A model generated the notes under the pieces. That model saw only the letters and a list, made by a program, of their open reading frames with translations, did not search any database and was not told the origin of the DNA. Shown piece after piece: positions 1 to 64,000 of a DNA stretch of 64,000 nucleotides. Position 1 is the stretch's first letter. Each line of letters starts with the position of its first letter. Source of the stretch: Candidatus Hydrogenedentota bacterium. Its GTDB lineage: Bacteria > Hydrogenedentota > Hydrogenedentia > Hydrogenedentales > JAEUWI01. The position numbers were made by a program, and so were the translations under genes. Location of the stretch: NCBI GenBank assembly GCA_016182605.1, contig JACPGE010000061.1, forward strand, positions 1-64,000. The letters are read 5' to 3'.

Positions 1-586
1 TGAGCGACCCGGAAGAATCGAACCCAGAGCAAGGAAAAGACGGCCGAAAAACTACCAGCTACTAACCAAACCAAGACGGGAATTCGTCGAAACACCCCAC
101 AGAGGAAAGAAAAGGGGCCTTAAGTAAGTGCCATTCGGGACAGCCCCCTTGTTCCTCACTGCGTTCGAGATAACGGCGCATTCGAGGGGGCTGTCCCCGC
201 CGGGTGTGCACCTCCTTGATTACGCAGCACCGTCGTGCACCGGCGAGGGGCTGTCCCCGTAAGTCATTCGAGAGAGCTGTCCCCGGCGCGGCGGTTCGTG
301 TGCAAACCGCGCGGTTTGCCCAGCAATCCCTGCGCTCGGCGAGCGAAGGGCTACTTGGGCGCGGCGCCTGCGGAATCGCGCATCAATGCCTCTGGGGTAG
401 CAAGCATCGATGTTTCTGGAGTAGCACGTCGCTCGACGAGCGTCGTGATTGGCGCGTCAACACGCACCGCCTGCCCCATGCAAAGACGGCCCCGGAAAAG
501 CCCCGGGGACCGTCCTCTGCCCGAGTTTCACGCGGGTTAGGGGCTGTTTCTTTGACTACACCGGCGATTTAAGGTAGCTTTAAGGT
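1..586. repeat. Non-coding, repeat-rich left edge
   Basis: No convincing gene lies here; the open frames only translate repeats. The word GGGACAGCCCCC (137-148) is the exact reverse complement of GGGGGCTGTCCC (186-197), and two more copies of the GGCTGTCCCC core lie at about 247-258 and 275-284. A perfect 18-bp palindrome, GCAAACCGC/GCGGTTTGC, sits at 302-319. The 17-mer CGCTCGGCGAGCGAAGG (333-349) recurs at 5723-5739, and a GTAGCACG/GCTCG/CGAGCG/CGTG hairpin at 421-447 has a relative at 5763-5790. The window begins with TGA, but no upstream gene can be inferred from that. Confidence 0.7.
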
Positions 587-2590
587 ATGTTTGTACGTAT
601 GCGACAGGACCGGTGGCGTTGCTTTGGGGCTGTGCCACTGTGCGCGGCGTTGCTCCTGCCCGGAGTGCCTGCCGTTGCCGAAGACGCCGTCTACGAAGCT
701 CAGATCCGGCCCCTGGTGCAGGCCTACTGCGTGGAATGCCACAACGCGGAGAAGACCAAGGGCGATCTGAACCTGGCGCGTTTCGAGACGCACGCGTCTG
801 TGGTCGAGGCCATCGCCATCTGGCAGCGCGCGGGCAAGCGGGCACAAGAAGGCGAGATGCCGCCCAAGAAAGCCCCCCAACCCACGCCAGAAGAACGGAA
901 GGCGCTCGTGGAGTGGATCAGCGCCTTGCAGGCGGATAACCAGGCCTGCAACCAGGTTGCGAGCGAGGCCTCCGCAAGCTGGTATCCCGGCTATGTGATG
1001 AGCCGCCGCCTGAACCGCCAGGAATATGAAAACACCGTCTCCGATCTCCTCGGCATGGATCTGGAACTGGCCCCGCTCTTCCCCGCCGATGGCGCCGGTG
1101 GCGAAGGCTTCGACAACGACGGCAGCGCCCTCTTCCTCTCCGCCATTCAGGTGGAGAAATACTTGCAGGCTGCGGACTACGCCGTTGAAGAGGCGTTCTC
1201 CGGCAAGCCAGAGAAGAACCGCGCATCGAAACGCCCCGCTTCAGGATTGCAACAGGACAAACCAGATCGAGCCGCGCGCGCGTTACGGATTCCCACGGCG
1301 CCGCGGCGCGGCGCAAGCGAACAGGACGCGGCCGCTCAAGCCATCGCCGCCTTCGCGGAGCGCGCGTGGCGCAGGCCACTGGATGCGGAAGAACTCCCAC
1401 GGCTGGTGGCGCTCTTTGAGAAAGCGCGCGATGAAGGCAAGCGCTTCGAGGACGCACTAAAGTTCGTCTTCAAGGCCGTGCTCGTATCACCCCACTTCAT
1501 CTTCCTCGCGGAACCCGAGCCGGAAGCCATAGGGGAATACGAACTGGGTGGTTATCCCCTCGCTTCGCGCATCTCCTACTTCCTGTGGGGCTCCCTGCCC
1601 GACGAAGAGTTGCGGGAACGCGCCGCCTCGGGCGCGCTGAACAATCCCGATGAGTTGCGCTATCAGGTGCAGCGCATGCTGCGCGATCCCAGGTCGGAAG
1701 CACTCGGCGAGATCTTCGCCACGCAATGGCTCGGCATTGTGCAACTCGGCGAAACCACCAAGCCTGACAAAAACGAGTTTCCCGAGTTCGACGCTGTGCT
1801 CGCGCAGGACATGCGCCGCGAGGCCGTGCTCTACTTCCACCGCATTGTCTCCGAGGATCGCAGCCTCCTCGAGCTCATTGATGCGAAGTACACCTACGTC
1901 AACGAACGGCTCGCCGCCATCTACGGCATTCCGGACGTCACCGGGGAGGAGCTGCGCCTGGCCGAATTCGACGATCCCAACCGCGGCGGCGTGATGGGCA
2001 TGGCCGCCGTACTCACGGCCACTTCACATCCCCTGCGCACGAGCCCCGTTTTGCGCGGCAAATGGGTGCTCGAACAGATCCTGGGAGATCGTGTTCCGCC
2101 ACCCCCGCCCAACGTGCCCAGTCTCGGCGAGGAAGACAGGCATCCCGAAGGCCTTTCCATGCGTCAGCGCATGGAGGCGCACCGCGAGAATCCAGAGTGC
2201 GCCTCGTGCCACGCACGCATGGACCCCATCGGCTTCGGCCTGGAGAACTTCGACCCTATCGGACGCTGGCGCACGGAGCAGGCGGGGCACCCCATCGATG
2301 CCACGGGCGAACTGCCCTCGGGCGAACGCTTCGACGGCCCCCAGGCGCTGAAGACCATTTTGATGAACCGGAAAGACGAATTTGCCCGCAATCTCACCCG
2401 GAAAATGTTAGGCTATGCCCTCGGCCGCTCCCTGACCAACTACGACAATTGCGTGATCGACGATTGCATGAAGGCACTGCAGGAAAGCAACTATGCGCCG
2501 TCGGCACTCTTCACAGAAATCGTCTTGAGTTATCCGTTCCGCCACCGGTACAGTGGGGGACATCTGGAAACCGAGGTAACCGCCAAATGA
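587..2590 (+). CDS. DUF1592-family cytochrome-like protein (planctomycete type)
   Basis: A 667-aa exported protein with an N-terminal signal (hydrophobic stretch about residues 12-30 ending near PAVAED). Domain order by recognition: an N-terminal cytochrome-like segment with a CVECH haem-binding motif near residue 48, DUF1587 (RLNRQEYENTVSDLLG), DUF1595, DUF1592 (RISYFLWGSLPDEEL), DUF1588 with a second CxxCH (CASCH, near residue 541), and C-terminal DUF1585. This arrangement is typical of planctomycetes and relatives; function is unproven, with periplasmic redox chemistry usually inferred. The spacer between DUF1587 and DUF1595 is short, lacking the longer insert seen in many relatives. Its TGA overlaps the ATG of the next gene, implying translational coupling. 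A start at 599 is possible. Confidence 0.88.
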   Translation: MFVRMRQDRWRCFGAVPLCAALLLPGVPAVAEDAVYEAQIRPLVQAYCVECHNAEKTKGDLNLARFETHASVVEAIAIWQRAGKRAQEGEMPPKKAPQPTPEERKALVEWISALQADNQACNQVASEASASWYPGYVMSRRLNRQEYENTVSDLLGMDLELAPLFPADGAGGEGFDNDGSALFLSAIQVEKYLQAADYAVEEAFSGKPEKNRASKRPASGLQQDKPDRAARALRIPTAPRRGASEQDAAAQAIAAFAERAWRRPLDAEELPRLVALFEKARDEGKRFEDALKFVFKAVLVSPHFIFLAEPEPEAIGEYELGGYPLASRISYFLWGSLPDEELRERAASGALNNPDELRYQVQRMLRDPRSEALGEIFATQWLGIVQLGETTKPDKNEFPEFDAVLAQDMRREAVLYFHRIVSEDRSLLELIDAKYTYVNERLAAIYGIPDVTGEELRLAEFDDPNRGGVMGMAAVLTATSHPLRTSPVLRGKWVLEQILGDRVPPPPPNVPSLGEEDRHPEGLSMRQRMEAHRENPECASCHARMDPIGFGLENFDPIGRWRTEQAGHPIDATGELPSGERFDGPQALKTILMNRKDEFARNLTRKMLGYALGRSLTNYDNCVIDDCMKALQESNYAPSALFTEIVLSYPFRHRYSGGHLETEVTAK

Positions 2591-3948
2591 GTTCTTCCCG
2601 GCAATTTTCACGCCGCACCCTGTTGCGTGGCATGGGCGCCGCCATGGCCCTGCCCCTGCTCGACGCCATGGCCCCCGCCACAGCGCGCGCCGCCACCATG
2701 AAGGCGAAGGCGCCCGTGCGCATGGCCTGCATCTATTTCCCGAATGGCGTCTCCCTCAAAGACTGGGTGCCGGAAGCCGGCGGCACGGACTACACCCTGC
2801 CCTATTCGCTCGAACCCCTGGCGGACTTCAAGAGCGCCATCAACGTCTTCTCCGGCCTGGACAAAGCCGCGAGCCACCAGGGTGACGGCCACTACGCGAA
2901 GACGGCCAACTTCCTCACCGGGAAGCCCGTCACGAAGACCACCGGCAAGGACATCAGCGCGGGCGGCATCTCCATGGACCAGCTCGCCGCAAGCCAGTTG
3001 GGCCACCTCACACCGCTGCCCTCGCTGGAATTGGGGATTGACCCGGTTATCTCCGGAATCGACAGCAACGTGGGCTACACGCGGCTCTACGGCTCCTACA
3101 TCTCGTGGCGCACGCCCAACCTGCCGGTCGCGAAAGAAATCAATCCGCGCTTCGTCTATGAGCGTCTCTTCGGCGAAAAAGATGCCGGGGGCAAGCGCGC
3201 CCAGAAACGCAAAGGCGCCGAATTCCAAAGCCTGCTCGACCTCGCGCTCGACGATGCAAAGCGCCTCCGGGGTCAACTGGGCCGGGACGATCAGGTGAAG
3301 CTGGACGAGTACCTGGAATCGGTGCACGCGGTGGAGAAGCGCATCGCCTTCTCCATGAACAAGGATCCGCGCGCGTGGAAGCCGGAAACCGCAGCCACGG
3401 TACCGGCGCGCCCGGAAGAAAAAGTGCCCGAGGACATCCAGGAGCACGTGAAGCTCATGCTCGACCTCATGGTGCTGGCCTTCCAGACCGACTCCACGCG
3501 GGTGCTCTCCTTCATGTTCGCGAACGACGTGTCCGGCCGCAATTTCTCCTTCCTGCCCGGGGTCTCCGGGGGACACCACGACATGTCCCACCACGAGAAC
3601 AAGGAGGAGAAGATCCTGCAATACCGCGAGATCACGAAGTGGCACACCCAGCAACTGGCCTATTTCCTGGGCCAGCTCCGTGCCATTCCCGAGGGCGAGG
3701 GCACCCTGCTGGACAATTCCATGATCCTATTCGGCTCCAGCATCTCCGACGGCAACAGCCACAATCCCGCGAACCTGCCCATCATCGTGGCGGGCAATGC
3801 AGGCGGCGCCTTGAAGACCGGGCAGCACATCGCAAGCCCGGCGAAGACGCCCCTGTGCAATCTGTACTCCACCATGCTCGGCGCCATGGGCGTGGAACAC
3901 GAAGCCTTTGGAGACAGCACGGGACCGCTCAAAGAGATTGTTACCTGA
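2587..3948 (+). CDS. DUF1552-family Tat-exported protein
   Basis: A 453-aa protein starting at the ATG that overlaps the upstream stop (ATGA). The N-terminus carries a twin-arginine signal, SRRTLLRG, followed by a hydrophobic stretch ending in TARAA, so it is probably exported folded. The body matches DUF1552 as I recognise it (IYFPNGVSLKDWVP near the start; SGLDKAASHQGDGHY; a late DNSMILFGSSISDGN motif). The family resembles DUF1501/sulfatase-like alpha/beta folds, but no reaction is established. DUF1592 and DUF1552 genes are usually neighbours in planctomycetes and related phyla, so the two products probably act together in the periplasm. The gene ends 28 nt before a convergent gene. Confidence 0.87.
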   Translation: MSSSRQFSRRTLLRGMGAAMALPLLDAMAPATARAATMKAKAPVRMACIYFPNGVSLKDWVPEAGGTDYTLPYSLEPLADFKSAINVFSGLDKAASHQGDGHYAKTANFLTGKPVTKTTGKDISAGGISMDQLAASQLGHLTPLPSLELGIDPVISGIDSNVGYTRLYGSYISWRTPNLPVAKEINPRFVYERLFGEKDAGGKRAQKRKGAEFQSLLDLALDDAKRLRGQLGRDDQVKLDEYLESVHAVEKRIAFSMNKDPRAWKPETAATVPARPEEKVPEDIQEHVKLMLDLMVLAFQTDSTRVLSFMFANDVSGRNFSFLPGVSGGHHDMSHHENKEEKILQYREITKWHTQQLAYFLGQLRAIPEGEGTLLDNSMILFGSSISDGNSHNPANLPIIVAGNAGGALKTGQHIASPAKTPLCNLYSTMLGAMGVEHEAFGDSTGPLKEIVT

Positions 3949-3976
3949 GTCGGGGACGTCCTGTCCCGGCGCGGAC

Positions 3977-4879
3977 TCAGTACCCTTCCGATCCCCCACC
4001 GGCGGCCACTTTGGCCATGCGCGCCGCATACGCAATGTAGGTGGCCCCGCCCGCAAGCGCGCCGCTTAGAAGCACACTGACGAAGAAGGCTTTCCAGGAG
4101 CGCTGGGGCCAGGCCGCGGGAAGCGATGCCGCAACGCTCGCGAAGGGCGCCAGCGCCAGCAGTATCGCGGTCCAGCCCGGCAGCGTGCTGTAGAAATACC
4201 CGTGCCCGATGAGGCTCAGGTAGAACACGTAAAAGACCGTGACGCCCGGGCCCGCCAACGTAAAGCGCTTCGAAATCCAGGACACCACGACTGCCGCCCC
4301 CATCATGCTCACGAGCATCGCGGAGAGCTGACCCAGGAACGCGCTGTACGAAAGCAGCATGGAGCCGAAGAGCCCCATGGCGCCCAGCATGCCCGCGATC
4401 GGCGCCGAAGCCCCGCCCTGACGCCGCGCGGCATGGGAGAGGGCCTCACTCGCCAACAAGACCAGCACGGCAAAGACAGCCAGCCACAACACGCTCACGG
4501 GCACGCTCCAGGTGTGCTTCATAAGCACCTGACTCTGCAGTGCCCCGCCGATCAGGGCAAGCGCCGCCACCACGGCCATCCGCGGCCCGCGCTTCGCTTC
4601 GAGCAACGCCACACCATAGCCCAGTACCGCCCAGGCAATGGCCAGTAGCGCCAGCCATTGCGAAGCGGTCTTTGCCGGAAAAGGGGGCCAGCCCGCCAGC
4701 TTGAGGTAGCCCAGCAGCAGGCCCACCCCAAGGGCCAGCGCGAGGCTTGCGTGCTGAATTGGGGTGGGCGATTCATGTTCTGCCGGCGCGGTGCGCCACG
4801 GCCCCCAAACGGCCAGCCAGAGGATTCCGGCAAAAAACGCCGGCCCCAGTATCGGAATAATTACCTCATTGAGCAGCAT
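3977..4879 (-). CDS. Polytopic membrane protein of unknown function
   Basis: A 300-aa protein made almost entirely of hydrophobic segments, about nine or ten predicted transmembrane helices, with short polar loops such as the basic SHAARRQGG and SKRF. No family is recognised. The ATG at 4879 has a good ribosome-binding site (AAAGGAA, 6-nt spacer). It lies 16 nt downstream of the yceI-family gene on the same strand, so the two are probably co-transcribed. The function cannot be given; a role linked to the YceI-family lipid-binding protein is only a guess from position. Confidence 0.7.
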   Translation of the reverse strand: MLLNEVIIPILGPAFFAGILWLAVWGPWRTAPAEHESPTPIQHASLALALGVGLLLGYLKLAGWPPFPAKTASQWLALLAIAWAVLGYGVALLEAKRGPRMAVVAALALIGGALQSQVLMKHTWSVPVSVLWLAVFAVLVLLASEALSHAARRQGGASAPIAGMLGAMGLFGSMLLSYSAFLGQLSAMLVSMMGAAVVVSWISKRFTLAGPGVTVFYVFYLSLIGHGYFYSTLPGWTAILLALAPFASVAASLPAAWPQRSWKAFFVSVLLSGALAGGATYIAYAARMAKVAAGGGSEGY

Positions 4880-4895
4880 GACCGTTTCCTTTGGG

Positions 4896-5468
4896 TTACT
4901 TGGTGGCTTCGATCGCTATGGTGAGTTCGACTTCATCGCCCACCATCGGGATTCCATACGTCATGCCGAAATCCGAACGCTTGATGTTCAGCTTCGCTTC
5001 CAGCCCAAGCAGCGCCTCGCCATCGCGGCCCGTGCCGGTGCCAAGGTACGCCACCTTCGCCGTCACGCTCTTCGTCGTGCCCAGCAGCGTCAAATCACCC
5101 GTGATCTCATATTCCGTGTCGCTGATCTTCTTCGCCGACGTGCTCGCGAACGTAATCACGGGAAACTGCTTCGCGTTGAAGAAATCCGGCCCCTTCAGGT
5201 GCTCGTCGCGGTCCGCGTTATACGAGTTCACACTGTCCGCCTTCACTTCGATATTCACCTTGCTGTTCAGGGGCTCCGCCTCGTCCACGGAAACCGTGCC
5301 CGAGATGCCTGTGAAGACCCCATACGAGTTGCTGACCTGATTGTGGCCGATCTTGTAACCCACTACCGAGTGGACGGCGTCCACGGTAAAGACCTCCGCC
5401 GCACGCGCGGCCGGCAACACCAGCACAGTCATAAGTAGCGACAGAACAACGGTTTGTAAGATTTTCAC
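4896..5468 (-). CDS. YceI-family periplasmic lipid-binding-like protein
   Basis: A 190-aa protein of the YceI family: a signal peptide (LLMTVLVLPAARAAE) then the lipocalin-like barrel, with FTVDAVHSVVGYKIGH, FFNAKQFPVITF and DLTLLGTTKSV in the expected order. Family members bind isoprenoid or other amphiphilic ligands in the periplasm; the ligand here is unknown. I chose the GTG at 5468 because GAGGAG lies 9 nt upstream and the next codons start a normal signal peptide; a longer ATG-initiated frame up to 5600 would add an unlikely basic leader. It is the first gene of a probable two-gene operon with the membrane protein downstream. Confidence 0.87.
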   Translation of the reverse strand: MKILQTVVLSLLMTVLVLPAARAAEVFTVDAVHSVVGYKIGHNQVSNSYGVFTGISGTVSVDEAEPLNSKVNIEVKADSVNSYNADRDEHLKGPDFFNAKQFPVITFASTSAKKISDTEYEITGDLTLLGTTKSVTAKVAYLGTGTGRDGEALLGLEAKLNIKRSDFGMTYGIPMVGDEVELTIAIEATK

Positions 5469-6628
5469 TGCACAGTTCTCCTCAATTTGATCGTTGAAAC
5501 AACTATTGGTCCGCACCTGTATTCTCCACATCGGCCGTTTCAGGTACAAGCTCCTCCGCCTCCATTCAGTCGAACCGTATCCCAATTGCTTGCATGCCAC
5601 CCGCTTCGCCCCGTACCACGCGCCCCGCTACCTTCTCGCGTGACATCGAGTACGGATGCGGCTTGCAAGACTTTCTGCGTGTTTCGTGGGGTTCGGGCGG
5701 GTGCTTCGACGCGGAATGCCTACGCTCGGCGAGCGAAGGCCTACTGGAGTGGCGACTAAAAGGTAGCACGCTGCTCGCCGAGCGGCGTGTGCTATTCCGC
5801 GTGGGCGGCCCAAGGGAAGCACCGGCACGCGGAGCAGCCGCGGCCACCAGCGTGCGGCGTGAGCAACAAGGCCCGGTATTTTCTCGAAGAATGCAAGGCC
5901 TTCTCATCTTATCTATTCACTGACACTCCTCCGGAGCTGAGGACAAGGGCGCGGCGGCCTGCCCGTTGGCGTGGACGTGTGGGACGGCCCGGGCTATGAC
6001 TACTACTACCTTGTGGCGATCTGGCGAGCCAAACGCTGTACCTGCCTACGTATTCACATCCGGTATGCTGTACACAGGTAGCGAATCAATTCAAGACCAC
6101 CACATATAGACGCTGAATGGATCTTGGACGTTCCGTCCGTGTCCCACAAAGGATCTTGGACATTCTTGTCCGAGTCTTTCCTGGAAGCTCTCGGATATTC
6201 CGGGGTATCCCCGCAGTCGCGTTCCAAGGCGCTGCGGAGCCCCAAGGCCTTCGGCACGCCCGGTATAATCCGACGTCCCTTTCGCTTGTTTGTCTTCGTT
6301 TCCCCATCCTCGCACAGACCTGCTCGGACAGGAATGTCCAAGATCCTTTGATCAAAATTACTGTACCAAGTTTGTTCGTGGATAGAGCGCATATATCGAA
6401 TCCATCCGAACAGGTCTTGTTAGATTTATTTTGGCGCGAGGCCTAAGTGCGCTGAGAATAGCCGCTTAACAATAGCGGGTCGTTTCCGGGGCACAATTTT
6501 GCTATACTTTTGCCTTGGTCGGGAGGATCTTGCGCCGGTGCGTGCGCCGTTCAGGCAAGCCGGTGAACCCCAAGTGAGTCCGGGGCGGGATTCCCGCGCC
6601 CGTCATCCGCAAGCAGAAGGTAATCGCC
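5469..6628. repeat. Non-coding interval with two repeat groups
   Basis: No gene is credible in this 1.1-kb gap. The 5720-5800 part repeats motifs of the left window edge: the 17-mer CGCTCGGCGAGCGAAGG at 5723-5739, and a GTAGCACG...CGTGTGCTA imperfect palindrome around 5763-5794. The 6119-6349 part carries GGATCTTGGAC words, described separately. A TATACT hexamer at 6503-6508 may be the -10 box for the transketolase gene, but no good -35 accompanies it. The GC-rich leader at 6530-6625 can form hairpins such as GGGGCGGG/CCCGCGCCC and matches no riboswitch I know. Confidence 0.6.
6119..6349. repeat. Inverted and direct GGATCTTGGAC repeats
   Basis: The 27-nt segment at 6148-6174 (AAAGGATCTTGGACATTC then TTGTCCGAG) is the reverse complement of 6323-6349 with a single mismatch. 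A partial direct copy, GGATCTTGGACGTTCCGTCC, lies at 6119-6138. Each copy contains its own small palindrome (GGACG-TTC-CGTCC, GGAC-ATTCTT-GTCC, GGACA-GGAA-TGTCC). The roughly 150 nt between the long arms shows no coding signal. Short open frames here only translate the repeat words. Confidence 0.8.
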
Positions 6629-8524
6629 ATGAGCTTTCCCATCGACGTCCAGCAATACAAGCCCGTTGCCATCGATCCCAAACAGGCGGGCATCACGCCG
6701 GAGCAGAAGCAGCAACTGCTCACGAACATTCAGACGGTGAAAGACACCATTGTGTTCTTCACGGCTGTGGCGGGCATCCGCGGCTTCGGCGGCCACACGG
6801 GCGGCGCCTACAGCATCGTCCCCGAAGTGCTCATTGCCGATGCCTTCATGAAGGGCAGCAAGAATATCTATCCCGTCTACTTCGACGAAGGCGGCCACCG
6901 CGTCGCGATTCAATACGCCATGTCCGCGTTCAACGGCGAGATGCCCTTCGAAAAACTGTTGCAGTACCGCGCCGCGGGTGAAGGCCTCTACGGCCACCCG
7001 GAGATCGAGCCGGAACTCGGCGTGAAGTTCGCCTCCGGACGCCTGGGCCACATGTGGCCCTTTGTCAATGGCGTCGCCATGGCCCACCCGGAAAAGGTGG
7101 TCTTCATGTTCGGCTCGGACGGCTCGCAGATGGAAGGCAACGACGCGGAGGCGGCGCGGCTCGCCGTGGCGCAAAAGCTCAATGTGAAGATCGCAATCGA
7201 CGACAACAACGTAACCATCTCCGGCCACCCCGCGGACTACCTCCCCGGCTATGACATCGCGAAGACGCTCGCAGGCCACGGCCTGCTGGTCGACACGGGT
7301 GACGGCGAAGATTTCGACGCGCTCTTTGCGCGCATGCACAAGGCCGTGAACACCCCCGGCCCCGTGGCGCTGATCAACCGGCGGAAAATGGCGCCAGGCA
7401 TCCCCGGCATCGAAGGCACCCACGCCGGCCACGATGTCGTCGGCAAAGACGCCGCGATCGCCTACCTCACCATTCACGGCCTGACCGACGCCATCGCCCA
7501 TCTCGAAAACGTGAAAAAGACCTCCGTGTCCATGGCCTACACCGGCAGCACGAAGGAATCGGGCAGCAACCGCACGGAATTCGGCAACATCGTCAACGGC
7601 ATTCTCGACACGATCCCCGCCGCGGAACGAAAGCACCGCGTGCTGGTGGTCGATTCCGATCTGGAAGGATCCACCGGCCTCAAGGGCATTCGCGTCGCCC
7701 ATCCAGACGTGTGCATCAACGGCGGCGTGCAGGAGCGCGGCAACTTCAGCGCAGCCGCGGGCTTCGGCTCCATGCCGGGCAAGCAGGGCATCTTCAGCAC
7801 CTTCTCCGCCTTCCTCGAAATGATCATCTCCGAGGCGACGATGGCGCGGCTGAACCACGCCAATGTCATCTGCCACTTCTCCCACGCCGGCGTGGACGAA
7901 ATCGCCGACAACACCTGCCACTACGGCATCAACATCTGGCTCGCGCACAGCGCCATTCAAGAAGGCGACAAGACCCGCCTCTACTTCGCCGCGGACGCCG
8001 GCCAGCTCAAGAGCATGGTCGAAACCATCTTCTTCGACGAAGGCGTCCGCTACGTCTTCACCACCCGCAGCAAGGTGCCCTTCATCCTGAACGATACGGG
8101 CGAGCGCTACTACGGCGCGGACTACCAATTCGTACCCGGAAAAGACGAAGTCATCCGCAAGGGCAGCGCCGGCTACGTGATTAGCTACGGCGAAATGCTC
8201 TACCGCGCCATCGACGCCGTCGACCGCGCCCGGGAAGCCGGCATCGACGTGGGCCTCATCAACAAGCCGACACTCAACGTGATCGACGAAGCCTCCCTGA
8301 AGACCGTGGGCGCAGCACCCTTCGCCCTGGTGGTGGAAGCGCAGAACGCCAACAACGGCCTCGGCAGCCGCTACGGCTCCTGGCTCCTCGAACGCGGCCT
8401 GGCGCCCAAATACGCCGTGATGGCCGTGGCCAAGAACGGTGCCGGCGGTATCGAAGAACACGTCCCGCACCAGGGTCTCGATCCCGACAGCATCCTGGCA
8501 AAAATCAAGACCCTCGCGAAATAA
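6629..8524 (+). CDS. tkt: Transketolase-like thiamine-diphosphate enzyme
   Basis: A 631-aa protein with transketolase domain order: N-terminal ThDP/Mg-binding domain, pyrimidine-binding domain and C-terminal domain. The ThDP motif is seen as GSDGSQMEGNDAEAA followed 30 residues later by DDNNVTISG. GFGGHTGGAYS corresponds to the SGHPG region, and GGVQERGNFSAAAGF to the region holding the catalytic glutamate. Length fits transketolase, but several signature stretches depart from the classical enzyme, so substrate preference could differ. Classical role: two-carbon ketol transfer in the pentose phosphate pathway. The ATG has AGAAGG 8 nt upstream. A strong hairpin terminator follows at 8548-8580, so it is probably monocistronic. 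Confidence 0.82.
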   Translation: MSFPIDVQQYKPVAIDPKQAGITPEQKQQLLTNIQTVKDTIVFFTAVAGIRGFGGHTGGAYSIVPEVLIADAFMKGSKNIYPVYFDEGGHRVAIQYAMSAFNGEMPFEKLLQYRAAGEGLYGHPEIEPELGVKFASGRLGHMWPFVNGVAMAHPEKVVFMFGSDGSQMEGNDAEAARLAVAQKLNVKIAIDDNNVTISGHPADYLPGYDIAKTLAGHGLLVDTGDGEDFDALFARMHKAVNTPGPVALINRRKMAPGIPGIEGTHAGHDVVGKDAAIAYLTIHGLTDAIAHLENVKKTSVSMAYTGSTKESGSNRTEFGNIVNGILDTIPAAERKHRVLVVDSDLEGSTGLKGIRVAHPDVCINGGVQERGNFSAAAGFGSMPGKQGIFSTFSAFLEMIISEATMARLNHANVICHFSHAGVDEIADNTCHYGINIWLAHSAIQEGDKTRLYFAADAGQLKSMVETIFFDEGVRYVFTTRSKVPFILNDTGERYYGADYQFVPGKDEVIRKGSAGYVISYGEMLYRAIDAVDRAREAGIDVGLINKPTLNVIDEASLKTVGAAPFALVVEAQNANNGLGSRYGSWLLERGLAPKYAVMAVAKNGAGGIEEHVPHQGLDPDSILAKIKTLAK

Positions 8525-8547
8525 GCACCCCTCCACGCCACACCCAA

Positions 8548-8580
8548 CCGGAGAGCGGGCCCCGCGCCCCTCTCCGGTTT
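8548..8580 (+). terminator. Rho-independent terminator after tkt
   Basis: CCGGAGAG (8548-8555) pairs perfectly with CTCTCCGG (8570-8577), with GC-rich additional pairing inside the loop, followed by TTT. It lies 24 nt after the stop codon. Confidence 0.65.
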
Positions 8581-8702
8581 CCGTTTGTGCGCCCGGGGCG
8601 AAAAAACGGGGGGCTTCATCGTGCGTGGGTTCGGCATCTTGGAATCTTTGGCGCTGCCAGGTCGCGATTCCGTTCAAACGGGCGTTGTGATACCATCTAA
8701 TC

Positions 8703-9710
8703 TTGAGCGTTGAATTGTATTCACTGCGAACGGCAGGAGATTCCCCTAAATTGCATTCCTTGAGCTGCGTAGAGATTTGCGCGGGAGCCGGCGGGCAGGC
8801 GCTCGGGCTGGAACGATCCGGCTTCGAACCAGAAGCCCTCGTGGAAATCGATCCCGCCTGCTGCAATACCCTGCGCTACAACCGGCCCCAGTGGCGGGTG
8901 GTCGAGGGGGATGTGCGCCATTTCGACGGCAGCCGCCACAAGGGTATCGATCTGCTTGCCGGCGGTGTTCCATGCCCGCCCTTCTCCAAGGCGGGAAAAC
9001 AGCAAGGCAAAGACGATGAGCGCGACCTCTTTCCCGAGGCCCTGCGGCTCGTGGATGAATGCCGCCCGCGCGCAGTAATGCTGGAAAACGTGCGCGGGTT
9101 TCTGGATGCCGTTTTTGAAGAGTACCGCGCCAATCTGAAGCGCCAGTTGGAACGCTTGGGATACACCATGGACTGGCGGCTCTTGAACGCCTCCGACTAT
9201 GGTGTTTCCCAATTGCGCCCTCGAGCCGTCATCGTCGCATTTCGCAAGGATCTCGCGCACGGCTTTGTGTGGCCGCTGCCGCAGCCCCAGCGCCCACTTC
9301 CCGTGGGCGATCTGCTTTTCGACCAGATGGCCGCCCGGGGATGGCGCGGCGCGAAAGCCTGGCGCAAACAGGCAAACGGCATTGCACCAACCGTGGTGGG
9401 TGGCTCGAAGAAACACGGCGGACCCGATCTGGGCCCCACGCGCGCACGAAAAGCCTGGGCGGAATTGGGTGTCGATGGCATCGGCATCGCGGATCAGCCG
9501 CCCGAACGGGATTTCACGGGCATGCCCAAACTCACCGTGCCCATGGTGGCCCGAGTGCAGGGATTTCCCGAAGACTGGATCTTCACGGGCAAGAAGACAC
9601 CCGCTTACCGTCAAGTGGGCAATGCATTCCCTCCGCCGGTGGCCCACGCCGTATCGGAAGCGATCATGAACTGCCTGACACAACGCGCTCTATATTCTAT
9701 GGCTGGCTGA
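8703..9710 (+). CDS. dcm: DNA (cytosine-5) methyltransferase
   Basis: A roughly 320-335 aa C5-cytosine methyltransferase. Ordered motifs: I, CVEICAGAGGQALGLERSGF; IV, GGVPCPPFS with the catalytic cysteine (PCP instead of the usual PCQ); VI, ENVRGF; VIII, QLRPRA; X, YRQVGNAFPPPVA. It transfers a methyl group from S-adenosylmethionine to C5 of cytosine; the target site cannot be read from the sequence. No ATG fits: either TTG at 8703, or TTG at 8751, which has GCAGGAG about 11 nt upstream and starts just before motif I. A Vsr gene follows, but no restriction endonuclease is visible, so it looks like a solitary methyltransferase or the remnant of a restriction system. Confidence 0.92.
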   Translation: MSVELYSLRTAGDSPKLHSLSCVEICAGAGGQALGLERSGFEPEALVEIDPACCNTLRYNRPQWRVVEGDVRHFDGSRHKGIDLLAGGVPCPPFSKAGKQQGKDDERDLFPEALRLVDECRPRAVMLENVRGFLDAVFEEYRANLKRQLERLGYTMDWRLLNASDYGVSQLRPRAVIVAFRKDLAHGFVWPLPQPQRPLPVGDLLFDQMAARGWRGAKAWRKQANGIAPTVVGGSKKHGGPDLGPTRARKAWAELGVDGIGIADQPPERDFTGMPKLTVPMVARVQGFPEDWIFTGKKTPAYRQVGNAFPPPVAHAVSEAIMNCLTQRALYSMAG

Positions 9711-9721
9711 GGAGATCGGAC

Positions 9722-9826
9722 ATGGAATCCAGTCGAAGCGATCTGGAAGTGGCCGCGCGATTCGATTTGCTGAAATGAATCGAAATGCAATACGCCGAAC
9801 GAGCCAAAGATTGGGCAGATGGCTGA
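9722..9826 (+). pseudogene. Mini-ORF between dcm and vsr, interrupted by TGA
   Basis: An ATG at 9722 has an ideal ribosome-binding site (GAGGAG, 7-nt spacer) overlapping the dcm stop. The frame codes 18 residues (MESSRSDLEVAARFDLLK) and stops at TGA 9776-9778. The same frame then stays open for 15 codons and ends at TGA 9824-9826, overlapping the vsr start. A single CGA-to-TGA change would explain the split. It could be a small broken gene, a leader peptide coupling vsr translation, or chance. No homologue is recognised. Confidence 0.25.
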
Positions 9827-10238
9827 CAAGCTGACACCAGCCGAGCGCAGCGAAAACATGCGCCGGATCGCCTCCAAAAACACCAGCCCGGAGCTTGCCG
9901 TCCGCAGCGCCGCCCATCGATTGGGCTACCGATTCCGCCTCCACCGCAAGGACCTCCCCGGCAAGCCGGATCTCGTCTTCCCCCGCTTGGGAAAAGTCAT
10001 CTTCGTCCACGGCTGCTTCTGGCATCAGCACAAGAAGGCCGCCTGCAAAGACGCCCGCCTGCCCAAATCCCGCCGTGAATACTGGGTGCCCAAACTCACG
10101 CGCAACGTGGAACGCGACAAGTCCAACCAGCGCAGACTGCGCAGGCTCGGCTGGAAATGCCTCATTCTCTGGGAGTGCGAAGTGAAGGATGCGGAACGGC
10201 TGGAGCGCCGTCTGCTTCAGTTCTTGGGCGAAGAGTAG
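9819..10238 (+). CDS. vsr: Very short patch repair endonuclease Vsr
   Basis: A complete 139-aa Vsr protein. Family motifs: MRRIASKNTSPELAVR near the start, LPGKPDLVFPR with the catalytic aspartate, FVHGCFWHQH with metal/active-site histidines, a zinc-type Cys/His set (GCFWH...AACKDA), and GWKCLILWECEVKD near the end. Vsr nicks 5' of the mismatched T in T:G pairs formed when 5-methylcytosine deaminates, starting short-patch repair. It follows the methyltransferase on the same strand, which fits its role of repairing damage at the methylated site. No clear ribosome-binding site precedes the ATG, so it may be translated by coupling from the preceding mini-ORF. Confidence 0.92.
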   Translation: MADKLTPAERSENMRRIASKNTSPELAVRSAAHRLGYRFRLHRKDLPGKPDLVFPRLGKVIFVHGCFWHQHKKAACKDARLPKSRREYWVPKLTRNVERDKSNQRRLRRLGWKCLILWECEVKDAERLERRLLQFLGEE

Positions 10239-10585
10239 AGCGCTCACGCTCTCCGGACATTGAGGTAAGCGAAAATTGGCGCAAATGCCGGCTATCCCGC
10301 ATATTTCACCACTTTGCGACTTCCGGATCGCATTCGGATTGGCAACGTGGTGAAATATGCTCAGCGTGGCGATGGTGCTGGCGTTCACCAAGCAGGCTAA
10401 ATCACGGGCTGTCTGGCGATACCGCTGTGCATGCTGCCGCAACGACGGGTGTGGGATGGAGTTATGGAACGAACGCATGAAGCCCGTGATTTATCCGGGG
10501 AAAAAACTTCAGTAGCACGCGAACGCTGGAACTGCACTCTGTCCCCTCATGCCTGGATTTGAGGGGAACTCTCGCTGCGCACCGC
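10239..10585. repeat. Convergent intergenic gap with a composite repeat
   Basis: The gap between vsr and the convergent pdxJ gene holds one composite palindromic element (10293-10500), annotated separately. The remaining bases at 10501-10585 show no gene and no obvious terminator. Confidence 0.6.
10293..10500. mobile_element. Composite inverted-repeat element, copy 1
   Basis: Two adjoining palindromic modules. Module A: GCATATTTCACCAC (10299-10312) pairs with GTGGTGAAATATGC (10347-10360). Module B: TAAATCACGGGCT (10398-10410) pairs with AGCCCGTGATTTA (10481-10493). The segment 10387-10499 is identical, base for base, to 38119-38231. The same A-then-B order occurs near 37.8-38.1 kb. It has no coding capacity, so it resembles a MITE-like element moved by a transposase elsewhere; the parent element is not identified. 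Confidence 0.7.
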
Positions 10586-11296
10586 TCACCGGAGCAGCGC
10601 CAATATTTCCTGCACCGCATTGCTCAGGCCAATGAAGATGCTGCGCGCGACGATATCGTGGCCAATGTTTACTTCGCGGAGTCCGGGCAGGGCGGCGACG
10701 GGCGCGAGGTTTTTCACGGTGAGGCCGTGGCCCGCGTGAAATGCAATGGGGTGTTTGGCAATGTGTTCCGCACAGGCGCGGAGCCGCGCAAACTCAGCAT
10801 CGCGCGCGGCGCCTTCGGCGTTGGCATACGCGCCGGTGTGCAGCTCGACCGAGTCCGCGCCGGTGGCGATGCTCGCGTCCACCTGATCGATATCGGGATC
10901 GATGAAGATGGAGACCTTGATGCCGCGGGCGTGCATGCCTTGCACAACTTCGGCGAGGCGGTCCTGTTGTGCCGTGACATCGAGCCCGCCTTCGGTGGTC
11001 ACTTCGGTGCGGTTCTCTGGAACGAGGCAAACGGTGTAGGGCGTGATCTCGTGGGCAATGGCAATGATCTCGGGGACGGCGGCCATTTCGAAGTTCATTC
11101 GCACCCGCAACGCCTCGCGAAGGGTGTAGATGTCGTGATCGTGGATGTGCCGCCGATCCTGGCGCAGGTGCACGGTGATCTGGTGGGCGCCCGCGGCCTC
11201 GCAAACGCGGGCGGCCTCAAGGACACTGGGGACGGCCCCTTTGCGCGCCTCGCGCAGTGTGGCGATGTGATCGATGTTTACGCCGAGTTCAACCAT
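10586..11296 (-). CDS. pdxJ: Pyridoxine 5'-phosphate synthase PdxJ
   Basis: A 236-aa PdxJ of normal length. It condenses 1-deoxyxylulose 5-phosphate with 3-amino-2-oxopropyl phosphate to form pyridoxine 5'-phosphate in the DXP-dependent vitamin B6 pathway. Visible motifs: LGVNIDHIATLREAR at the N-terminus, QITVHLRQDRRHIHDHDI, VPENRTEVTTEGGLDV, VELHTGAYA and FHAGHGLTVKN. The ATG is preceded by AAAGGAAA at a workable distance. It lies 212 nt downstream of glmM on the same strand, with a repeat mosaic in between, so read-through from the ftsH-folP-glmM operon is uncertain. Confidence 0.95.
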   Translation of the reverse strand: MVELGVNIDHIATLREARKGAVPSVLEAARVCEAAGAHQITVHLRQDRRHIHDHDIYTLREALRVRMNFEMAAVPEIIAIAHEITPYTVCLVPENRTEVTTEGGLDVTAQQDRLAEVVQGMHARGIKVSIFIDPDIDQVDASIATGADSVELHTGAYANAEGAARDAEFARLRACAEHIAKHPIAFHAGHGLTVKNLAPVAALPGLREVNIGHDIVARSIFIGLSNAVQEILALLR

Positions 11297-11339
11297 GACT
11301 TAACTTTCCTTTATGCGCATGCGGGGGCGAAGACAAGGA

Positions 11340-11500
11340 TAGGACCTATAGGACGAATAGGACTCATAAGACCAATGTTCTCGTTGCCACGGACTTTCGT
11401 GGCAACGCGGACGCGGTTCGTGTGTCGTGTATGCATTCCCACGGAGGACCGTGGGAACGAGAGCCTATAGGACCTATACGACCTATAGGTCCTATAAATA
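11340..11500. repeat. Repeat mosaic: TATAGGACC tracts around two hairpins
   Basis: Tracts of GGACCTATAGGAC-type decamers flank the interval (11340-11372 and 11464-11498), the right one including the palindrome GACCTATAGGTC. Between them are two perfect hairpins: CGTTGCCACG/CGTGGCAACG (11382-11391 and 11398-11407) and TTCCCACGG/CCGTGGGAA (11436-11444 and 11449-11457). The outer bases TCTCGTTGCCACGG (11380-11393) also match the reverse complement of CCGTGGGAACGAGA with one mismatch, so the whole block is palindromic at two scales. The TTCCCACG/CGTGGGAA hairpin resembles a small dispersed hairpin seen in many bacterial genomes. Confidence 0.7.
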
Positions 11501-11508
11501 TTGCGCGC

Positions 11509-12852
<1,344 letters not shown>

Positions 12853-12889
12853 GATATTGAATTTCTCCTGAGTCGTGGGGCGTTGTTGC

Positions 12890-13744
12890 TTAACCGGCAT
12901 TCCAACCGTGGAGGATGGCGTCACTCATGGCCGCCACACGCGCCATGGCCTTCACATCGTGCACCCGCACGGCATCCGCGCCGTTGCAGATGCCTATGGC
13001 CACAGTAGCCGCGGTGCCTTCGAGTCGATCCTCCACGGGAAGCCCGAGTACGGCCCCTATGGTAGACTTGTTTGAAGTGCCAAGCAAGAGGGGCAAACCA
13101 AAGCGGCGGAATTCGGCAAGCCTGCGCAGCAATTCGAGATTGTGTGCCACGGTTTTTCCAAATCCAAAACCGGGGTCAAGCCAGAGTTGCTCCCTCTTGA
13201 CACCTTGATCCGTGAGGGCTGCAATGCGTTCCTCAAAAAATCCGGCGACTTCCCCCACCACGTCGTGATAGTGCGGCGCGGCCTGCATGGTTTGCGGCAG
13301 GCCCTGCATGTGCATCACGACTGCGGGACAGCCCGCCTCCGCGATGACACCGGCCATCTCGGGATCGCCACGCAATCCGGTGATGTCGTTGATCATGGCC
13401 GCACCGGCTTCCAGCGCGGCGCGTGCCGTGGCGGCGCGCCAGGTATCGACTGAGAGGGCCACGCCGAGATCTCGAAGCGCCTCAATGGCGGGCAGAACAC
13501 GATGGCGTTCTTCCTCTGGGGAAACGGGGTAGGCGCCGGGGCGCGAACTCTCTCCGCCGATGTCGAGGATATGGGCGCCGTGGGCGATCATCGCTTCGGC
13601 GGCATCGCGCAGGTGCCGGAGCGTGGGATAGCGCCCGCCATCGCAGAAGGAATCGGGGGTGACGTTGAGTACGCCGATAATGAGGGTTTTCCCCTGTCCC
13701 GGTGTGGGGACCGGAACAGGGGGGCATGTTGCTTGTTGTGGCAT
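12890..13744 (-). CDS. folP: Dihydropteroate synthase FolP
   Basis: A 284-aa enzyme joining p-aminobenzoate to 6-hydroxymethyl-dihydropterin diphosphate in folate synthesis; the target of sulfonamides. Motifs: IIGVLNVTPDSFCDGGRY, HILDIGGESSRPGA, VSVDTW, MINDITGLRGD, WLDPGFGFGKTVAHN and the late GTSNKSTIG. The C-terminal RVHDVKAM is also typical. The ATG at 13744 has a GAGG site that overlaps the ftsH stop codon (9-nt gap), so translation is probably coupled to ftsH. Confidence 0.96.
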   Translation of the reverse strand: MPQQATCPPVPVPTPGQGKTLIIGVLNVTPDSFCDGGRYPTLRHLRDAAEAMIAHGAHILDIGGESSRPGAYPVSPEEERHRVLPAIEALRDLGVALSVDTWRAATARAALEAGAAMINDITGLRGDPEMAGVIAEAGCPAVVMHMQGLPQTMQAAPHYHDVVGEVAGFFEERIAALTDQGVKREQLWLDPGFGFGKTVAHNLELLRRLAEFRRFGLPLLLGTSNKSTIGAVLGLPVEDRLEGTAATVAIGICNGADAVRVHDVKAMARVAAMSDAILHGWNAG

Positions 13745-13753
13745 GGATGCGCC

Positions 13754-15721
13754 TCAGGCCGTGTCGGGCACCACGCTGCCGGGGGGCAGTTCGTGGGAGG
13801 AGGATTCTTCCTTCTTCTTGGATGGCGGCGCAGGGATGGGGGGTGGCGCGATCGCCGGTGCAGGCCGCTGGGGCCGGGTCCGGTGGGTAAGCAACTCGTC
13901 GCCGCCTTCGCGCCGGATGATGGCGTCGATGTCGTAGGCGTCGAGGGTTTCTTTTTCGTAGAGTTCTTCAGAGAGGACCCGCAGCATGGGTTCATGCTCT
14001 TGCAGCATTTCTTTCGCGTCTTTGTAGGCCTGCTCCAGGATCTTGTGAATTTCCCGGTCCACGGCTGAGGCGGTCTCGTCGCTGTATTCCCGCGTCTTCG
14101 TGAAGTCGCGGCCGAGGAATATTTCGTTCTGGCCACCGAAGGAGATGGGGCCCAGATCGCTCATGCCCCATTCGCAGACCATGGCGTGGGCGCGTTGCGT
14201 GGCCACTTTAAGGTCGTTGGAAGCGCCACTGGTGAACTGGCCGAAGATGATGTCTTCCGCGGCACGGCCGCCCATGAGAACACGAATGGTGGCGAGGCAG
14301 TGCTTCTTCGAGATGCTGTGCCGGTCTTCCGTGGGCAGCATGGAGGTGACGCCGAGCGTGGGCCCGCGCGGAATGATGGTGACCTTGTGCACGGGATCGG
14401 CATCGGGGAGCAACTGGCCGACGAGGGTGTGGCCGGCCTCATGGTAGGCGGTGGCCAATTTTTCTTCGGCGTTCATTACCAGGCTGCGGCGCGCCGGCCC
14501 CATGAGGACGCGGTCTTTCGCGTCTTCGAAGTCCACCATGGTGACGTCGTCTTGGTTGCGGCGGGCGGCGAGCAGCGCGGCCTCGTTGACCATGTTGGCC
14601 AAGTCGGCGCCGGAAAAGCCGGGGGTGCCGCGGGAGAGGATGCCGGTATCGACCGCCTTGCCCAGGGGCACCTTTTGATTGCGGATGTGAATATCGAGGA
14701 TGGCTTTACGGCCCGTGATATCGGGGTTTGGGACGACGATCTGGCGGTCGAAGCGGCCTGGGCGGAGCAAGGCGCGGTCCAGCACGTCGGGACGGTTTGT
14801 GGCGGCCATGAGGATGACGCCATCGTTGGTGTTGAAGCCGTCCATCTCGACGAGGAGCTGGTTGAGGGTCTGTTCGCGTTCGTCGTGTCCGCCGCCCATG
14901 CCAGCGCCGCGTTGACGGCCGACGGCATCGATTTCATCGATGAAGATGATGCACGGGGCGTGTTTGTGGCCCTGTTGGAAGAGGTCGCGCACGCGGCTGG
15001 CGCCGACACCGACGAACATTTCGACAAAGTCGGACCCGCTGATGGAGAAGAAGGGTACGTTGGCTTCGCCGGCAACGGCCCGGGCGAGGAGGGTTTTTCC
15101 CGATCCGGGAGGGCCGACGAGGAGGACGCCGCGGGGAATTTTGCCTCCCAGGCGGGTGAAACGCTTGGGATCTTTCAGAAACTCGATGATTTCCTGGAGT
15201 TCTTCCTTGGCTTCGTCGACACCGGCCACATCCTTGAAGGTGGCGGATTTCTCGCTCTGGTTGACCATTTTGGCGCGGCTTTTGCCGAAGGACATGGCTT
15301 TGTTGCTGCCGCCCTGCATCTGGCGGAAGAGGAGGAAATAAAAAACGCCGAAGATCAGGAGCAGCGGGAAGATATTGATCAGCAGGCTGCCGAGCAGGGT
15401 GCTTTCGGGCGCGAATTTATAGGAGACCTGGTTGGCGTCGAGGGTCTTTTTCCACTCTTCCTTGAATTCGTTGGTGTTGAAGTCGATGGTGCGATGTTCG
15501 TCGACCTGATTCTTGAATTTGGCACGGATGCGGACCATGTTCTGACCGAGTTCCGAGACCTGCACGGGCCCTTCGATATTGTTCGCATCGACCTGCGCCA
15601 CGAAATCCTGTTCGCCCAGATCCTTCTTGGTGGTGTTCATGCTCTGGAACTGGGAGAGGGCCAGGACCACAATGATGAGCAAGACCAGCCAGAGGGAGAT
15701 CTGTTTCATTACTCCGTTCAT
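13754..15721 (-). CDS. ftsH: ATP-dependent zinc metalloprotease FtsH
   Basis: A 655-aa membrane protease that degrades misfolded membrane proteins and regulatory proteins. Order: N-terminal transmembrane helix (residues 8-24), small periplasmic domain, second helix (about 110-132), AAA module with Walker A GPPGSGKT (near 202), Walker B IIFIDEID, and arginine-finger region [20 protein letters not shown]. The zinc protease site is HEAGH (near 430). The C-terminus is unusually proline-rich ([13 protein letters not shown]) and probably disordered. First gene of ftsH-folP-glmM. An in-frame ATG four codons in has GGAG too close to be used, so 15721 is kept. Confidence 0.96.
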
Positions 15722-15784
15722 ACGCGCTCAAATCACCTTAAGTTATTGGCGCCGAACAATATCGGCATCATGCATGTTCACTTG

Positions 15785-15813
15785 ATCATAACATACGTTC
15801 AGCAGCCGTACAA
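15785..15813 (-). promoter_or_regulatory. Candidate sigma-70 promoter for ftsH operon
   Basis: On the minus strand TTGTAC is followed after 17 nt by TATGAT (-35 read from 15813-15808, -10 from 15790-15785), giving a start near 15778 and a 57-nt leader before ftsH. The -35 match is only moderate. The TACAAT at 15809-15814 on the plus strand could serve the divergent MFS gene. Confidence 0.4.
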
Positions 15814-16011
15814 TGCTGCGTGGCGGGCGCCCAATCTCCAATAGACTCTGGGTTCCCGTGAGTCGTTTCGGACAGCCGATCCTTTGGGGTCTGCCGGGGA
15901 AAGTTGCCCCCTTCGAAGCCCACCGGGTATCATGGCTGGCAACGGGGCCACAGTGTATACCACCGTACGCGGCCGATTATTCCACCCTTTGGGGGTGCAG
16001 AGCAGGGATTC

Positions 16012-17391
16012 ATGGGACAGGGCGATCAAGAGAAACTGCCGCAAAGCTCCAAAGGGGCGTTGAGACAGGTCTTTCTCGTCCTGTTTATTGATTTGGTGGG
16101 ATTCTCCATTATTTTCCCGCTCTTTCCCGGCATGCTGGCGCATTATGAGGCCACCGAGGCGGCGGGGAGCCTGTTTGCCGTGTTCTTCGCTTTGCTTCGG
16201 CAAGTGACGGTATGGGCGGGGGCGCCCAATGCGGAGTGGAGCACGATTGTGCTTTTTGGCGGCCTCTTGGGCGGCTTGTATTCATTTCTCCAGTTTTTGT
16301 GCGCGCCGTTTTTCGGGGCGCTCTCCGACCGCGTGGGGCGCCGCCCGGTGCTGCTGGTGTCGATCGCCGGTACGCTGGTGGCCTACGCGATGTGGTTTTT
16401 CGCGGGCAACTTTGCCCTGCTCGTGTGCAGCCGCCTGATAAGCGGCATCATGAGCGCCAATATCAGCACGGCGACCGCGGTGGTTTCCGACGTGACGAGC
16501 CGGGGCAACCGGTCAAAGGGGATGGCCGTTATTGGGATTGCCTTTGGCTTGGGTTTTATCTTGGGGCCGGCGATAGGGGGAGTTTCCACGCTGGTGGATC
16601 TTTCGGCGCAGTTCCCGGGGCTCGTTGCCTATGGGGTGAATCCGTATTCGATGGCCGCGCTGGTGGCGGCGATTTTGACGGCGATCAATCTTGTTATGGT
16701 GCTGGTGCGCTTTGAGGAAACGCTGCCGCTGGAGCGGCGTGGAAGGGCAGGCACGGAGCGCACGCTCAATCCGCTCGCCCTGCTGTCCGTGGAGCGCTTC
16801 CCCGGGGTGAACCGGACGATTCTGGCGTATTTTCTTTTTCTGCTCGCATTCTCGGGCATGGAATTCTCGCTCACGTTTCTGGCGGTGGAGCGGCTGGGAT
16901 ATACCGAGCGCAGTAACGCAGGAATTTTCCTGTTTGTGGGATTGGTGCTGGCGTTGATGCAGGGCGGCTATGTGCACCGCTTTGGCGATCGAATCGCTCC
17001 GCGCTCCATGGCGGTACATGGTTTCCTGGCGGTGATTCCCGGTTTGATGATCATTGGCTGGGCGGGGCACGTGCAGTCGGGGGCGATTTTATTTCTGGGG
17101 CTGTTTTTTCTTTCCGTGGGCGCTGCCCAAGCCATGCCCTGCCTGACGGCATTGGTGAGCCTCTACACTCCCGACGCGGAGCAGGGCAGGATATTGGGGA
17201 TCTTCCGCTCCTTGGGGGCCCTGGCGCGGGCGTTGGGGCCCTTGAGCGCCGGGCTGCTGTATTGGCGCCTTGGCCCGGCGATGGCGTATGCCGCCGCGGG
17301 GCTTTTTCTCATTGTGCCGCTGCTGCTCACGCAGGGCTTGCCGCATCCTGCCCGGGAGCGGATGGAGCCGGTGGAGAGCCAGGCCGGGTGA
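16012..17391 (+). CDS. MFS-family transporter
   Basis: A 459-aa major facilitator protein with about twelve hydrophobic segments. The first helix (VFLVLFIDLVGFSIIFPLFP) and the loop FGALSDRVGRRPVLLVS, which carries the A-motif DRxGRRPV, resemble tetracycline/multidrug-type drug:H+ antiporters. An insert of about 40 residues follows the first helix pair. The start at 16012 has AGGG 5 nt upstream; the longer frame to 15904 has no support. Substrate cannot be predicted. It diverges from ftsH across a 290-nt gap. Confidence 0.85.
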   Translation: MGQGDQEKLPQSSKGALRQVFLVLFIDLVGFSIIFPLFPGMLAHYEATEAAGSLFAVFFALLRQVTVWAGAPNAEWSTIVLFGGLLGGLYSFLQFLCAPFFGALSDRVGRRPVLLVSIAGTLVAYAMWFFAGNFALLVCSRLISGIMSANISTATAVVSDVTSRGNRSKGMAVIGIAFGLGFILGPAIGGVSTLVDLSAQFPGLVAYGVNPYSMAALVAAILTAINLVMVLVRFEETLPLERRGRAGTERTLNPLALLSVERFPGVNRTILAYFLFLLAFSGMEFSLTFLAVERLGYTERSNAGIFLFVGLVLALMQGGYVHRFGDRIAPRSMAVHGFLAVIPGLMIIGWAGHVQSGAILFLGLFFLSVGAAQAMPCLTALVSLYTPDAEQGRILGIFRSLGALARALGPLSAGLLYWRLGPAMAYAAAGLFLIVPLLLTQGLPHPARERMEPVESQAG

Positions 17392-17431
17392 GGCGCCGAA
17401 GGGTTCTCGCGGGCTCCCCAAACGCGATAGG

Positions 17432-17468
17432 GATGGCCGCTCTCTCTTGAGATGGCCGCTCTCTCTTG
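17432..17468. repeat. Short tandem direct repeat
   Basis: GATGGCCGCTCTCTCTTG occurs twice in tandem (17432-17449 and 17451-17468), a 19-nt period, in the short gap between the convergent MFS and flgK genes. Confidence 0.85.
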
Positions 17469-17493
17469 GGCCAGGCGCTGGATTCCAAACGGA

Positions 17494-19212
17494 TCAACGG
17501 ACAATGTTGAGCAGGGTTTCCAGCATACGATCCGTGGTCGTAATAATGCGTGCGGAGGCCTCAAAGGCGCGCTGAAACTGCAGCAGATTCGTGACTTCCT
17601 CGTTGATATTGACGCCGGAAACCTCCTGCCGGCGCCGGTCGAAATCCTGCACGAAGGACTCTTGAATAATACGTTGATCGTTGTTGGAGCGTGTGGCGAC
17701 CCCGACATTGACGATGGTGCCCTCGAAGAATTGGTTGATGGTCTGCGTGTTTCCTTCAAGGATGTCCAGGATGCGCACGTCGGCCATGTCCAGCGCGGCG
17801 GTATTGTCCCCTGTTTCGAGGAAGTCCGTGCTGTAACCCGAAGCGAGCAGGAGCGGCTCATCGATCAGGTCTTGATTCACCTCGATATCGAAGGCGGTAC
17901 TGCCGGTGAAGAGGCCGTTGATACCCAGCGCGGGAAGAATGTTTGCCGTGTCATTGGAAAAGCCGATGGAGAAGCCTGCGTCCGGGGTGATGGTGAGGAT
18001 GCCGCCGCTTGTGGATGCGCTAATATTGGCTCCGGCGTCGATGTCGTCGCGGATGGAGTTGAGGGTGGATTCGGTGAGGACGTTGCCACTGGCGTCGATA
18101 TTGATGGTGAGCGTGGAGACGAGGGTATTGGTGGCGTCATAGATGTTGATATCGAAACTGCCGGTCTGAATGGGAAACGGGGTGAGATCGTTGAGGCTCA
18201 GGGGAATGGTGCTGTCGGAGACGGCATTGGTGCTGGAAACGGCTGAGGTGTAGTTTATGGCGCCGTTTGCCTGGCTGTGAATGGCGTTGATGGCCTGGAT
18301 GAGTGCCGCGGCCATTTGGTTGTGACGGATGATTTGCCCGCGGGCATCGACGTCGCGGAACTCCAGTGCGCCGGCCAATTCCCCGTCGACGATGTTGGCG
18401 GCTTCTCCCACGTCCACGTAACGCACGCCGAGCAGATCGGGGCGGTCGGGGTTGATGGTGGGGTCGATGAAAGTTTCCAGCAAGCGCACCCGGTCGCCGC
18501 GGACGGATTCCACACCGCCAATGAGCACGGTAACCTGCCCGGCGTCGGTTTCGCGCGTGGTGATAAACACGAGGCGCGCGAGTTCGTCGAGCAGGACGTC
18601 GCGGTCGTCGCGCAAGTCATTTGCGGTTCTTCCGCTGAGTTCGGCGTCGCGAATGGCCACGTTTGAAGCGCCAATACGTTCCAGAAGGGAGTTGATCTCC
18701 GGCACGAGATTGCGCACTTCTTCGTTGGCGTTGGTGACGAGTAGATCGAGGCGGTTTGCTGTGTCCCGGAGGCTGGCGGCCATGGATTCGGCTTCGGTGA
18801 GCAGTCCGACGCGTACCGGGACGGCTTCGACGTTGTTCGCGAAGTCGTTGATGGCGTCGAAAAAGAGATTGAGCCGTGAAGCGAAGCCCTCTTCGCCGGG
18901 TTCTTGGAAGGTGTCCTCCAGCAGGGTGAAGAGATTCGCTTTTACTTCAGCCTTGCCGAGGCCGGGCACCTGCTGGCGGTATACCGTGTCAAAGAAGGTG
19001 TCCCGGAGGCGTTCGATGCCTTGAATTCCGGGTCCGCGCCCGAGGGTGCCATAGGGTTTGAAGTTCGGGGTGCGGGTGGCCACTTCCACGCGTTGGCGGG
19101 AGAAGCCCTCTTTGTTCACATTGGCGATATTGTGGGCCGTGACGTCCAATTGGACTTGGGCTACCTGGAGCCCTGCGCGGCCGATATCCAATGCGCTGAA
19201 GAGAGTACCCAT
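17494..19212 (-). CDS. flgK: Flagellar hook-associated protein FlgK
   Basis: A 572-aa HAP1 protein joining hook and filament. The N-terminus has the rod/hook signature ALDIGRAGLQVAQVQLDVT followed by AHNIANVNKEGFSRQRVEV; the C-terminus ends with the matching helix SGVNINEEVTNLLQFQRAFE and ITTTDRMLETLLNIVR. Both terminal domains needed for axial assembly are present, so it looks intact. The start at 19212 gives the canonical N-terminus. No flgL or other flagellar structural gene is adjacent apart from the divergent flgM-like gene, so it sits apart from any main flagellar cluster. A sigma-54-type promoter lies upstream. Confidence 0.93.
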   Translation of the reverse strand: MGTLFSALDIGRAGLQVAQVQLDVTAHNIANVNKEGFSRQRVEVATRTPNFKPYGTLGRGPGIQGIERLRDTFFDTVYRQQVPGLGKAEVKANLFTLLEDTFQEPGEEGFASRLNLFFDAINDFANNVEAVPVRVGLLTEAESMAASLRDTANRLDLLVTNANEEVRNLVPEINSLLERIGASNVAIRDAELSGRTANDLRDDRDVLLDELARLVFITTRETDAGQVTVLIGGVESVRGDRVRLLETFIDPTINPDRPDLLGVRYVDVGEAANIVDGELAGALEFRDVDARGQIIRHNQMAAALIQAINAIHSQANGAINYTSAVSSTNAVSDSTIPLSLNDLTPFPIQTGSFDINIYDATNTLVSTLTINIDASGNVLTESTLNSIRDDIDAGANISASTSGGILTITPDAGFSIGFSNDTANILPALGINGLFTGSTAFDIEVNQDLIDEPLLLASGYSTDFLETGDNTAALDMADVRILDILEGNTQTINQFFEGTIVNVGVATRSNNDQRIIQESFVQDFDRRRQEVSGVNINEEVTNLLQFQRAFEASARIITTTDRMLETLLNIVR

Positions 19213-19526
19213 GGGTGAATGGAGTTCCTGTAGGTGGCGTTGCGGGTTAGGGGCAAGAACTGTACCAAGTATCGGCATTGCGCGTAATTTCTTGATGCTA
19301 CGGGGGTTAAGGGGAGGATGGTTCCGAGTGGCGGCGTGGTGGCATGATCATTATTGCCGCCTTTGGGGTCTATTTCTGCCTGTCTGCGGTTGACTCCAGT
19401 GGCCCACTGTGCGGGTCGCAGGATGCGCGCGGGCGAATGGCGCAGTTCGGGGGTGGGAAAGGCTCAAGCCCGGTGGCGGAGATGCCGATAATGGATCCAG
19501 AGGCGAAAGCCCAGAGGAGATTGGCA
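19213..19526. other. Divergent intergenic region flgK / flgM-like
   Basis: A 314-nt gap between divergent flagellar genes. It holds the candidate sigma-54 promoter for flgK (19253-19267). No clear promoter for the flgM-like gene was found; a TTGACT at 19389-19394 lacks a matching -10 box. No gene is seen. Confidence 0.55.
19253..19267 (-). promoter_or_regulatory. Candidate sigma-54 promoter of flgK
   Basis: Read on the minus strand, TGGTACAGTTCTTGC matches the -24/-12 consensus TGGCAC-N5-TTGC at all but one position, with the invariant GG and GC separated by 10 nt. It lies about 41 nt upstream of the flgK ATG. Sigma-54 control of hook-associated genes is common in several phyla. Confidence 0.55.
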
Positions 19527-19817
19527 ATGATTAACGTTACTGGAATCGGAACACTGACGACGACCGGGCAACCGGCTGGTGTCAGGGGCCGTGACCAGCA
19601 GGGAGCGCGGCCGGCAACCGTCGTGGGAGATGAGGTTGCATTCAGCGGCGCATCCCAGCAAGCGGCCCATGCTGCTTTGTTGATAGAGAAGTCGGCAGCG
19701 GAGTCGGAAGTACGGGCAGAACGGGTAGAGGCTGCAAAAGAAAACCTTCGCCAGAACAGCCACAAGGTGCAGGAAGTGGTGTATCAGGTGGCGGCGGTAC
19801 TCACCAAATATCTTTAG
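19527..19817 (+). CDS. flgM: FlgM-like anti-sigma-28 factor
   Basis: A 96-aa protein that I read as a divergent FlgM: a short N-terminal leader, then DEVAFSGASQQAAHAALL, ESEVRAERVEAAKENLRQ and KVQEVVYQVAAVLTKYL, matching the family pattern of D-x-V-x-x-S, V-R-x-x-x-V and a final amphipathic helix. FlgM holds sigma-28 inactive until the hook is complete. The ATG at 19527 has GAGGAGA 7 nt upstream; longer frames reach into the divergent promoter region and have no such site. Divergence from flgK and the terminator directly downstream support a single-gene unit. Confidence 0.7.
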   Translation: MINVTGIGTLTTTGQPAGVRGRDQQGARPATVVGDEVAFSGASQQAAHAALLIEKSAAESEVRAERVEAAKENLRQNSHKVQEVVYQVAAVLTKYL

Positions 19818-19846
19818 GTCTTGTCGCGCGGCAAGTGGAATACATT

Positions 19847-19883
19847 GGAACGGCGGTAGACGTTACCGCCGTTCCCTTTTTTT
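19847..19883 (+). terminator. Rho-independent terminator of flgM-like gene
   Basis: Perfect 12-bp stem GGAACGGCGGTA (19847-19858) / TACCGCCGTTCC (19864-19875), 5-nt loop, followed by seven T residues. It lies 30 nt after the stop codon. Confidence 0.9.
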
Positions 19884-19912
19884 GCGTCTTGCAGGGCGGG
19901 GCGTCCAAGAGA

Positions 19913-19946
19913 AGAGCCCCCACGGCCGCTAGACCGTGGGGGCTCT
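19913..19946 (-). terminator. Hairpin terminator downstream of porin gene
   Basis: AGAGCCCCCACGG (19913-19925) pairs perfectly with CCGTGGGGGCTCT (19934-19946). It lies 25 nt past the porin stop on the minus strand. The bases beyond it are not T-rich, so it may act as a 3' end stabiliser as well as a terminator. Confidence 0.65.
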
Positions 19947-19971
19947 GAATCAACTCAGCAAGCAGTGATGC

Positions 19972-21351
19972 TTAGAAGGAGATTTCGGCTTCCCAGAAGA
20001 GGTAGTCGAAATCGTCGTCGTCGTCGGAAGCGAGACCGGCAAGGCCATTGAAGGTATAGAGATTACCGTCAAGGGCGTCGAGGCCGTCGTCACCGAAGAA
20101 GTGGGCGTAACCGGCGCGGAAGACGAGGTCTTCGCTGTACTGATAGTCGGCATAGAGGCCCAGTTCCCAACCGAGGGTATCGTCGCCATCGTCGAAGAAG
20201 AGGCTGGCCGGGAAGTCCACTTCGGTGGTTTCATCCACGGTGAAGTAGGTCAGGGCCAGCAGCAACGACAGGCTTTCGGTCGGCATGGCGCTCACGCCCG
20301 CACGGTACACGAAGACGTTGGACAGGTCGGTGTTCTCGATGAACTCGCTGTATTCCCAGTTCGAGAAGAGGCGGTTGAAGGAGAGGTCGCCACCGCCACC
20401 GAAACCGAAGAGATCAGCCGGGTCGTTGTCTCCGCCTTCAAGATAGGCGAATCCAAGGTAGACGCGGGGCTGCCAGTTCATGTCGAACGTGTAGCCACCT
20501 TCCAGGTTTACACCCAGACCGGAATAGTCGAGATCTTCAGTTCCGAACGGCCAGGGGAGGACGTTGACACGTTCCACGTCGCCCGTCTGGAAAGCAACTT
20601 CAGCTTCGAAATCAAAAGCACCAATAGTACCAGCTCCGCGGAGGCCAATGGTGTGAAGGTCGGTATCGGTTCCGGCGATGCCCGGAAGCGCTGCGATGTT
20701 GCCCGAACCAGCCGGGGCTTCATCTTCACGGACGTACAACCAGTACAGGTCGACGACGATGTCTTCGAAACCGGTGTAGCTGCCGTACAGACCGATGAGG
20801 TCGACGTCGTTGTCACCGAATTCGCCGAAACGCTCGGCCAGCTTGGTCCAGAAGCCGTCGACGCTGAACACGTCGGTGGCGTAGGTCAAGCGGATACCGT
20901 CGAAGGACAGGCCCTGGTAAATGGAGGAGGCGTTGTTGACGCCAAGCAGCCATTCGCTACCGAAGCTCAGTTCCTGACGGCCGATGCGCGCGCGAAGGGC
21001 GGTGCCCCACATTTCGCGGGCTTCGATGTACGCCTGGTAGAGTTCGACGTCGTCGCCGGAGGCGGCACGGAAGTCAAGCCCCGTGACGTAATCCGAGCGG
21101 AAGTCTTCACCCCAGATGTCGTAGCTGTCGAGTTCGATGAAGGCCGAGACTTCATCGGTGAAGTCGGCGGTCACGTCGATCGTGGTGCGCTGTTCGACGA
21201 AGGAAACTTCGCCGATGGTGTCATCAAAATCGTACCAGTTGCCGCGGATGCGGATGCTTCCGCCGACTTGAACGTTCTGCAATTCAGCGTAGGCCGAGGA
21301 ACCCAGGCCGACGATGACTGCAGCAATCATCATGATCTTGAAGGAACGCAT
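19972..21351 (-). CDS. Outer-membrane porin, alginate-export-like family
   Basis: A 459-aa protein with a clear signal peptide (IMMIAAVIVGLGSSAYAE) and a body of alternating amphipathic strands rich in aromatic and acidic residues, ending in phenylalanine (EAEISF), as outer-membrane barrels do. The N-terminal pattern (GGSIRIRGNWYDF, VEQRTTIDVTADF, YQAYIEAREMW, ARIGRQELSFGSEWLLG) resembles the alginate export (AlgE-like) porin family. Substrate is unknown. AGGAG lies 11 nt upstream of the ATG. A strong sigma-70-type promoter 340 nt upstream implies a long structured leader; a hairpin ends the unit. Confidence 0.82.
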   Translation of the reverse strand: MRSFKIMMIAAVIVGLGSSAYAELQNVQVGGSIRIRGNWYDFDDTIGEVSFVEQRTTIDVTADFTDEVSAFIELDSYDIWGEDFRSDYVTGLDFRAASGDDVELYQAYIEAREMWGTALRARIGRQELSFGSEWLLGVNNASSIYQGLSFDGIRLTYATDVFSVDGFWTKLAERFGEFGDNDVDLIGLYGSYTGFEDIVVDLYWLYVREDEAPAGSGNIAALPGIAGTDTDLHTIGLRGAGTIGAFDFEAEVAFQTGDVERVNVLPWPFGTEDLDYSGLGVNLEGGYTFDMNWQPRVYLGFAYLEGGDNDPADLFGFGGGGDLSFNRLFSNWEYSEFIENTDLSNVFVYRAGVSAMPTESLSLLLALTYFTVDETTEVDFPASLFFDDGDDTLGWELGLYADYQYSEDLVFRAGYAHFFGDDGLDALDGNLYTFNGLAGLASDDDDDFDYLFWEAEISF

Positions 21352-21913
21352 GATGCGCTATCTCCTTTAGTTGATTCTCGCGTGGCGCCTTGAGGCGCTG
21401 CGAGCAGTATCTTTCAAAGTTTAGTGAAGTGCCTTTTGGGCACCGTGCCCGCACAGCTTTTGGCCGGGGCGTCTGTGAATGGAAGATTCACAGAGTGTAT
21501 GTACCATCTCGGTATTTAGTCCGAACCGTGGAGGTGGGGTTCTCTCGAACTGGTCTTCATCCCTCCTTTCGCCTCCGGTTTGCAGATCGGTACCGATGTT
21601 ATAGTCCGGTGTCGTTCTGGGTATGCAGGACGGTCTTCCTGCATGGCCAATCTCTCTTCCGATTAAAGGGTCTATCCGCTATTGCCCTGCGAGTATAGCA
21701 AGAAGTGGGACCCCAGTCAAGATTTTTCTCACACCTTTGTCAAGAATTTAATTTTCCCCACGGGAGGGGCTGCATCACCTTATAGTACCGGCATGCACAC
21801 CATATGTTACCAAGTGCTTTCCAAGAACCCCTACCCATGGTGCAAAGCCAATTTTCGCATTTCACAGTAGCGCCCCCTGGAGCACTTGCCGGAGCGACTT
21901 TGCTGGTGAAGAC
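21352..21913. other. Long porin 5' leader and upstream gap
   Basis: No gene is seen. If transcription starts from the promoter at 21692-21720, the minus-strand leader is about 334 nt. It includes perfect hairpins GCGCC-TTGA-GGCGC near 21386-21399, TGTGAAT/ATTCACA around 21474-21492 and ATGCAGGA/TCCTGCAT around 21622-21643, plus a GGGCACCGTGCCC palindrome near 21438-21450. It matches no riboswitch class I recognise. Bases 21721-21913 show nothing else. Confidence 0.5.
21692..21720 (-). promoter_or_regulatory. Sigma-70-type promoter of the porin gene
   Basis: On the minus strand TTGACT (21720-21715) is followed after exactly 17 nt by TATACT (21697-21692), with a TTGC just before the -10 box. 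This is the best sigma-70 match in the window and points at the porin gene. Confidence 0.7.
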
Positions 21914-23554
21914 TCAGAACAACAGCATCTGGTCCGGGCTGGTGTCGTCGGGGACGTCGCTGTCCACTTCTACCGGGGCCATTTCCATACGGGGGGCGGG
22001 TGCATGCTTGCGGACCCGGACCTCGCCCGCGCCGCTGCCTTCGGTGTCGAGGATGGTCACAATCTCTTCTTCACTCAGGGGACGCTGGGGGGCGTTCCAG
22101 CGTCTTGCGGGCCGCTGGAAGTCCTCTCCCATGAAAAAGGACCGTTCTTCCTTGGGGGAAAGGTCTTGGTGTGTCCAGTCCAGTTCGGTTTGTTGGGCCA
22201 TTGAGACTTGGGAGTCTTGCAGATTTCCGGGGAATTTGGCGGCGGCGCTGGCGAGGCGAAGCTGGTGGACGGCGTAGAGGTTTCTCATATCTTCCGTGTC
22301 GAGGAGCCCCTTGAGCCATTTCTGTTCGGCTTGGCGCTGCGAGGTGGTCATTTGCTGGAGAAGTTCGGCCCGTTCTCCGGGGGTGCTGGCAGCTTGAATC
22401 TGCAATCCGAGGTCCATCAGGGTCTTGAAATAGGGGCGGATGGCTTCCCGGCGCTGCGCTTGCAGGGCGTTCTGCTGCGCGATGCGGGCAAGGAAGAGCA
22501 ATAGGGCGAGACAGAGGCATGCCAGGGCGAAGCAGAATAAGACGGCCAATCGCTCGGTGGAAACGGGATTGTTCCGGTCGAAGAAGAGTGCAGCGGCCGG
22601 GTGGAGCGGCAGTTCGGCCACGTTGCGCCCCGAGGCCTCGCTCCATTCGGGCAAGCGCGCGGCACGTTGAAAGTCCACGGAGTAGACCTGCTCCAGGGCA
22701 TCTCTAACGAGGGCGGGGTGCGCATCGCTTCGGGCAAGGAGCAGCGAGTTGACCATGAGTGTGTCGATGGGGGCCGACGTTGCATCCGGGATGCGGCGAT
22801 CCGGGCCATAGAGCCCTTCGGGCAACGTAGCCGGGCGGGTCCCGGGCAGGAAGCGGGCCAATGCGGGCGCCTCTGGCAGGGGAATCAGTCTGAAATATCC
22901 CGTCTGAAAGAGGCGCTCCACGGGAGGCGAGAAGAGTCCGGCGATGATAAACGCGGCATCGATATCACCGCGGGAGAAGGCTTCTTCGATACTTCCGCTG
23001 TCTTCATTGACGAGTGTGACTGGGTCACTGAAACTGAAATAGCCGAAGACCGCTGCGGCGAGGGCTCCGGCGCCGCTGCCCGGAAGCCCCACCCCGACCC
23101 GTTTTCCGGCGAGATCCCGAAGGATCTGCACGGAGGAATCCGCAGGCACGGCCAGGTGCACGAATTGGGGGGCGAGATTGGTGAGGGCGGCCAAATCGTC
23201 CAGGTTGTCGTTCAGGCCCCCTTGGACTATGGCCAGGCTTGCATCGCCTGAGCGCACACGGTCGAGATCGGCGGCATGGCCACCCGTTTCCAGAAGTTCC
23301 GGGGTATAACCCCGATTGGCCCTGAGCAGTTCTGCCAGAACAGCGGCCTGCGCATGGGCGGAGCTTTCGGGCATGTCCGCCGCAAATACGATTTTGCCAC
23401 CGCCGCCGGTATAGGCGCGCCCGCCATCGGGCAGGAGAAAGGTCAACGCCTGATAGGGCGCCAAGAAGAGCCACGCCCCTAACAGTGCCACGCACACCAC
23501 ACCCAGTGCGGAAACGAGACGCCATAGCCATGTTTGCTGCCAGAGTATACGCAT
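21914..23554 (-). CDS. Membrane-anchored TAXI-type solute-binding protein
   Basis: A 546-aa protein with an N-terminal transmembrane helix (about 11-33), a periplasmic TAXI/TRAP-type binding domain (about 50-320, with GGHAADLDRVRSGDASLAIVQG and GKRVGVGLPGSGAGALA), a second helix (about 335-357), and a cytoplasmic coiled-coil-like tail with an acidic C-terminus. No TRAP permease gene is adjacent. Two membrane helices framing a ligand-binding domain suggest a sensor or docked binding protein rather than a free transport subunit; this is inference. The start at 23554 is chosen because the longer frame to 23668 has a basic, unlikely leader. Confidence 0.72.
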   Translation of the reverse strand: MRILWQQTWLWRLVSALGVVCVALLGAWLFLAPYQALTFLLPDGGRAYTGGGGKIVFAADMPESSAHAQAAVLAELLRANRGYTPELLETGGHAADLDRVRSGDASLAIVQGGLNDNLDDLAALTNLAPQFVHLAVPADSSVQILRDLAGKRVGVGLPGSGAGALAAAVFGYFSFSDPVTLVNEDSGSIEEAFSRGDIDAAFIIAGLFSPPVERLFQTGYFRLIPLPEAPALARFLPGTRPATLPEGLYGPDRRIPDATSAPIDTLMVNSLLLARSDAHPALVRDALEQVYSVDFQRAARLPEWSEASGRNVAELPLHPAAALFFDRNNPVSTERLAVLFCFALACLCLALLLFLARIAQQNALQAQRREAIRPYFKTLMDLGLQIQAASTPGERAELLQQMTTSQRQAEQKWLKGLLDTEDMRNLYAVHQLRLASAAAKFPGNLQDSQVSMAQQTELDWTHQDLSPKEERSFFMGEDFQRPARRWNAPQRPLSEEEIVTILDTEGSGAGEVRVRKHAPAPRMEMAPVEVDSDVPDDTSPDQMLLF

Positions 23555-23737
23555 GTTGTGTGAGTTGCGCTTGGTCCCTTGAGACTGCGTCACGGGGGCG
23601 CAGTTCCGTTTCTTGAGTATTGCGGAATGATAGCATAGCCCGATGGGGCCATGGCCAATTGCAGGCACGCGTGTCTGGGCCGCGGAATCGTCCGGCGGTT
23701 TCGAATCCGCCGGACGGCGCCGCGAACTGGATAAGGC

Positions 23738-26700
23738 TCAGGCGTGGCGGCGCCGGGAAAAGAGCACGAGCGAACCAAGCAGCAAGAAGACAAGCGCCGC
23801 ATCGCCCGAATGGGGGGGGCCGGCACCCGGAGCGCAACTGGTGGCTTTTGTGGCGCCCTTCGAAAGCGCCACGAGCACCGACGCCAACTGGCCGTCTTGC
23901 ACAGTGACCGGTACGGACTTTTGCGCAAAGCCCGCGGCGGTCACCGTGATGGTGTAGCTGTCCCCCACCACGGATGGAAAGGCGTAGACGCCGTCCACGT
24001 TGCTGGTGATGGCGCCGAATGCGCTTGGGGTGAGGGTTACGGAGGCGTTGGTGATGCGAACCTGATCGCCGCCATTCCAGACCGTGACAAAGAGCGAGGC
24101 GGCCAGGATGGCGGACTGGAGGGAGAAGAACTCGCCGAAATCCGCATCGCCGTCGATCAGTGCGTCGATCTCCGATTCCACTTGGGTGCTCCAGCCATTG
24201 CTGCGCATGCCTACCTGCTGGCCGCTGCTGTTGATCACAGCGCGGGCCGCGCCAGCGGGGTCGAGATCGAAGGCGTTGAAACCGGTTTCCGGATCGGACT
24301 CGTCGCCGAGGGTTGCCTCGCCGTCGACGATGGCGTTCGCGGCGATCTCGATGGCGGCGCGGCCGATCAGCCGGAAAATGTTTCTGCGGATCAGCGGGAA
24401 GCGGCCATCGATCACGATGCCGGTGTCCAGATTTTGGAATGTGGACCGCTCGATTAAGGCGCCGCGCGTGACCACGCCGTCCGTGAGAATTGCGGTAATG
24501 CCGGTCTGGGTCAGGCCATCGAAGATCACGTTGGTCACGGCCATGTCGATGCCGGCGATATTGAGCAAGGTCAGATTGTTCGCGCTGGGCGGCTCCACGG
24601 TCAGATTGGCGAGGGTGGCGCCCGCCGCACCTGCGATCTGCCCCATCAGCACGGCTTCGCTGTTTGTGGCGGCAGGACCGGTGAGGGTCAGGGCGGGTTG
24701 GAGGGCCACGTTTTCGGTGTAGACACCTTGTAGCAGGATGAGCCGCAGCGGGTTTGCGGAGGTGGAGGTGTTTTCCTGCAGGGCAAACGCAATGGTTTGA
24801 TAGGGCTGAGAGGAAGAACCTGACGAGGGCAAATCGGCGCCATCGGGGGACACGAAAATGGTGCGCACGGGATCGCTGGCATCCACTGGGCTGGCATCCT
24901 GGAGGAACTCTTCCAGGTTCGTGAAGGCATCGCGATCGAGATCGCCGAGAGCGTCATTCGGATCGACAGGATTGAGGCCGAAGGCCACTTCGTAGCCGTC
25001 TGGCAGACCATCGCCATCGGTATCGGGAAGATTGGCGGCCGAACCGAGACACGCCTCCAGACAATCGGTGAGGCCATCGCCATCGGCATCCGCACGCTGA
25101 TCCTCACATTCGCTGGCGCAGGTTTCGAAGGTACTATCGCGCGTAAAGACGGGCCAGCCCAGCAGGGCGCAGTCTTCCGTGGAAGTAATGACCTCGGGTA
25201 GTTCCTTCTTGTTGGAATCGGCTCGCAGCACACACAAAACAAGGGTATCCCCTTCCACATCGTAGGCCCCTTCGAATACGGCCACCTCTTCCAGGGGTTC
25301 GCCGTCCACTTTGGTCGTGATGAGTACAATTCGCTGCTGCGCGGGAAAGCTGAAGAAGGTGCCGCTCAGGGTGTTGAACAGGGTCTGGTCAATACCGAAA
25401 TCCTTTTGCAGGAGTTCGTCCGCAATCGTCTCTTCACTCTTCAGTCCGCCCTTCGTGAACTCGTCCGTCAGTTCAAAGCGGTTGCCGTCGAAAAGGAGCG
25501 CAATCAACTCTTCATCGGTTTCTCCGAGCCATTTCCCCTGGAGTTCCGGATCGAACTCGGGCTCGCCTTCGCCCTCTCCTTCACCTTCACCTTCGCCTTC
25601 GCCCTCACCTTCGCCTTCGCCCTCACCTTCGCCTGAACCTTCAGGAATGAGCACTGGGCTACTAAACGCGGATGTATTATTCTCCAGGATGGTCGTGGCC
25701 GCGGTGAGGTTCATGCCTGGGAATGGGCTGAGTACGAAGGCGGCGGTGCTGAACGTACCAGCTCCACCCACTTCGATGGATCCCAGGTGAATCTCGCCCT
25801 GGCCCTGGCTGTCGACATAGAAGTCGACGATGGAATTGGGCGCCGCAGTGCCGTTGAGTGGGCTTAGACCTAGTATCGCAGGTGGCATGACACCGTTGTT
25901 TGCGCCGTTGGTGACGGAGATGCCCGCGAGCCCATTGTCCGTGATGCTGTTTCCACGCACGGCGACGCCGGCCGTGGCGCTGCCGTCGATCCGGACGCCG
26001 TCTTCACTGTTGTACCAAATGATATTGTGCGCACCTTCTTCAGCGCCACCGATGCTCACATTCACGGCGCCTCCCCCCACGAAGATGCCCGCGCCCTGGT
26101 TGGGAACGGCGCCCAGCCCCGTGACGGCGGCGCCGATGCGGTTGCCCTGGATGATTACGCCACTAACATCGGGTCCGGAGACGTTTATGCCGTGGTCGAG
26201 GTTGCCGCCGATAAGATTTCCTTCGTTGTTATTGCTGCCTCCAATGAGGGTATCGTTGGGCCCGGAGTAAATGAGGATGCCGGAACCTCCATTCGGGAGT
26301 GCGGACAGCCCGTCTGATGTGAGCCCGATGTAGTTGTGAATGATCCGGTTCCGGTCGCTGCCCAAGCCTTCAACCAGGATGCCGCCGCCGATGAAGTCCC
26401 CCTTGGCGTTTTTTGCAGGCGTGTCGCCATTCGCGGAGATGATATTTTTTGGGATGGCGAGGGTGGCGCCGATGATGTTGTCCGATGCGCCGCCGGCAAT
26501 CATGACGCCGCAAATATCGTTTCCGAGGTTTAGGGCGCCCGCCGGGTTGGTGCCGATGAAGGAGCCGATGACATTGTTAAAGGTGGTGCCGTTGTTTTCG
26601 ATGAGAATACCGTAGGTATTGGCGCAGATGATATTGGGCGCGTCCTCCGCGATGTCGCCGATTACGTTGAACCCGGCTCCACCCTTGATGTGAATTCCGG

Positions 26701-28912
26701 CGAAGCCGTTACCTTGGGTGGTGCTTCCGTCGGTGCCGATATTGCATGCACTGATGACGTTGCCCTTGGCGCCGGGTCCATCCAGCACGATTCCGGAGCC
26801 GGTAAAGTTCACAATGGTAATGCCGGAGACGATGTTGGAACCGGAATTCAGCACCAGTCCGTTGATGGCGATGGACCCGTCGGTAAAACGGTTTTGTCCG
26901 TCGAGGGTGATGTTTCCGTTTCCGTCGAGCACGAGGGCGCCGCCCTGATCGTCAATGGACGGCAGGGGCGCATCCAGAAGAATGGCGCCCGCCACGCTGA
27001 AGCCGATCGCATTATCGCCGGGAGTGGCGTTGCAGGCGGCGAGGGCCTCCGGCAGGCTGATTTTTCCGTCGGCTCCGCGATCGGCCTTGAGGGCGAGCAG
27101 GGAGGTGGTGTTGCCGTCTTGCAGGCTGGAGAGGGTGTCGACGATGGCGGTGGCGCTTGCGTTGATGGCGCTCTGCACTTCGGCCATCGAGACAAACCCA
27201 TCCTGGTTCGCATCCAGGAGCGTGAATATGGCGTCCAGCGCCGCGCCCGCATCGGGAAAGGCGCCACGCGCCTCCGCCAAGGAAACGAGGTCATCCGCAT
27301 TGGTGTCGAGAATTGCGAATTGCGTGTCGAGGGTCTGGGCCACGGTGAGCGGATCGAGTTCCTGGCTGAGGCCGATGGGAAGGCTGAATTCGGAGGTGTT
27401 GTTGGACTGGCTGGTGACGGTTGCGGTGAGGCTGAGCGCGAGATAGGATCTGAGGTCCACGAATTGCTGGAAGTTGCCGTTGCTGTCACTCAGGAGATCC
27501 GCAACGTGCAACAGTCCTTCGCCGCCGAGGTCCGCGAAGAGTTCTATGAAAGCATCGGGCTCCGCGGTTCCGGTCACAGGATCGATCGCGGTGATGGTGG
27601 GGGGAGCAATACCCCCTTGGCCGCCAAAGCCGATGGAGATCCCTTTCCCTTGGGCATGGCCGGTGATGTGGTTGTGGCGGACGCCATTCCCGTGGGCGGT
27701 GTCGTCCAGTTGAATGCCGTGAAGCCCGTTGAACTGGATGAAATTCCCCTGGCCAAGCGATCCGCCGACATCGTTTCCATTGGCCCCCGCAGTGAAGGCG
27801 ACACCGGATCCGCCATTGCCCAGGGTGTTCACAAAGCTGGTGTTGGTGCCGATGAAATTGCGGGACACCCGGTTGCCGAAGGCGGTTTCGCCGGAGAGGA
27901 GCACGCCTTGATCGAGATTGCCCGCGATGAAGTTTCCATCCCCCTGCTCGTTGCCGCCGATGATGTTGTTGTTGCTGCTCTGCACAAAGATGCCGCGGCC
28001 ATTCCCGAGGGCTGCGTTTGCGGTCGCATCGAGGCCGATGGTATTTCCGGAGATCGTGGTTTCGGAGGAATCACTGATGAGACTGATTCCGGCCGTGGTG
28101 TTGCCGGAGATTACATTGCGGAAGAGCGGATTGGGCCCGCCGATGATGGTGTTGGCCGCGAAGGTGTCTACCTGCACCCCGGTGCCATTTGGAATGGCGG
28201 TGCTTCCCAGGGCATTGACACCAATGTAGTTTCCTCGCAGTTCATTTCCTTGGGCGCCCAGATCGGAAATGCGCACACCGAAACCGGAATTGCCTGAGAT
28301 GATGTTTCTATCCAGGAAGGATTCTCCCCCGATGACGTTCCCAGACGCGCCGCGTTCGATGGAGATGCCGGCGATGAAATTCCGGCGCGCGGCCGCGCCG
28401 TCATTGCCAATGAGGCACCCTGCGATGGTGTTTCCAACGGCATCGGCGCCCGTGAGGAGGATGCCGGTGGACAACATGCGCACCACACCGAGGCGCCGGA
28501 CGGTGTTTGCGCCGCTGGTTATCCTGAGTCCGGTGGGAACCTGGTCTTGGCCGTCGAGCACGGTTCCGTTTCCATTGAGCAGCAGGGCCCCGCTGGTGTC
28601 GCTGATGGCGGGCAGTTCTTCTGTGAGCAGGATGGTTCCGGAGACCGGGATGTCGATCTGTTCCGCGCCTGAATCGGCGGCGGCGGCCACACGGAGGGCT
28701 TCGCGCAGGGATATGAGGCCATCGATCCCCGGGTCGCTGCCCAGGCCTACGGCGGTCGAGGCCGGGGAGTCATCCACATCGTTCAAGGTGTTGACGGTGA
28801 TGGTGTTGACTTGTTTCTGAGCCAGCGCTTCCGGGCAGGTGAGCGGGGCGAGGAGAATGAGTACGCTCAGGAGCTGCATGAAAGCGCGCAGCGGTGCGGG
28901 TGCTTGATTCAT
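23738..28912 (-). CDS. Giant beta-helix surface protein with sorting tail (1724 aa)
   Basis: A secreted protein: signal peptide (SVLILLAPLTCPEALAQ); a CSLREA-like entry (GLISLREALRVA, about 37-79); long right-handed beta-helix repeats (NxIGG, GNxISGN, GNxIG); paired EF-hands (DTNADDLVSLAE, DANQDGFVSMAE, about 527-577); more beta-helix; a Gly-Glu dipeptide linker (about 1092-1117); thrombospondin-3-like calcium repeats (DADGDGLTDC, DTDGDGLPDGYE, about 1264-1320); another beta-helix; a carboxypeptidase-regulatory-like fold; and a C-terminal Cys-hydrophobic-Arg tail ending RRRHA that resembles MYXO-CTERM-type sorting signals. Probably a calcium-stabilised cell-surface adhesin or glycan-binding protein. 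The start at 28912 places the signal peptide correctly; the longer frame is unsupported. It shares its architecture with the upstream gene. Confidence 0.82.
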   Translation of the reverse strand: MNQAPAPLRAFMQLLSVLILLAPLTCPEALAQKQVNTITVNTLNDVDDSPASTAVGLGSDPGIDGLISLREALRVAAAADSGAEQIDIPVSGTILLTEELPAISDTSGALLLNGNGTVLDGQDQVPTGLRITSGANTVRRLGVVRMLSTGILLTGADAVGNTIAGCLIGNDGAAARRNFIAGISIERGASGNVIGGESFLDRNIISGNSGFGVRISDLGAQGNELRGNYIGVNALGSTAIPNGTGVQVDTFAANTIIGGPNPLFRNVISGNTTAGISLISDSSETTISGNTIGLDATANAALGNGRGIFVQSSNNNIIGGNEQGDGNFIAGNLDQGVLLSGETAFGNRVSRNFIGTNTSFVNTLGNGGSGVAFTAGANGNDVGGSLGQGNFIQFNGLHGIQLDDTAHGNGVRHNHITGHAQGKGISIGFGGQGGIAPPTITAIDPVTGTAEPDAFIELFADLGGEGLLHVADLLSDSNGNFQQFVDLRSYLALSLTATVTSQSNNTSEFSLPIGLSQELDPLTVAQTLDTQFAILDTNADDLVSLAEARGAFPDAGAALDAIFTLLDANQDGFVSMAEVQSAINASATAIVDTLSSLQDGNTTSLLALKADRGADGKISLPEALAACNATPGDNAIGFSVAGAILLDAPLPSIDDQGGALVLDGNGNITLDGQNRFTDGSIAINGLVLNSGSNIVSGITIVNFTGSGIVLDGPGAKGNVISACNIGTDGSTTQGNGFAGIHIKGGAGFNVIGDIAEDAPNIICANTYGILIENNGTTFNNVIGSFIGTNPAGALNLGNDICGVMIAGGASDNIIGATLAIPKNIISANGDTPAKNAKGDFIGGGILVEGLGSDRNRIIHNYIGLTSDGLSALPNGGSGILIYSGPNDTLIGGSNNNEGNLIGGNLDHGINVSGPDVSGVIIQGNRIGAAVTGLGAVPNQGAGIFVGGGAVNVSIGGAEEGAHNIIWYNSEDGVRIDGSATAGVAVRGNSITDNGLAGISVTNGANNGVMPPAILGLSPLNGTAAPNSIVDFYVDSQGQGEIHLGSIEVGGAGTFSTAAFVLSPFPGMNLTAATTILENNTSAFSSPVLIPEGSGEGEGEGEGEGEGEGEGEGEGEGEPEFDPELQGKWLGETDEELIALLFDGNRFELTDEFTKGGLKSEETIADELLQKDFGIDQTLFNTLSGTFFSFPAQQRIVLITTKVDGEPLEEVAVFEGAYDVEGDTLVLCVLRADSNKKELPEVITSTEDCALLGWPVFTRDSTFETCASECEDQRADADGDGLTDCLEACLGSAANLPDTDGDGLPDGYEVAFGLNPVDPNDALGDLDRDAFTNLEEFLQDASPVDASDPVRTIFVSPDGADLPSSGSSSQPYQTIAFALQENTSTSANPLRLILLQGVYTENVALQPALTLTGPAATNSEAVLMGQIAGAAGATLANLTVEPPSANNLTLLNIAGIDMAVTNVIFDGLTQTGITAILTDGVVTRGALIERSTFQNLDTGIVIDGRFPLIRRNIFRLIGRAAIEIAANAIVDGEATLGDESDPETGFNAFDLDPAGAARAVINSSGQQVGMRSNGWSTQVESEIDALIDGDADFGEFFSLQSAILAASLFVTVWNGGDQVRITNASVTLTPSAFGAITSNVDGVYAFPSVVGDSYTITVTAAGFAQKSVPVTVQDGQLASVLVALSKGATKATSCAPGAGPPHSGDAALVFLLLGSLVLFSRRRHA
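25558..25637 (-). repeat. Gly-Glu codon repeat (linker)
   Basis: About a dozen tandem GGN-GAR codon pairs encode a Gly-Glu linker in the 1724-aa protein. On the plus strand it reads as CCTTCGCCTTCACC-type hexamers. Synonymous third-position changes break the DNA repeat while keeping the dipeptide. A short version (GEGEGEG) occurs in the EF-hand lipoprotein near 40.34 kb. Confidence 0.9.
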
Positions 28913-29008
28913 GTCGGGTATCCCGGTTGGGTTCTGGCAAGAATGTGGAAGGGCACATGCACTACTGCCCATGCAATTAAGCATGCCACGCGTGGGCCTG
29001 ACAGTCAA

Positions 29009-29041
29009 CACGCCCTGACGCTGTTTAGACGTCAGGGCGTG
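29009..29041 (-). terminator. Hairpin between the two giant surface-protein genes
   Basis: Perfect 12-bp stem CACGCCCTGACG (29009-29020) / CGTCAGGGCGTG (29030-29041), 9-nt loop, 31 nt past the stop of the 2252-aa gene. There is no long T run, but its position fits termination of the upstream gene before the 1724-aa gene begins. Confidence 0.6.
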
Positions 29042-29072
29042 GAAAGCGCAAATTCTCGATCGGGCGCCTGGA

Positions 29073-32000
29073 TCAGGGGCGGGCACGGATCTTTCGCCGC
29101 GCGAGCACGAGAGCACCCGCCACGAAGAGCATCAGAAGCAGATCCGCACGGGTCGAGGAAGCATCGGTGGCCCCGCCGTGGCAGGAGTTGCCCGATTTGC
29201 CCTCCAGCGCGGCGAGGATCACGGTGATCAGAAGATCGTCCTGTTCCTCCACCTCAACGGTAAGCTGCTGGGTCTCGAAGCCCGGCGCAGCGACTTCAAC
29301 CGTGTAGATGCCTGGGGGCACCTGATAGAGCGAATAGATGCCACCCGCGCCCGCGCCACGCAGCGCAGCCCCGTCAATGAAGGTGACCGTGGCATTGCCG
29401 ACCCGGCTTTGATCTTCGTTACTCATCACGACCACCGTGGCCGCCCCGCCCGCAGCGGCCCCGGCGGGGGTCAGGAAGGGCTGGAAGTCCACGGGACCGG
29501 TGATCTGGGCCGCAATGGCGCTGGCCTGAGCGGTATCCCACTCGTTCCGTTCCATCACCAGGGTATCGTCCGTGCTGTTGATGACGGTCTTGCCATCGGC
29601 GATCCGGAAGCGGTTGGCGCCGGTGGCCGCGTTGCTGGCGCTGCCGAGGGCGTTGCCCACGGTGGCCGAGGCCCGGAGGAAGATGGCTGCGATAGAGGTG
29701 TTTTCAAAGGTGCAGTTCCGAATCTGTGGCACGGCCCCGAGGATATCGATGCCGATGGACAGATCCTGGAAGGTGCACGAATCGAGCAGGGCGCCGGCGG
29801 TGCGGCTGCCCAAGGCCATCAGGCCGGTGCCGGGCCGGGCTTCCGTGCCCGCAAAGATGACGTTGTACACGCTCATGGCCACGTTGTCCAAGGTGAGCAG
29901 GACTTCGTCGTTAAAGGCGTTCAACTGCATGTTGGCCAGGTACGCGCCTTCGGCCCCGAGCAGGGTGCCGTCGATCTGCACGTCACCGCCCAGCACACCG
30001 ACGAGGCTGAGGTGCGGCAGGAGGTCTATGTCTTCTCCGTACACGCCCTCGGCCAGGACGATACGCACCCGCGCAGCCGCCGTGGGGCTGACCTGCGCCA
30101 TGGCAAAACCGATCGTTCTCCAGGGGGCGGCCATGGCGCCGCCGCCCGCCACATCCACACCATCGGGTGAGACGTAGAAGGTGGTTTCTGGATCGCTCGC
30201 GTCGAAGGGGTCCGAAATGGCGACAAATTCGTCCCGGTTTCGCGCCTGATCTTCGTCTTCATCGAGCAGGGCATCGTCGGCAAGCGGATCCAGATTGTAA
30301 GCCACTTCATAGCCATCCGCCATGCCGTCGCCATCGGAATCCGGATTCGCGTCGTCGGTTCCGAGGCACTCTTCCACACAGGCGATGAGGCCATCGCCAT
30401 CAAGGTCGGTCAGCGGCGCCACGGCGCATTGCACGTCGCAGGGCAGCGGGCATTCGAGCACGGTGACCGTGCGGGTGACCTGGATGGCGTCATTCCCTTC
30501 ACCGTCAGAGACGTTGTAGAGCACGGTATAGACCCCTGCCACCTCCGTGTTGACATTGATCGTCGTGTCGATTTCGGTGGTCAGGTCGCCCTCACAATCA
30601 TCGTTGGCGACCGCGCCGGGATCGATATAGTCGGTGTTGCAGGCCACGCTCAGGGTGGCGCCGCCCAAGAGGGTGATTTCTGGCGCAGTCCGGTCGCGCA
30701 CGGTCACTGTGCGAGTGGCCGGCGCCGCTTCATTGCCGCTGCTGTCTTCGGCGGCGTAGGTCAATACGTACTCGCCCGGTGAGAAGGCGTTGACTGAACC
30801 CGTGGTTAGCACTTCCACTTGGCTGTCGCACGCGTCTTGCACGAGTACACCCTGTTCCACGTACGGCGTGCCACATTCCAGCACGATGGAGGCGCCGCCA
30901 ATGAGGGTCAGCGTGGGCGCGAGGTTGTCCGTAACAGTCACCTTGCGGCCAACGGTGGCCGCCTCATTGCCCGAATCGTCGCTCGCTGCATAGAGCAGGT
31001 TGTAGACGCCCGGCGTCGAGATGTCTACCGTACCGATGGTGCGCAAGGCCGGGGTGCTGTCGCAACCATCCACAACCGAAGCGCCCGGATCGTTGAAGGG
31101 CGTATTGCAGGACAGCTCCATCTCCGCAGGGCCAATGAGCGTAATCACCGGTGCTTCGGCATCCTGCACCCGCACGGTGCGCGTGCGGCGCGTGGCCGCA
31201 TTGCCGTTGGAGTCCACGGCGTCATAGGTTATGGTGAAGTTTGCCAGTGCGGAGGTCACAACCGTATCGCCGCCCACGACGATCTCCGCGCCCGGATCGC
31301 AGGAATCCGCCAGCACGGCGCCCGGATCGGTGAAGACCGTGCCGCATTGCACAATCACGGTGCTGTCTCCAAGAAGGCTGATGACAGGCGCAACGGTGTC
31401 TATGACGCGAACGATGCGCGTGACCGGATCCGCAGGCCGGCCCAAGGTGTCCGATACGGTGTATATGAGTTCGTAGACGAGACCTGCCGGGCTGTTTGCA
31501 ATGGCGGTCTGGGGCGCGCCGTCCAGCAGGATCTGGCGCTGCACCCGGCTGGAGATGTCCCCATCCACGTCGTCGATCGCGGTGACGCCCGGCTCCGTGT
31601 AGGCGCCGGCGCCGCATTGAATGGAGATGTCGGAAGAACCCAGAAGTGTGATTTCCGGCTGGGCCAGATCGACGATTACAGGAAGACTGAAGGCGCTCGT
31701 ATTGTTCTGTGCGTTGGTGGCGGTAGCCGTGAGGCGCATGCCGGCATAGGGATTGAGATTCAGTTGCAGCGTGGCTTCCCCGGCGCCGTCGAGCACGGTT
31801 TCCGCAATAAAGGTATTGCCTTCGTTATCGTTGTCAGCGAAGATCTCGATCGTGGCGCCAGCCACCCCGGTGAGGCCGATGCTCTGTTCGTTCCCTGCCG
31901 CAGAGATGCCCGTGATCACCGGAGGCAAGATGCCGCCATTGGCGCCCGAAGCCAGCACGATGCCGGCCTGGCCGTTGCGCGTGATGGCGTTGCGCGTGAT

Positions 32001-35000
32001 CTGATGGCCCGTGGCGCCGGCGCCCTGAATGCGCACCCCTGCATTGGTATTGCCCAGGATGGTGTTCTGTTGGATCAGGGTGTTGCGCGGGGTTGTGAGT
32101 ACCTGTATGCCATCGCCGCGGTTGGCGACCGCGACACCGAATTGGCTCGCGCCGACGGTGTTGAAGCGAATCACCGAGTTGTCGGTGCCGGCATCGATTA
32201 CAAAGATGCCGTTCCTCTGATTGCCAGCGATGACGTTGCCTTCCGCGGCCGAAGCGCCACCAATGGTGGTGAGGGTGGCACCGTTGCTCAGCAGGACCCC
32301 ATAGCTGCCGTTGCCCAAAGCATTGACCCCGGCTGCGTTCAAACCGATGAAGTTTCCGGCAACCACATTGTTCTGGGTGCCCGCATCCTGAATCGTCACA
32401 CCGGTGACCATGTTTCCGGAGAGGATATTCCGGGCCTCGGCATTGCTGCCACCGACCAGGTTGGCGTCTGCTCCGGCGCCGATCAACACGCCGTTGCCAT
32501 CATTTGGAAAGGATTGAACGCCATCGTTTCCGATATTGCAGCCTTCAATGATGTTGTTGGAGGCGCTGGCGCCCAGGATACTGATGCCGTCTGCCGGGAA
32601 ATGGATCAGCGTGAGTCCGCTGATCCGATTGTCTGCGGAGACGATCCGCAGACCCGCGAGACTGCCGCTAAGGTCCGAGCCGTCCAGCGTTATCATGCCA
32701 TCGCCATTGATGGCGGTGCCGCCCGTGGGGTCGGTCAGGGCGGGCAAGGCGCTGCCAAGAACTATCGTTCCTTCGGCGAGGAAACTGATGGTATCTGCGC
32801 CCGCGTGATTGTTCGCGGCGATAATGGATTCGCGGAGACTGCGGAAACCATCGGGTCCTGGATTGGCCAGGAGGTGGGCCAGATCGGAGGTGTTGCCGTC
32901 CACAATGTCGGTGAGGGTATTGACGCCAACTTCCATGGTATTGGCGGCGATCACGGTAAGGCGCACCAGCGCCGTCGTGTCGCTGCCGAGCGTATTGCTT
33001 ACGATGCAACGGTAGAAGCCGGAATCGTCCAATTGCGCTGCGGCAATGGAGAGCTGTGGGGCATTGCCATTGGCGACGTTGGCAAAGGAGACGCCGTTTG
33101 CCGCGAACTGCCATCGATACGTAAGGATCTCGCTCCCGGTTGCGGTAGTGGAAAACTGAGCCGGATCGCCTTCCACCACGATCAAGGACGTGGGTTCGGT
33201 GGCGATCGCGGGGGCAATCACGGGCACGGGCACACTGAAGGTGGACGTATTTCCGGCGGCATTAATGGCAATTGCCGTAAGGTTGATATTGTTCAGGCCT
33301 TGCAGGCTTGCATTGGAGGACCAAGCGCCACTGCCGTTGGCCTGAGTGGCCCCCAGGAAGATCCGGCCCTCGTCTTCGTCGTCGGCAAAAATCTCCACAT
33401 TGGCATTCGGCAATGCGGTGCCCGAAAGCGGGCTCACGGTGACAATGGCCGGCGCCGCCATATTGCCATTGCCATTAAACAGATGAACGATGCCATCACC
33501 GCCATTGCGGTAGATCAAGTTGTGGGAAATTTCGTTAAATACGGAGAGGGTGCCATTAATAATGACGCCATCGCCGCCGTTGTTTGCAATGATGTTTCCC
33601 GTGGATACGGAATCACCGCCGACTGTGTTCGACCGGGAACCTTCCCGGATATTGACGCCGGTGCCGGCATTGGGAATGGGAGTGGTTCCGTTGAGGCCCA
33701 CGCCGATAAAATTTCCGCTTACTGTGTTAAATTGGGACTCGCCCTTGGCGATGCGCACACCGTCCCCCTGATTTCCTGAGATGACGTTTGCGCTGGCGGC
33801 TCCGCTTCCTCCAATGTCATTGGAAACAGCTCCCCTGTCCATGAGTATGCCATGACGTGTGTTGGGGAGCGCCGCCGTACCGGCGAGATTGGTGCCGATA
33901 CGGTTCCCGATCACCTGGATGAAATCGGCTTCATCCAGGATCAGCCCGTCGATGTTGTTTCCGGAAATCAGATTTCCGGCACCGGGCTCCGTACCCCCAA
34001 TACGAACTTCTTCCACCGCCCCGCCCACGTAGAGCCCAGAGTTCTGATTGGGAATGCGGGCGGTACCCGAGGCATTCGTGCCGATATAGTTGCCTTCTAC
34101 AACGTGGCCCACGGTCCTGAGAAAATTGCTTTGAATGAGGAGGCCCCGGAAACCGTTTCCGGAGATGACATTGCCTTCTCCCGGAGCACTGCCCCCCACT
34201 TGGGTATTATTACAGGAGGTGGTAATTAAGATGCCCGCACTGGAATTGCCCAAGGCAGCATCACCGTTCTTGGTCAGGCCAATGTAATTCCCCTGAACCA
34301 CGGTGTTGTTTGAGGAACTCAAATCGATTCCAGGCTGGGAGAATTCGCTGTCTCCGCTATTTCCCGAGATGATGTTGCGACCGAGCGGATCCGGCGAGCC
34401 GATAATCGTTTGGAATGGGCCGTTCACGACCGTGATTCCTGTGAGTGCGTTCTGAGCGGCGCCCGCACCCCCGGCGCCCGCCCCGACGATATTGCCGAAG
34501 ATACGGTTGTTGTCGGTGTCTTCACCCTCGACAAGAATTCCCGCACCGTAGACATTCAAGTCGAGAAAGATTGCGCTGCCAGTGCTGAAATCGCGAAATC
34601 CATTGCCCGATGCCACATTGCCGGCGTTTTCCAGCAAGTCACCGATAAAGTTCTCGCTGGCGCCGCCTCGAATGGCAATTCCGGAAAACGCATTGCCCTC
34701 TTTCGTTACTCCGTCCGCCGCTACACCGACGTAATTCCCGATTACGCGGTTCCCCGAGGTGCCCGTGCCGGAAAGCAGAATGCCAAAGCCTCGGCTGATC
34801 GGTTCAACCCGATCAAACAAGACATAGTTGTTCATGAGGTCCCGGCCTGCGACCTTGTAGGTGACGGTGTCCGTACGCCCATTGGCGCCGATGACATTTC
34901 TGGCCGCAACGTTCAGGCCGCCAATGACGTTGTCCGTGGCGCCATTGAGCACGGCAATGCCCGTGCCGGTGTTCTGGCGGACGGTACAACCCCGAATACG

Positions 35001-35831
35001 GTTGTTGGCGGCGCCTACCCCAGACAATCGAATGGCCCCATCGCCGAACTTGGTGATGGTGAGGCCCTGGATGGTGTTGTTTGGACTAACGGCCAGGAAG
35101 ACATAGGGACTCGCCTCAAACTCTTCAAGTTCGCGATCGACGTCCGGAGATTCTGTGTCGCTTGGAATAACCGGTCCGGCGCCAAAGAGTATACCGTCAC
35201 CCGCACCGGTATTGTCGGGTCCAAATCCGATGTCAACACGGTCAAAAGCCGATTGATCAAAGTAATCCAGGGTAAAGCGGAAGTCCGTCACGGGCGTTTG
35301 AAAATCTAGTATCCCGTTGAAGAATCCATTTTGAACTTCAGCGAGCGTCAGTCCGCCACTCATATCCGTGTCGAGGTTGTCGAACTCCTGCGCCATTTGA
35401 TCCACGATCTTTTTCAGGTCGTCGTCGCAAATATCTCCATCGATCACCACCTGACCGGGATTGGCGATGATGGTCACCCCGTCTGTATCCGTAAACGGTG
35501 GATAGGGCCGACGCGGGCTGATAATGCTGATGCCGGGCGCAAATTGAATCGTATCGTGTCCGGGATTCTCATTGGCCTCTTCGATGGCTGCGCGCAGGGA
35601 GGTCACTCCGGAACCAATGGTAATTTCGGCGATACCGTCACCCGGGATAGCATCCCGGTCATCGCCTTCATCGTCGAAATCGATATTGGTCGTGGTGCGC
35701 CCCAAGTTGACGATGAAGGTTTCCGCGCCCGCTTTGCCCGTGGCGACTATGGCGGTCAGCACCAGCGCCAGTACGGAGACGAGAACACAATACGCGACTC
35801 TCTGCCGGGAGTCACCCCGTAGACTTGTCAT
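29073..35831 (-). CDS. Giant beta-helix surface protein with Ig-like repeats (2252 aa)
   Basis: A secreted protein with a signal (VLVSVLALVLTAIVATGKAG) and a CSLREA-like entry (VTSLRAAIEEANE); an EF-hand (DTDMSGGLTLAE); long right-handed beta-helix tracts; an Ig-like domain (about 870-960, SGFYRCIVSN); a second entry motif (FRSLRESIIAANN) with more beta-helix; five tandem DUF5011/HYR-like Ig repeats (about 1394-1794, pattern ITLLG...VxCG...DPGA...SDxxGN); thrombospondin-3-like repeats (DLDGDGLIAC, DSDGDGMADGYE); a pectate-lyase-like segment; and a C-terminal Cys-hydrophobic-Arg tail. I chose the ATG at 35831 (GAGGG, 7-nt spacer). The tail modules parallel those of the downstream 1724-aa gene, indicating paralogy. 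Probably a cell-surface adhesion or binding protein. Confidence 0.83.
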   Translation of the reverse strand: MTSLRGDSRQRVAYCVLVSVLALVLTAIVATGKAGAETFIVNLGRTTTNIDFDDEGDDRDAIPGDGIAEITIGSGVTSLRAAIEEANENPGHDTIQFAPGISIISPRRPYPPFTDTDGVTIIANPGQVVIDGDICDDDLKKIVDQMAQEFDNLDTDMSGGLTLAEVQNGFFNGILDFQTPVTDFRFTLDYFDQSAFDRVDIGFGPDNTGAGDGILFGAGPVIPSDTESPDVDRELEEFEASPYVFLAVSPNNTIQGLTITKFGDGAIRLSGVGAANNRIRGCTVRQNTGTGIAVLNGATDNVIGGLNVAARNVIGANGRTDTVTYKVAGRDLMNNYVLFDRVEPISRGFGILLSGTGTSGNRVIGNYVGVAADGVTKEGNAFSGIAIRGGASENFIGDLLENAGNVASGNGFRDFSTGSAIFLDLNVYGAGILVEGEDTDNNRIFGNIVGAGAGGAGAAQNALTGITVVNGPFQTIIGSPDPLGRNIISGNSGDSEFSQPGIDLSSSNNTVVQGNYIGLTKNGDAALGNSSAGILITTSCNNTQVGGSAPGEGNVISGNGFRGLLIQSNFLRTVGHVVEGNYIGTNASGTARIPNQNSGLYVGGAVEEVRIGGTEPGAGNLISGNNIDGLILDEADFIQVIGNRIGTNLAGTAALPNTRHGILMDRGAVSNDIGGSGAASANVISGNQGDGVRIAKGESQFNTVSGNFIGVGLNGTTPIPNAGTGVNIREGSRSNTVGGDSVSTGNIIANNGGDGVIINGTLSVFNEISHNLIYRNGGDGIVHLFNGNGNMAAPAIVTVSPLSGTALPNANVEIFADDEDEGRIFLGATQANGSGAWSSNASLQGLNNINLTAIAINAAGNTSTFSVPVPVIAPAIATEPTSLIVVEGDPAQFSTTATGSEILTYRWQFAANGVSFANVANGNAPQLSIAAAQLDDSGFYRCIVSNTLGSDTTALVRLTVIAANTMEVGVNTLTDIVDGNTSDLAHLLANPGPDGFRSLRESIIAANNHAGADTISFLAEGTIVLGSALPALTDPTGGTAINGDGMITLDGSDLSGSLAGLRIVSADNRISGLTLIHFPADGISILGASASNNIIEGCNIGNDGVQSFPNDGNGVLIGAGADANLVGGSNAEARNILSGNMVTGVTIQDAGTQNNVVAGNFIGLNAAGVNALGNGSYGVLLSNGATLTTIGGASAAEGNVIAGNQRNGIFVIDAGTDNSVIRFNTVGASQFGVAVANRGDGIQVLTTPRNTLIQQNTILGNTNAGVRIQGAGATGHQITRNAITRNGQAGIVLASGANGGILPPVITGISAAGNEQSIGLTGVAGATIEIFADNDNEGNTFIAETVLDGAGEATLQLNLNPYAGMRLTATATNAQNNTSAFSLPVIVDLAQPEITLLGSSDISIQCGAGAYTEPGVTAIDDVDGDISSRVQRQILLDGAPQTAIANSPAGLVYELIYTVSDTLGRPADPVTRIVRVIDTVAPVISLLGDSTVIVQCGTVFTDPGAVLADSCDPGAEIVVGGDTVVTSALANFTITYDAVDSNGNAATRRTRTVRVQDAEAPVITLIGPAEMELSCNTPFNDPGASVVDGCDSTPALRTIGTVDISTPGVYNLLYAASDDSGNEAATVGRKVTVTDNLAPTLTLIGGASIVLECGTPYVEQGVLVQDACDSQVEVLTTGSVNAFSPGEYVLTYAAEDSSGNEAAPATRTVTVRDRTAPEITLLGGATLSVACNTDYIDPGAVANDDCEGDLTTEIDTTINVNTEVAGVYTVLYNVSDGEGNDAIQVTRTVTVLECPLPCDVQCAVAPLTDLDGDGLIACVEECLGTDDANPDSDGDGMADGYEVAYNLDPLADDALLDEDEDQARNRDEFVAISDPFDASDPETTFYVSPDGVDVAGGGAMAAPWRTIGFAMAQVSPTAAARVRIVLAEGVYGEDIDLLPHLSLVGVLGGDVQIDGTLLGAEGAYLANMQLNAFNDEVLLTLDNVAMSVYNVIFAGTEARPGTGLMALGSRTAGALLDSCTFQDLSIGIDILGAVPQIRNCTFENTSIAAIFLRASATVGNALGSASNAATGANRFRIADGKTVINSTDDTLVMERNEWDTAQASAIAAQITGPVDFQPFLTPAGAAAGGAATVVVMSNEDQSRVGNATVTFIDGAALRGAGAGGIYSLYQVPPGIYTVEVAAPGFETQQLTVEVEEQDDLLITVILAALEGKSGNSCHGGATDASSTRADLLLMLFVAGALVLARRKIRARP

Positions 35832-36143
35832 GGTAATCCCTCTATCAACTGCACGTTTTGCCAAAGCGCAACCGCGTCACAATCCGAAAACACACGAAGC
35901 CTGGAGGTGCGCGCGAACCTGCTTTATTCAGAGTCAGCCGCCCTGGCGGACCGCGCACGGCTCCCGGTTTGATAAAAACTTTACAGCGTCTCTAACGTTT
36001 TACGCTCCAAGCATATACTGACAGACTAGGATAGCCGGTACAAGCGGCAAAGGCAAGAGATTCTTGCGGCAGCCGCATATGCATTCTACGAAATGCAATT
36101 AATTGCCATGGGTCCGGAGCGCCCGGAACGCGAATCTACGCTA
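35832..36143. other. Gap between hisS and the 2252-aa gene
   Basis: A 312-nt AT-richer gap. It lies downstream of hisS and upstream of the giant gene on the minus strand. I see a small CCGCC/GGCGG hairpin near 35940 and no convincing promoter, terminator or gene. Confidence 0.5.
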
Positions 36144-37583
36144 TTACGTGAAAAGCTTTTGTACGGTCTCGATCAATACGCTCCGCGCCACGGTGACCTG
36201 GCCTGCCTTGCCGGCCTGGCGGTAGGCCTCGCGATCCTCGATGTCTTCCCGGGCTTCTTTGCCCTCCCGGAGATCTTTCACGCTGACCTCGCCGCGCGCG
36301 AGTTCATCCTCGCCGATGATCACCGCGACGGGGATCTGGTAGTGGTCGGCGTGGGAAAGCTGGTTGCCCATCTGCATTTTCTTCTTGGAGGCGAGGTAGG
36401 TTTCCGTGTTGAAACCGGCGTTGCGCAGTTCCTGGGCGAGGCGCAGGGTCTCGTTCCGGGGCACCTTGCCCATGGTGACGACGAGGACCTGGGTGGGGGT
36501 GGCTGCGGCCTGCACCTGGCCGAGGCAGTCGAGGGCGGCAAGCAGGCGATCCAGGCCGACCGACATGCCCGTGCAGGGCATGGGCTGGGCCTTGAAGCGT
36601 TCCACGAGCTGGTTGTAGCGGCCACCGGCCATAACCGAGCCAAACTGGGGTGCAGTGGGCAGGATCATCTCAAAGACCGGGCCGGTGTAATAGTCGAGGC
36701 CGCGCGCGAGGCTGGGATCGAAGCGGGCGTGGGTCTCGGAGATGTCGAGTGCCTGCAGGGCAGCGTCGATCTCTTCCAATTCCTCCAGCGCCTCGTGGGC
36801 GTGGGGCGACTGGGGCAGGAAGGAGCGCAGGCGATCGAGGACCTCGGCGCGGGAAGCGCCGGTAATGGCGACGTATTGCAGGATGCGATCGATAACGGGC
36901 GGGCTGAGCTGCACGCCGGGGATGGGGTCGCCCGATTCGTCGACCCGGCCCGGGCCGAGTTCCAGGCGCACGTTCTCCTCGCCCACTTTGGCAAGCTTGT
37001 CGATGACGCGCAACACATGCTTTTGCTGGTCGAGGGAGACAATGCCGCAGTCTTCGAGGAGGGCGTCGATCACCTTGCGGTTGTTGATGAGCACGCAGTA
37101 ATCGGGCACGGCCAGCTCCGCCATGATGGCGCACATGATGGCAATGATTTCCGCATCCACGGAGACGACTGGGGAGCCGGCCACGTCGATATCGAATTGG
37201 GTGAACTGGCGGAAGCGCCCGGGGCCGGGCTTGTCCGCGCGCCAGACGGGTCCGATGGCGTAGCGCCGGAAGGGGGGCTTAAGGCGGTCGGGGTATTGGG
37301 CCATCATGCGGGCAAAGGGGACCGTGAGGTCAAAGCGCAGCGCAATGTCTTCCTCTTCGGGGCTTTGGAGGCGGAAGAGTTCCTTGTTGGCGCCTTCGCC
37401 GCCGGGCCCGAGGAGGATATCGAGGTACTCCAGGGCGGGGCTTTCCAGGGGGGAAAAGCCGTAGCGCTGGAAGATGCGCTCGATGCGCGATATAACCTCT
37501 TTGCGTGGAAGAAGTTGCGCAGGAAGCAGATCCTGGAATCCCTTGAGGATGCGCGGTTCGACCCGGTTTGATTCGCTAGCCAT
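36144..37583 (-). CDS. hisS: Histidyl-tRNA synthetase
   Basis: A 479-aa class II aminoacyl-tRNA synthetase. Motifs: RILKGFQDLLP at the N-terminus; motif 1 region (FSPLESPALEY); motif 2 (YAIGPVWRADKPGPGRFRQF then TQFDIDV); the histidine-specific LARGLDYYTGPVFE; a second histidine motif read as AGGRYNQLVERF; and motif 3 (GMSVGLDRLL). A C-terminal anticodon-binding domain starts at about residue 370. The length exceeds the usual 420-430, with an extended central insertion domain like the longer HisS type. The start at 37583 gives a standard N-terminus. Confidence 0.95.
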   Translation of the reverse strand: MASESNRVEPRILKGFQDLLPAQLLPRKEVISRIERIFQRYGFSPLESPALEYLDILLGPGGEGANKELFRLQSPEEEDIALRFDLTVPFARMMAQYPDRLKPPFRRYAIGPVWRADKPGPGRFRQFTQFDIDVAGSPVVSVDAEIIAIMCAIMAELAVPDYCVLINNRKVIDALLEDCGIVSLDQQKHVLRVIDKLAKVGEENVRLELGPGRVDESGDPIPGVQLSPPVIDRILQYVAITGASRAEVLDRLRSFLPQSPHAHEALEELEEIDAALQALDISETHARFDPSLARGLDYYTGPVFEMILPTAPQFGSVMAGGRYNQLVERFKAQPMPCTGMSVGLDRLLAALDCLGQVQAAATPTQVLVVTMGKVPRNETLRLAQELRNAGFNTETYLASKKKMQMGNQLSHADHYQIPVAVIIGEDELARGEVSVKDLREGKEAREDIEDREAYRQAGKAGQVTVARSVLIETVQKLFT

Positions 37584-37769
37584 GTCGTGGTTCCAAGTGT
37601 GGGCCAATACGTACGGTGAGGGCACGCATGCGGGCCGATGGGGGTAAAAGGGCACACAAGCGCCCCAAGAGGGGCAAGCATACGCCACGTGGCAGTTTAG
37701 CAAAGCCCTCGGAGGCATTCAAAGCCCAGTGTCTGGCGCTGACGGCGGTGGAGCGGGGAAGGATGGCGT

Positions 37770-38235
37770 CTAGCCCGCATATTTCACCAGTTCAAACCTT
37801 TTTGGCAACGGGCTCGACTTGGAGGTGGTGAAATATGCTCAGCGTGACGACGGTGCTGGCGTTCACCGGGCAGGATAAATCACGGGCTGTCGTGGGGGTA
37901 CCGCGAAGCATGTTGTGGCAATTGCGGGTCTAAGAAGGAGTTACGAAACGAACGCGTGGAGCCCGTGAATTATCCGGGCTAGCCCGCATATTTCACCACT
38001 CTCTGGCCTCCAGATTGTATCCGGATTGGCAACGTGGTGAAATATGCTCAGCGTGACGATGGTGCTGGCGTTCACTGGGTAGGCTAAATCACGGGCTGTT
38101 TGTTATTCTCAGACTTGAACCAAGCAGGCTAAATCACGGGCTGTCTGGCGATACCGCTGTGCATGCTGCCGCAACGACGGGTGTGGGATGGAGTTATGGA
38201 ACGAACGCATGAAGCCCGTGATTTATCCGGGCTAG
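37770..38235. mobile_element. Tandem array of composite inverted-repeat elements
   Basis: Three units related to the 10.3-kb element. Unit 2 (37770-37982): module A arms GCATATTTCACCA (37777-37789)/TGGTGAAATATGC (37826-37838), then module B arms GGATAAATCACGGGCT/AGCCCGTGAATTATCC. Unit 3 (37979-38100): a complete module A (37986-37999/38034-38047) followed by a truncated B. Unit 4 (38119-38235): module B only, identical to 10387-10499 over 113 nt. Outer ends read TAGCCCGCAT and ATCCGGGCTA, an imperfect terminal inverted repeat, and CTAG occurs at 37770, at the unit 2/3 junction (37979) and at the right end (38232). No transposase is encoded. MITE-like; the parent is unknown. Confidence 0.72.
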
Positions 38236-38385
38236 GCGAGAAAAAATTTTGGCCTCCAAATACCATATATTGTGGCCTCTTGGCGAGCATCATACATTTC
38301 AGCAGGTTTTGGGGCACTTATTGGGGTCGATGGACCGGAAAATCGAAAAACTTTTCGGCGCATGGGCCGGGAAAATGTTATAATT

Positions 38386-38583
38386 GGAGCACATGCGAGT
38401 GCCTAACTCCGTGTTATTCGGTGGGGAAGCCGAATTTCGAGAAGACGCAGGCAGCTAACCGCTATTGATCGTGTGGTGTGCAGTTTAGGCTCCGTGAGGG
38501 GTCCCGGGATCCGTGGAACGGGATAGGCCTTCGTTGAACCGCGCACTTTGGGTGGAATACTACCGTTGAGCGGGAGTTGTGCC
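38386..38583 (+). ncRNA. Possible structured RNA, unidentified (6S-like?)
   Basis: A TATAAT box at 38379-38384 would start an RNA near 38391, and the 190 nt before the next ATG contain no gene. The ends can pair (GCACA 38389-38393 with TGTGC 38578-38582; AACTCC 38405-38410 with GGAGTT 38573-38578), as can TATTC with GAATA further in. Local hairpins include ATTCGG/CCGAAT around a TGGGGAAG loop and TCCCG/CGGGA (38503-38507/38520-38524). Length and end-to-end pairing recall 6S RNA, but I cannot confirm this by eye. It could simply be the leader of the receiver gene. Bases 38236-38378 show no gene. Confidence 0.28.
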
Positions 38584-39246
38584 ATGAATGCCCCTGCAGT
38601 GGTCTTGATCGTGGATCGGGATTCCCATATCCCCACCCTGCTCGACAGTGCCAATGGCGATGCGCCGCAGATGGACATCGTGGAAGTGCACAGCGGGTAT
38701 CAGGCGCTCGAAGCGCTCAATGATCGCCGGGGCTTCGATCTGGTCGTATCGGAGATCGGTCTGCCGGACATGAGCGGCTTGGAGTTGTGCCGCACGATCA
38801 AGGATCGGCGCACGAAGGGACATCCCGCGGTATTGCTGATAGCGGACGCATGCCATCCGGGCAATCCGGTGGAGCTGGGGCACGATGCGGGGGCCGAAGG
38901 CGTGATGCTGCGCCCGCTGGAACAGATCACGTTGAAGTCGTGGTGCCATACGGCGTTGCGCATGCATGAACTGGAACGGGCATTGGAGGAGCAGCAGGCG
39001 TTGCTTGCCAAGTTCCTGGAAACGGTGCGTCCGTGCAGCCGCTTTGCCCATGAGTTGAACAATCCCTTGCAGGGATGTATGTCGGCCGCGGACCTGCTCT
39101 CCATCCACTATCCCTCCGACGATCGCATCAAGACCTATTCGCGGCAGATCCAGGAAAGTTGTGAGCGCATGTCGCAATTGGTGAACACCCATTGCAGGAC
39201 GCTGAAGGATCTGCTTATCGCCCCCCCCAGCCCCCGCTCCAGTTGA
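38584..39246 (+). CDS. Degenerate receiver domain with HisKA-like helix
   Basis: A 220-aa cytoplasmic protein. Residues 5-125 form a response-regulator receiver fold, but the key positions are changed: the acidic pair is Asp11-Arg12, the phosphoacceptor aspartate is Glu57 (SEIGLPDMSG), the conserved Thr/Ser is Ala (LLIADA), and the conserved Lys is Arg (MLRPL). Residues about 135-210 are helical with a histidine-kinase H-box (FAHELNNPLQG, His156), but no ATP-binding domain follows; the protein ends in APPSPRSS. It may be a constitutively active-like scaffold or phosphotransfer partner for another kinase. The ATG at 38584 is used; a glycosyltransferase gene follows 51 nt downstream. Confidence 0.72.
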   Translation: MNAPAVVLIVDRDSHIPTLLDSANGDAPQMDIVEVHSGYQALEALNDRRGFDLVVSEIGLPDMSGLELCRTIKDRRTKGHPAVLLIADACHPGNPVELGHDAGAEGVMLRPLEQITLKSWCHTALRMHELERALEEQQALLAKFLETVRPCSRFAHELNNPLQGCMSAADLLSIHYPSDDRIKTYSRQIQESCERMSQLVNTHCRTLKDLLIAPPSPRSS

Positions 39247-39297
39247 TCTGGCCTACGTGAGCTGTGGCACACTCGCCCCCACACTTGGAGGACGAGG

Positions 39298-40044
39298 ATG
39301 CGGGATGAATGCCCGGACACATCGAAGGCCGCGGATGTTTGCGCGGTCGTTCCCTGTTTCAATGCCGGCGCGCGGCTGCGTCCGGTCATAAGCGGCATTT
39401 TACAGCAATTGGAGCATGCGCTGATTGTCGACGACGGCAGCACGGACGGTTGCATTGCTCCCGAACAGGAAAGCGGCGTGCGTGTGATTCACTTTTCCGG
39501 AAACCGGGGCAAGGGCCACGCCTTGATAGCCGGCTTTTCCGCCGCGTTGCAGGATCCGCGTTTTGGCGCCGCGATTGTTCTCGACGCCGACGGACAGCAT
39601 GATCCCGGAGAGATCCCCAAACTCATAGCGGCCTGGCGGGCCACACAGGGCGACCTGATCATGGGGGTGCGCCAGTTCGACTCCGGGCGCGTGCCCCTGC
39701 GCAGCCGCTTCGGCAATGAGTTGACCCGGCGGGTCACGGGGACCCTGCTGGGCATCCGGCTGCGCGACACGCAATGCGGTTACCGCCTGCTCTCCCGCCG
39801 CTTCATGGAGCATGTGGTGGCGCAGGTTGCGGGCGGCCGCTATGAGACTGAAATGGAGATCCTGATTCACGCGGCCAGGCTGCCCCAGTTCCATCTGGAA
39901 CCGGTGCCGATCAAGACACTGTATGAAGCGGGCAACGCGTCGAGCCATTTTCACAAGGTGCGGGATTCGTTCTTGATTTACCGGCGCCTGTTGGCCGCGA
40001 GCTGGCGCGCGCGCAAGGCGGGCCGTCCTGACGCGGCAGGTTGA
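39298..40044 (+). CDS. Family 2 glycosyltransferase, dolichyl-phosphate-mannose-synthase-like
   Basis: A 248-aa GT-A fold enzyme. CAVVPCFNAGARLRPVISGI and ALIVDDGSTDG form the nucleotide-sugar site, and VLDADGQHDP holds the metal-binding acidic motif. TGTLLGIRLRDTQCGYRLLS is typical of the polyprenyl-phosphate glycosyltransferase (DPM1-like) group. No C-terminal membrane helices follow, so it is probably a soluble or peripheral enzyme transferring sugar from a nucleotide donor to a lipid phosphate. Nearby genes for a receiver-like protein and exported proteins do not define the acceptor. The next gene starts 7 nt after the stop, suggesting co-transcription. Confidence 0.85.
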   Translation: MRDECPDTSKAADVCAVVPCFNAGARLRPVISGILQQLEHALIVDDGSTDGCIAPEQESGVRVIHFSGNRGKGHALIAGFSAALQDPRFGAAIVLDADGQHDPGEIPKLIAAWRATQGDLIMGVRQFDSGRVPLRSRFGNELTRRVTGTLLGIRLRDTQCGYRLLSRRFMEHVVAQVAGGRYETEMEILIHAARLPQFHLEPVPIKTLYEAGNASSHFHKVRDSFLIYRRLLAASWRARKAGRPDAAG

Positions 40045-40051
40045 TGGCATC

Positions 40052-40723
40052 ATGATACACTATGGCAAGCGGGCAACAATGGGGCGATTGCGCTCGGCAG
40101 GGCTGGGTGCACTTCTCGCCGCGATCGGCGCAGGGTGTATTGTGGAGCCGGACCTGAACAGGATCGCTGCCGTATTGCTTGGCGAGTTCGACGCATTGGA
40201 TATTGATCGCGACAACACATTGTCCTTTTTCGAAACGCAGGGCGCGTCTATAGAAGTGAGCCAGACCAGTTTCACCGCATTGGATGATGACCATAACGGT
40301 GGGCTCACCCGCCAGGAACTTGGAATGGGAGGCGAGGGTGAGGGCGAGGGCAATCCATTGGAGCTAAGCTTTGCGCGGGAAATCACTGCACTGGACGGTG
40401 GTTTCCAGGTTACGATTCGCATGGACGCGCCGGCATCGGCTCCTTCCGCCCTTGGGATGATGGAGTCCCTGCCAGAGGGGTGGGCCATATCGGGCGTGAT
40501 GGCAATAGATGGGGCCGCGCCGGACCTGGCGCCTTCCGTGGGCGCCACAGGAACGGTAGAGTTTGTTTGGGTTCAGCCCGTGGTATTTCCGTATCGATTT
40601 GCGTATACGGTGCAGGCGGATACTGGGGCCGGGCAAGAGGGTTTGTCGGGGCAGTTGGAGTATCGCACGGATCGGGACGAGCGCTACTTCTCCTCCGCGG
40701 TGACGGAGAATGACGATGCGTAA
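40052..40723 (+). CDS. EF-hand exported protein, probable lipoprotein
   Basis: A 223-aa protein with a signal and possible lipobox (LLAAIGAGC, Cys29; glycine at -3 is unusual). Two EF-hand loops follow (DIDRDNTLSFFE, DDDHNGGLTRQE), then a short Gly-Glu linker (GEGEGEG), then a roughly 110-residue module (FQVTIRMDA... LPEGWAISGV... GTVEFVWVQP... GLSGQLEYR) that is clearly related to the N-terminal part of the next gene. Function is unknown; calcium binding and surface location are inferred. An internal ATG at 40079 would also give a good signal peptide. The gene overlaps the next by 8 nt. Confidence 0.72.
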   Translation: MIHYGKRATMGRLRSAGLGALLAAIGAGCIVEPDLNRIAAVLLGEFDALDIDRDNTLSFFETQGASIEVSQTSFTALDDDHNGGLTRQELGMGGEGEGEGNPLELSFAREITALDGGFQVTIRMDAPASAPSALGMMESLPEGWAISGVMAIDGAAPDLAPSVGATGTVEFVWVQPVVFPYRFAYTVQADTGAGQEGLSGQLEYRTDRDERYFSSAVTENDDA

Positions 40724-41891
40724 TCCAGAGCACAATCGCTTGGTCCTCTGTTTGGCGCACGTGTGCCTGTTCTTGATCTCCCCCGTCTCGAAGGGACAGC
40801 CTGCTCCGCAGGCCGGACTGATCCTGGAGCGGAACCACGCGGAGCAGTATCTTTCCGGAGACACGCTGGAAGTGGAGGCGCTGATCGGTGGAGGAGATGG
40901 GCTGGAACTTACCGCGCTTGGCCTGTACGAAACACCGCCTTCGGAATGGACGCTCCTGTCGTGGGAAATCGACGGTGGGGCGAATCCCGGCGTTGCCCCG
41001 CGGGTGGGCGCCTCTGGCGTGCTGGAATTTGCCTGGATCACGGTGCCGCCGCTGCCGGTGCGCCTGCGCTACGTCATGTCGATACCGGAGGGCAGCACAG
41101 GCGAACAGTTTTTTTCCGGCCAGGTGGAGTACCGCCTGACGTCGGGGGGCCGCCAGTATAGCGCCCCAACAACAAGTTCGGTGTACGGTGGGGACAATGC
41201 GCCGCCGGTCATTGCGCTGCAAGGGTCTACCGAGATGGCGTTCGTGGTGGGCACGCCGTACGAGGAGCCTGGATTTGAAGCGAGCGATCCGGAAGATGGC
41301 GATCTCACGGCGCAGGTTGCGGTGAATGGCACGGTGGACGTGGATACGCCGGGGGTCTACGTGTTGACGTATACGGTATCCGACAGCAAAGGGCTTGCGG
41401 CGCGCGCAGCCACGCGTACGGTAAGCGTGAGCGAAGACGAGCCCGAGGCGGGCCGCGATCCTGCGGCGCCTGCCGCTAGCGCGATTGGCAATGGCTTGGC
41501 GCCGGCCGCCGGCGCGCAGTCCGCCGTCAAACCGGCTGCACCGGTGGGCAATATGATACTGCCCTCTTCGCGCCCGGAAGACCCCCCTTCCCTTGAAGTT
41601 CCCGGGGAGCGCTTTGGCCCACCCGAGCTGCCCGGCACGGCGCATCGCTCAGAGAAGACGGGTGAAGGCGATGCGCGGCTTGAAGATCGCGCACCGGACG
41701 CTGCTGAAGGGAGCGGCGCTTCGCACGTGCTTGACCCGGCGGATGCGCGGCTTCAGGAAGGGAAGGCCCAATCAACGGACACGAAAGCGGGCGGCGTCTC
41801 CGTACCCCTGTCCGTGAAGTTGTTCTTTGGATTTGCCGTGCCCTGCGTCCTGGCGCTCGCGGCTGGGTGGTACTTCGTGCACCGGCGCTAA
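40716..41891 (+). CDS. Exported protein with DUF5011 Ig-like domain and C-terminal helix
   Basis: A 391-aa protein: signal peptide (LCLAHVCLFLISPVSKG), a module matching the neighbour upstream (LTALGLYETPPSEWTLLSWE, SGVLEFAWI, FFSGQVEYR), one DUF5011/HYR-like Ig domain (about 160-240, with PYEEPGFEASDPEDGDL), a low-complexity Pro/Ala/Glu stalk, then a C-terminal transmembrane helix (SVKLFFGFAVPCVLALAAGW) and HRR. This suits a stalked cell-surface protein. I prefer ATG 40716 (GGAG, 7-nt spacer) over 40710. Its TAA stop is formed by the first three bases of an inverted-repeat element, so that insertion defines its end. Confidence 0.75.
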   Translation: MRNPEHNRLVLCLAHVCLFLISPVSKGQPAPQAGLILERNHAEQYLSGDTLEVEALIGGGDGLELTALGLYETPPSEWTLLSWEIDGGANPGVAPRVGASGVLEFAWITVPPLPVRLRYVMSIPEGSTGEQFFSGQVEYRLTSGGRQYSAPTTSSVYGGDNAPPVIALQGSTEMAFVVGTPYEEPGFEASDPEDGDLTAQVAVNGTVDVDTPGVYVLTYTVSDSKGLAARAATRTVSVSEDEPEAGRDPAAPAASAIGNGLAPAAGAQSAVKPAAPVGNMILPSSRPEDPPSLEVPGERFGPPELPGTAHRSEKTGEGDARLEDRAPDAAEGSGASHVLDPADARLQEGKAQSTDTKAGGVSVPLSVKLFFGFAVPCVLALAAGWYFVHRR

Positions 41892-41963
41892 CCCGCATAT
41901 TTCACCACTTCAAGGCTTCTTGGCAACGAGTTCGACTTGGAAGGTGGTGAAATATGCGGGTTA
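41889..41963. mobile_element. MITE-like palindromic element with 20-bp terminal repeats
   Basis: TAACCCGCATATTTCACCAC (41889-41908) is the perfect reverse complement of GTGGTGAAATATGCGGGTTA (41944-41963). The interior (TTCAAGGCTTCTTGGCAACG, GTTCGACTTGG) is close to that of the module A copy at 37.79 kb. At 75 bp it is the cleanest stand-alone copy of module A and lacks module B. It provides the TAA of the upstream gene. Confidence 0.8.
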
Positions 41964-42069
41964 AAGCCCTCTATTGTTCTATGGAGTATCAAGCAGTGTA
42001 GAAACTGGAATCTTCCGCGAAGGCAGAGGGCTCGCTCCTTTCTCCCCTTCGGTCTCCCTTCCCTTCGTC

Positions 42070-42098
42070 TTGCATCCGGTTGGGGGCGTTGTTACAAT
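42070..42098 (+). promoter_or_regulatory. Candidate sigma-70 promoter of pyrR-pyrB
   Basis: TTGCAT (42070-42075), a 17-nt spacer and TACAAT (42093-42098). The -10 box is strong and the -35 box weak. It places the transcription start near 42105, ahead of the attenuator-type terminator. Confidence 0.5.
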
Positions 42099-42154
42099 GC
42101 GGTCTCAGAAGAGTGGAGCCGGCAATGGCCAGGATGCAGTGGACGGAACAGAAA

Positions 42155-42185
42155 CCTTCTCGCGATGCGGAGAAGGCTTTTTTTT
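42155..42185 (+). terminator. Attenuator-type terminator in the pyrR leader
   Basis: CCTTCTC pairs with GAGAAGG across a GC-rich inner loop (42155-42176), followed by C and eight T residues (42178-42185). It lies inside the leader, 36 nt before the pyrR start. A terminator upstream of pyrR is the hallmark of pyrimidine-controlled attenuation, in which UMP-bound PyrR favours termination. I could not find a convincing PyrR-binding loop by eye. Confidence 0.72.
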
Positions 42186-42221
42186 GCCTGGCGGTGGCCG
42201 GCGGGAAGGGCGGAGCACATC

Positions 42222-42752
42222 GTGGAAGCAACCGTATTGATGGATAGCGATGCGATCCGGGCCACCTTGACCCGGATCGCGCGGGAGATCATAGGGGACA
42301 ACACGGACCTGTCCAATCTGGTGTTATTGGGTATCTTGCGGCGGGGCCGCCCTCTGGCGGATCGGCTGGCGGGACAGATTGGCGCCCTCTCGGGGGTGAC
42401 CCCGCCCGTGGGATCGCTGGCGACAACGCTGTACCGCGACGATGTGCATGCGGGGGTGAAGCACAAGGGCGAAACGCATTTCGATTTCAACGTGGATGGG
42501 CGCACGGTGCTGCTGGTGGACGATGTGCTGGCGGCGGGGCGCACGATCCGGGCAGCGATGGACGAGGTGATGGATTATGGGCGGCCACGGCGCATTCAGT
42601 TGGCCTGTCTTGTGGACAGGGGCGGGCGCGAGTTGCCCATCCAGGCGGATTATCTGGGGTGGAGCGTGTCGGCGCCGCCCGCGGACTGGATCGCGGTGCA
42701 TTTGACGGAGATTGACGGCGAAGACGCCGTATTGCAGGAACGGCGGGACTGA
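42222..42752 (+). CDS. pyrR: PyrR, pyrimidine operon regulator / uracil phosphoribosyltransferase
   Basis: A 176-aa PyrR, matching the family length. The PRPP-binding loop is VLLVDDVLAAGRTIRAAMDE; LVLLGILRRGRPLADRLA and TLYRDDV are also typical, and ADYLGWSVS lies near the C-terminus. PyrR binds pyr mRNA leaders in response to UMP/UTP and has weak uracil phosphoribosyltransferase activity. I chose the GTG at 42222 because it gives the family N-terminus (MEATVLMDSDAI), with GGAG 6 nt upstream; extension further upstream would translate the leader terminator. First gene of the operon with pyrB. Confidence 0.93.
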   Translation: MEATVLMDSDAIRATLTRIAREIIGDNTDLSNLVLLGILRRGRPLADRLAGQIGALSGVTPPVGSLATTLYRDDVHAGVKHKGETHFDFNVDGRTVLLVDDVLAAGRTIRAAMDEVMDYGRPRRIQLACLVDRGGRELPIQADYLGWSVSAPPADWIAVHLTEIDGEDAVLQERRD

Positions 42753-42815
42753 GGCGCCGCGTTTAAAGCGGGCACTCAGATACGGCGCATGGCGCACTAG
42801 GGAGCACAAAGGCTT

Positions 42816-43793
42816 ATGCCGGATTCCGATAGAAGGGTCTGGACCAAGAAAGACCTGGTCGGAATGGAAGATCTGTCGCGAGACGAGATCGAGTTGATTC
42901 TGGACACGGCGCCGCAGTTTGTGGAAGTGTCGCGCCGGGAGAGCGGCATCAAGAAAGTGCCCTTGTTGCAGGGGCGGCTGGTGGTGAACTGGTTTCACGA
43001 GGCGAGCACGCGCACGCGCACGAGTTTCGAGTTGGCGGCGAAGCGCCTGAGCGCGGACACGCTGAGCATGGCGGCGAGCACGTCGAGTTCGGTGAAGGGC
43101 GAGACCCTTCACGACACGCTGCACAATATCGAGGCCATGAACACGGATGTGATCGTGTTGCGGCACAGCGCGGCCGGCGCGCCGCACATCCTGGCAAAGT
43201 CACACGCCTCGCATATTATCAATGCGGGCGATGGCCGTCACGAACACCCGACCCAGGCCCTGCTGGATGCCTTCACCATCCGGGAACATATTCGCGCGCA
43301 GCGCAACGATCCCACGGCGAACCTGGAGGGGGTGAAGGTGACGATTGTGGGCGACATCGAGCACAGCCGCGTGGCGCGCAGCAATATCTTCTGCCTGAAG
43401 AAACTGGGCGCCGAAGTGACCTTATGCGGACCCGCGACGCTGATCCCGCCGCACATCGGCCATATGGGCGTGAACGTGACGTACAACCTGCGCGAGGCCA
43501 TCCGCGAGGCCGACATCATTTACGCGCTGCGCATCCAGTTGGAGCGCCAGCACGACGGGCTTTTCCCAAGCCTGCGCGAATACATCCGCCTGTTCCGCAT
43601 CGACAGCGATGCGATGAAGCATGCCAAACCCACGGCGCTGGTCATGCACCCTGGCCCGATCAACCGCGACATCGAATTGTCCACCACCGTGGCCGACGGG
43701 CCGCGCAGCATAATTCTGGAACAGGTAAGCAATGGTGTGGCCATCCGCATGGCGGTGATGCACCTGCTTGTGAACAGCGGGAAGCGCCGATAA
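42816..43793 (+). CDS. pyrB: Aspartate carbamoyltransferase catalytic subunit
   Basis: A 325-aa enzyme joining carbamoyl phosphate and aspartate, the committed step of pyrimidine synthesis. The carbamoyl-phosphate motif is FHEASTRTRTSFELA (the usual FxEPSTRTR with Ala for Pro). DGRHEHPTQALLDAFT, VGDIEHSRVARSN, YALRIQLERQ and MHPGPINRDIEL follow in order. It sits 63 nt after pyrR on the same strand, so it falls under the same leader control. No regulatory subunit (pyrI) or dihydroorotase gene follows, since the next gene is unrelated. Confidence 0.96.
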   Translation: MPDSDRRVWTKKDLVGMEDLSRDEIELILDTAPQFVEVSRRESGIKKVPLLQGRLVVNWFHEASTRTRTSFELAAKRLSADTLSMAASTSSSVKGETLHDTLHNIEAMNTDVIVLRHSAAGAPHILAKSHASHIINAGDGRHEHPTQALLDAFTIREHIRAQRNDPTANLEGVKVTIVGDIEHSRVARSNIFCLKKLGAEVTLCGPATLIPPHIGHMGVNVTYNLREAIREADIIYALRIQLERQHDGLFPSLREYIRLFRIDSDAMKHAKPTALVMHPGPINRDIELSTTVADGPRSIILEQVSNGVAIRMAVMHLLVNSGKRR

Positions 43794-44231
43794 GTCACGA
43801 GCCCACCCGTGCCCGGTATCTGCACTGTTTGGGCCATCCTCACTTTGCCCCTTCCCCGGATAATGGCCACGCGCTTTCCGCAAGATTAAACAGTGCCCCG
43901 GCGCGTTGGGCGCACGCCGGGGCGGGTGGATCCGGGGGCAGGAGTTGGGCGCTCCTGGCCAGGGAAGGCTGTTTGGGGCCGTAGGCCGCGCCCCAAGCGT
44001 GCTTCACGTCACACAGGAAGTATGAACGGACTGGATTGTTGCGTGATTCGGCTTCTGTTCGGAGTTTGTAAAGAACGGAAACGGAGCGTCTCCAACCAAG
44101 AGGCCCCAGCTTGGCGTGCGTTATGAATGTACACATCGCCACCCTTCACAAGGGAACGCCACCCTGGCATTATGGGATATACTGGCGGTTCCATTGCCAT
44201 TGTGCCAAGCCCTTTCTGACAGGACCTACCT
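43794..44231. other. Intergenic gap after pyrB
   Basis: No gene is seen in 438 nt. A GC-rich hairpin GCCCCGGCG/CGCCGGGGC (43895-43903 and 43915-43923) lies 100 nt past pyrB but lacks a T run. A TATACT at 44178-44183 could be the -10 box of the giant TPR gene, without a clear -35 box. Confidence 0.5.
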
Positions 44232-47200
44232 ATGCCCCAATTTCTCCTCGCGGGTTTTGGCCTGCTCCTCGCCATTCAGTCTCTGGTTACCGCTCAACCG
44301 GAAGCGTTCCCGGATCGGGACGCGGCGATTCGCGCCCGTTTCGAGGCGATCCTGGAATCAAACCCTTTCCAGGGGCAGGCTTTTGAACGGCTCGCCGCCG
44401 GCCACATCACTGGCGCAGGTCTCGAGGCCTGGGCCGATCGACTCGCTGCATTGCCCCCTGCGTTCAGCGGGCGCGTCGTTCTCGCGCGAGTACGGGAACG
44501 CCAGTTCCGAATCGCAGAAGCGATACGGCTTCTGGAGGAGGCGCGCTCGCTCGCGCCCCCCTCGGGCGAACTGCTGCAGATGTTGGGCCGGCTGTATCAG
44601 CAGGCGCACAAACCCCTCGAGGCCGAGACCGTATTGAGCGAAGCGCTGCCGTTCCTCCTAGACCCGGAGGCGCGCACCGCCGTCTTGCGCATGCTTGGCG
44701 TCATTCAAAGCGAGTCCGGCCGTGCGGAGGAAGCTCTGGCCACCTGGGAAAGTCTGCTGGGAGAGGGGCAGCCTGACCGCTATGCCTTCCTGGATGCGGC
44801 AGAACTGTATCTGCAACACGGCCATACGGAAGCCGCTCTCGCCACGTACGAAAAGCTGCTTGCCGCATTTCCGGACGATGTAACCCTTCAATGCCGCACA
44901 CGCAGTACGATGGCGAGCAGTCTGCTGAAACTGGAGCGGCCCGAAGAGGCGTTTGCCAACCTCATGAAGGCGTTTTCCCTGATATCGCCGGATCACTGGT
45001 TCTATGCAAAGCTGACGGAGCAATGGGTGGAATTGGCGCGTTCTTCGAGCGACGCAAGCAGCATGATCGAGTCCCTCCGGCAAGATCCCGCGCTGGGATT
45101 GTTGGAAGAGCCGCGTCTGCAACTCCTGGCACAGGCCTACGCCGCCTTGGGGCGCACCGAAGATGCTCTAGCGGCCTATGCGAGTCTGCTGGAGCGGGAT
45201 CCTGCGAACGTATTGCTGCTTGAAGCACGGCTCAAGCTTCAGGAAGCCGCCAAGGACCTCTCGGGGCGGCTAGCCACACTTCAACGACTGCGGGAGATTG
45301 TGCCAGGCAACACGGATTACATTTACCAGCTCGGCATCGGATTGCTGGAAGCCGGCAATAATGCCGAAGCCCTCGCGGCATGGCAGACCCTGTCTGAGGG
45401 CGACACCGATGGCACGCGCGAGGCCCTGCTGGCGGGCTGGCTTCGGGAGAAGGAGCTGCTGGAAGAGGCCAAGGCTGCGTTGCGCCGCGCCGTGCAGAAA
45501 GACGACCGGCCCGAGTGGCGCTTCCAGTTGGCCCAACTGGAGTTCGAAACGGGCAACCGGGATGTGGCACTGACGTTGTGGAAGGAACAACTCGGCCCGG
45601 AGGCTCCCGCCGCCGCACTGGCAGAAGTATCGGCCATCTTTAAGAACCATGACATGAATGACGAAGCCCTGGCATTGATGCGGACCGCGGTCGAACGTGC
45701 GCCAGAGGATGCGGCGCTCCGCCTCACGCTCGCCGATCAGTTGCGCGAGGGCGGGCTCGCGGAGGAAAGCCTGCCCCACTACGAACGCGTGGCACGGGAA
45801 GGCCAGATACCCTATCAGATCGAATCGGCCGACAAGGGCCGCATCGCCGTGCTGGAGTCGCTTAACCGCCTCGAAAGCACCCTGGAGGAGGAACGCCAGG
45901 CGCTGCCCGGCATGGGATTTGAAGAACGCTTCGCCTTCGGCCGTTTGCTCTACCAAGCGGGGCGCCGCACAGAAGCCGTGACGCTTTGGGAACAGCAGTT
46001 GGCGGAAAGGTCCGATTATTCGCCGCTCTTGCGTTCTCTCGCGGAAGCCTATGCCCGCCAGAAGGAATACTCCAAGTCCATTGCACTTTACACCCAGCTT
46101 ATGGAGAAAGAGCCCGCGCGCGCCAATGCCTGGCTGCAGGCGCTTGTCGATCTCTATCTGGCCTCTGGCGCGCAGGGCGAGGCCGTCGCAACGGCGGAAC
46201 GGCTGGCACGCCAGTTTAACGAGGACGAGCGCATAGCCTTGCAACTTGTGAACCTGTATGAGAGCCTGGGGCGTCCCGAGGATGCCCTCCAACAACTCCG
46301 CCGCATTGTGCGTGTGCATCCCGATGATCCCGCGCTCCTGCTGGCGCTTGCGGGTGCGCTCGCGGATCGCCAGCAATGGGGAGAGGCCAATGAAACCTAC
46401 CGCCGGCTTCTGGCGCGCGCCGGCGGGAAGGAACTGCGCACGCAAGCCCTAGACGGGCTCGCCCAGGTCTATCGCGCACAAGATCGCTTTGAGGCGTTGC
46501 TGGCGGAGTTTGAGCCTTTGAAGAAGGGCGCTTCGGCGACGCTACAGGACTATCTGGATTGCGCCACCGTGCAGCGCATCGCGGGGGATTATCCCGCGGC
46601 GGTGCAGACCCTGGAAACGGCGCTTCAGGAAACGGGCGAAACCCCGGAGCTGCTTGAAGAGATCATCTACACCGCGCATCAGGGCGAAATGCTGGAAAAG
46701 GTGGTGCAGTACTTTGCCCGCCTCAATGCGCAGCACGCGCCCTCCGCGGCGGACTATGAGCACCTTGGGGCAACCTACGCGCGCATGGGCGACCTGGACA
46801 AAGCCCGGGAAACATGGGAGAAGATGACCACAACGGGCGAGGACGCCGCCGCGATTCATATACGCCAGGCCAAACTGTTCCGCCAGAATCAATTGATCGA
46901 GGAATCGCTGTCCGCGATGGAGAAGGCCCTCGATATCACGCCCCACGATCACGAGTTGCGGCTGGCCTACGCGAGCAGCCTGGCGGAAGCGGGCCATACG
47001 GCAGAGGCTACAGCCGCGTTGCAGCGCGTTCTCGATCTTGGCGCTGGTCCGGGATTGGAAGCATCGGAACCCGAGGAAAATGACGCGCAGAAGGCTGATG
47101 CCGGCCCGGGCCATGCGTTCTCGCTGTATCGCTTCAGCGAGAATTACCGTGGCCAGTCCGTGCCCACGCGCGGCAAGATGACCTACGAGCTGTTTCGCAT

Positions 47201-50200
47201 GCGCGCTCTCGTGCAGATGGCCCAGATCGCGCGCAGCACCGATGCCGGTGACAGCATCGTTGCCGACGTGCTCGCCCGGCTGGAGGCCGATCCGGCCGAT
47301 GAACTGCGTTATAGGGACGCCATACTGGTTCTGCGGCAGTTGGACCGTGGCGGTGAAGCGCTGAGCGTGGCCCGGCGGCTGCTCGCCTTGCAGCCGGAGG
47401 CTGTGGAGCTTACGGAGAGTGTGGCCGCATTGCAGGCCATCGAGGGCCACATTCCCGAAGCCATCGCACTCTTGGAGGGGCTTCTTCAGGCGCATCCCGA
47501 GCACACGCTCCGGGTGCAGGCAGAACTCCTGCCGCTCCTGCTTCGGGAGAAACAGTTCGATCGCGCCGCCCCCATTGCAGAGACGCTACTTGCACAAATT
47601 GAGGGCGATGCCGCATTCCTGAGCCAGATGATAGCCCTGGCAGACACCCACGATCGTGCAGGGTACCTCGATGGCGTCGAAACCCAGATTATCCGCATGC
47701 CGGGCGACAAGGCCCTGCCGCTGCTGGCCCAGGCCGCACAGGTCCGCCGCAAACAGGGCCAGCTTGATCGTGCGCGCTTCCTTTATGAACAGGCCCTATT
47801 CGCCACAGACAACGCCGACTTGCTCAACAGTAGCGCGTATGGAGGATTGCCGCTCTATGTTGCGCAACCCCAGGTTCAGCAGGGTCTCGGCCTGAACATC
47901 GTGCAGCTAAGCAACCGCGTGCAACAATACACAGGCGCGGTAAGCCACTACCGCCAGCACGCCTTTGACGAACTGATGAAGCTGGCCGGCAACGAGGAGG
48001 AGAGAACGCGCCTGCTCCAGACGCTCGACGAAGAGGCCCTGCGTTGGAGTGCCGCCGAGACGCCCGAGCAGCGCGCCCGCGCTTTCAGCATGCTCCGGAT
48101 CTATCTCACGCATCTCGCCGGCCGCGGGGAATACGCTGCCGTGCTCCAGACGCTGGAAAAGGTCCAGAGCGGCGAAGCGGTTTCGAATCTGGCGCTCGCG
48201 AACATGGAGTTAATCGCCCTCGAGTCCATGATGAATTATGAAGCGATGGAGGAACGCTACGAATCAATCGCACGGCGCTTTCCCGCGGTGGAGAATGAAT
48301 GCCGCGAGGCGGCCATCAGCATTTTGCTTGCGCAACAGCAGTGGGACGCGGCCCTGGAGGCCATTCACACGGCCATGGAAGCGCACCCAGACGCGCGAAT
48401 GGTCCTCCAGTACGCGCAACGGCTTGCGGCGATCAACCGTGTCCAGGATGCCCTGCAGATATTGGAGCGTCTCCACGAGCGAGGACAAGGCACACCAGAG
48501 TCGCTGCGCATGGCGGGCCAGTTCTACCGTCAGCGGGAGAATTTCGGGCAGGCGATTGCGGTTGCCCGCGCGGCCTGGCAACTGGAGCAACGTGCCGCCA
48601 GGGCACCCGCGGCCACCGCTGCAAATGCCGATCCATCGCGGGAGGACGCTACCCTCCGCTTCTGGATGGACACGGCCCGGCAGGCCGGGCAGATGGAGGC
48701 GATGCTGGAGGAGTTTCGCGGGTACGTGGAGGAAGAACCCCAGGCCATAGCGCTGCAACTGCAACTCGCCCAACTCCAGGAATGGAACAATGCACCGGCA
48801 TTGGCCATTGCCACGCTCGATCGGATTACCACGCAACGGGCCTATTACTTGCCTGCATGGCAACGGAAGGCGGCGCTTCTGGAACGCAGCGGGGATCTCC
48901 AGGGAGCACTCCAATCCCTTGAAACGCTGGCGGACCTGGACCCCCGGCGGCGGCGCGAACTGCAATGGGATATGCGCCGTCTCTACGCGCGGCTTGGAGA
49001 TGCCGCTTCTGTTCAACGGATAGAAGACGCCATTATTGCAGGCACTTCCGGGGCGGATGCCATGGTCACGCTGGCGAACCGGTTTCAGAATGAGCACAAC
49101 TACGAGAAGACCCTTTTGCTCCTTGAAAAAGCCCTGCAACTCGAACCCGATCGGCACTACCTCTACGATCAGGTTGCCCGGCTCCATCTGGAGCACGGCC
49201 GGCTCGACCAGGCACTGGCAGCTTACACCACGTGGTTCGATCGGTTGCCTTCCGGTTTCAGCCCCCAGATCAACACCTATCAGCTTGAACACATCGTGCA
49301 TGTATTTGCCTCGTCCAACGCGATGGAGGCGCTCCAGAGATGGCTGGAGAAACAGAAGGGCGCCGCCTCGCAGGAGGAGAACCGTCTGCTGCTGGAGTCG
49401 GAGATCTACAAACAGCAGCGCGAATACCAGAAGGCCTTCGACCTACTGCTTCCCGCGATAGCGAACGCATCGACGCCCTATCTGCTCGATCAACTGCTCA
49501 GTGTGGCCGAGATTGCCCGGGACAGCGCGGCATGGCTGCCCCAGATCGAAAGCGCCGTGCAAGACAATGCCATTCAAGACTGGCGGCGGATGGCGCTGCT
49601 CTACGCGCGGCACAACAATCCGCAAAAGGCCAGGGAGGCACTGGAAAAGGCGCAGGAAGTCTTCAGCTCTTACCATGACATTGCGCAACAGCTCCGGCAA
49701 CTGATGGAGCTGAACCTTGCCGATGCCGCCATGGAACTCTACAGGGCTTCCATGCCCCGTCTCGACACAATGCTTCAGGCACAGTTCAATCGGTGGCTCC
49801 TGGAGAACTACGACACCAGCCCCAAGGTTCGCGGGCTGGTGGCGGAGTTCGTTGCGGCCCCGGCGGATCACGAGAGTTTTTTCAGGACCCTCGCCACTTA
49901 CCATGGCTTGAACAATGCGGACAAATGGGCGCTCCTGAATCAGGCGGCGCCCGCCCTGATCCCTGTGGCCGAAGTGCAACAAGCCTTGATTGAGCAGCTT
50001 GTGGAGGCTCAACAGTGGCGCGAGGCCGCGGAGCGGCTGGAGGCCCTTCCCCCATCCAGCCAGAAGCGCGCGCTGCAGGCGCGCTTTCTCCAGGGGCTTG
50101 GCTGGGCCAATGCCTGGGACGCGTTTCTCGCGTACTGGAGCAGGTGGGAGGAATTGCGCGACGATCCGCAAATCAATCTTCTGTATATGAATCTGTTGAC

Positions 50201-52907
50201 CCAGTGGAACCACACCCAGGGAATTCTCGATCTGGAGGCGGCTCTGCTGCCGCGTCTTGGGGAAAGTGCCCGCCTGATCTATCTTCCGGAAACCCTTAGC
50301 AAGAAGTATCAGCTTGGTTTGCGTGATTATGCCGATCGTCAGCTCGATTCGCTCCAGCCGTTTTCCGCCAATCCCGGGCTTTCCAACCGGCTTTTGATTC
50401 AACTCGGCGAGGCGGGATACGCGGAACGCCTTGCCGATCTGCTTTCGAAACAGCATGCGCTTGACAGCTACCTCCTTTCGAATCCGAATCTTGCGCGCAC
50501 GCTCATGGAGTATCGAGGAGTGGACTACTATTTCCAGCAGGTTGTCTTCACCTTGCGCGCCAGCACCCAGCCGGCCGCACAAAACCCCATGGTCCGGCTC
50601 TTGGTGGACACCCTGCGGCAGGCGGGGCTCTTTCAGCTTTTTCTGGACTATCTTCAGGCGCAGGGTTTCGACATCGAACGCCAATCGATAGCGTCGCTCA
50701 CGGGTGATGCGCCGCGCGTTGCGGCGGTCGATCGCGTTGACGCCGCAGACCAGCCGGCGCCCGCGCAACCCCTTGAGAGCTTTGCTACGGCGTATCAGCA
50801 GGCACAGACCCTGTTCAACAGCGGCAAGGCACAGGAAGCGCTCGACCATTGCGCGTCCATCACGCCGATCACGCGGCAGCAGACGGAACTCATACTTAGT
50901 TTGCGCGCATCGGCATTGGAGCAACTTGGCAAGCCCGTTGAGGCCCTCGCCCTGCTCCAGGACTACCTGAAGACGACCTGGTCAAACAACCTGATGGAGC
51001 AGTTGGCGGCCACGCTCCTGGCCCAGGGACGCCACTCCGAAGGCATCGCACTGATGGAAGAATACGCGCGTACGAGCCGCCTCACGCCCGAAGAATACGC
51101 GGCGCTGTTCAAGGCGCGCATCGAAATTGGAGACATCGGCGCCGCACTGGAGACCGCGGAACAACTCTCCCTGCAATCCATCGTTTCACTTTGGCCGTGG
51201 CTCCAGGAATCGAAGCGCTACGATACTGCGGTCGCCCTCTTCGAGACCGCATCAAATCGCTGGGCCAGCGCGGGCATTTTTCAATGTCTGGCCCAGGCGG
51301 TGATGGCCCTATCCACGCAGCCCGTGGAACTGCGTCCTGTAATCGAGCGCGCCTACGCGAAACTCTCCCGCACCGAATGGGAGAACTTCAATGCCGCGCT
51401 CGCGACGCTGATTCGTGAACAGGATCGTTTCGATCCCCTCCTCGCCGATTTCCTCGCGTCTCCTCATCCCGCATTGAGTGACGCATTGCTCTTTGCCATG
51501 ACGCAGCGGAGCAACGAAACCCCAAATCCGGAAACTGTGACGGCACTCTTCAATGCGCTCGAGTTGCCGCGTTGCGCCTTCTATCCCGCCCTGGCCAATC
51601 TCCTGCGCGCCACGGGGAGTCTGGAGGCGGCACAACGGCTGTACACGGCCCAGTTGGAGGATGCATTCTCCAGCGCTGAAATACAGGTCGAGATTATTCG
51701 TGCCTGTCTGGATATCGGCGCCACGACCGCCGTCGATGCCTTCATCGCGCGCAAGTCCGGCACGCCGGCCATTCTCAGGCTGGTCCGGATGAACCTGCTC
51801 TACCACCTGTGGAGCAATAAGCAGTTTGGTCAGGCCGATGCCATCATGCTCGCCGCGGATCCGTGGCTGTCCCCCACGCACAAGGCCTTTTGGGGCGCTA
51901 TGCGCCAGGCAGTCACGGGCGAGGCGGACGCCGCCATCGAGACCTTGTCTGCATTGCTGGATGCCGCGGATCTCACCGGCCTCCCCAGAGAGGGCATGGG
52001 CTTCATCGATAATCTTCCGGTCTTGTCGCCACTTCAGGGCAGGGTGCTGGCACTACAGGCACAGCCCGGCAATCCAATGGGTTCCCGGAAACACGCCTTG
52101 GCCCGGTTGATTCCCCTTTCGCTGGAACAGGGACAACCCGGAAGTGCGCTTCGATATTACGCCCAGCTCGCCGCACTCGAACCGGATGCTGCGCGGCCCT
52201 TCCGGGAGCAGATCGTCTTTTCGGCTCCACCGGAATCGTTTCCCGAACTACAGGCAGCCCTGGAAAAACTCGTGACGGAAAATCCCGCCGCCAACGTGGC
52301 CAGCGAACTGGCCGCCATCGTGTACGAGTTTGCCGAGCGGATGGATCAGGCGCCGCCACTGGAGTCTTGGCTGGCGGCACTGGGTCTCCACCCACTCGAA
52401 GCCCACCAAGTTCGGCAGTGGACTGCTGCACTACAGGATTGGCAGATTGGGCCCGCGACGCCTATCGCAACCGGCACGGAAACACCGGCCATTTCCGGTG
52501 CCGTCCTGGCGTGGCAGCAAGGGGGGGAGCGCCCGGCCGAAGTGGACGCGTGGAAGCCTGTGAACCGCAAAGACGCCCTCGCCTTAGTCGATATCGGCCG
52601 TACACTCGGGCTGGAGGCGGGCCAGCCTCGAAACGATGCGGTCTTGGCGGCCTCAACCCTCGATAGCGTCGAGGCCCGCACCCAGACCTTTTCTATTTCT
52701 GGTGGCAAGGCCCAGAAAATCTGGGTCAATGGAGAATTGGCGCTGGAACTGCCACAGCAGGCCCCCCCCGTCTTCGATGGTCATCGCTTCGAGGCGGCCC
52801 TTCGTCCAGGTGTGAACCACATACTCGTTCAGTCCATTAGCCTGGGTGGTGACTGGCTTCTTGCCGTTTCTCCCGTACCCCTGCTTGCGTCGCCCACGGG
52901 GAGCTGA
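44232..52907 (+). CDS. Giant exported tetratricopeptide-repeat protein (2891 aa)
   Basis: A signal peptide (FLLAGFGLLLAIQSLVTAQ) is followed by a solenoid of TPR-like helix pairs along nearly the whole length. Typical repeats include LLQMLGRLYQQAHKPLEAET, AAELYLQHGHTEAALATYEK, LAQAYAALGRTEDALAAYAS and LAEAYARQKEYSKSIALYTQ. No catalytic domain is seen. The last roughly 130 residues (from about 2760) look like a beta-sandwich of the galactose-binding/PA14-like kind (KIWVNGELALELP, LRPGVNHILVQS, GGDWLLAVS). The protein is probably periplasmic or outer-membrane associated, and may be a scaffold for protein or polymer assembly. AGGA lies 9 nt upstream of the ATG. The gene stands alone between long gaps. 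Its function is unknown. Confidence 0.85.
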   Translation: MPQFLLAGFGLLLAIQSLVTAQPEAFPDRDAAIRARFEAILESNPFQGQAFERLAAGHITGAGLEAWADRLAALPPAFSGRVVLARVRERQFRIAEAIRLLEEARSLAPPSGELLQMLGRLYQQAHKPLEAETVLSEALPFLLDPEARTAVLRMLGVIQSESGRAEEALATWESLLGEGQPDRYAFLDAAELYLQHGHTEAALATYEKLLAAFPDDVTLQCRTRSTMASSLLKLERPEEAFANLMKAFSLISPDHWFYAKLTEQWVELARSSSDASSMIESLRQDPALGLLEEPRLQLLAQAYAALGRTEDALAAYASLLERDPANVLLLEARLKLQEAAKDLSGRLATLQRLREIVPGNTDYIYQLGIGLLEAGNNAEALAAWQTLSEGDTDGTREALLAGWLREKELLEEAKAALRRAVQKDDRPEWRFQLAQLEFETGNRDVALTLWKEQLGPEAPAAALAEVSAIFKNHDMNDEALALMRTAVERAPEDAALRLTLADQLREGGLAEESLPHYERVAREGQIPYQIESADKGRIAVLESLNRLESTLEEERQALPGMGFEERFAFGRLLYQAGRRTEAVTLWEQQLAERSDYSPLLRSLAEAYARQKEYSKSIALYTQLMEKEPARANAWLQALVDLYLASGAQGEAVATAERLARQFNEDERIALQLVNLYESLGRPEDALQQLRRIVRVHPDDPALLLALAGALADRQQWGEANETYRRLLARAGGKELRTQALDGLAQVYRAQDRFEALLAEFEPLKKGASATLQDYLDCATVQRIAGDYPAAVQTLETALQETGETPELLEEIIYTAHQGEMLEKVVQYFARLNAQHAPSAADYEHLGATYARMGDLDKARETWEKMTTTGEDAAAIHIRQAKLFRQNQLIEESLSAMEKALDITPHDHELRLAYASSLAEAGHTAEATAALQRVLDLGAGPGLEASEPEENDAQKADAGPGHAFSLYRFSENYRGQSVPTRGKMTYELFRMRALVQMAQIARSTDAGDSIVADVLARLEADPADELRYRDAILVLRQLDRGGEALSVARRLLALQPEAVELTESVAALQAIEGHIPEAIALLEGLLQAHPEHTLRVQAELLPLLLREKQFDRAAPIAETLLAQIEGDAAFLSQMIALADTHDRAGYLDGVETQIIRMPGDKALPLLAQAAQVRRKQGQLDRARFLYEQALFATDNADLLNSSAYGGLPLYVAQPQVQQGLGLNIVQLSNRVQQYTGAVSHYRQHAFDELMKLAGNEEERTRLLQTLDEEALRWSAAETPEQRARAFSMLRIYLTHLAGRGEYAAVLQTLEKVQSGEAVSNLALANMELIALESMMNYEAMEERYESIARRFPAVENECREAAISILLAQQQWDAALEAIHTAMEAHPDARMVLQYAQRLAAINRVQDALQILERLHERGQGTPESLRMAGQFYRQRENFGQAIAVARAAWQLEQRAARAPAATAANADPSREDATLRFWMDTARQAGQMEAMLEEFRGYVEEEPQAIALQLQLAQLQEWNNAPALAIATLDRITTQRAYYLPAWQRKAALLERSGDLQGALQSLETLADLDPRRRRELQWDMRRLYARLGDAASVQRIEDAIIAGTSGADAMVTLANRFQNEHNYEKTLLLLEKALQLEPDRHYLYDQVARLHLEHGRLDQALAAYTTWFDRLPSGFSPQINTYQLEHIVHVFASSNAMEALQRWLEKQKGAASQEENRLLLESEIYKQQREYQKAFDLLLPAIANASTPYLLDQLLSVAEIARDSAAWLPQIESAVQDNAIQDWRRMALLYARHNNPQKAREALEKAQEVFSSYHDIAQQLRQLMELNLADAAMELYRASMPRLDTMLQAQFNRWLLENYDTSPKVRGLVAEFVAAPADHESFFRTLATYHGLNNADKWALLNQAAPALIPVAEVQQALIEQLVEAQQWREAAERLEALPPSSQKRALQARFLQGLGWANAWDAFLAYWSRWEELRDDPQINLLYMNLLTQWNHTQGILDLEAALLPRLGESARLIYLPETLSKKYQLGLRDYADRQLDSLQPFSANPGLSNRLLIQLGEAGYAERLADLLSKQHALDSYLLSNPNLARTLMEYRGVDYYFQQVVFTLRASTQPAAQNPMVRLLVDTLRQAGLFQLFLDYLQAQGFDIERQSIASLTGDAPRVAAVDRVDAADQPAPAQPLESFATAYQQAQTLFNSGKAQEALDHCASITPITRQQTELILSLRASALEQLGKPVEALALLQDYLKTTWSNNLMEQLAATLLAQGRHSEGIALMEEYARTSRLTPEEYAALFKARIEIGDIGAALETAEQLSLQSIVSLWPWLQESKRYDTAVALFETASNRWASAGIFQCLAQAVMALSTQPVELRPVIERAYAKLSRTEWENFNAALATLIREQDRFDPLLADFLASPHPALSDALLFAMTQRSNETPNPETVTALFNALELPRCAFYPALANLLRATGSLEAAQRLYTAQLEDAFSSAEIQVEIIRACLDIGATTAVDAFIARKSGTPAILRLVRMNLLYHLWSNKQFGQADAIMLAADPWLSPTHKAFWGAMRQAVTGEADAAIETLSALLDAADLTGLPREGMGFIDNLPVLSPLQGRVLALQAQPGNPMGSRKHALARLIPLSLEQGQPGSALRYYAQLAALEPDAARPFREQIVFSAPPESFPELQAALEKLVTENPAANVASELAAIVYEFAERMDQAPPLESWLAALGLHPLEAHQVRQWTAALQDWQIGPATPIATGTETPAISGAVLAWQQGGERPAEVDAWKPVNRKDALALVDIGRTLGLEAGQPRNDAVLAASTLDSVEARTQTFSISGGKAQKIWVNGELALELPQQAPPVFDGHRFEAALRPGVNHILVQSISLGGDWLLAVSPVPLLASPTGS

Positions 52908-53243
52908 TGCATCGAATTGACCTTGGCATCACCAAGCTTCGATTAGGTAGGTTCATCCGCCGAGAAAACCAATAACTCCTACCGTAGGGTTCCGTCATCG
53001 CTTATTCCTGTTTACGCATTTTGAGAGCTATTTCGAAGAAATCGCAGAATGTGAAGTTGAATATAATTCAAATCTGAGTAATTTGTTGCTCTTATGTCCA
53101 CAAAATCGAGCAAATTGTGCAAGGAAGCATTCAGAAAGCAGTGACTTACAGCGGTTCTTGTTGGTGTGGTTTAAGGCACATATTATGCTGCTTCTTGTTA
53201 GAATCGTGTTGCCCCGAATGTGAATCGAGGAGGCTAAGAGCTT
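52908..53243. other. AT-rich gap before the PEP-CTERM gene
   Basis: A 336-nt stretch markedly AT-richer than its surroundings. It contains no gene and no clear terminator for the TPR gene. Near its end lies a candidate sigma-54 promoter (53174-53189). Confidence 0.55.
53174..53189 (+). promoter_or_regulatory. Candidate sigma-54 promoter of the PEP-CTERM gene
   Basis: AGGCACATATTATGCT fits the -24/-12 pattern TGGCAC-N5-TTGCA with invariant GG (53175-53176) and GC (53187-53188) separated by 10 nt. It lies about 55 nt upstream of the start codon. PEP-CTERM genes in several exopolysaccharide-producing bacteria are sigma-54 dependent, which agrees with this reading. Confidence 0.45.
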
Positions 53244-53903
53244 ATGAAACGGCTCGTTGGATTGCTTGCCGGCGTGCACTGTCTGCTCAGTGCGCCGGTC
53301 TTCGCGTTCACACTGGTTCCGCCGGAATATACCCCTGTGGCCTTGACGCTAGAAGTGCCGGGCGTTGGGACGGCGCGAATGCCGTGTGCCTCTTGGAGAA
53401 CGGGCCAGAGCATCACGGCAGCAGGGGTGGACGATAGTGCCTCCATCACCTCCGCCGTGCTGGTCGAGGGAAGCGTACTGGAACTTGACATCCAAGGTGA
53501 AGCGGTTGTCCAACTCCCTATGTTCCACAACACGGCCAATGAATTTTACCGGCATGAAATCGGGGAAGAAGACGAGGGATTCGGGCATTTTCACAAGGCT
53601 TCGAAGCTATCGAATTACAACGGTAACGATCTTGAAGACACAGGTGGCAACTACACCTTGGAGTACAACGGATTTTCCAATGCGTTGACAGCCTCCGTGG
53701 GCAGTTTGCGTGTAGGCCAGCGCAGAAGCACCCTGGCCATGGGCGCCATGGCGGAGAACAGCGAAACGGTCATGCTTGTCCAGGCGCAGAGTTTCTCGAA
53801 CCAATCCTCTCCGGTCATTCCCCTTCCCGAACCGGCAACGTTCACGCTGCTGAGCATGTCGCTTGCCGCAATGGCCATCCGGGAAGTGCGCAACAGGGTC
53901 TAA
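53244..53903 (+). CDS. PEP-CTERM exported protein
   Basis: A 219-aa protein with a signal peptide (LLAGVHCLLSAPVFAF), a central beta-rich region of unknown fold, and a textbook PEP-CTERM tail: PLPEPATF, a hydrophobic helix (TLLSMSLAAMAI) and a basic end (REVRNRV). Such tails are recognised and cut by exosortase (EpsH), which links the protein to export and to exopolysaccharide systems. No exosortase gene is in this window. GAGGAG precedes the ATG. A candidate sigma-54 promoter lies upstream, and the VCBS protein follows 116 nt later. Confidence 0.85.
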   Translation: MKRLVGLLAGVHCLLSAPVFAFTLVPPEYTPVALTLEVPGVGTARMPCASWRTGQSITAAGVDDSASITSAVLVEGSVLELDIQGEAVVQLPMFHNTANEFYRHEIGEEDEGFGHFHKASKLSNYNGNDLEDTGGNYTLEYNGFSNALTASVGSLRVGQRRSTLAMGAMAENSETVMLVQAQSFSNQSSPVIPLPEPATFTLLSMSLAAMAIREVRNRV

Positions 53904-54019
53904 TCTCCACCCTGCCGAGCGCCGGCAACACGGGATCGGTCTTCGCGCTGTTCCCGCGCGCCGTCCCTGCGTTACAATCACTCCCAATCGTAAGCATCGA
54001 GCCCCGGGAGAGACTGTTC

Positions 54020-55933
54020 ATGCCAATGCGCACCGTTACTGCCATCTTTGTTGCCGGGCTGCTGCCCGCGGTCATGGCCACTGCACAAGAGAGCAAGCTT
54101 GTGAAGCTGGCGTACCAGCATCCGGGTCTTGTGGTGGATCTCGGCGTTGGCCTGTGGGCACAGCCGCTACCCATGGACTTCGATCAAGACGGCGATCTGG
54201 ACCTGGTCGTGGCCACGGCCGACGTGCCTTCGAATGGCGTGTACTTCTTCGAGAACCCCGGAGGCGGCGCTATGCCCGTCTTCAAACCGGGAAAGCGTCT
54301 GGGTGATGCAGTGCACAATATGACGGTGTCCTACCTGGAGCAGGGTCCGCTGGTGATTTCCCCGGGCAATCGGCATCCGGACTTCGTCTCCAAGGCCTTG
54401 GCCGCGCCGCAGCCCCTCAATTTCAAGCCCCCCTACCACGAAGGCCGGGACAAGCAATACAAACTCTACGACTACGATGGCGATGGCCTCCTGGACCTCG
54501 CCGGAGGCATCAGCGATTGGCGGGAGTATGGGTGGGACAATGCCTACAACGGCCAAGGCGAATGGACCCGAGGTCCGCTCCACGCCTTCGTCTACATCAT
54601 GCGCAACACCGGCTCGAATGATCAGCCCGACTACGCGGAGCCCGTTCAGGTTCAGGCAGGCGGCGCCACGCTTGACGTTTACGGCGCGCCTTCCCCCAAT
54701 TTCGCCGACTTCGATGGCGACGGCGACCACGACCTGTTGTGCGGCGAGTTCCTCGATCGCTTCTCCTACTTCGAGAACACGGGCAGCCGCACTGAGCCTG
54801 TTTTCGCAGCGGGCCGCTTTCTCACCCGAAACGGCGACGCGATCAAGATGGACTTGGAGATGCTTCAGGTGGTGGCGCTCGACTGGGACGGCGACCGCGA
54901 TGTCGATCTCGTTGTGGGCCAGGAAGACGGGCGCGTGGCGTACCTGGAACACACGGGTGAAATCAGGGATGGCGTGCCGGTCTTCACGTCCCCGCGTTTC
55001 TTTCAACAGGAAGCCGAATACCTGAAAGTGGGTGCGCTCAACACGCCCTTTGGCATCGATTGGGACGCCGACGGCGATCAGGATTTGCTTTCAGGCGACA
55101 CCGCGGGCTATCTCAGCTTTGTTGAAAATCTTGACGGCGGCAATCCGCCGCAATGGGCCGCACCGGTCTACCTCAAGGCAAATGGCACGACGATCCGCAT
55201 TCAGGCGGGCCCGAACGGTTCCATCCAGGGGCCGGCGGAGGCCAAATGGGGCTATACCGCCCTCGGCACCGGCGATTGGGATGGCGATGGGCTCAACGAC
55301 ATCATGATCAATTCCATCTGGGGCGAGGCGCTCTGGTATAAGAACATCGGCACAGCAATCCGCCCCGAACTCGCGGCCGCGCAGCCGGTCGACGTCGAAT
55401 TCGAAGGCGCCGTTCCCAAGCCCGCCTGGGTATGGTGGACTCCCAAGGGCAAGCAACTCGTCTCGCAGTGGCGCACCAGCCCGGTGCTCCACGATCTGAA
55501 CCAAGACGGGCTTCTCGATCTGCTGCTGGTCGACCCCGAGGGGTACTTGGCCCTCTATGAACGCGCAGAACGGGACGGCAAGCGTGTGGTACTGCCTCCC
55601 CAACGCATTTTTCTAGACGAGACGGGAGCCGCGCTCCGCTTGAGCGACGGCGTTGCGGGCAAGAGCGGGCGGCGAAACATCGCCATTGCCGACTGGGATC
55701 AGGACGGCAAGCTCGACCTGCTTATCTGCGGCAAGAATATCGACTTCTGGCGCAACATCGGCGAAGCGGCCGGTGTTTGGCAGTTCAAGAACGAAGGTAT
55801 GGTCGACCCCCGCCGCCTCGCGGGACACACGACCTGCCCCGCCATCGTCGATTGGGATGGGAACCAGGCGCCCGATCTGGTCATCGGCGCGGAGGACGGG
55901 TTCTTCTACTACCTGAAGAACCCCAACGGCTGA
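54020..55933 (+). CDS. Secreted VCBS/FG-GAP repeat protein
   Basis: A 637-aa protein with a signal peptide (TAIFVAGLLPAVMATAQ) and about nine FG-GAP/VCBS repeats, each with a calcium-type loop and a following DLVVG-like strand: DFDQDGDLDLVVA, DYDGDGLLDLAGG, DFDGDGDHDLLCG, DWDGDRDVDLVVG, DWDADGDQDLLSG, DWDGDGLNDIMI, DLNQDGLLDLLLV, DWDQDGKLDLLIC and DWDGNQAPDLVIG. These repeats build an integrin-like beta-propeller. A cell-surface or secreted binding role is likely; the ligand is unknown. GGGAGAG lies 7 nt upstream of the ATG, and a TACAAT (53973-53978) may be the -10 box. Confidence 0.88.
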   Translation: MPMRTVTAIFVAGLLPAVMATAQESKLVKLAYQHPGLVVDLGVGLWAQPLPMDFDQDGDLDLVVATADVPSNGVYFFENPGGGAMPVFKPGKRLGDAVHNMTVSYLEQGPLVISPGNRHPDFVSKALAAPQPLNFKPPYHEGRDKQYKLYDYDGDGLLDLAGGISDWREYGWDNAYNGQGEWTRGPLHAFVYIMRNTGSNDQPDYAEPVQVQAGGATLDVYGAPSPNFADFDGDGDHDLLCGEFLDRFSYFENTGSRTEPVFAAGRFLTRNGDAIKMDLEMLQVVALDWDGDRDVDLVVGQEDGRVAYLEHTGEIRDGVPVFTSPRFFQQEAEYLKVGALNTPFGIDWDADGDQDLLSGDTAGYLSFVENLDGGNPPQWAAPVYLKANGTTIRIQAGPNGSIQGPAEAKWGYTALGTGDWDGDGLNDIMINSIWGEALWYKNIGTAIRPELAAAQPVDVEFEGAVPKPAWVWWTPKGKQLVSQWRTSPVLHDLNQDGLLDLLLVDPEGYLALYERAERDGKRVVLPPQRIFLDETGAALRLSDGVAGKSGRRNIAIADWDQDGKLDLLICGKNIDFWRNIGEAAGVWQFKNEGMVDPRRLAGHTTCPAIVDWDGNQAPDLVIGAEDGFFYYLKNPNG

Positions 55934-55954
55934 GAACCTCCCAGACCCACCCGC

Positions 55955-56812
55955 TCATTCCAGGGGCGTCGTTTCGGGCGTACTGCCGCCAAGATAGATC
56001 ATGAGGCGCCGGTTGTCCGCCGCATATTTGGACACAATCAACACGCGGTGTTTCGGGTCACTGCTGTTGCCCGTTTCCGCCGCCTCGTTCGCCGCGACGC
56101 GGTCGTCGTAGATCTCGATGTTGATGTTGTCAAACGACTGGTACTGCGCGTAAAGCTCCCGGCCCAGCGCCTCCAGCTTTTCCCGCGGCATACCGGGCTC
56201 CACCAGCACCGTCATTCCCTTCAGGGCCGACACAGGCTTGTCCGACTTGGCCACATCTTCCGGTGTGCGCCCATATTCCTTGATCACCTCATAGCCGCCG
56301 GCCGGAGCAGCAGCCTCCGGTTCGGGCCCCGGCATCAGCTCATCGGGCGTGGGCACCCCGGTGGGCAGGGTCTCCGGGAGGTAGGGCTGGCGGTTGTACG
56401 GGCTCGGGATCAGCAGGGCCGCCTCGGGCCCCAGGCCTTCCAAAGCCTGAAGCCGCTGCACCTCGGCGCGCAGCCGCGCATTCTCCTCCTGCATGCTTGC
56501 CAGCATGGAACCCAGATACAACTCCACCGTGGCCTTGAGATCGTTCACTTCAGTTCGAAGCTGGCGAACTTCATCGGCAAGCCGGGGCGAGGCGGGAGGC
56601 GCTGGCGTTGCAGCGTCCTCCTCCGCCGCCTGCGCAACGAACTGAAGCTGCTCTTGAAGCCACCAATACCAGTGTTGCCCTGGAGCGGCTTCCTGCGCCA
56701 CACAGAGCGGGGCCAGGGCCAGCAAGCCGAGACTTCCGATCAGGCACGCGGTCCTGGCAAAGTTCCTGCGGCGGGGGTGGATTGAGGGGGTGTGGTGTGT
56801 TTCCATCGCCAT
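55955..56812 (-). CDS. Exported coiled-coil protein of unknown function
   Basis: A 285-aa protein with a basic N-terminus and a signal-type hydrophobic segment (ACLIGSLGLLALAPLCVAQE). A coiled coil at about residues 75-130 (LADEVRQLRTEVNDLKATVE and ENARLRAEVQRLQ) precedes a Pro-rich linker and a small C-terminal domain (about 180-285). No family is recognised. Its start could be Met3 at 56806. It is divergent from htpG across about 100 nt and convergent with the VCBS gene, so it forms a single-gene unit. Confidence 0.7.
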   Translation of the reverse strand: MAMETHHTPSIHPRRRNFARTACLIGSLGLLALAPLCVAQEAAPGQHWYWWLQEQLQFVAQAAEEDAATPAPPASPRLADEVRQLRTEVNDLKATVELYLGSMLASMQEENARLRAEVQRLQALEGLGPEAALLIPSPYNRQPYLPETLPTGVPTPDELMPGPEPEAAAPAGGYEVIKEYGRTPEDVAKSDKPVSALKGMTVLVEPGMPREKLEALGRELYAQYQSFDNINIEIYDDRVAANEAAETGNSSDPKHRVLIVSKYAADNRRLMIYLGGSTPETTPLE

Positions 56813-56914
56813 CCTATGATATACTTTTTCTCTTCACGGCGCATTGTACACATGCGCCCCCTTCCCTTAAATGTCATCTTTGGCTACCACTATTGTATCG
56901 ACGGAGAACCAAAA

Positions 56915-58861
56915 ATGAGTGTGGAAACATTCGAATTCAAGACGGAAGCCAGGCAGTTGCTGGATCTCATGATCCACTCGGTCTATTCCAACAAGGACAT
57001 TTTCCTCCGGGAACTCATCTCGAATGCGTCCGACGCGCTGGACAAACGGCGCTTTGAGGGGATCAAGGATCCGGCGATCCTGGAAGGCGAACCGGAACTG
57101 AGAATCATGCTCTCGGGCGACTCCCAGGCGCGCACCCTGACCATTACCGACAATGGCATTGGCATGAACCGCGACGAGGTGATTGACCTGATTGGCACCA
57201 TCGCCAAGTCCGGCACCAAGGAATTTCTCGACCGGGTCAAGAAAAGCAAGGACGCCACCACCTCCGCGGAACTTATCGGCCAATTCGGCGTGGGCTTCTA
57301 TTCAACGTTTATGGTGGCCGACAGGGTGACGCTGCTTAGCCGCCGCGCCGGAGAAACCGGCGCTGTACGGTGGGAATCCTCGGGCGACGGCACCTACACC
57401 CTCGAAGACGCGGAACGGGACACGCCGGGAACCACGGTCACGCTGCATCTCAAGGAGACCGATCACGAAGACGGGATGAAAGATTACACGGAAGAGTGGG
57501 TCATCCGCGGCATCGTGAAGCAGTATTCGGACTTCGTGGCCTATCCCATCCAGATGGAGATCGCGCGCACGGAGATCGAACGCGACGACGACGGCAAGCC
57601 GCTGGAAGGCGCGGAGGAGCGGAAAGTCATAAAGACCGAGACGCTCAATTCCATGAAGGCCATCTGGCTGCGCAAGCGCAACGAGGTGACTGAGGACGAA
57701 TATAACGAGTTTTACAAACACATCTCCCACGATTGGAACGAGCCGTTAACACGTATCCAGGCGAAGATCGAGGGAATACTCGAGTATTCGATTCTGCTCT
57801 ACGTGCCGGCGAAAGCGCCTTTCGATCTCTTCTACGGCTCGGCCACGCACCGCGGGGTGCAGCTCTATGTGAAGCGGGTGTTCATCATGGACAACTGCAA
57901 GGAGCTGCTGCCAAACTACCTGCGCTTTGTGAAGGGGGTGGTGGATTCGGAAGACCTCTCGCTGAATATCTCGCGCGAAATCCTGCAGCAGGATCGCCAG
58001 ATCCAGCGCATGGGCAAGGGCATCGTGGGCAAGGTGCTCAACCACCTGAAAGACCTGAAGAAAAGCGAGAACGAACTCTACGTTGGATTCTGGGGCGAAT
58101 TCGGGCGCGTCCTGAAAGAGGGTCTCTTCGAAGACCGGGATAACCGCGAAGCCCTGCTCGACATCGCCCTCTTCTACTCCACCCACGATCCGGAAGTCTT
58201 CACCTCGCTGCAGGATTACATCGACCGCATGCCGGAGGGGCAAGAGGCCATTTACTACATGACCGGTGAAGACCGGAAGCGCATCGAAGGTTCCCCGCAT
58301 TTGGAGTCTTTCCGTGCGAAGGGTTACGAAGTGCTTCTGCTCGATGAACCGGTGGACGAAGTCTGGACCCAGTCGGTCTTCGAATTCCAGGGCAAGAAGC
58401 TCGTATCCGCCGGCCGGGGCGCGGTGGAACTGGGCACCGAGGAAGAGAAGAAAGAGGCCGAAAAAACGCGCAAGTCGAAAGAAAAGGAATTCGCTTCACT
58501 TCTGGAATTCCTCAAGTCCAAGCTGTCGGAGAATGTGAAGGAAGTGCGCCTTTCAAACCGGCTCACCGCCTCCGCGGCCTGTCTCGTCACGGACACGCAC
58601 GACTTGAGTCCCCAGATGGAGCAGATGATGCGCGCCATGGGCCAGGAAGCCCCCGTGACCAAGCGCATCCTGGAATTAAATCCAGATCACGCCATCCTTC
58701 AAAAGCTTCACGAACGCTTCGACGTCAACCAGGACGATCCCGCACTGCTGGAGCAGGCGGAACTGCTCTACGGCCAGGCGCTCCTTGCCGAAGGCGGCGT
58801 GCTGCCCGATCCCGGACGCTTCTCCAAGCTCGTGGCCGAACTGATGGTCAAGTCGCTGTAG
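56915..58861 (+). CDS. htpG: Chaperone protein HtpG (Hsp90)
   Basis: A 648-aa Hsp90-family chaperone that refolds or holds client proteins using ATP. GHKL ATP-site motifs: ELISNASDALDK, ITDNGIGMNRDEV and GQFGVGFYS. The middle and C-terminal domains are present (IMDNCKELLPNYLRFVKGVV, SLNISREILQQD, RLTASAACLV). The start at 56915 gives the standard N-terminus (MSVETFEFKTEARQLLDLM); the longer frame to 56792 has no support. A TATACT at 56821-56826 may be the -10 box. A strong two-way terminator follows. Confidence 0.96.
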   Translation: MSVETFEFKTEARQLLDLMIHSVYSNKDIFLRELISNASDALDKRRFEGIKDPAILEGEPELRIMLSGDSQARTLTITDNGIGMNRDEVIDLIGTIAKSGTKEFLDRVKKSKDATTSAELIGQFGVGFYSTFMVADRVTLLSRRAGETGAVRWESSGDGTYTLEDAERDTPGTTVTLHLKETDHEDGMKDYTEEWVIRGIVKQYSDFVAYPIQMEIARTEIERDDDGKPLEGAEERKVIKTETLNSMKAIWLRKRNEVTEDEYNEFYKHISHDWNEPLTRIQAKIEGILEYSILLYVPAKAPFDLFYGSATHRGVQLYVKRVFIMDNCKELLPNYLRFVKGVVDSEDLSLNISREILQQDRQIQRMGKGIVGKVLNHLKDLKKSENELYVGFWGEFGRVLKEGLFEDRDNREALLDIALFYSTHDPEVFTSLQDYIDRMPEGQEAIYYMTGEDRKRIEGSPHLESFRAKGYEVLLLDEPVDEVWTQSVFEFQGKKLVSAGRGAVELGTEEEKKEAEKTRKSKEKEFASLLEFLKSKLSENVKEVRLSNRLTASAACLVTDTHDLSPQMEQMMRAMGQEAPVTKRILELNPDHAILQKLHERFDVNQDDPALLEQAELLYGQALLAEGGVLPDPGRFSKLVAELMVKSL

Positions 58862-58880
58862 ACGATCGCCACTCAAAATT

Positions 58881-58927
58881 ACATCCCCCTGGCCGTCCCT
58901 GAAACGGGAGGCCAGGGGGATGTTTTA
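58881..58927. terminator. Bidirectional terminator
   Basis: Perfect 14-bp stem ACATCCCCCTGGCC (58881-58894) / GGCCAGGGGGATGT (58910-58923), with an inner TCCC/GGGA stem, then TTTTAA on the plus strand and AATTTTG on the minus strand. It separates htpG from the convergent gene. Confidence 0.92.
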
Positions 58928-58958
58928 ATACCGGCCAGAACACCAGGCGCAGTTGCGC

Positions 58959-59261
58959 TCAGTGGGCAAGCTTCAACTCGACACTGCGCACTTTGTCTTC
59001 CATCGACTGCTCGCGGTCCACGCGGGTGCCAAGCTTGATGGTGGTCGCAATGCGCGGGGCGCCCATGCTGTGAACCTTCTCGTGGCATGCCTTGATGGCG
59101 GCCATCACGGCATCCCACTCCCCTTCGATGTTGGTTCCGTAGGCATGCAGATGCGTCTTCAGGCCCGCATCTTTCAGGATTACCTGGCACGCGGCGATGT
59201 ATTTCGACAAGGAAACCTCTACGTTCAGTGGAATGATGCATAGATCGACAATGACCTTCAT
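58959..59261 (-). CDS. MTH1187/YqgV-family thiamine-binding-type protein
   Basis: A 100-aa protein of the MTH1187/YkoF-like family: MKVIVDLCIIPLNVEVSLSK at the start, LKTHLHAYGTNIEGEWDAVM in the middle, and TTIKLGTRVDRE near the end. Members form ferredoxin-like dimers or tetramers that bind thiamine-like ligands; physiological roles are poorly known. The ATG at 59261 has GGAG 7 nt upstream. The DinB-family gene ends 17 nt before it on the same strand, so they are probably co-transcribed. Confidence 0.85.
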   Translation of the reverse strand: MKVIVDLCIIPLNVEVSLSKYIAACQVILKDAGLKTHLHAYGTNIEGEWDAVMAAIKACHEKVHSMGAPRIATTIKLGTRVDREQSMEDKVRSVELKLAH

Positions 59262-59278
59262 CCGGAAACTCCTTTGAC

Positions 59279-59752
59279 TTAACCCGGGGATTGGCCCTTC
59301 AACCGGGAGTAGATAATATAATCGGTCCCGGGGACATTGCAGCCCGCCATGCGCGCTTCCATGGCGACTTGGGCCCGATGATAGGTGGAATGGTTCACCA
59401 CATGCATCAGAATGTCTTGCAACGGCGTGCTGAAGGGCTGACCGCTGAGATTGTTGTAGCCGACCGGCGCCGCCAGTCTCTCCTCCTTCGCCGTATCCAG
59501 AAAGCAGCGCCATCCCGAATGCACGGCCTTGGAGCGAAGTCCGCATTCCGCAATACCCCAACCTGGCCATACGGACTCCGGCCGGGACCGCTGGGTGTCC
59601 ACCCGCGCCAGCCATTCCTGCTGGGCGGCGGTGATGTGCGCCAGGAACTTCCGGCAGGCTTCGGGCGCTTCGGCCCAGCCGTAGGCATTGGCCAGCATGA
59701 CGCCGTCTGCCCAGGAAGTGTAGGCAAGAAGGTCCTTGAAATGTTCCAGCAT
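59279..59752 (-). CDS. DinB-family protein
   Basis: A 157-aa four-helix protein of the DinB/YfiT-like metalloenzyme superfamily. LEHFKDLLAYTSWADGVMLA opens the bundle, and HVVNHSTYHRAQV carries the typical metal-binding histidines. Family members include thiol S-transferases; the substrate here is unknown. The start at 59752 gives a normal DinB length, and the longer frame to 59896 has an unlikely cysteine-rich leader. It lies between the GH38 terminator and the thiamine-binding-type gene. Confidence 0.82.
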   Translation of the reverse strand: MLEHFKDLLAYTSWADGVMLANAYGWAEAPEACRKFLAHITAAQQEWLARVDTQRSRPESVWPGWGIAECGLRSKAVHSGWRCFLDTAKEERLAAPVGYNNLSGQPFSTPLQDILMHVVNHSTYHRAQVAMEARMAGCNVPGTDYIIYSRLKGQSPG

Positions 59753-59849
59753 GAAACTGCCCTCGAAAATGCACAACGGAGACTCGCGTACATTGTACAC
59801 CAAGATTACCGTGAAAATACCCCAGCCGGACGCATCTGCATTGCCCCTG

Positions 59850-59884
59850 CAAAAACAGCGGGAGTGGCGCCCTGCGCCACTCCC
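59850..59884 (-). terminator. Terminator of the alpha-mannosidase gene
   Basis: Perfect 11-bp stem GGGAGTGGCGC (59860-59870) / GCGCCACTCCC (59874-59884) with a 3-nt loop. On the minus strand it is followed by GCTGTTTTTGC. It lies 30 nt past the GH38 stop codon. Confidence 0.85.
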
Positions 59885-59913
59885 GAATGCAGGCAAGTTG
59901 AATTTGGCGATCC

Positions 59914-62900
59914 CTAGAAACTCACCTTCAGGGTCTTGATCTCGTACGGCGTGAAATAGAGTTCAACCGTGTTGCCCTTGGCCTTGAGGCGCACATCGCG
60001 CTCTTCCATCATGTCGCATGCGGCGACGGACTTCGGCGTATTGCCGAAGGTGATCGATGCGGTACCGCGCTGGCCACAGGCCTCAAAGCAGCGCACAATG
60101 AGGGCGCCCGAGTCTTCATGCTTCTTGATGCTTTCGATGACGACGTTTTCGGCATCCATGTCGGCGAAGGATTGCACTGGAGGCAACTTGCCCTTGGCCG
60201 CAGCCGCGGCAACACCCTTGAGCGGGTAGTTCAGCGCATAACCTTCCTGCAGGGTGCCGGCGCGCCAATCCCCCGCGTGGGGATAGAGCGCGTAGGTGAA
60301 GTCATGCTGCCCTTCGTCCGCTTTGGGATCGGGCGCAATGGAGGAGCGCAACAGGCTCAATCGCAACACGTTCTCCTTCACGTCATAGCCATACTTGCAG
60401 TCGTTCAACAGGCTCACGCCGTAGTCACTCTCACTGAGGTCGGCCCAGTGGTGCCCCGTCACCTCGAAGCGCGCGCGGTCCCGGGGATCGTTCGCGTGGG
60501 TGGCGCGCTGAATGGCGCCAAACTGAATGTGGTACGTGGCGCGCGGCGCGAGCACATCGACAGGAAAAGCGACCTTGAGCAGTGTGCGCTTCTCCCACCA
60601 GTCCACATGGGTCGACACGTCGATGCGGGCCGTGTGGGCGTAGAGGGTGATGTCCTGGGTGAACGTGCTCTTCTCCGTCTTGCGGATCACGCGCACCACG
60701 GCACGGATCGGGCCTTTCTCAATCACCTTCACGGAATCCGGTTTACCCGGCTCCCATTGGCGCTCTTCGTCGAAGTTGTGATCGATATCCCAGGCATCAT
60801 GAGCATGGGGACGATCGTCGAAAAGTTGCAACACATTGCCGCGCTGTCCTGGGGCAAGCACTTCGCGCTCGTCAAGCTTGTCGAAAACACTGGTGAAGCG
60901 GCCGTGATCGTCGAGTGTGACACGGATGAAATCGTTTTCCAGTGTCTTCCCCGTTGCGGCAAGAGGCCATTCCGATGCTTCTGCCGCCGCGCCGGGCAGC
61001 ACCCGGTATACCGCATGGCCCAGGGGCGGCACGGCCTCGGCCAGAAAGAGTATCTCGTCCTTCCCGATCGCTTGCGCGGGCACCGTATTGCCTTTGGAAT
61101 CGATCACGTGGAAGTCGCCGCCGGGAAGCTTCACCTTGGCCTGAACCAGGTCGATGCGCATCCAGGACAGGGTGTTGAAGACCACCACGGGCTGCCCTGG
61201 TCCGCTTGTGTCGATGGCCGTGGTGAGGGTCTTCAGCGCAAGCTCTTGAAGTGCCCCGACGCGTTGCTTCACCGTGGCGTAGTCCTGATCGGCCACGGCG
61301 TAGACTTCCGTGATTGACGAGCCCGGCAGGATGTCGTGAAACTGGTTCGTGAGAACGATGCGCCAGTTCTCCCAAAGGGCTGCCTGGTCGTAGCGGCCAC
61401 CGGCGAGCAGGGCCAGAGCGCTGAGCTGTTCCGTGTCGTGCAGGAGTACCTCGCATTTGCGGTTGTTGCGCTTGGTGCGGGCCTGGGTGGTCTGGCAGGC
61501 GCGGTGCAACTCCAGATACAGCTCGTCGTTGTAGACCGGCAGCTTCGTGGTATCACACTGCGTCTTCATGCGATCGAGACAATCCTGCGTGCGTCCAAAT
61601 TCCATCTTGGGCACGCCCACAATGTTCTTCATGCGCTTGCCGTGCTCAATCATCTCCATCGTCGGGCCGCCGCCGCCATCGCCCCAGCCGAAGGGATAGG
61701 GCAGTTCTTCAATGCGATCCTTCTGCCGGAACTTCTGCCATTGCTGGATACAGTCGGCCGGCACGGGGTTGCCGTTGTAATTCAGCGGCGGCATGACGGA
61801 GTCGATGCGCGTGCCGTCGATGCCCTGCCACTGGAAGAAACTGTAGGGAAAGCCCGTGAACATGCTCCAGTCGATCTTCGTGGTGACGAAGGTGTCGATC
61901 TGGCAGCCCTTCAGAATCTGTGGCAGCGACCACGGATAGCCGAAGGCGTCGGGCAGCCAGGCCGTGCGCGATTGCATGCCGAATTCCTCGCGGAAGAACC
62001 GGTTGCCATAGAGAAACTGGCGGATGATCGATTCCCCCGAAGGCACGTTGCTGTCCTGTTCGATCCAGGGCGCGCCACAGGGCTCCCAGCGGCCTTCCTT
62101 CACCCGCTTCTTCAGGCGCTTCCACAGGCCGGGGAAGTGTTCCTTGCAGTACATGTACAGCTCGGGCTGGCTGAACGAGAAATGAAACTCGGGGTACTTG
62201 TCCATGAGACCGAGCACGTTGGCGAAGGTGCGGCCCACCTTGCGCCGCGACTCGCGCAGCGGCCAGAGCCAGGCCGTGTCGATGTGGGAGTGCCCCGTGA
62301 GCACCAGCCGGCCCATCCCGTAACTGGCTTCGAAATCTTTCAGGCCCGCGAGCAGGTGCTTTCTCGCTTTGGCAATGCTCTTGTAATACTCGGGGAGACC
62401 GATGTGCTGCAGGTCCACCATGCGCACCGATTCTGCAATGAGCGCGAAAAGGCGTTGCGCCGGCGCGTAGTTCTTGTCGAGCGTTTCGTAAACCTTGAGC
62501 GGCACCTCACAATCCCAGAAAAAGGTCCACACGTCCGTGTGCATCACCGCGATGTCGGCGTATTTGAAGATATGCTTCTTGTCGTAGCGCACACTGGGCA
62601 CCGCCTCCAGCACGAGCTCAAAGGTGTCCCCGCCCTTGGCTTTCTCCGTGAGGTACAGCTCGTCCCGGAAGATATCGAGCCCCTGGAACGGCTTGCCATC
62701 GATATAGCAGAGCGATTCCCCCGGCGATGAGAGCGGATCGGTCCAGATGTTGTTTGGCTTGTCCGGCACACCGGAAAGCTGGTTCGACGCAAGGCTGCCC
62801 ACGCTGTCGCCCGGGCGCACCAGCGCCACGGCGCGATGGCCCTTGAACGACTTGGGCAGTTTCACCTTCAGCTTGAACCAGGTGGCGTTGTCGAAGCCGC

Positions 62901-63093
62901 CCCAGGGCCCCGGCACGGCGAAAGGCTTCCAGCCGCCCTTGGGCATCGAGTCCGGCCCGCGGCCCGGGCCGGTAACGGATGCCTGAATGTCCGTGATGGG
63001 CTGGCGCTGCGTGTAGATGGAGTCCTTGATTTCCTGAAGCCGGCCGCGAAGCTGGGCCAGTTCGATTTCCCGTTCGATTGCAAAATTAGCCAT
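59914..63093 (-). CDS. Alpha-mannosidase, glycoside hydrolase family 38
   Basis: A 1059-aa GH38 enzyme hydrolysing alpha-mannosidic bonds. The catalytic zinc site is at GHSHIDTAWLWPLRESRRK (near residue 264). The nucleophile is the aspartate in AWLPDAFGYPWSLPQI (near 381). An N-terminal galactose-binding-like domain, middle helical domain and C-terminal beta domains follow the family order. No signal peptide is seen, so it is probably cytoplasmic, acting on imported mannose oligosaccharides. The start at 63093 gives a natural N-terminus (MANFAIEREIELAQL). It is separated from the upstream DUF6807 gene by a terminator. Confidence 0.94.
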   Translation of the reverse strand: MANFAIEREIELAQLRGRLQEIKDSIYTQRQPITDIQASVTGPGRGPDSMPKGGWKPFAVPGPWGGFDNATWFKLKVKLPKSFKGHRAVALVRPGDSVGSLASNQLSGVPDKPNNIWTDPLSSPGESLCYIDGKPFQGLDIFRDELYLTEKAKGGDTFELVLEAVPSVRYDKKHIFKYADIAVMHTDVWTFFWDCEVPLKVYETLDKNYAPAQRLFALIAESVRMVDLQHIGLPEYYKSIAKARKHLLAGLKDFEASYGMGRLVLTGHSHIDTAWLWPLRESRRKVGRTFANVLGLMDKYPEFHFSFSQPELYMYCKEHFPGLWKRLKKRVKEGRWEPCGAPWIEQDSNVPSGESIIRQFLYGNRFFREEFGMQSRTAWLPDAFGYPWSLPQILKGCQIDTFVTTKIDWSMFTGFPYSFFQWQGIDGTRIDSVMPPLNYNGNPVPADCIQQWQKFRQKDRIEELPYPFGWGDGGGGPTMEMIEHGKRMKNIVGVPKMEFGRTQDCLDRMKTQCDTTKLPVYNDELYLELHRACQTTQARTKRNNRKCEVLLHDTEQLSALALLAGGRYDQAALWENWRIVLTNQFHDILPGSSITEVYAVADQDYATVKQRVGALQELALKTLTTAIDTSGPGQPVVVFNTLSWMRIDLVQAKVKLPGGDFHVIDSKGNTVPAQAIGKDEILFLAEAVPPLGHAVYRVLPGAAAEASEWPLAATGKTLENDFIRVTLDDHGRFTSVFDKLDEREVLAPGQRGNVLQLFDDRPHAHDAWDIDHNFDEERQWEPGKPDSVKVIEKGPIRAVVRVIRKTEKSTFTQDITLYAHTARIDVSTHVDWWEKRTLLKVAFPVDVLAPRATYHIQFGAIQRATHANDPRDRARFEVTGHHWADLSESDYGVSLLNDCKYGYDVKENVLRLSLLRSSIAPDPKADEGQHDFTYALYPHAGDWRAGTLQEGYALNYPLKGVAAAAAKGKLPPVQSFADMDAENVVIESIKKHEDSGALIVRCFEACGQRGTASITFGNTPKSVAACDMMEERDVRLKAKGNTVELYFTPYEIKTLKVSF

Positions 63094-63190
63094 GGAATTG
63101 TGGTGCCTTTGTTGAGATGAAGTGCGTGCCGCCCCGGGTGGGCAGGGAATTATAGCGCCAGCGAGGGCGTGAGCCCAAGCGGAGCGCGCA

Positions 63191-63226
63191 CAAAAGAAAA
63201 GCGGCGCCGCGTCGTGGCAGCGCCGC
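63191..63226 (-). terminator. Terminator between DUF6807 and GH38 genes
   Basis: GCGGCGC (63201-63207) pairs with GCGCCGC (63220-63226). On the minus strand the stem is followed by TTTTCTTTTG. It lies 22 nt after the DUF6807 stop, so the mannosidase probably has its own promoter between here and 63093. Confidence 0.75.
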
Positions 63227-63247
63227 ACAAGAACTTCGAATGGAGGA

Positions 63248-64000
63248 TTAGTTTTCCCAGCTTACCTTCGGTGGTGTGATGTAATCCGTGTAGCGATCGG
63301 CCACCTTGGCCTTCTCCACATCGCCCGAGTGGACATACACACGGTACTTGAAGACCTGGGTGGCGCCTTCCTTTATGATCAGATCACCGTTCTCTGCGGG
63401 CAGCAGACCCTTGTTGTATTCCTTCTCCAGGAAGTAGGAATAGCCAAAGGCGTTCGCGCCCATTAGGCCGTAGTTGCGCACATGCCAGCTCGACGGATAG
63501 CGCAGGTTGGCCGGATTGTCGAAGACGGTAAGGCCGCGCCAGCCGTGCCCCGGCAATTCGCCGGAATAGTCGCACCAGGGAGAGGGCTTGCCCCAGCAGG
63601 TTTCCTCGCCCTTGTCGCCCAGGGCGTTGGTGATGTGGGCATTGGCGCCGGAGAGTTCCGGGCGCATGCGCACGGCGACGATGCCGCCTTCCTTCGTGTC
63701 CGTGAACTTCACGTCACCATACTTTGCGGTGAAGGTCACCATAACGTCGATGAGGCGGCCCTTGGGGGAGGTGGCATAGAAACGGTATTCCCGCGATTCG
63801 TCAATGAGTGGGCGCTTATCCTTGTCCACCCACGTGTTGTTCGCCGCGATCCAGCCATAGGCATCGCCCGAACCGGAGGTCACTTCGCCGCTGACCTGAA
63901 ACCCGGAATTCTCCCCTTCGGCCCAACAGTCCACCGGGCTGGGTGAGTTGTCTGCCTCATTGGCCTTGTTCACGAGGCTGACCTCGCCATAGGCGGTCCA
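63248..64000 (-). CDS. DUF6807 (PmoA-like) family protein, 5' part outside window
   Basis: At least 250 residues are visible; the frame stays open to the right edge, reading WTAYGEVSLVNKANEAD, so the true start lies beyond it. The sequence fits the DUF6807/PmoA-family fold as I recognise it: YGWIAANNTWVDKDKRPLI, REYRFYATSPKGRLIDVMV, GGIVAVRMRPEL, HGWRGLTVFDNPANLRYPSS and WHVRNYGLMGANAFG. Such proteins occur in many copies in Planctomycetes and related phyla, often beside sugar-oxidation or glycosidase genes. The reaction is unknown. Its product may act in the same carbohydrate pathway as the mannosidase. Confidence 0.75.
   Translation of the reverse strand, partial: WTAYGEVSLVNKANEADNSPSPVDCWAEGENSGFQVSGEVTSGSGDAYGWIAANNTWVDKDKRPLIDESREYRFYATSPKGRLIDVMVTFTAKYGDVKFTDTKEGGIVAVRMRPELSGANAHITNALGDKGEETCWGKPSPWCDYSGELPGHGWRGLTVFDNPANLRYPSSWHVRNYGLMGANAFGYSYFLEKEYNKGLLPAENGDLIIKEGATQVFKYRVYVHSGDVEKAKVADRYTDYITPPKVSWEN

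Follow-up and report, generated by a model that had tools for sequence, protein, structure and literature searches.

The stretch of DNA analysed here, referred to as the window, comprises the first 64,000 nucleotides of contig JACPGE010000061.1 from a Candidatus Hydrogenedentota bacterium. A gene for a Vsr mismatch endonuclease (PF03852, 9819-10238) and the convergent pdxJ gene (10586-11296) are separated in this window by a repeat element of 204 bp with an A+B structure (10296-10499, on the forward strand, as are all the elements of the window described below), which we call copy 1 and which has the Vsr gene directly upstream. The final 113 nucleotides of this element (10387-10499), consisting of the last part of a linker and the entire B hairpin as far as the right terminus, are 100% identical to positions 38119-38231. 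This exact identity, first noticed in a sequence-only reading, was verified by a repeat search (family D2) and by a letter-by-letter comparison. By chance alone, 64 kb would be expected to contain no exact repeat longer than about 16 nt. The identity starts within the linker (ACCAAGCAGG) and ends exactly at the right terminus of the element, at 10499 and 38231.

Copy 1 follows the order outer end, A loop, inner A stem, linker, inner B stem, B loop, and outer end. The outer left end, which is also the A stem (CCCGCATATTTCACCAC, 10296-10312), is followed by the inner A stem (TGGTGAAATATGC, 10348-10360), where TCA stands in place of the terminal GGG. A conserved linker (10361-10397) joins this hairpin to the inner B stem (TAAATCACGGGCTG, 10398-10411), which is preceded by CAGG in place of the terminal CCCG, and the element closes with the outer right end, or B stem (AAGCCCGTGATTTATCCGGG, 10480-10499). 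The left flank of copy 1 (CTAT, 10292-10295) is target DNA, and the right flank reads GAAA, so that a target duplication is absent at this site. The second locus is an array of two elements, one of 205 bp (37774-37978) and a chimeric one of 249 bp (37983-38231), each flanked by CTAG (37770-37773, 37979-37982, and 38232-38235, the middle one being common to both). The chimeric copy starts as A, linker, and a B2-type loop, switches inside this B loop to copy-1-type linker and B, and reaches the right terminus with the 113-nt segment. At the third site (41892-41960), module A is found without B, as a near-perfect palindrome of 69 bp with two ends of the IS1380 type, flanked by CTAA (41888-41891, whose TAA doubles as the stop codon of the ORF at 40710-41891) and TTAA. 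The window also holds a 116-nt repeat, 72% identical between 24969-25084 and 30286-30401, within two ORFs of great length on the minus strand (23738-29116 and 29073-35864), where it probably reflects repeated protein domains, as well as an ORF of 2891 aa at 44232-52907.

A search of the source genome (6.76 Mb in 130 contigs) with positions 10285-10505 as a query of 221 bp yields 68 matches, 44 of them spanning all or most of the query. The left-end 16-mer, allowing up to two mismatches, occurs at about 200 genomic sites, against one per strand for the reversed control, and the right-end 17-mer at 171 sites, against none. At least 84-89 full-length copies are spread over many contigs, and all 89 differ in sequence. 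Aligning the copies together with their flanks places the true ends of the element at CCCGCATATTTCACCA...TGATTTATCCGGG, which gives a length of 204 or 205 bp, imperfect terminal inverted repeats (CCCGCATATTTCACCA / CCCGGATAAATCACGG), and an interior where a transposase gene is absent. An exact 4-bp duplication flanks 72 of 111 A+B hits, compared with a mean of 15 and a maximum of 27 when left and right flanks are paired by shuffling. Among the 89 full-length copies the duplication is exact in 63 and agrees at three of four bases in 17 more; a stricter recount finds it exact in 62 of 84. The commonest duplications are CTAA, TTAG, CTAG, ATAG, and TTAA, which mostly fit YTAR. Since the same four bases are found on both sides outside these ends, the TAGCCCGCAT/ATCCGGGCTA ends proposed in the sequence-only reading, rightly described as imperfect, wrongly took in TAG/CTA of the target. 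Arrays have a period of 208-209 bp because tandem copies have one YTAR in common. Nested insertions are also observed, with a MITE copy placed in TTAG of another copy's B loop at L042 (C29:100.2 kb) and L046 (C43:119.1 kb). A preference for insertion at stop codons by way of the target's TAR is unsupported (24% of insertions, compared with 17% for control sites; p = 0.09).

An insertion into a gene is found on contig C4, at about 106.6 kb, where a 204-bp copy with CTAT on each side lies within a transposase-like gene. Deleting the 204 bp plus one CTAT restores a single open frame of 488 codons that runs through the junction, and the DDE_Tnp_1 match of the restored gene's 403-aa product spans this junction; the C4 copy is a clean insertion. 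The sequence-only reading had called for occupied and empty sites to be compared in related genomes; this comparison was made inside one genome, by repairing the interrupted gene. The 4-bp duplications in 63 of 89 copies, together with the restoration of the C4 gene on removal, identify the element as a miniature inverted-repeat transposable element (MITE).

Palindromes of this kind might also be kept for their fold, as a structured RNA or regulatory hairpin (riboswitch-like, sRNA, terminator, or with a BIME/REP function). The location of copy 1 between convergent genes, the conserved stems set against diverging loops, and a strong single-strand folding (z = -4.35 and -2.49 for two copies) would agree with such a role. 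However, the folding is accounted for by the inverted ends alone, the window has zero Rfam matches above the gathering threshold, and covariation (0.039 against 0.044 in shuffled alignments, with two doubly changed pairs) shows nothing beyond shuffles. Insertion, moreover, is demonstrated by the target duplications and the interrupted gene, and a function in the fold is thus highly improbable. A 48-aa frame (MLSVTMVLAFTGQAKSRAV...) seen in one loop type was rejected as coding, since inspection shows stops interrupting it in other loop types. There is no support for either an RNA or a protein product. Copies confined to two loci, a known RNA, or part of a conserved gene had been set beforehand as outcomes that would speak against a mobile unit; copies occur well beyond the two loci, and the segment lies outside conserved genes.

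The two modules differ in how often they occur on their own. Module A alone, palindromic over 68-69 bp and bounded by two ends of the IS1380 type, is present in eight copies, four of them with exact duplications, and solo B is rare. The claim that A always precedes B holds as a fixed polarity of the composite, A being found without B as well. In the composite, the inner ends are devoid of the terminal triplet (GCGGG has become GCTCA, and CCCGG has become GCAGG), which suggests that they should not act as transposon ends. Comparison of diverged copies shows that differing sites make up about 47% of the loops, 13% of the linker, 7% of the inner A stem, and 5% of the inner B stem, with indels nearly absent. 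Copies were detected through their outer ends and inner A stem, so that the conservation measured there is biased, whereas detection made no use of the inner B stem or of most of the linker. When recent copies are paired, changes in the inner A stem and in the linker are about as frequent as in the A loop, which fits a free decay after insertion, with constraint confined to the source copies.

The sequence-only reading took the A modules to have drifted in their interiors and B to have moved or been converted recently. The A of copy 1 shows no special drift, the full A+B of this copy having a 99.5% identical twin at C91:56701-56904, and a move or conversion of B on its own is only partly supported. 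It is the whole A+B that moves, and the identical B would be the tail of a recombinant copy. Since the 37983-38231 copy is chimeric, the loop types are reassorted (A and B loop types are found in all main combinations), and copy 1 has a full-length twin, the best reading of the identity is that copies recombined or that template switching took place between them, and a hopping of B alone is unneeded. An independently mobile or site-specifically converted B, transferred without A, would explain why the same B is found at two sites next to different A modules; it could also draw on the reassortment of loop types and on the rare B-like units with R ends at their flanks. Nevertheless, such a B is improbable in view of the twin of the complete copy 1, the missing terminal CCCG at the inner B end, and the joining of 38119-38231 within another B loop, at a junction devoid of a duplication.

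For the composite layout, one possible, if rather doubtful, proposal is that of a bipartite MITE, where two end hairpins were fused and the inner terminal CCC disabled, while the inner stems, their spacing, and the linker were retained because the transposase or a hairpin intermediate would use the inner stems as extra binding sites.

The transposase that would serve this element probably belongs to a family whose traces are found at the ends of contigs. Profile searches of the contigs of the source genome reveal zero full IS1380-type transposases (PF13701) and zero IS701 genes (PF13546). However, IS1380-family ends with YTAR flanks are present at three contig ends (C99, C118, and C94). The left ends at C99 and C118 both read YTAR-CCCGGAAATTTCACCGCACC, the C99 copy being inserted in a MITE, and just inside CTAR-CCCGGAAATTTCACCG both encode a transposase N-terminus, MNTECSASQLEFQGFGSRKVQGAFD. 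At these extreme ends, a transposase query from G006, a genome of the same family as the source, matches with its N-terminus (59% over 29 residues, E = 0.001). Both contigs break at the identical base, as expected of a multi-copy element that the assembler failed to cross. The right end, CTAG-CCCGCATATTTCACCACCCCG, lies at the end of C94, where 255 bp align to the IS1380 3' end of G006 and the C-terminal peptide FTQALRNLENYPLR resembles the C-terminus of the G038 transposase. The C94 right end and the C99 and C118 left ends have no physical link in the assembly, and the IS1380 element of the source genome is inferred from these three contig ends, its intact gene being unassembled. The MITE left end is identical to the right IS end (CTAG-CCCGCATATTTCACCAC, C94) at 17 of 17 nt, and the MITE right end agrees with the left IS end at 12 of 16 positions.

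Complete elements are found elsewhere. G006 has two complete IS1380 copies of 1712 bp (PF13701, E=1.7e-152) with ends CCCGGAAATTTCAC and CCCGGATATTTCACCAC, in CTAG/TTAG, and a Chthoniobacter MAG has a 1633-bp element with such ends and a PF13701 transposase (E=3e-125). YTAR is found beside the IS ends of the three contigs and at the complete copies of G006 and L176, where the left and right tetramers agree at three and two of four bases, respectively; the target motif is thus common to them, and an exact duplication is not seen at these copies. Among the candidates rejected as partners are PF01609 transposases (ISAs1-, IS1634-, and IS1182-like, one of them split by a MITE), whose ends mismatch, and what looked like long elements at L054, L059, and L079, which proved to be chance pairings or to lack duplications.

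YTAR is not exclusive to IS1380, being also the duplication reported for IS5 (PMC10359306), and an IS1634-type transposase with CCCATTTTCCGCAG ends in YTAR is encoded at C24:98161-99087. The mobiliser might accordingly belong to IS5 or be the IS1634-like element at C24, which we regard as most unlikely, since the ends of these elements match no further than CCC, against 17 of 17 nt for IS1380, whose type of ends matches in unrelated phyla too. The left end of the IS1634-like element abuts a B-type MITE fragment at L139 (G000:C24:96661-100587), and a similar end is seen at L140:1219.

Taken together, the 113-nt segment is very probably part of a MITE mobilised in trans by an IS1380-family transposase. 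The earlier suggestion of a gene-less two-hairpin mobile unit is supported by the dispersed copies, the terminal inverted repeats, the 4-bp duplications, the occupied and empty site, and the presence, in this genome, of a transposon whose ends match. The IS1380 transposase would bind the outer CCC ends, excise the element, and join it to a new YTAR, which would be duplicated. The composite may have originated through the joining of two palindromic hairpins, A, which is still found alone, and B. After the loss of CCC/GGG from the inner ends, the outer pair alone would be used, and A+B would travel as one unit. Recombination between copies would then reassort the modules, as suggested by the loop combinations, the 113-nt identity being the tail of one recombinant copy.

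Outside the source genome, the exact A-hairpin pattern has zero matches in the collection of other genomes, and the interior is thus lineage-specific as far as searched. The end motif, in turn, is found in at least 90 stretches from Gammaproteobacteria, Betaproteobacteria, Hydrogenedentota, Verrucomicrobiota, and others. Exact YTAR duplications flank 23 of 36 paired elements, a set which includes one solo A copy from the source genome and two complete IS1380 elements, and their interiors are unrelated to the A+B MITE. G041, from the order of the source genome, has 241 end-motif hits, and its elements share 92-96% identity with elements in a Candidatus Hydrogenedentota MAG, which makes a Hydrogenedentota the probable host. 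Several unrelated MITE families (176-340 bp) that combine ends of the IS1380 type with exact YTAR duplications (L172, L193, L194, L206, L217, L221, L235, and L256) come from Comamonadaceae, Gammaproteobacteria, Thioalkalivibrio, and Hydrogenedentota. Elements of only 23 bp (CCCGCATATTTCACCAATGCGGG), with YTAR-like 4-bp flanks that are exact duplications in four cases, are found at L175, L182, L240, L260, and others (MAG Dive96_bin1.91, JAJRTR01), and could be read as ultra-short IS1380-end units or as excision or solo-end remnants.

The A+B MITE shares terminal CCCG(C/G/A)ATATTTCAC and a 4-bp YTAR target with the IS1380 insertion sequences (PF13701) of G006 and the Chthoniobacter MAG, and differs from them in its 204 bp, its two hairpins, and the lack of a transposase gene. 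An autonomous IS1380 element would require a PF13701 DDE transposase, which the MITE does not encode, and its own genome has end fragments only. REP/BIME elements, associated with RAYT (IS200/IS605-like) transposases, are likewise intergenic palindromes in composite arrays. However, they make no target duplications, and the present MITE, which has them, falls outside the REP/RAYT class. Like bacterial MITEs in general (PMC10969869), it is short, gene-less, and present in high copy number, with terminal inverted repeats, target duplications, and a borrowed transposase; what sets it apart is its composite build from two palindromes, whose inner stems and linker are conserved. The text of that review of prokaryotic MITEs does not mention IS1380 (PMC10969869), and an IS1380-type MITE family with a composite two-hairpin layout is new as far as searches show. 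The eukaryotic piggyBac elements, whose relationship to IS1380 is known to us from PMC10813416 alone, likewise have ends that start with CCC, and a 4-bp target centred on TA (TTAA, with TTAG and CTAA reported as exceptions). Since IS1380 served as the outgroup of the piggyBac superfamily in that work (PMC10813416), bacterial elements that combine CCC ends with a 4-bp target centred on TA offer a useful comparison.

These results connect an abundant family of gene-less repeats with its family of transposases, and show that, in several phyla, unrelated MITEs derive from IS1380 ends that target YTAR. YTAR-CCCGCATATTTCACC represents an easily recognised end motif for annotating such MITEs. If the inner stems do act as binding sites, the element would naturally report how IS1380 ends are built, and, should the bipartite reading be true, its modules could be shuffled by recombination.
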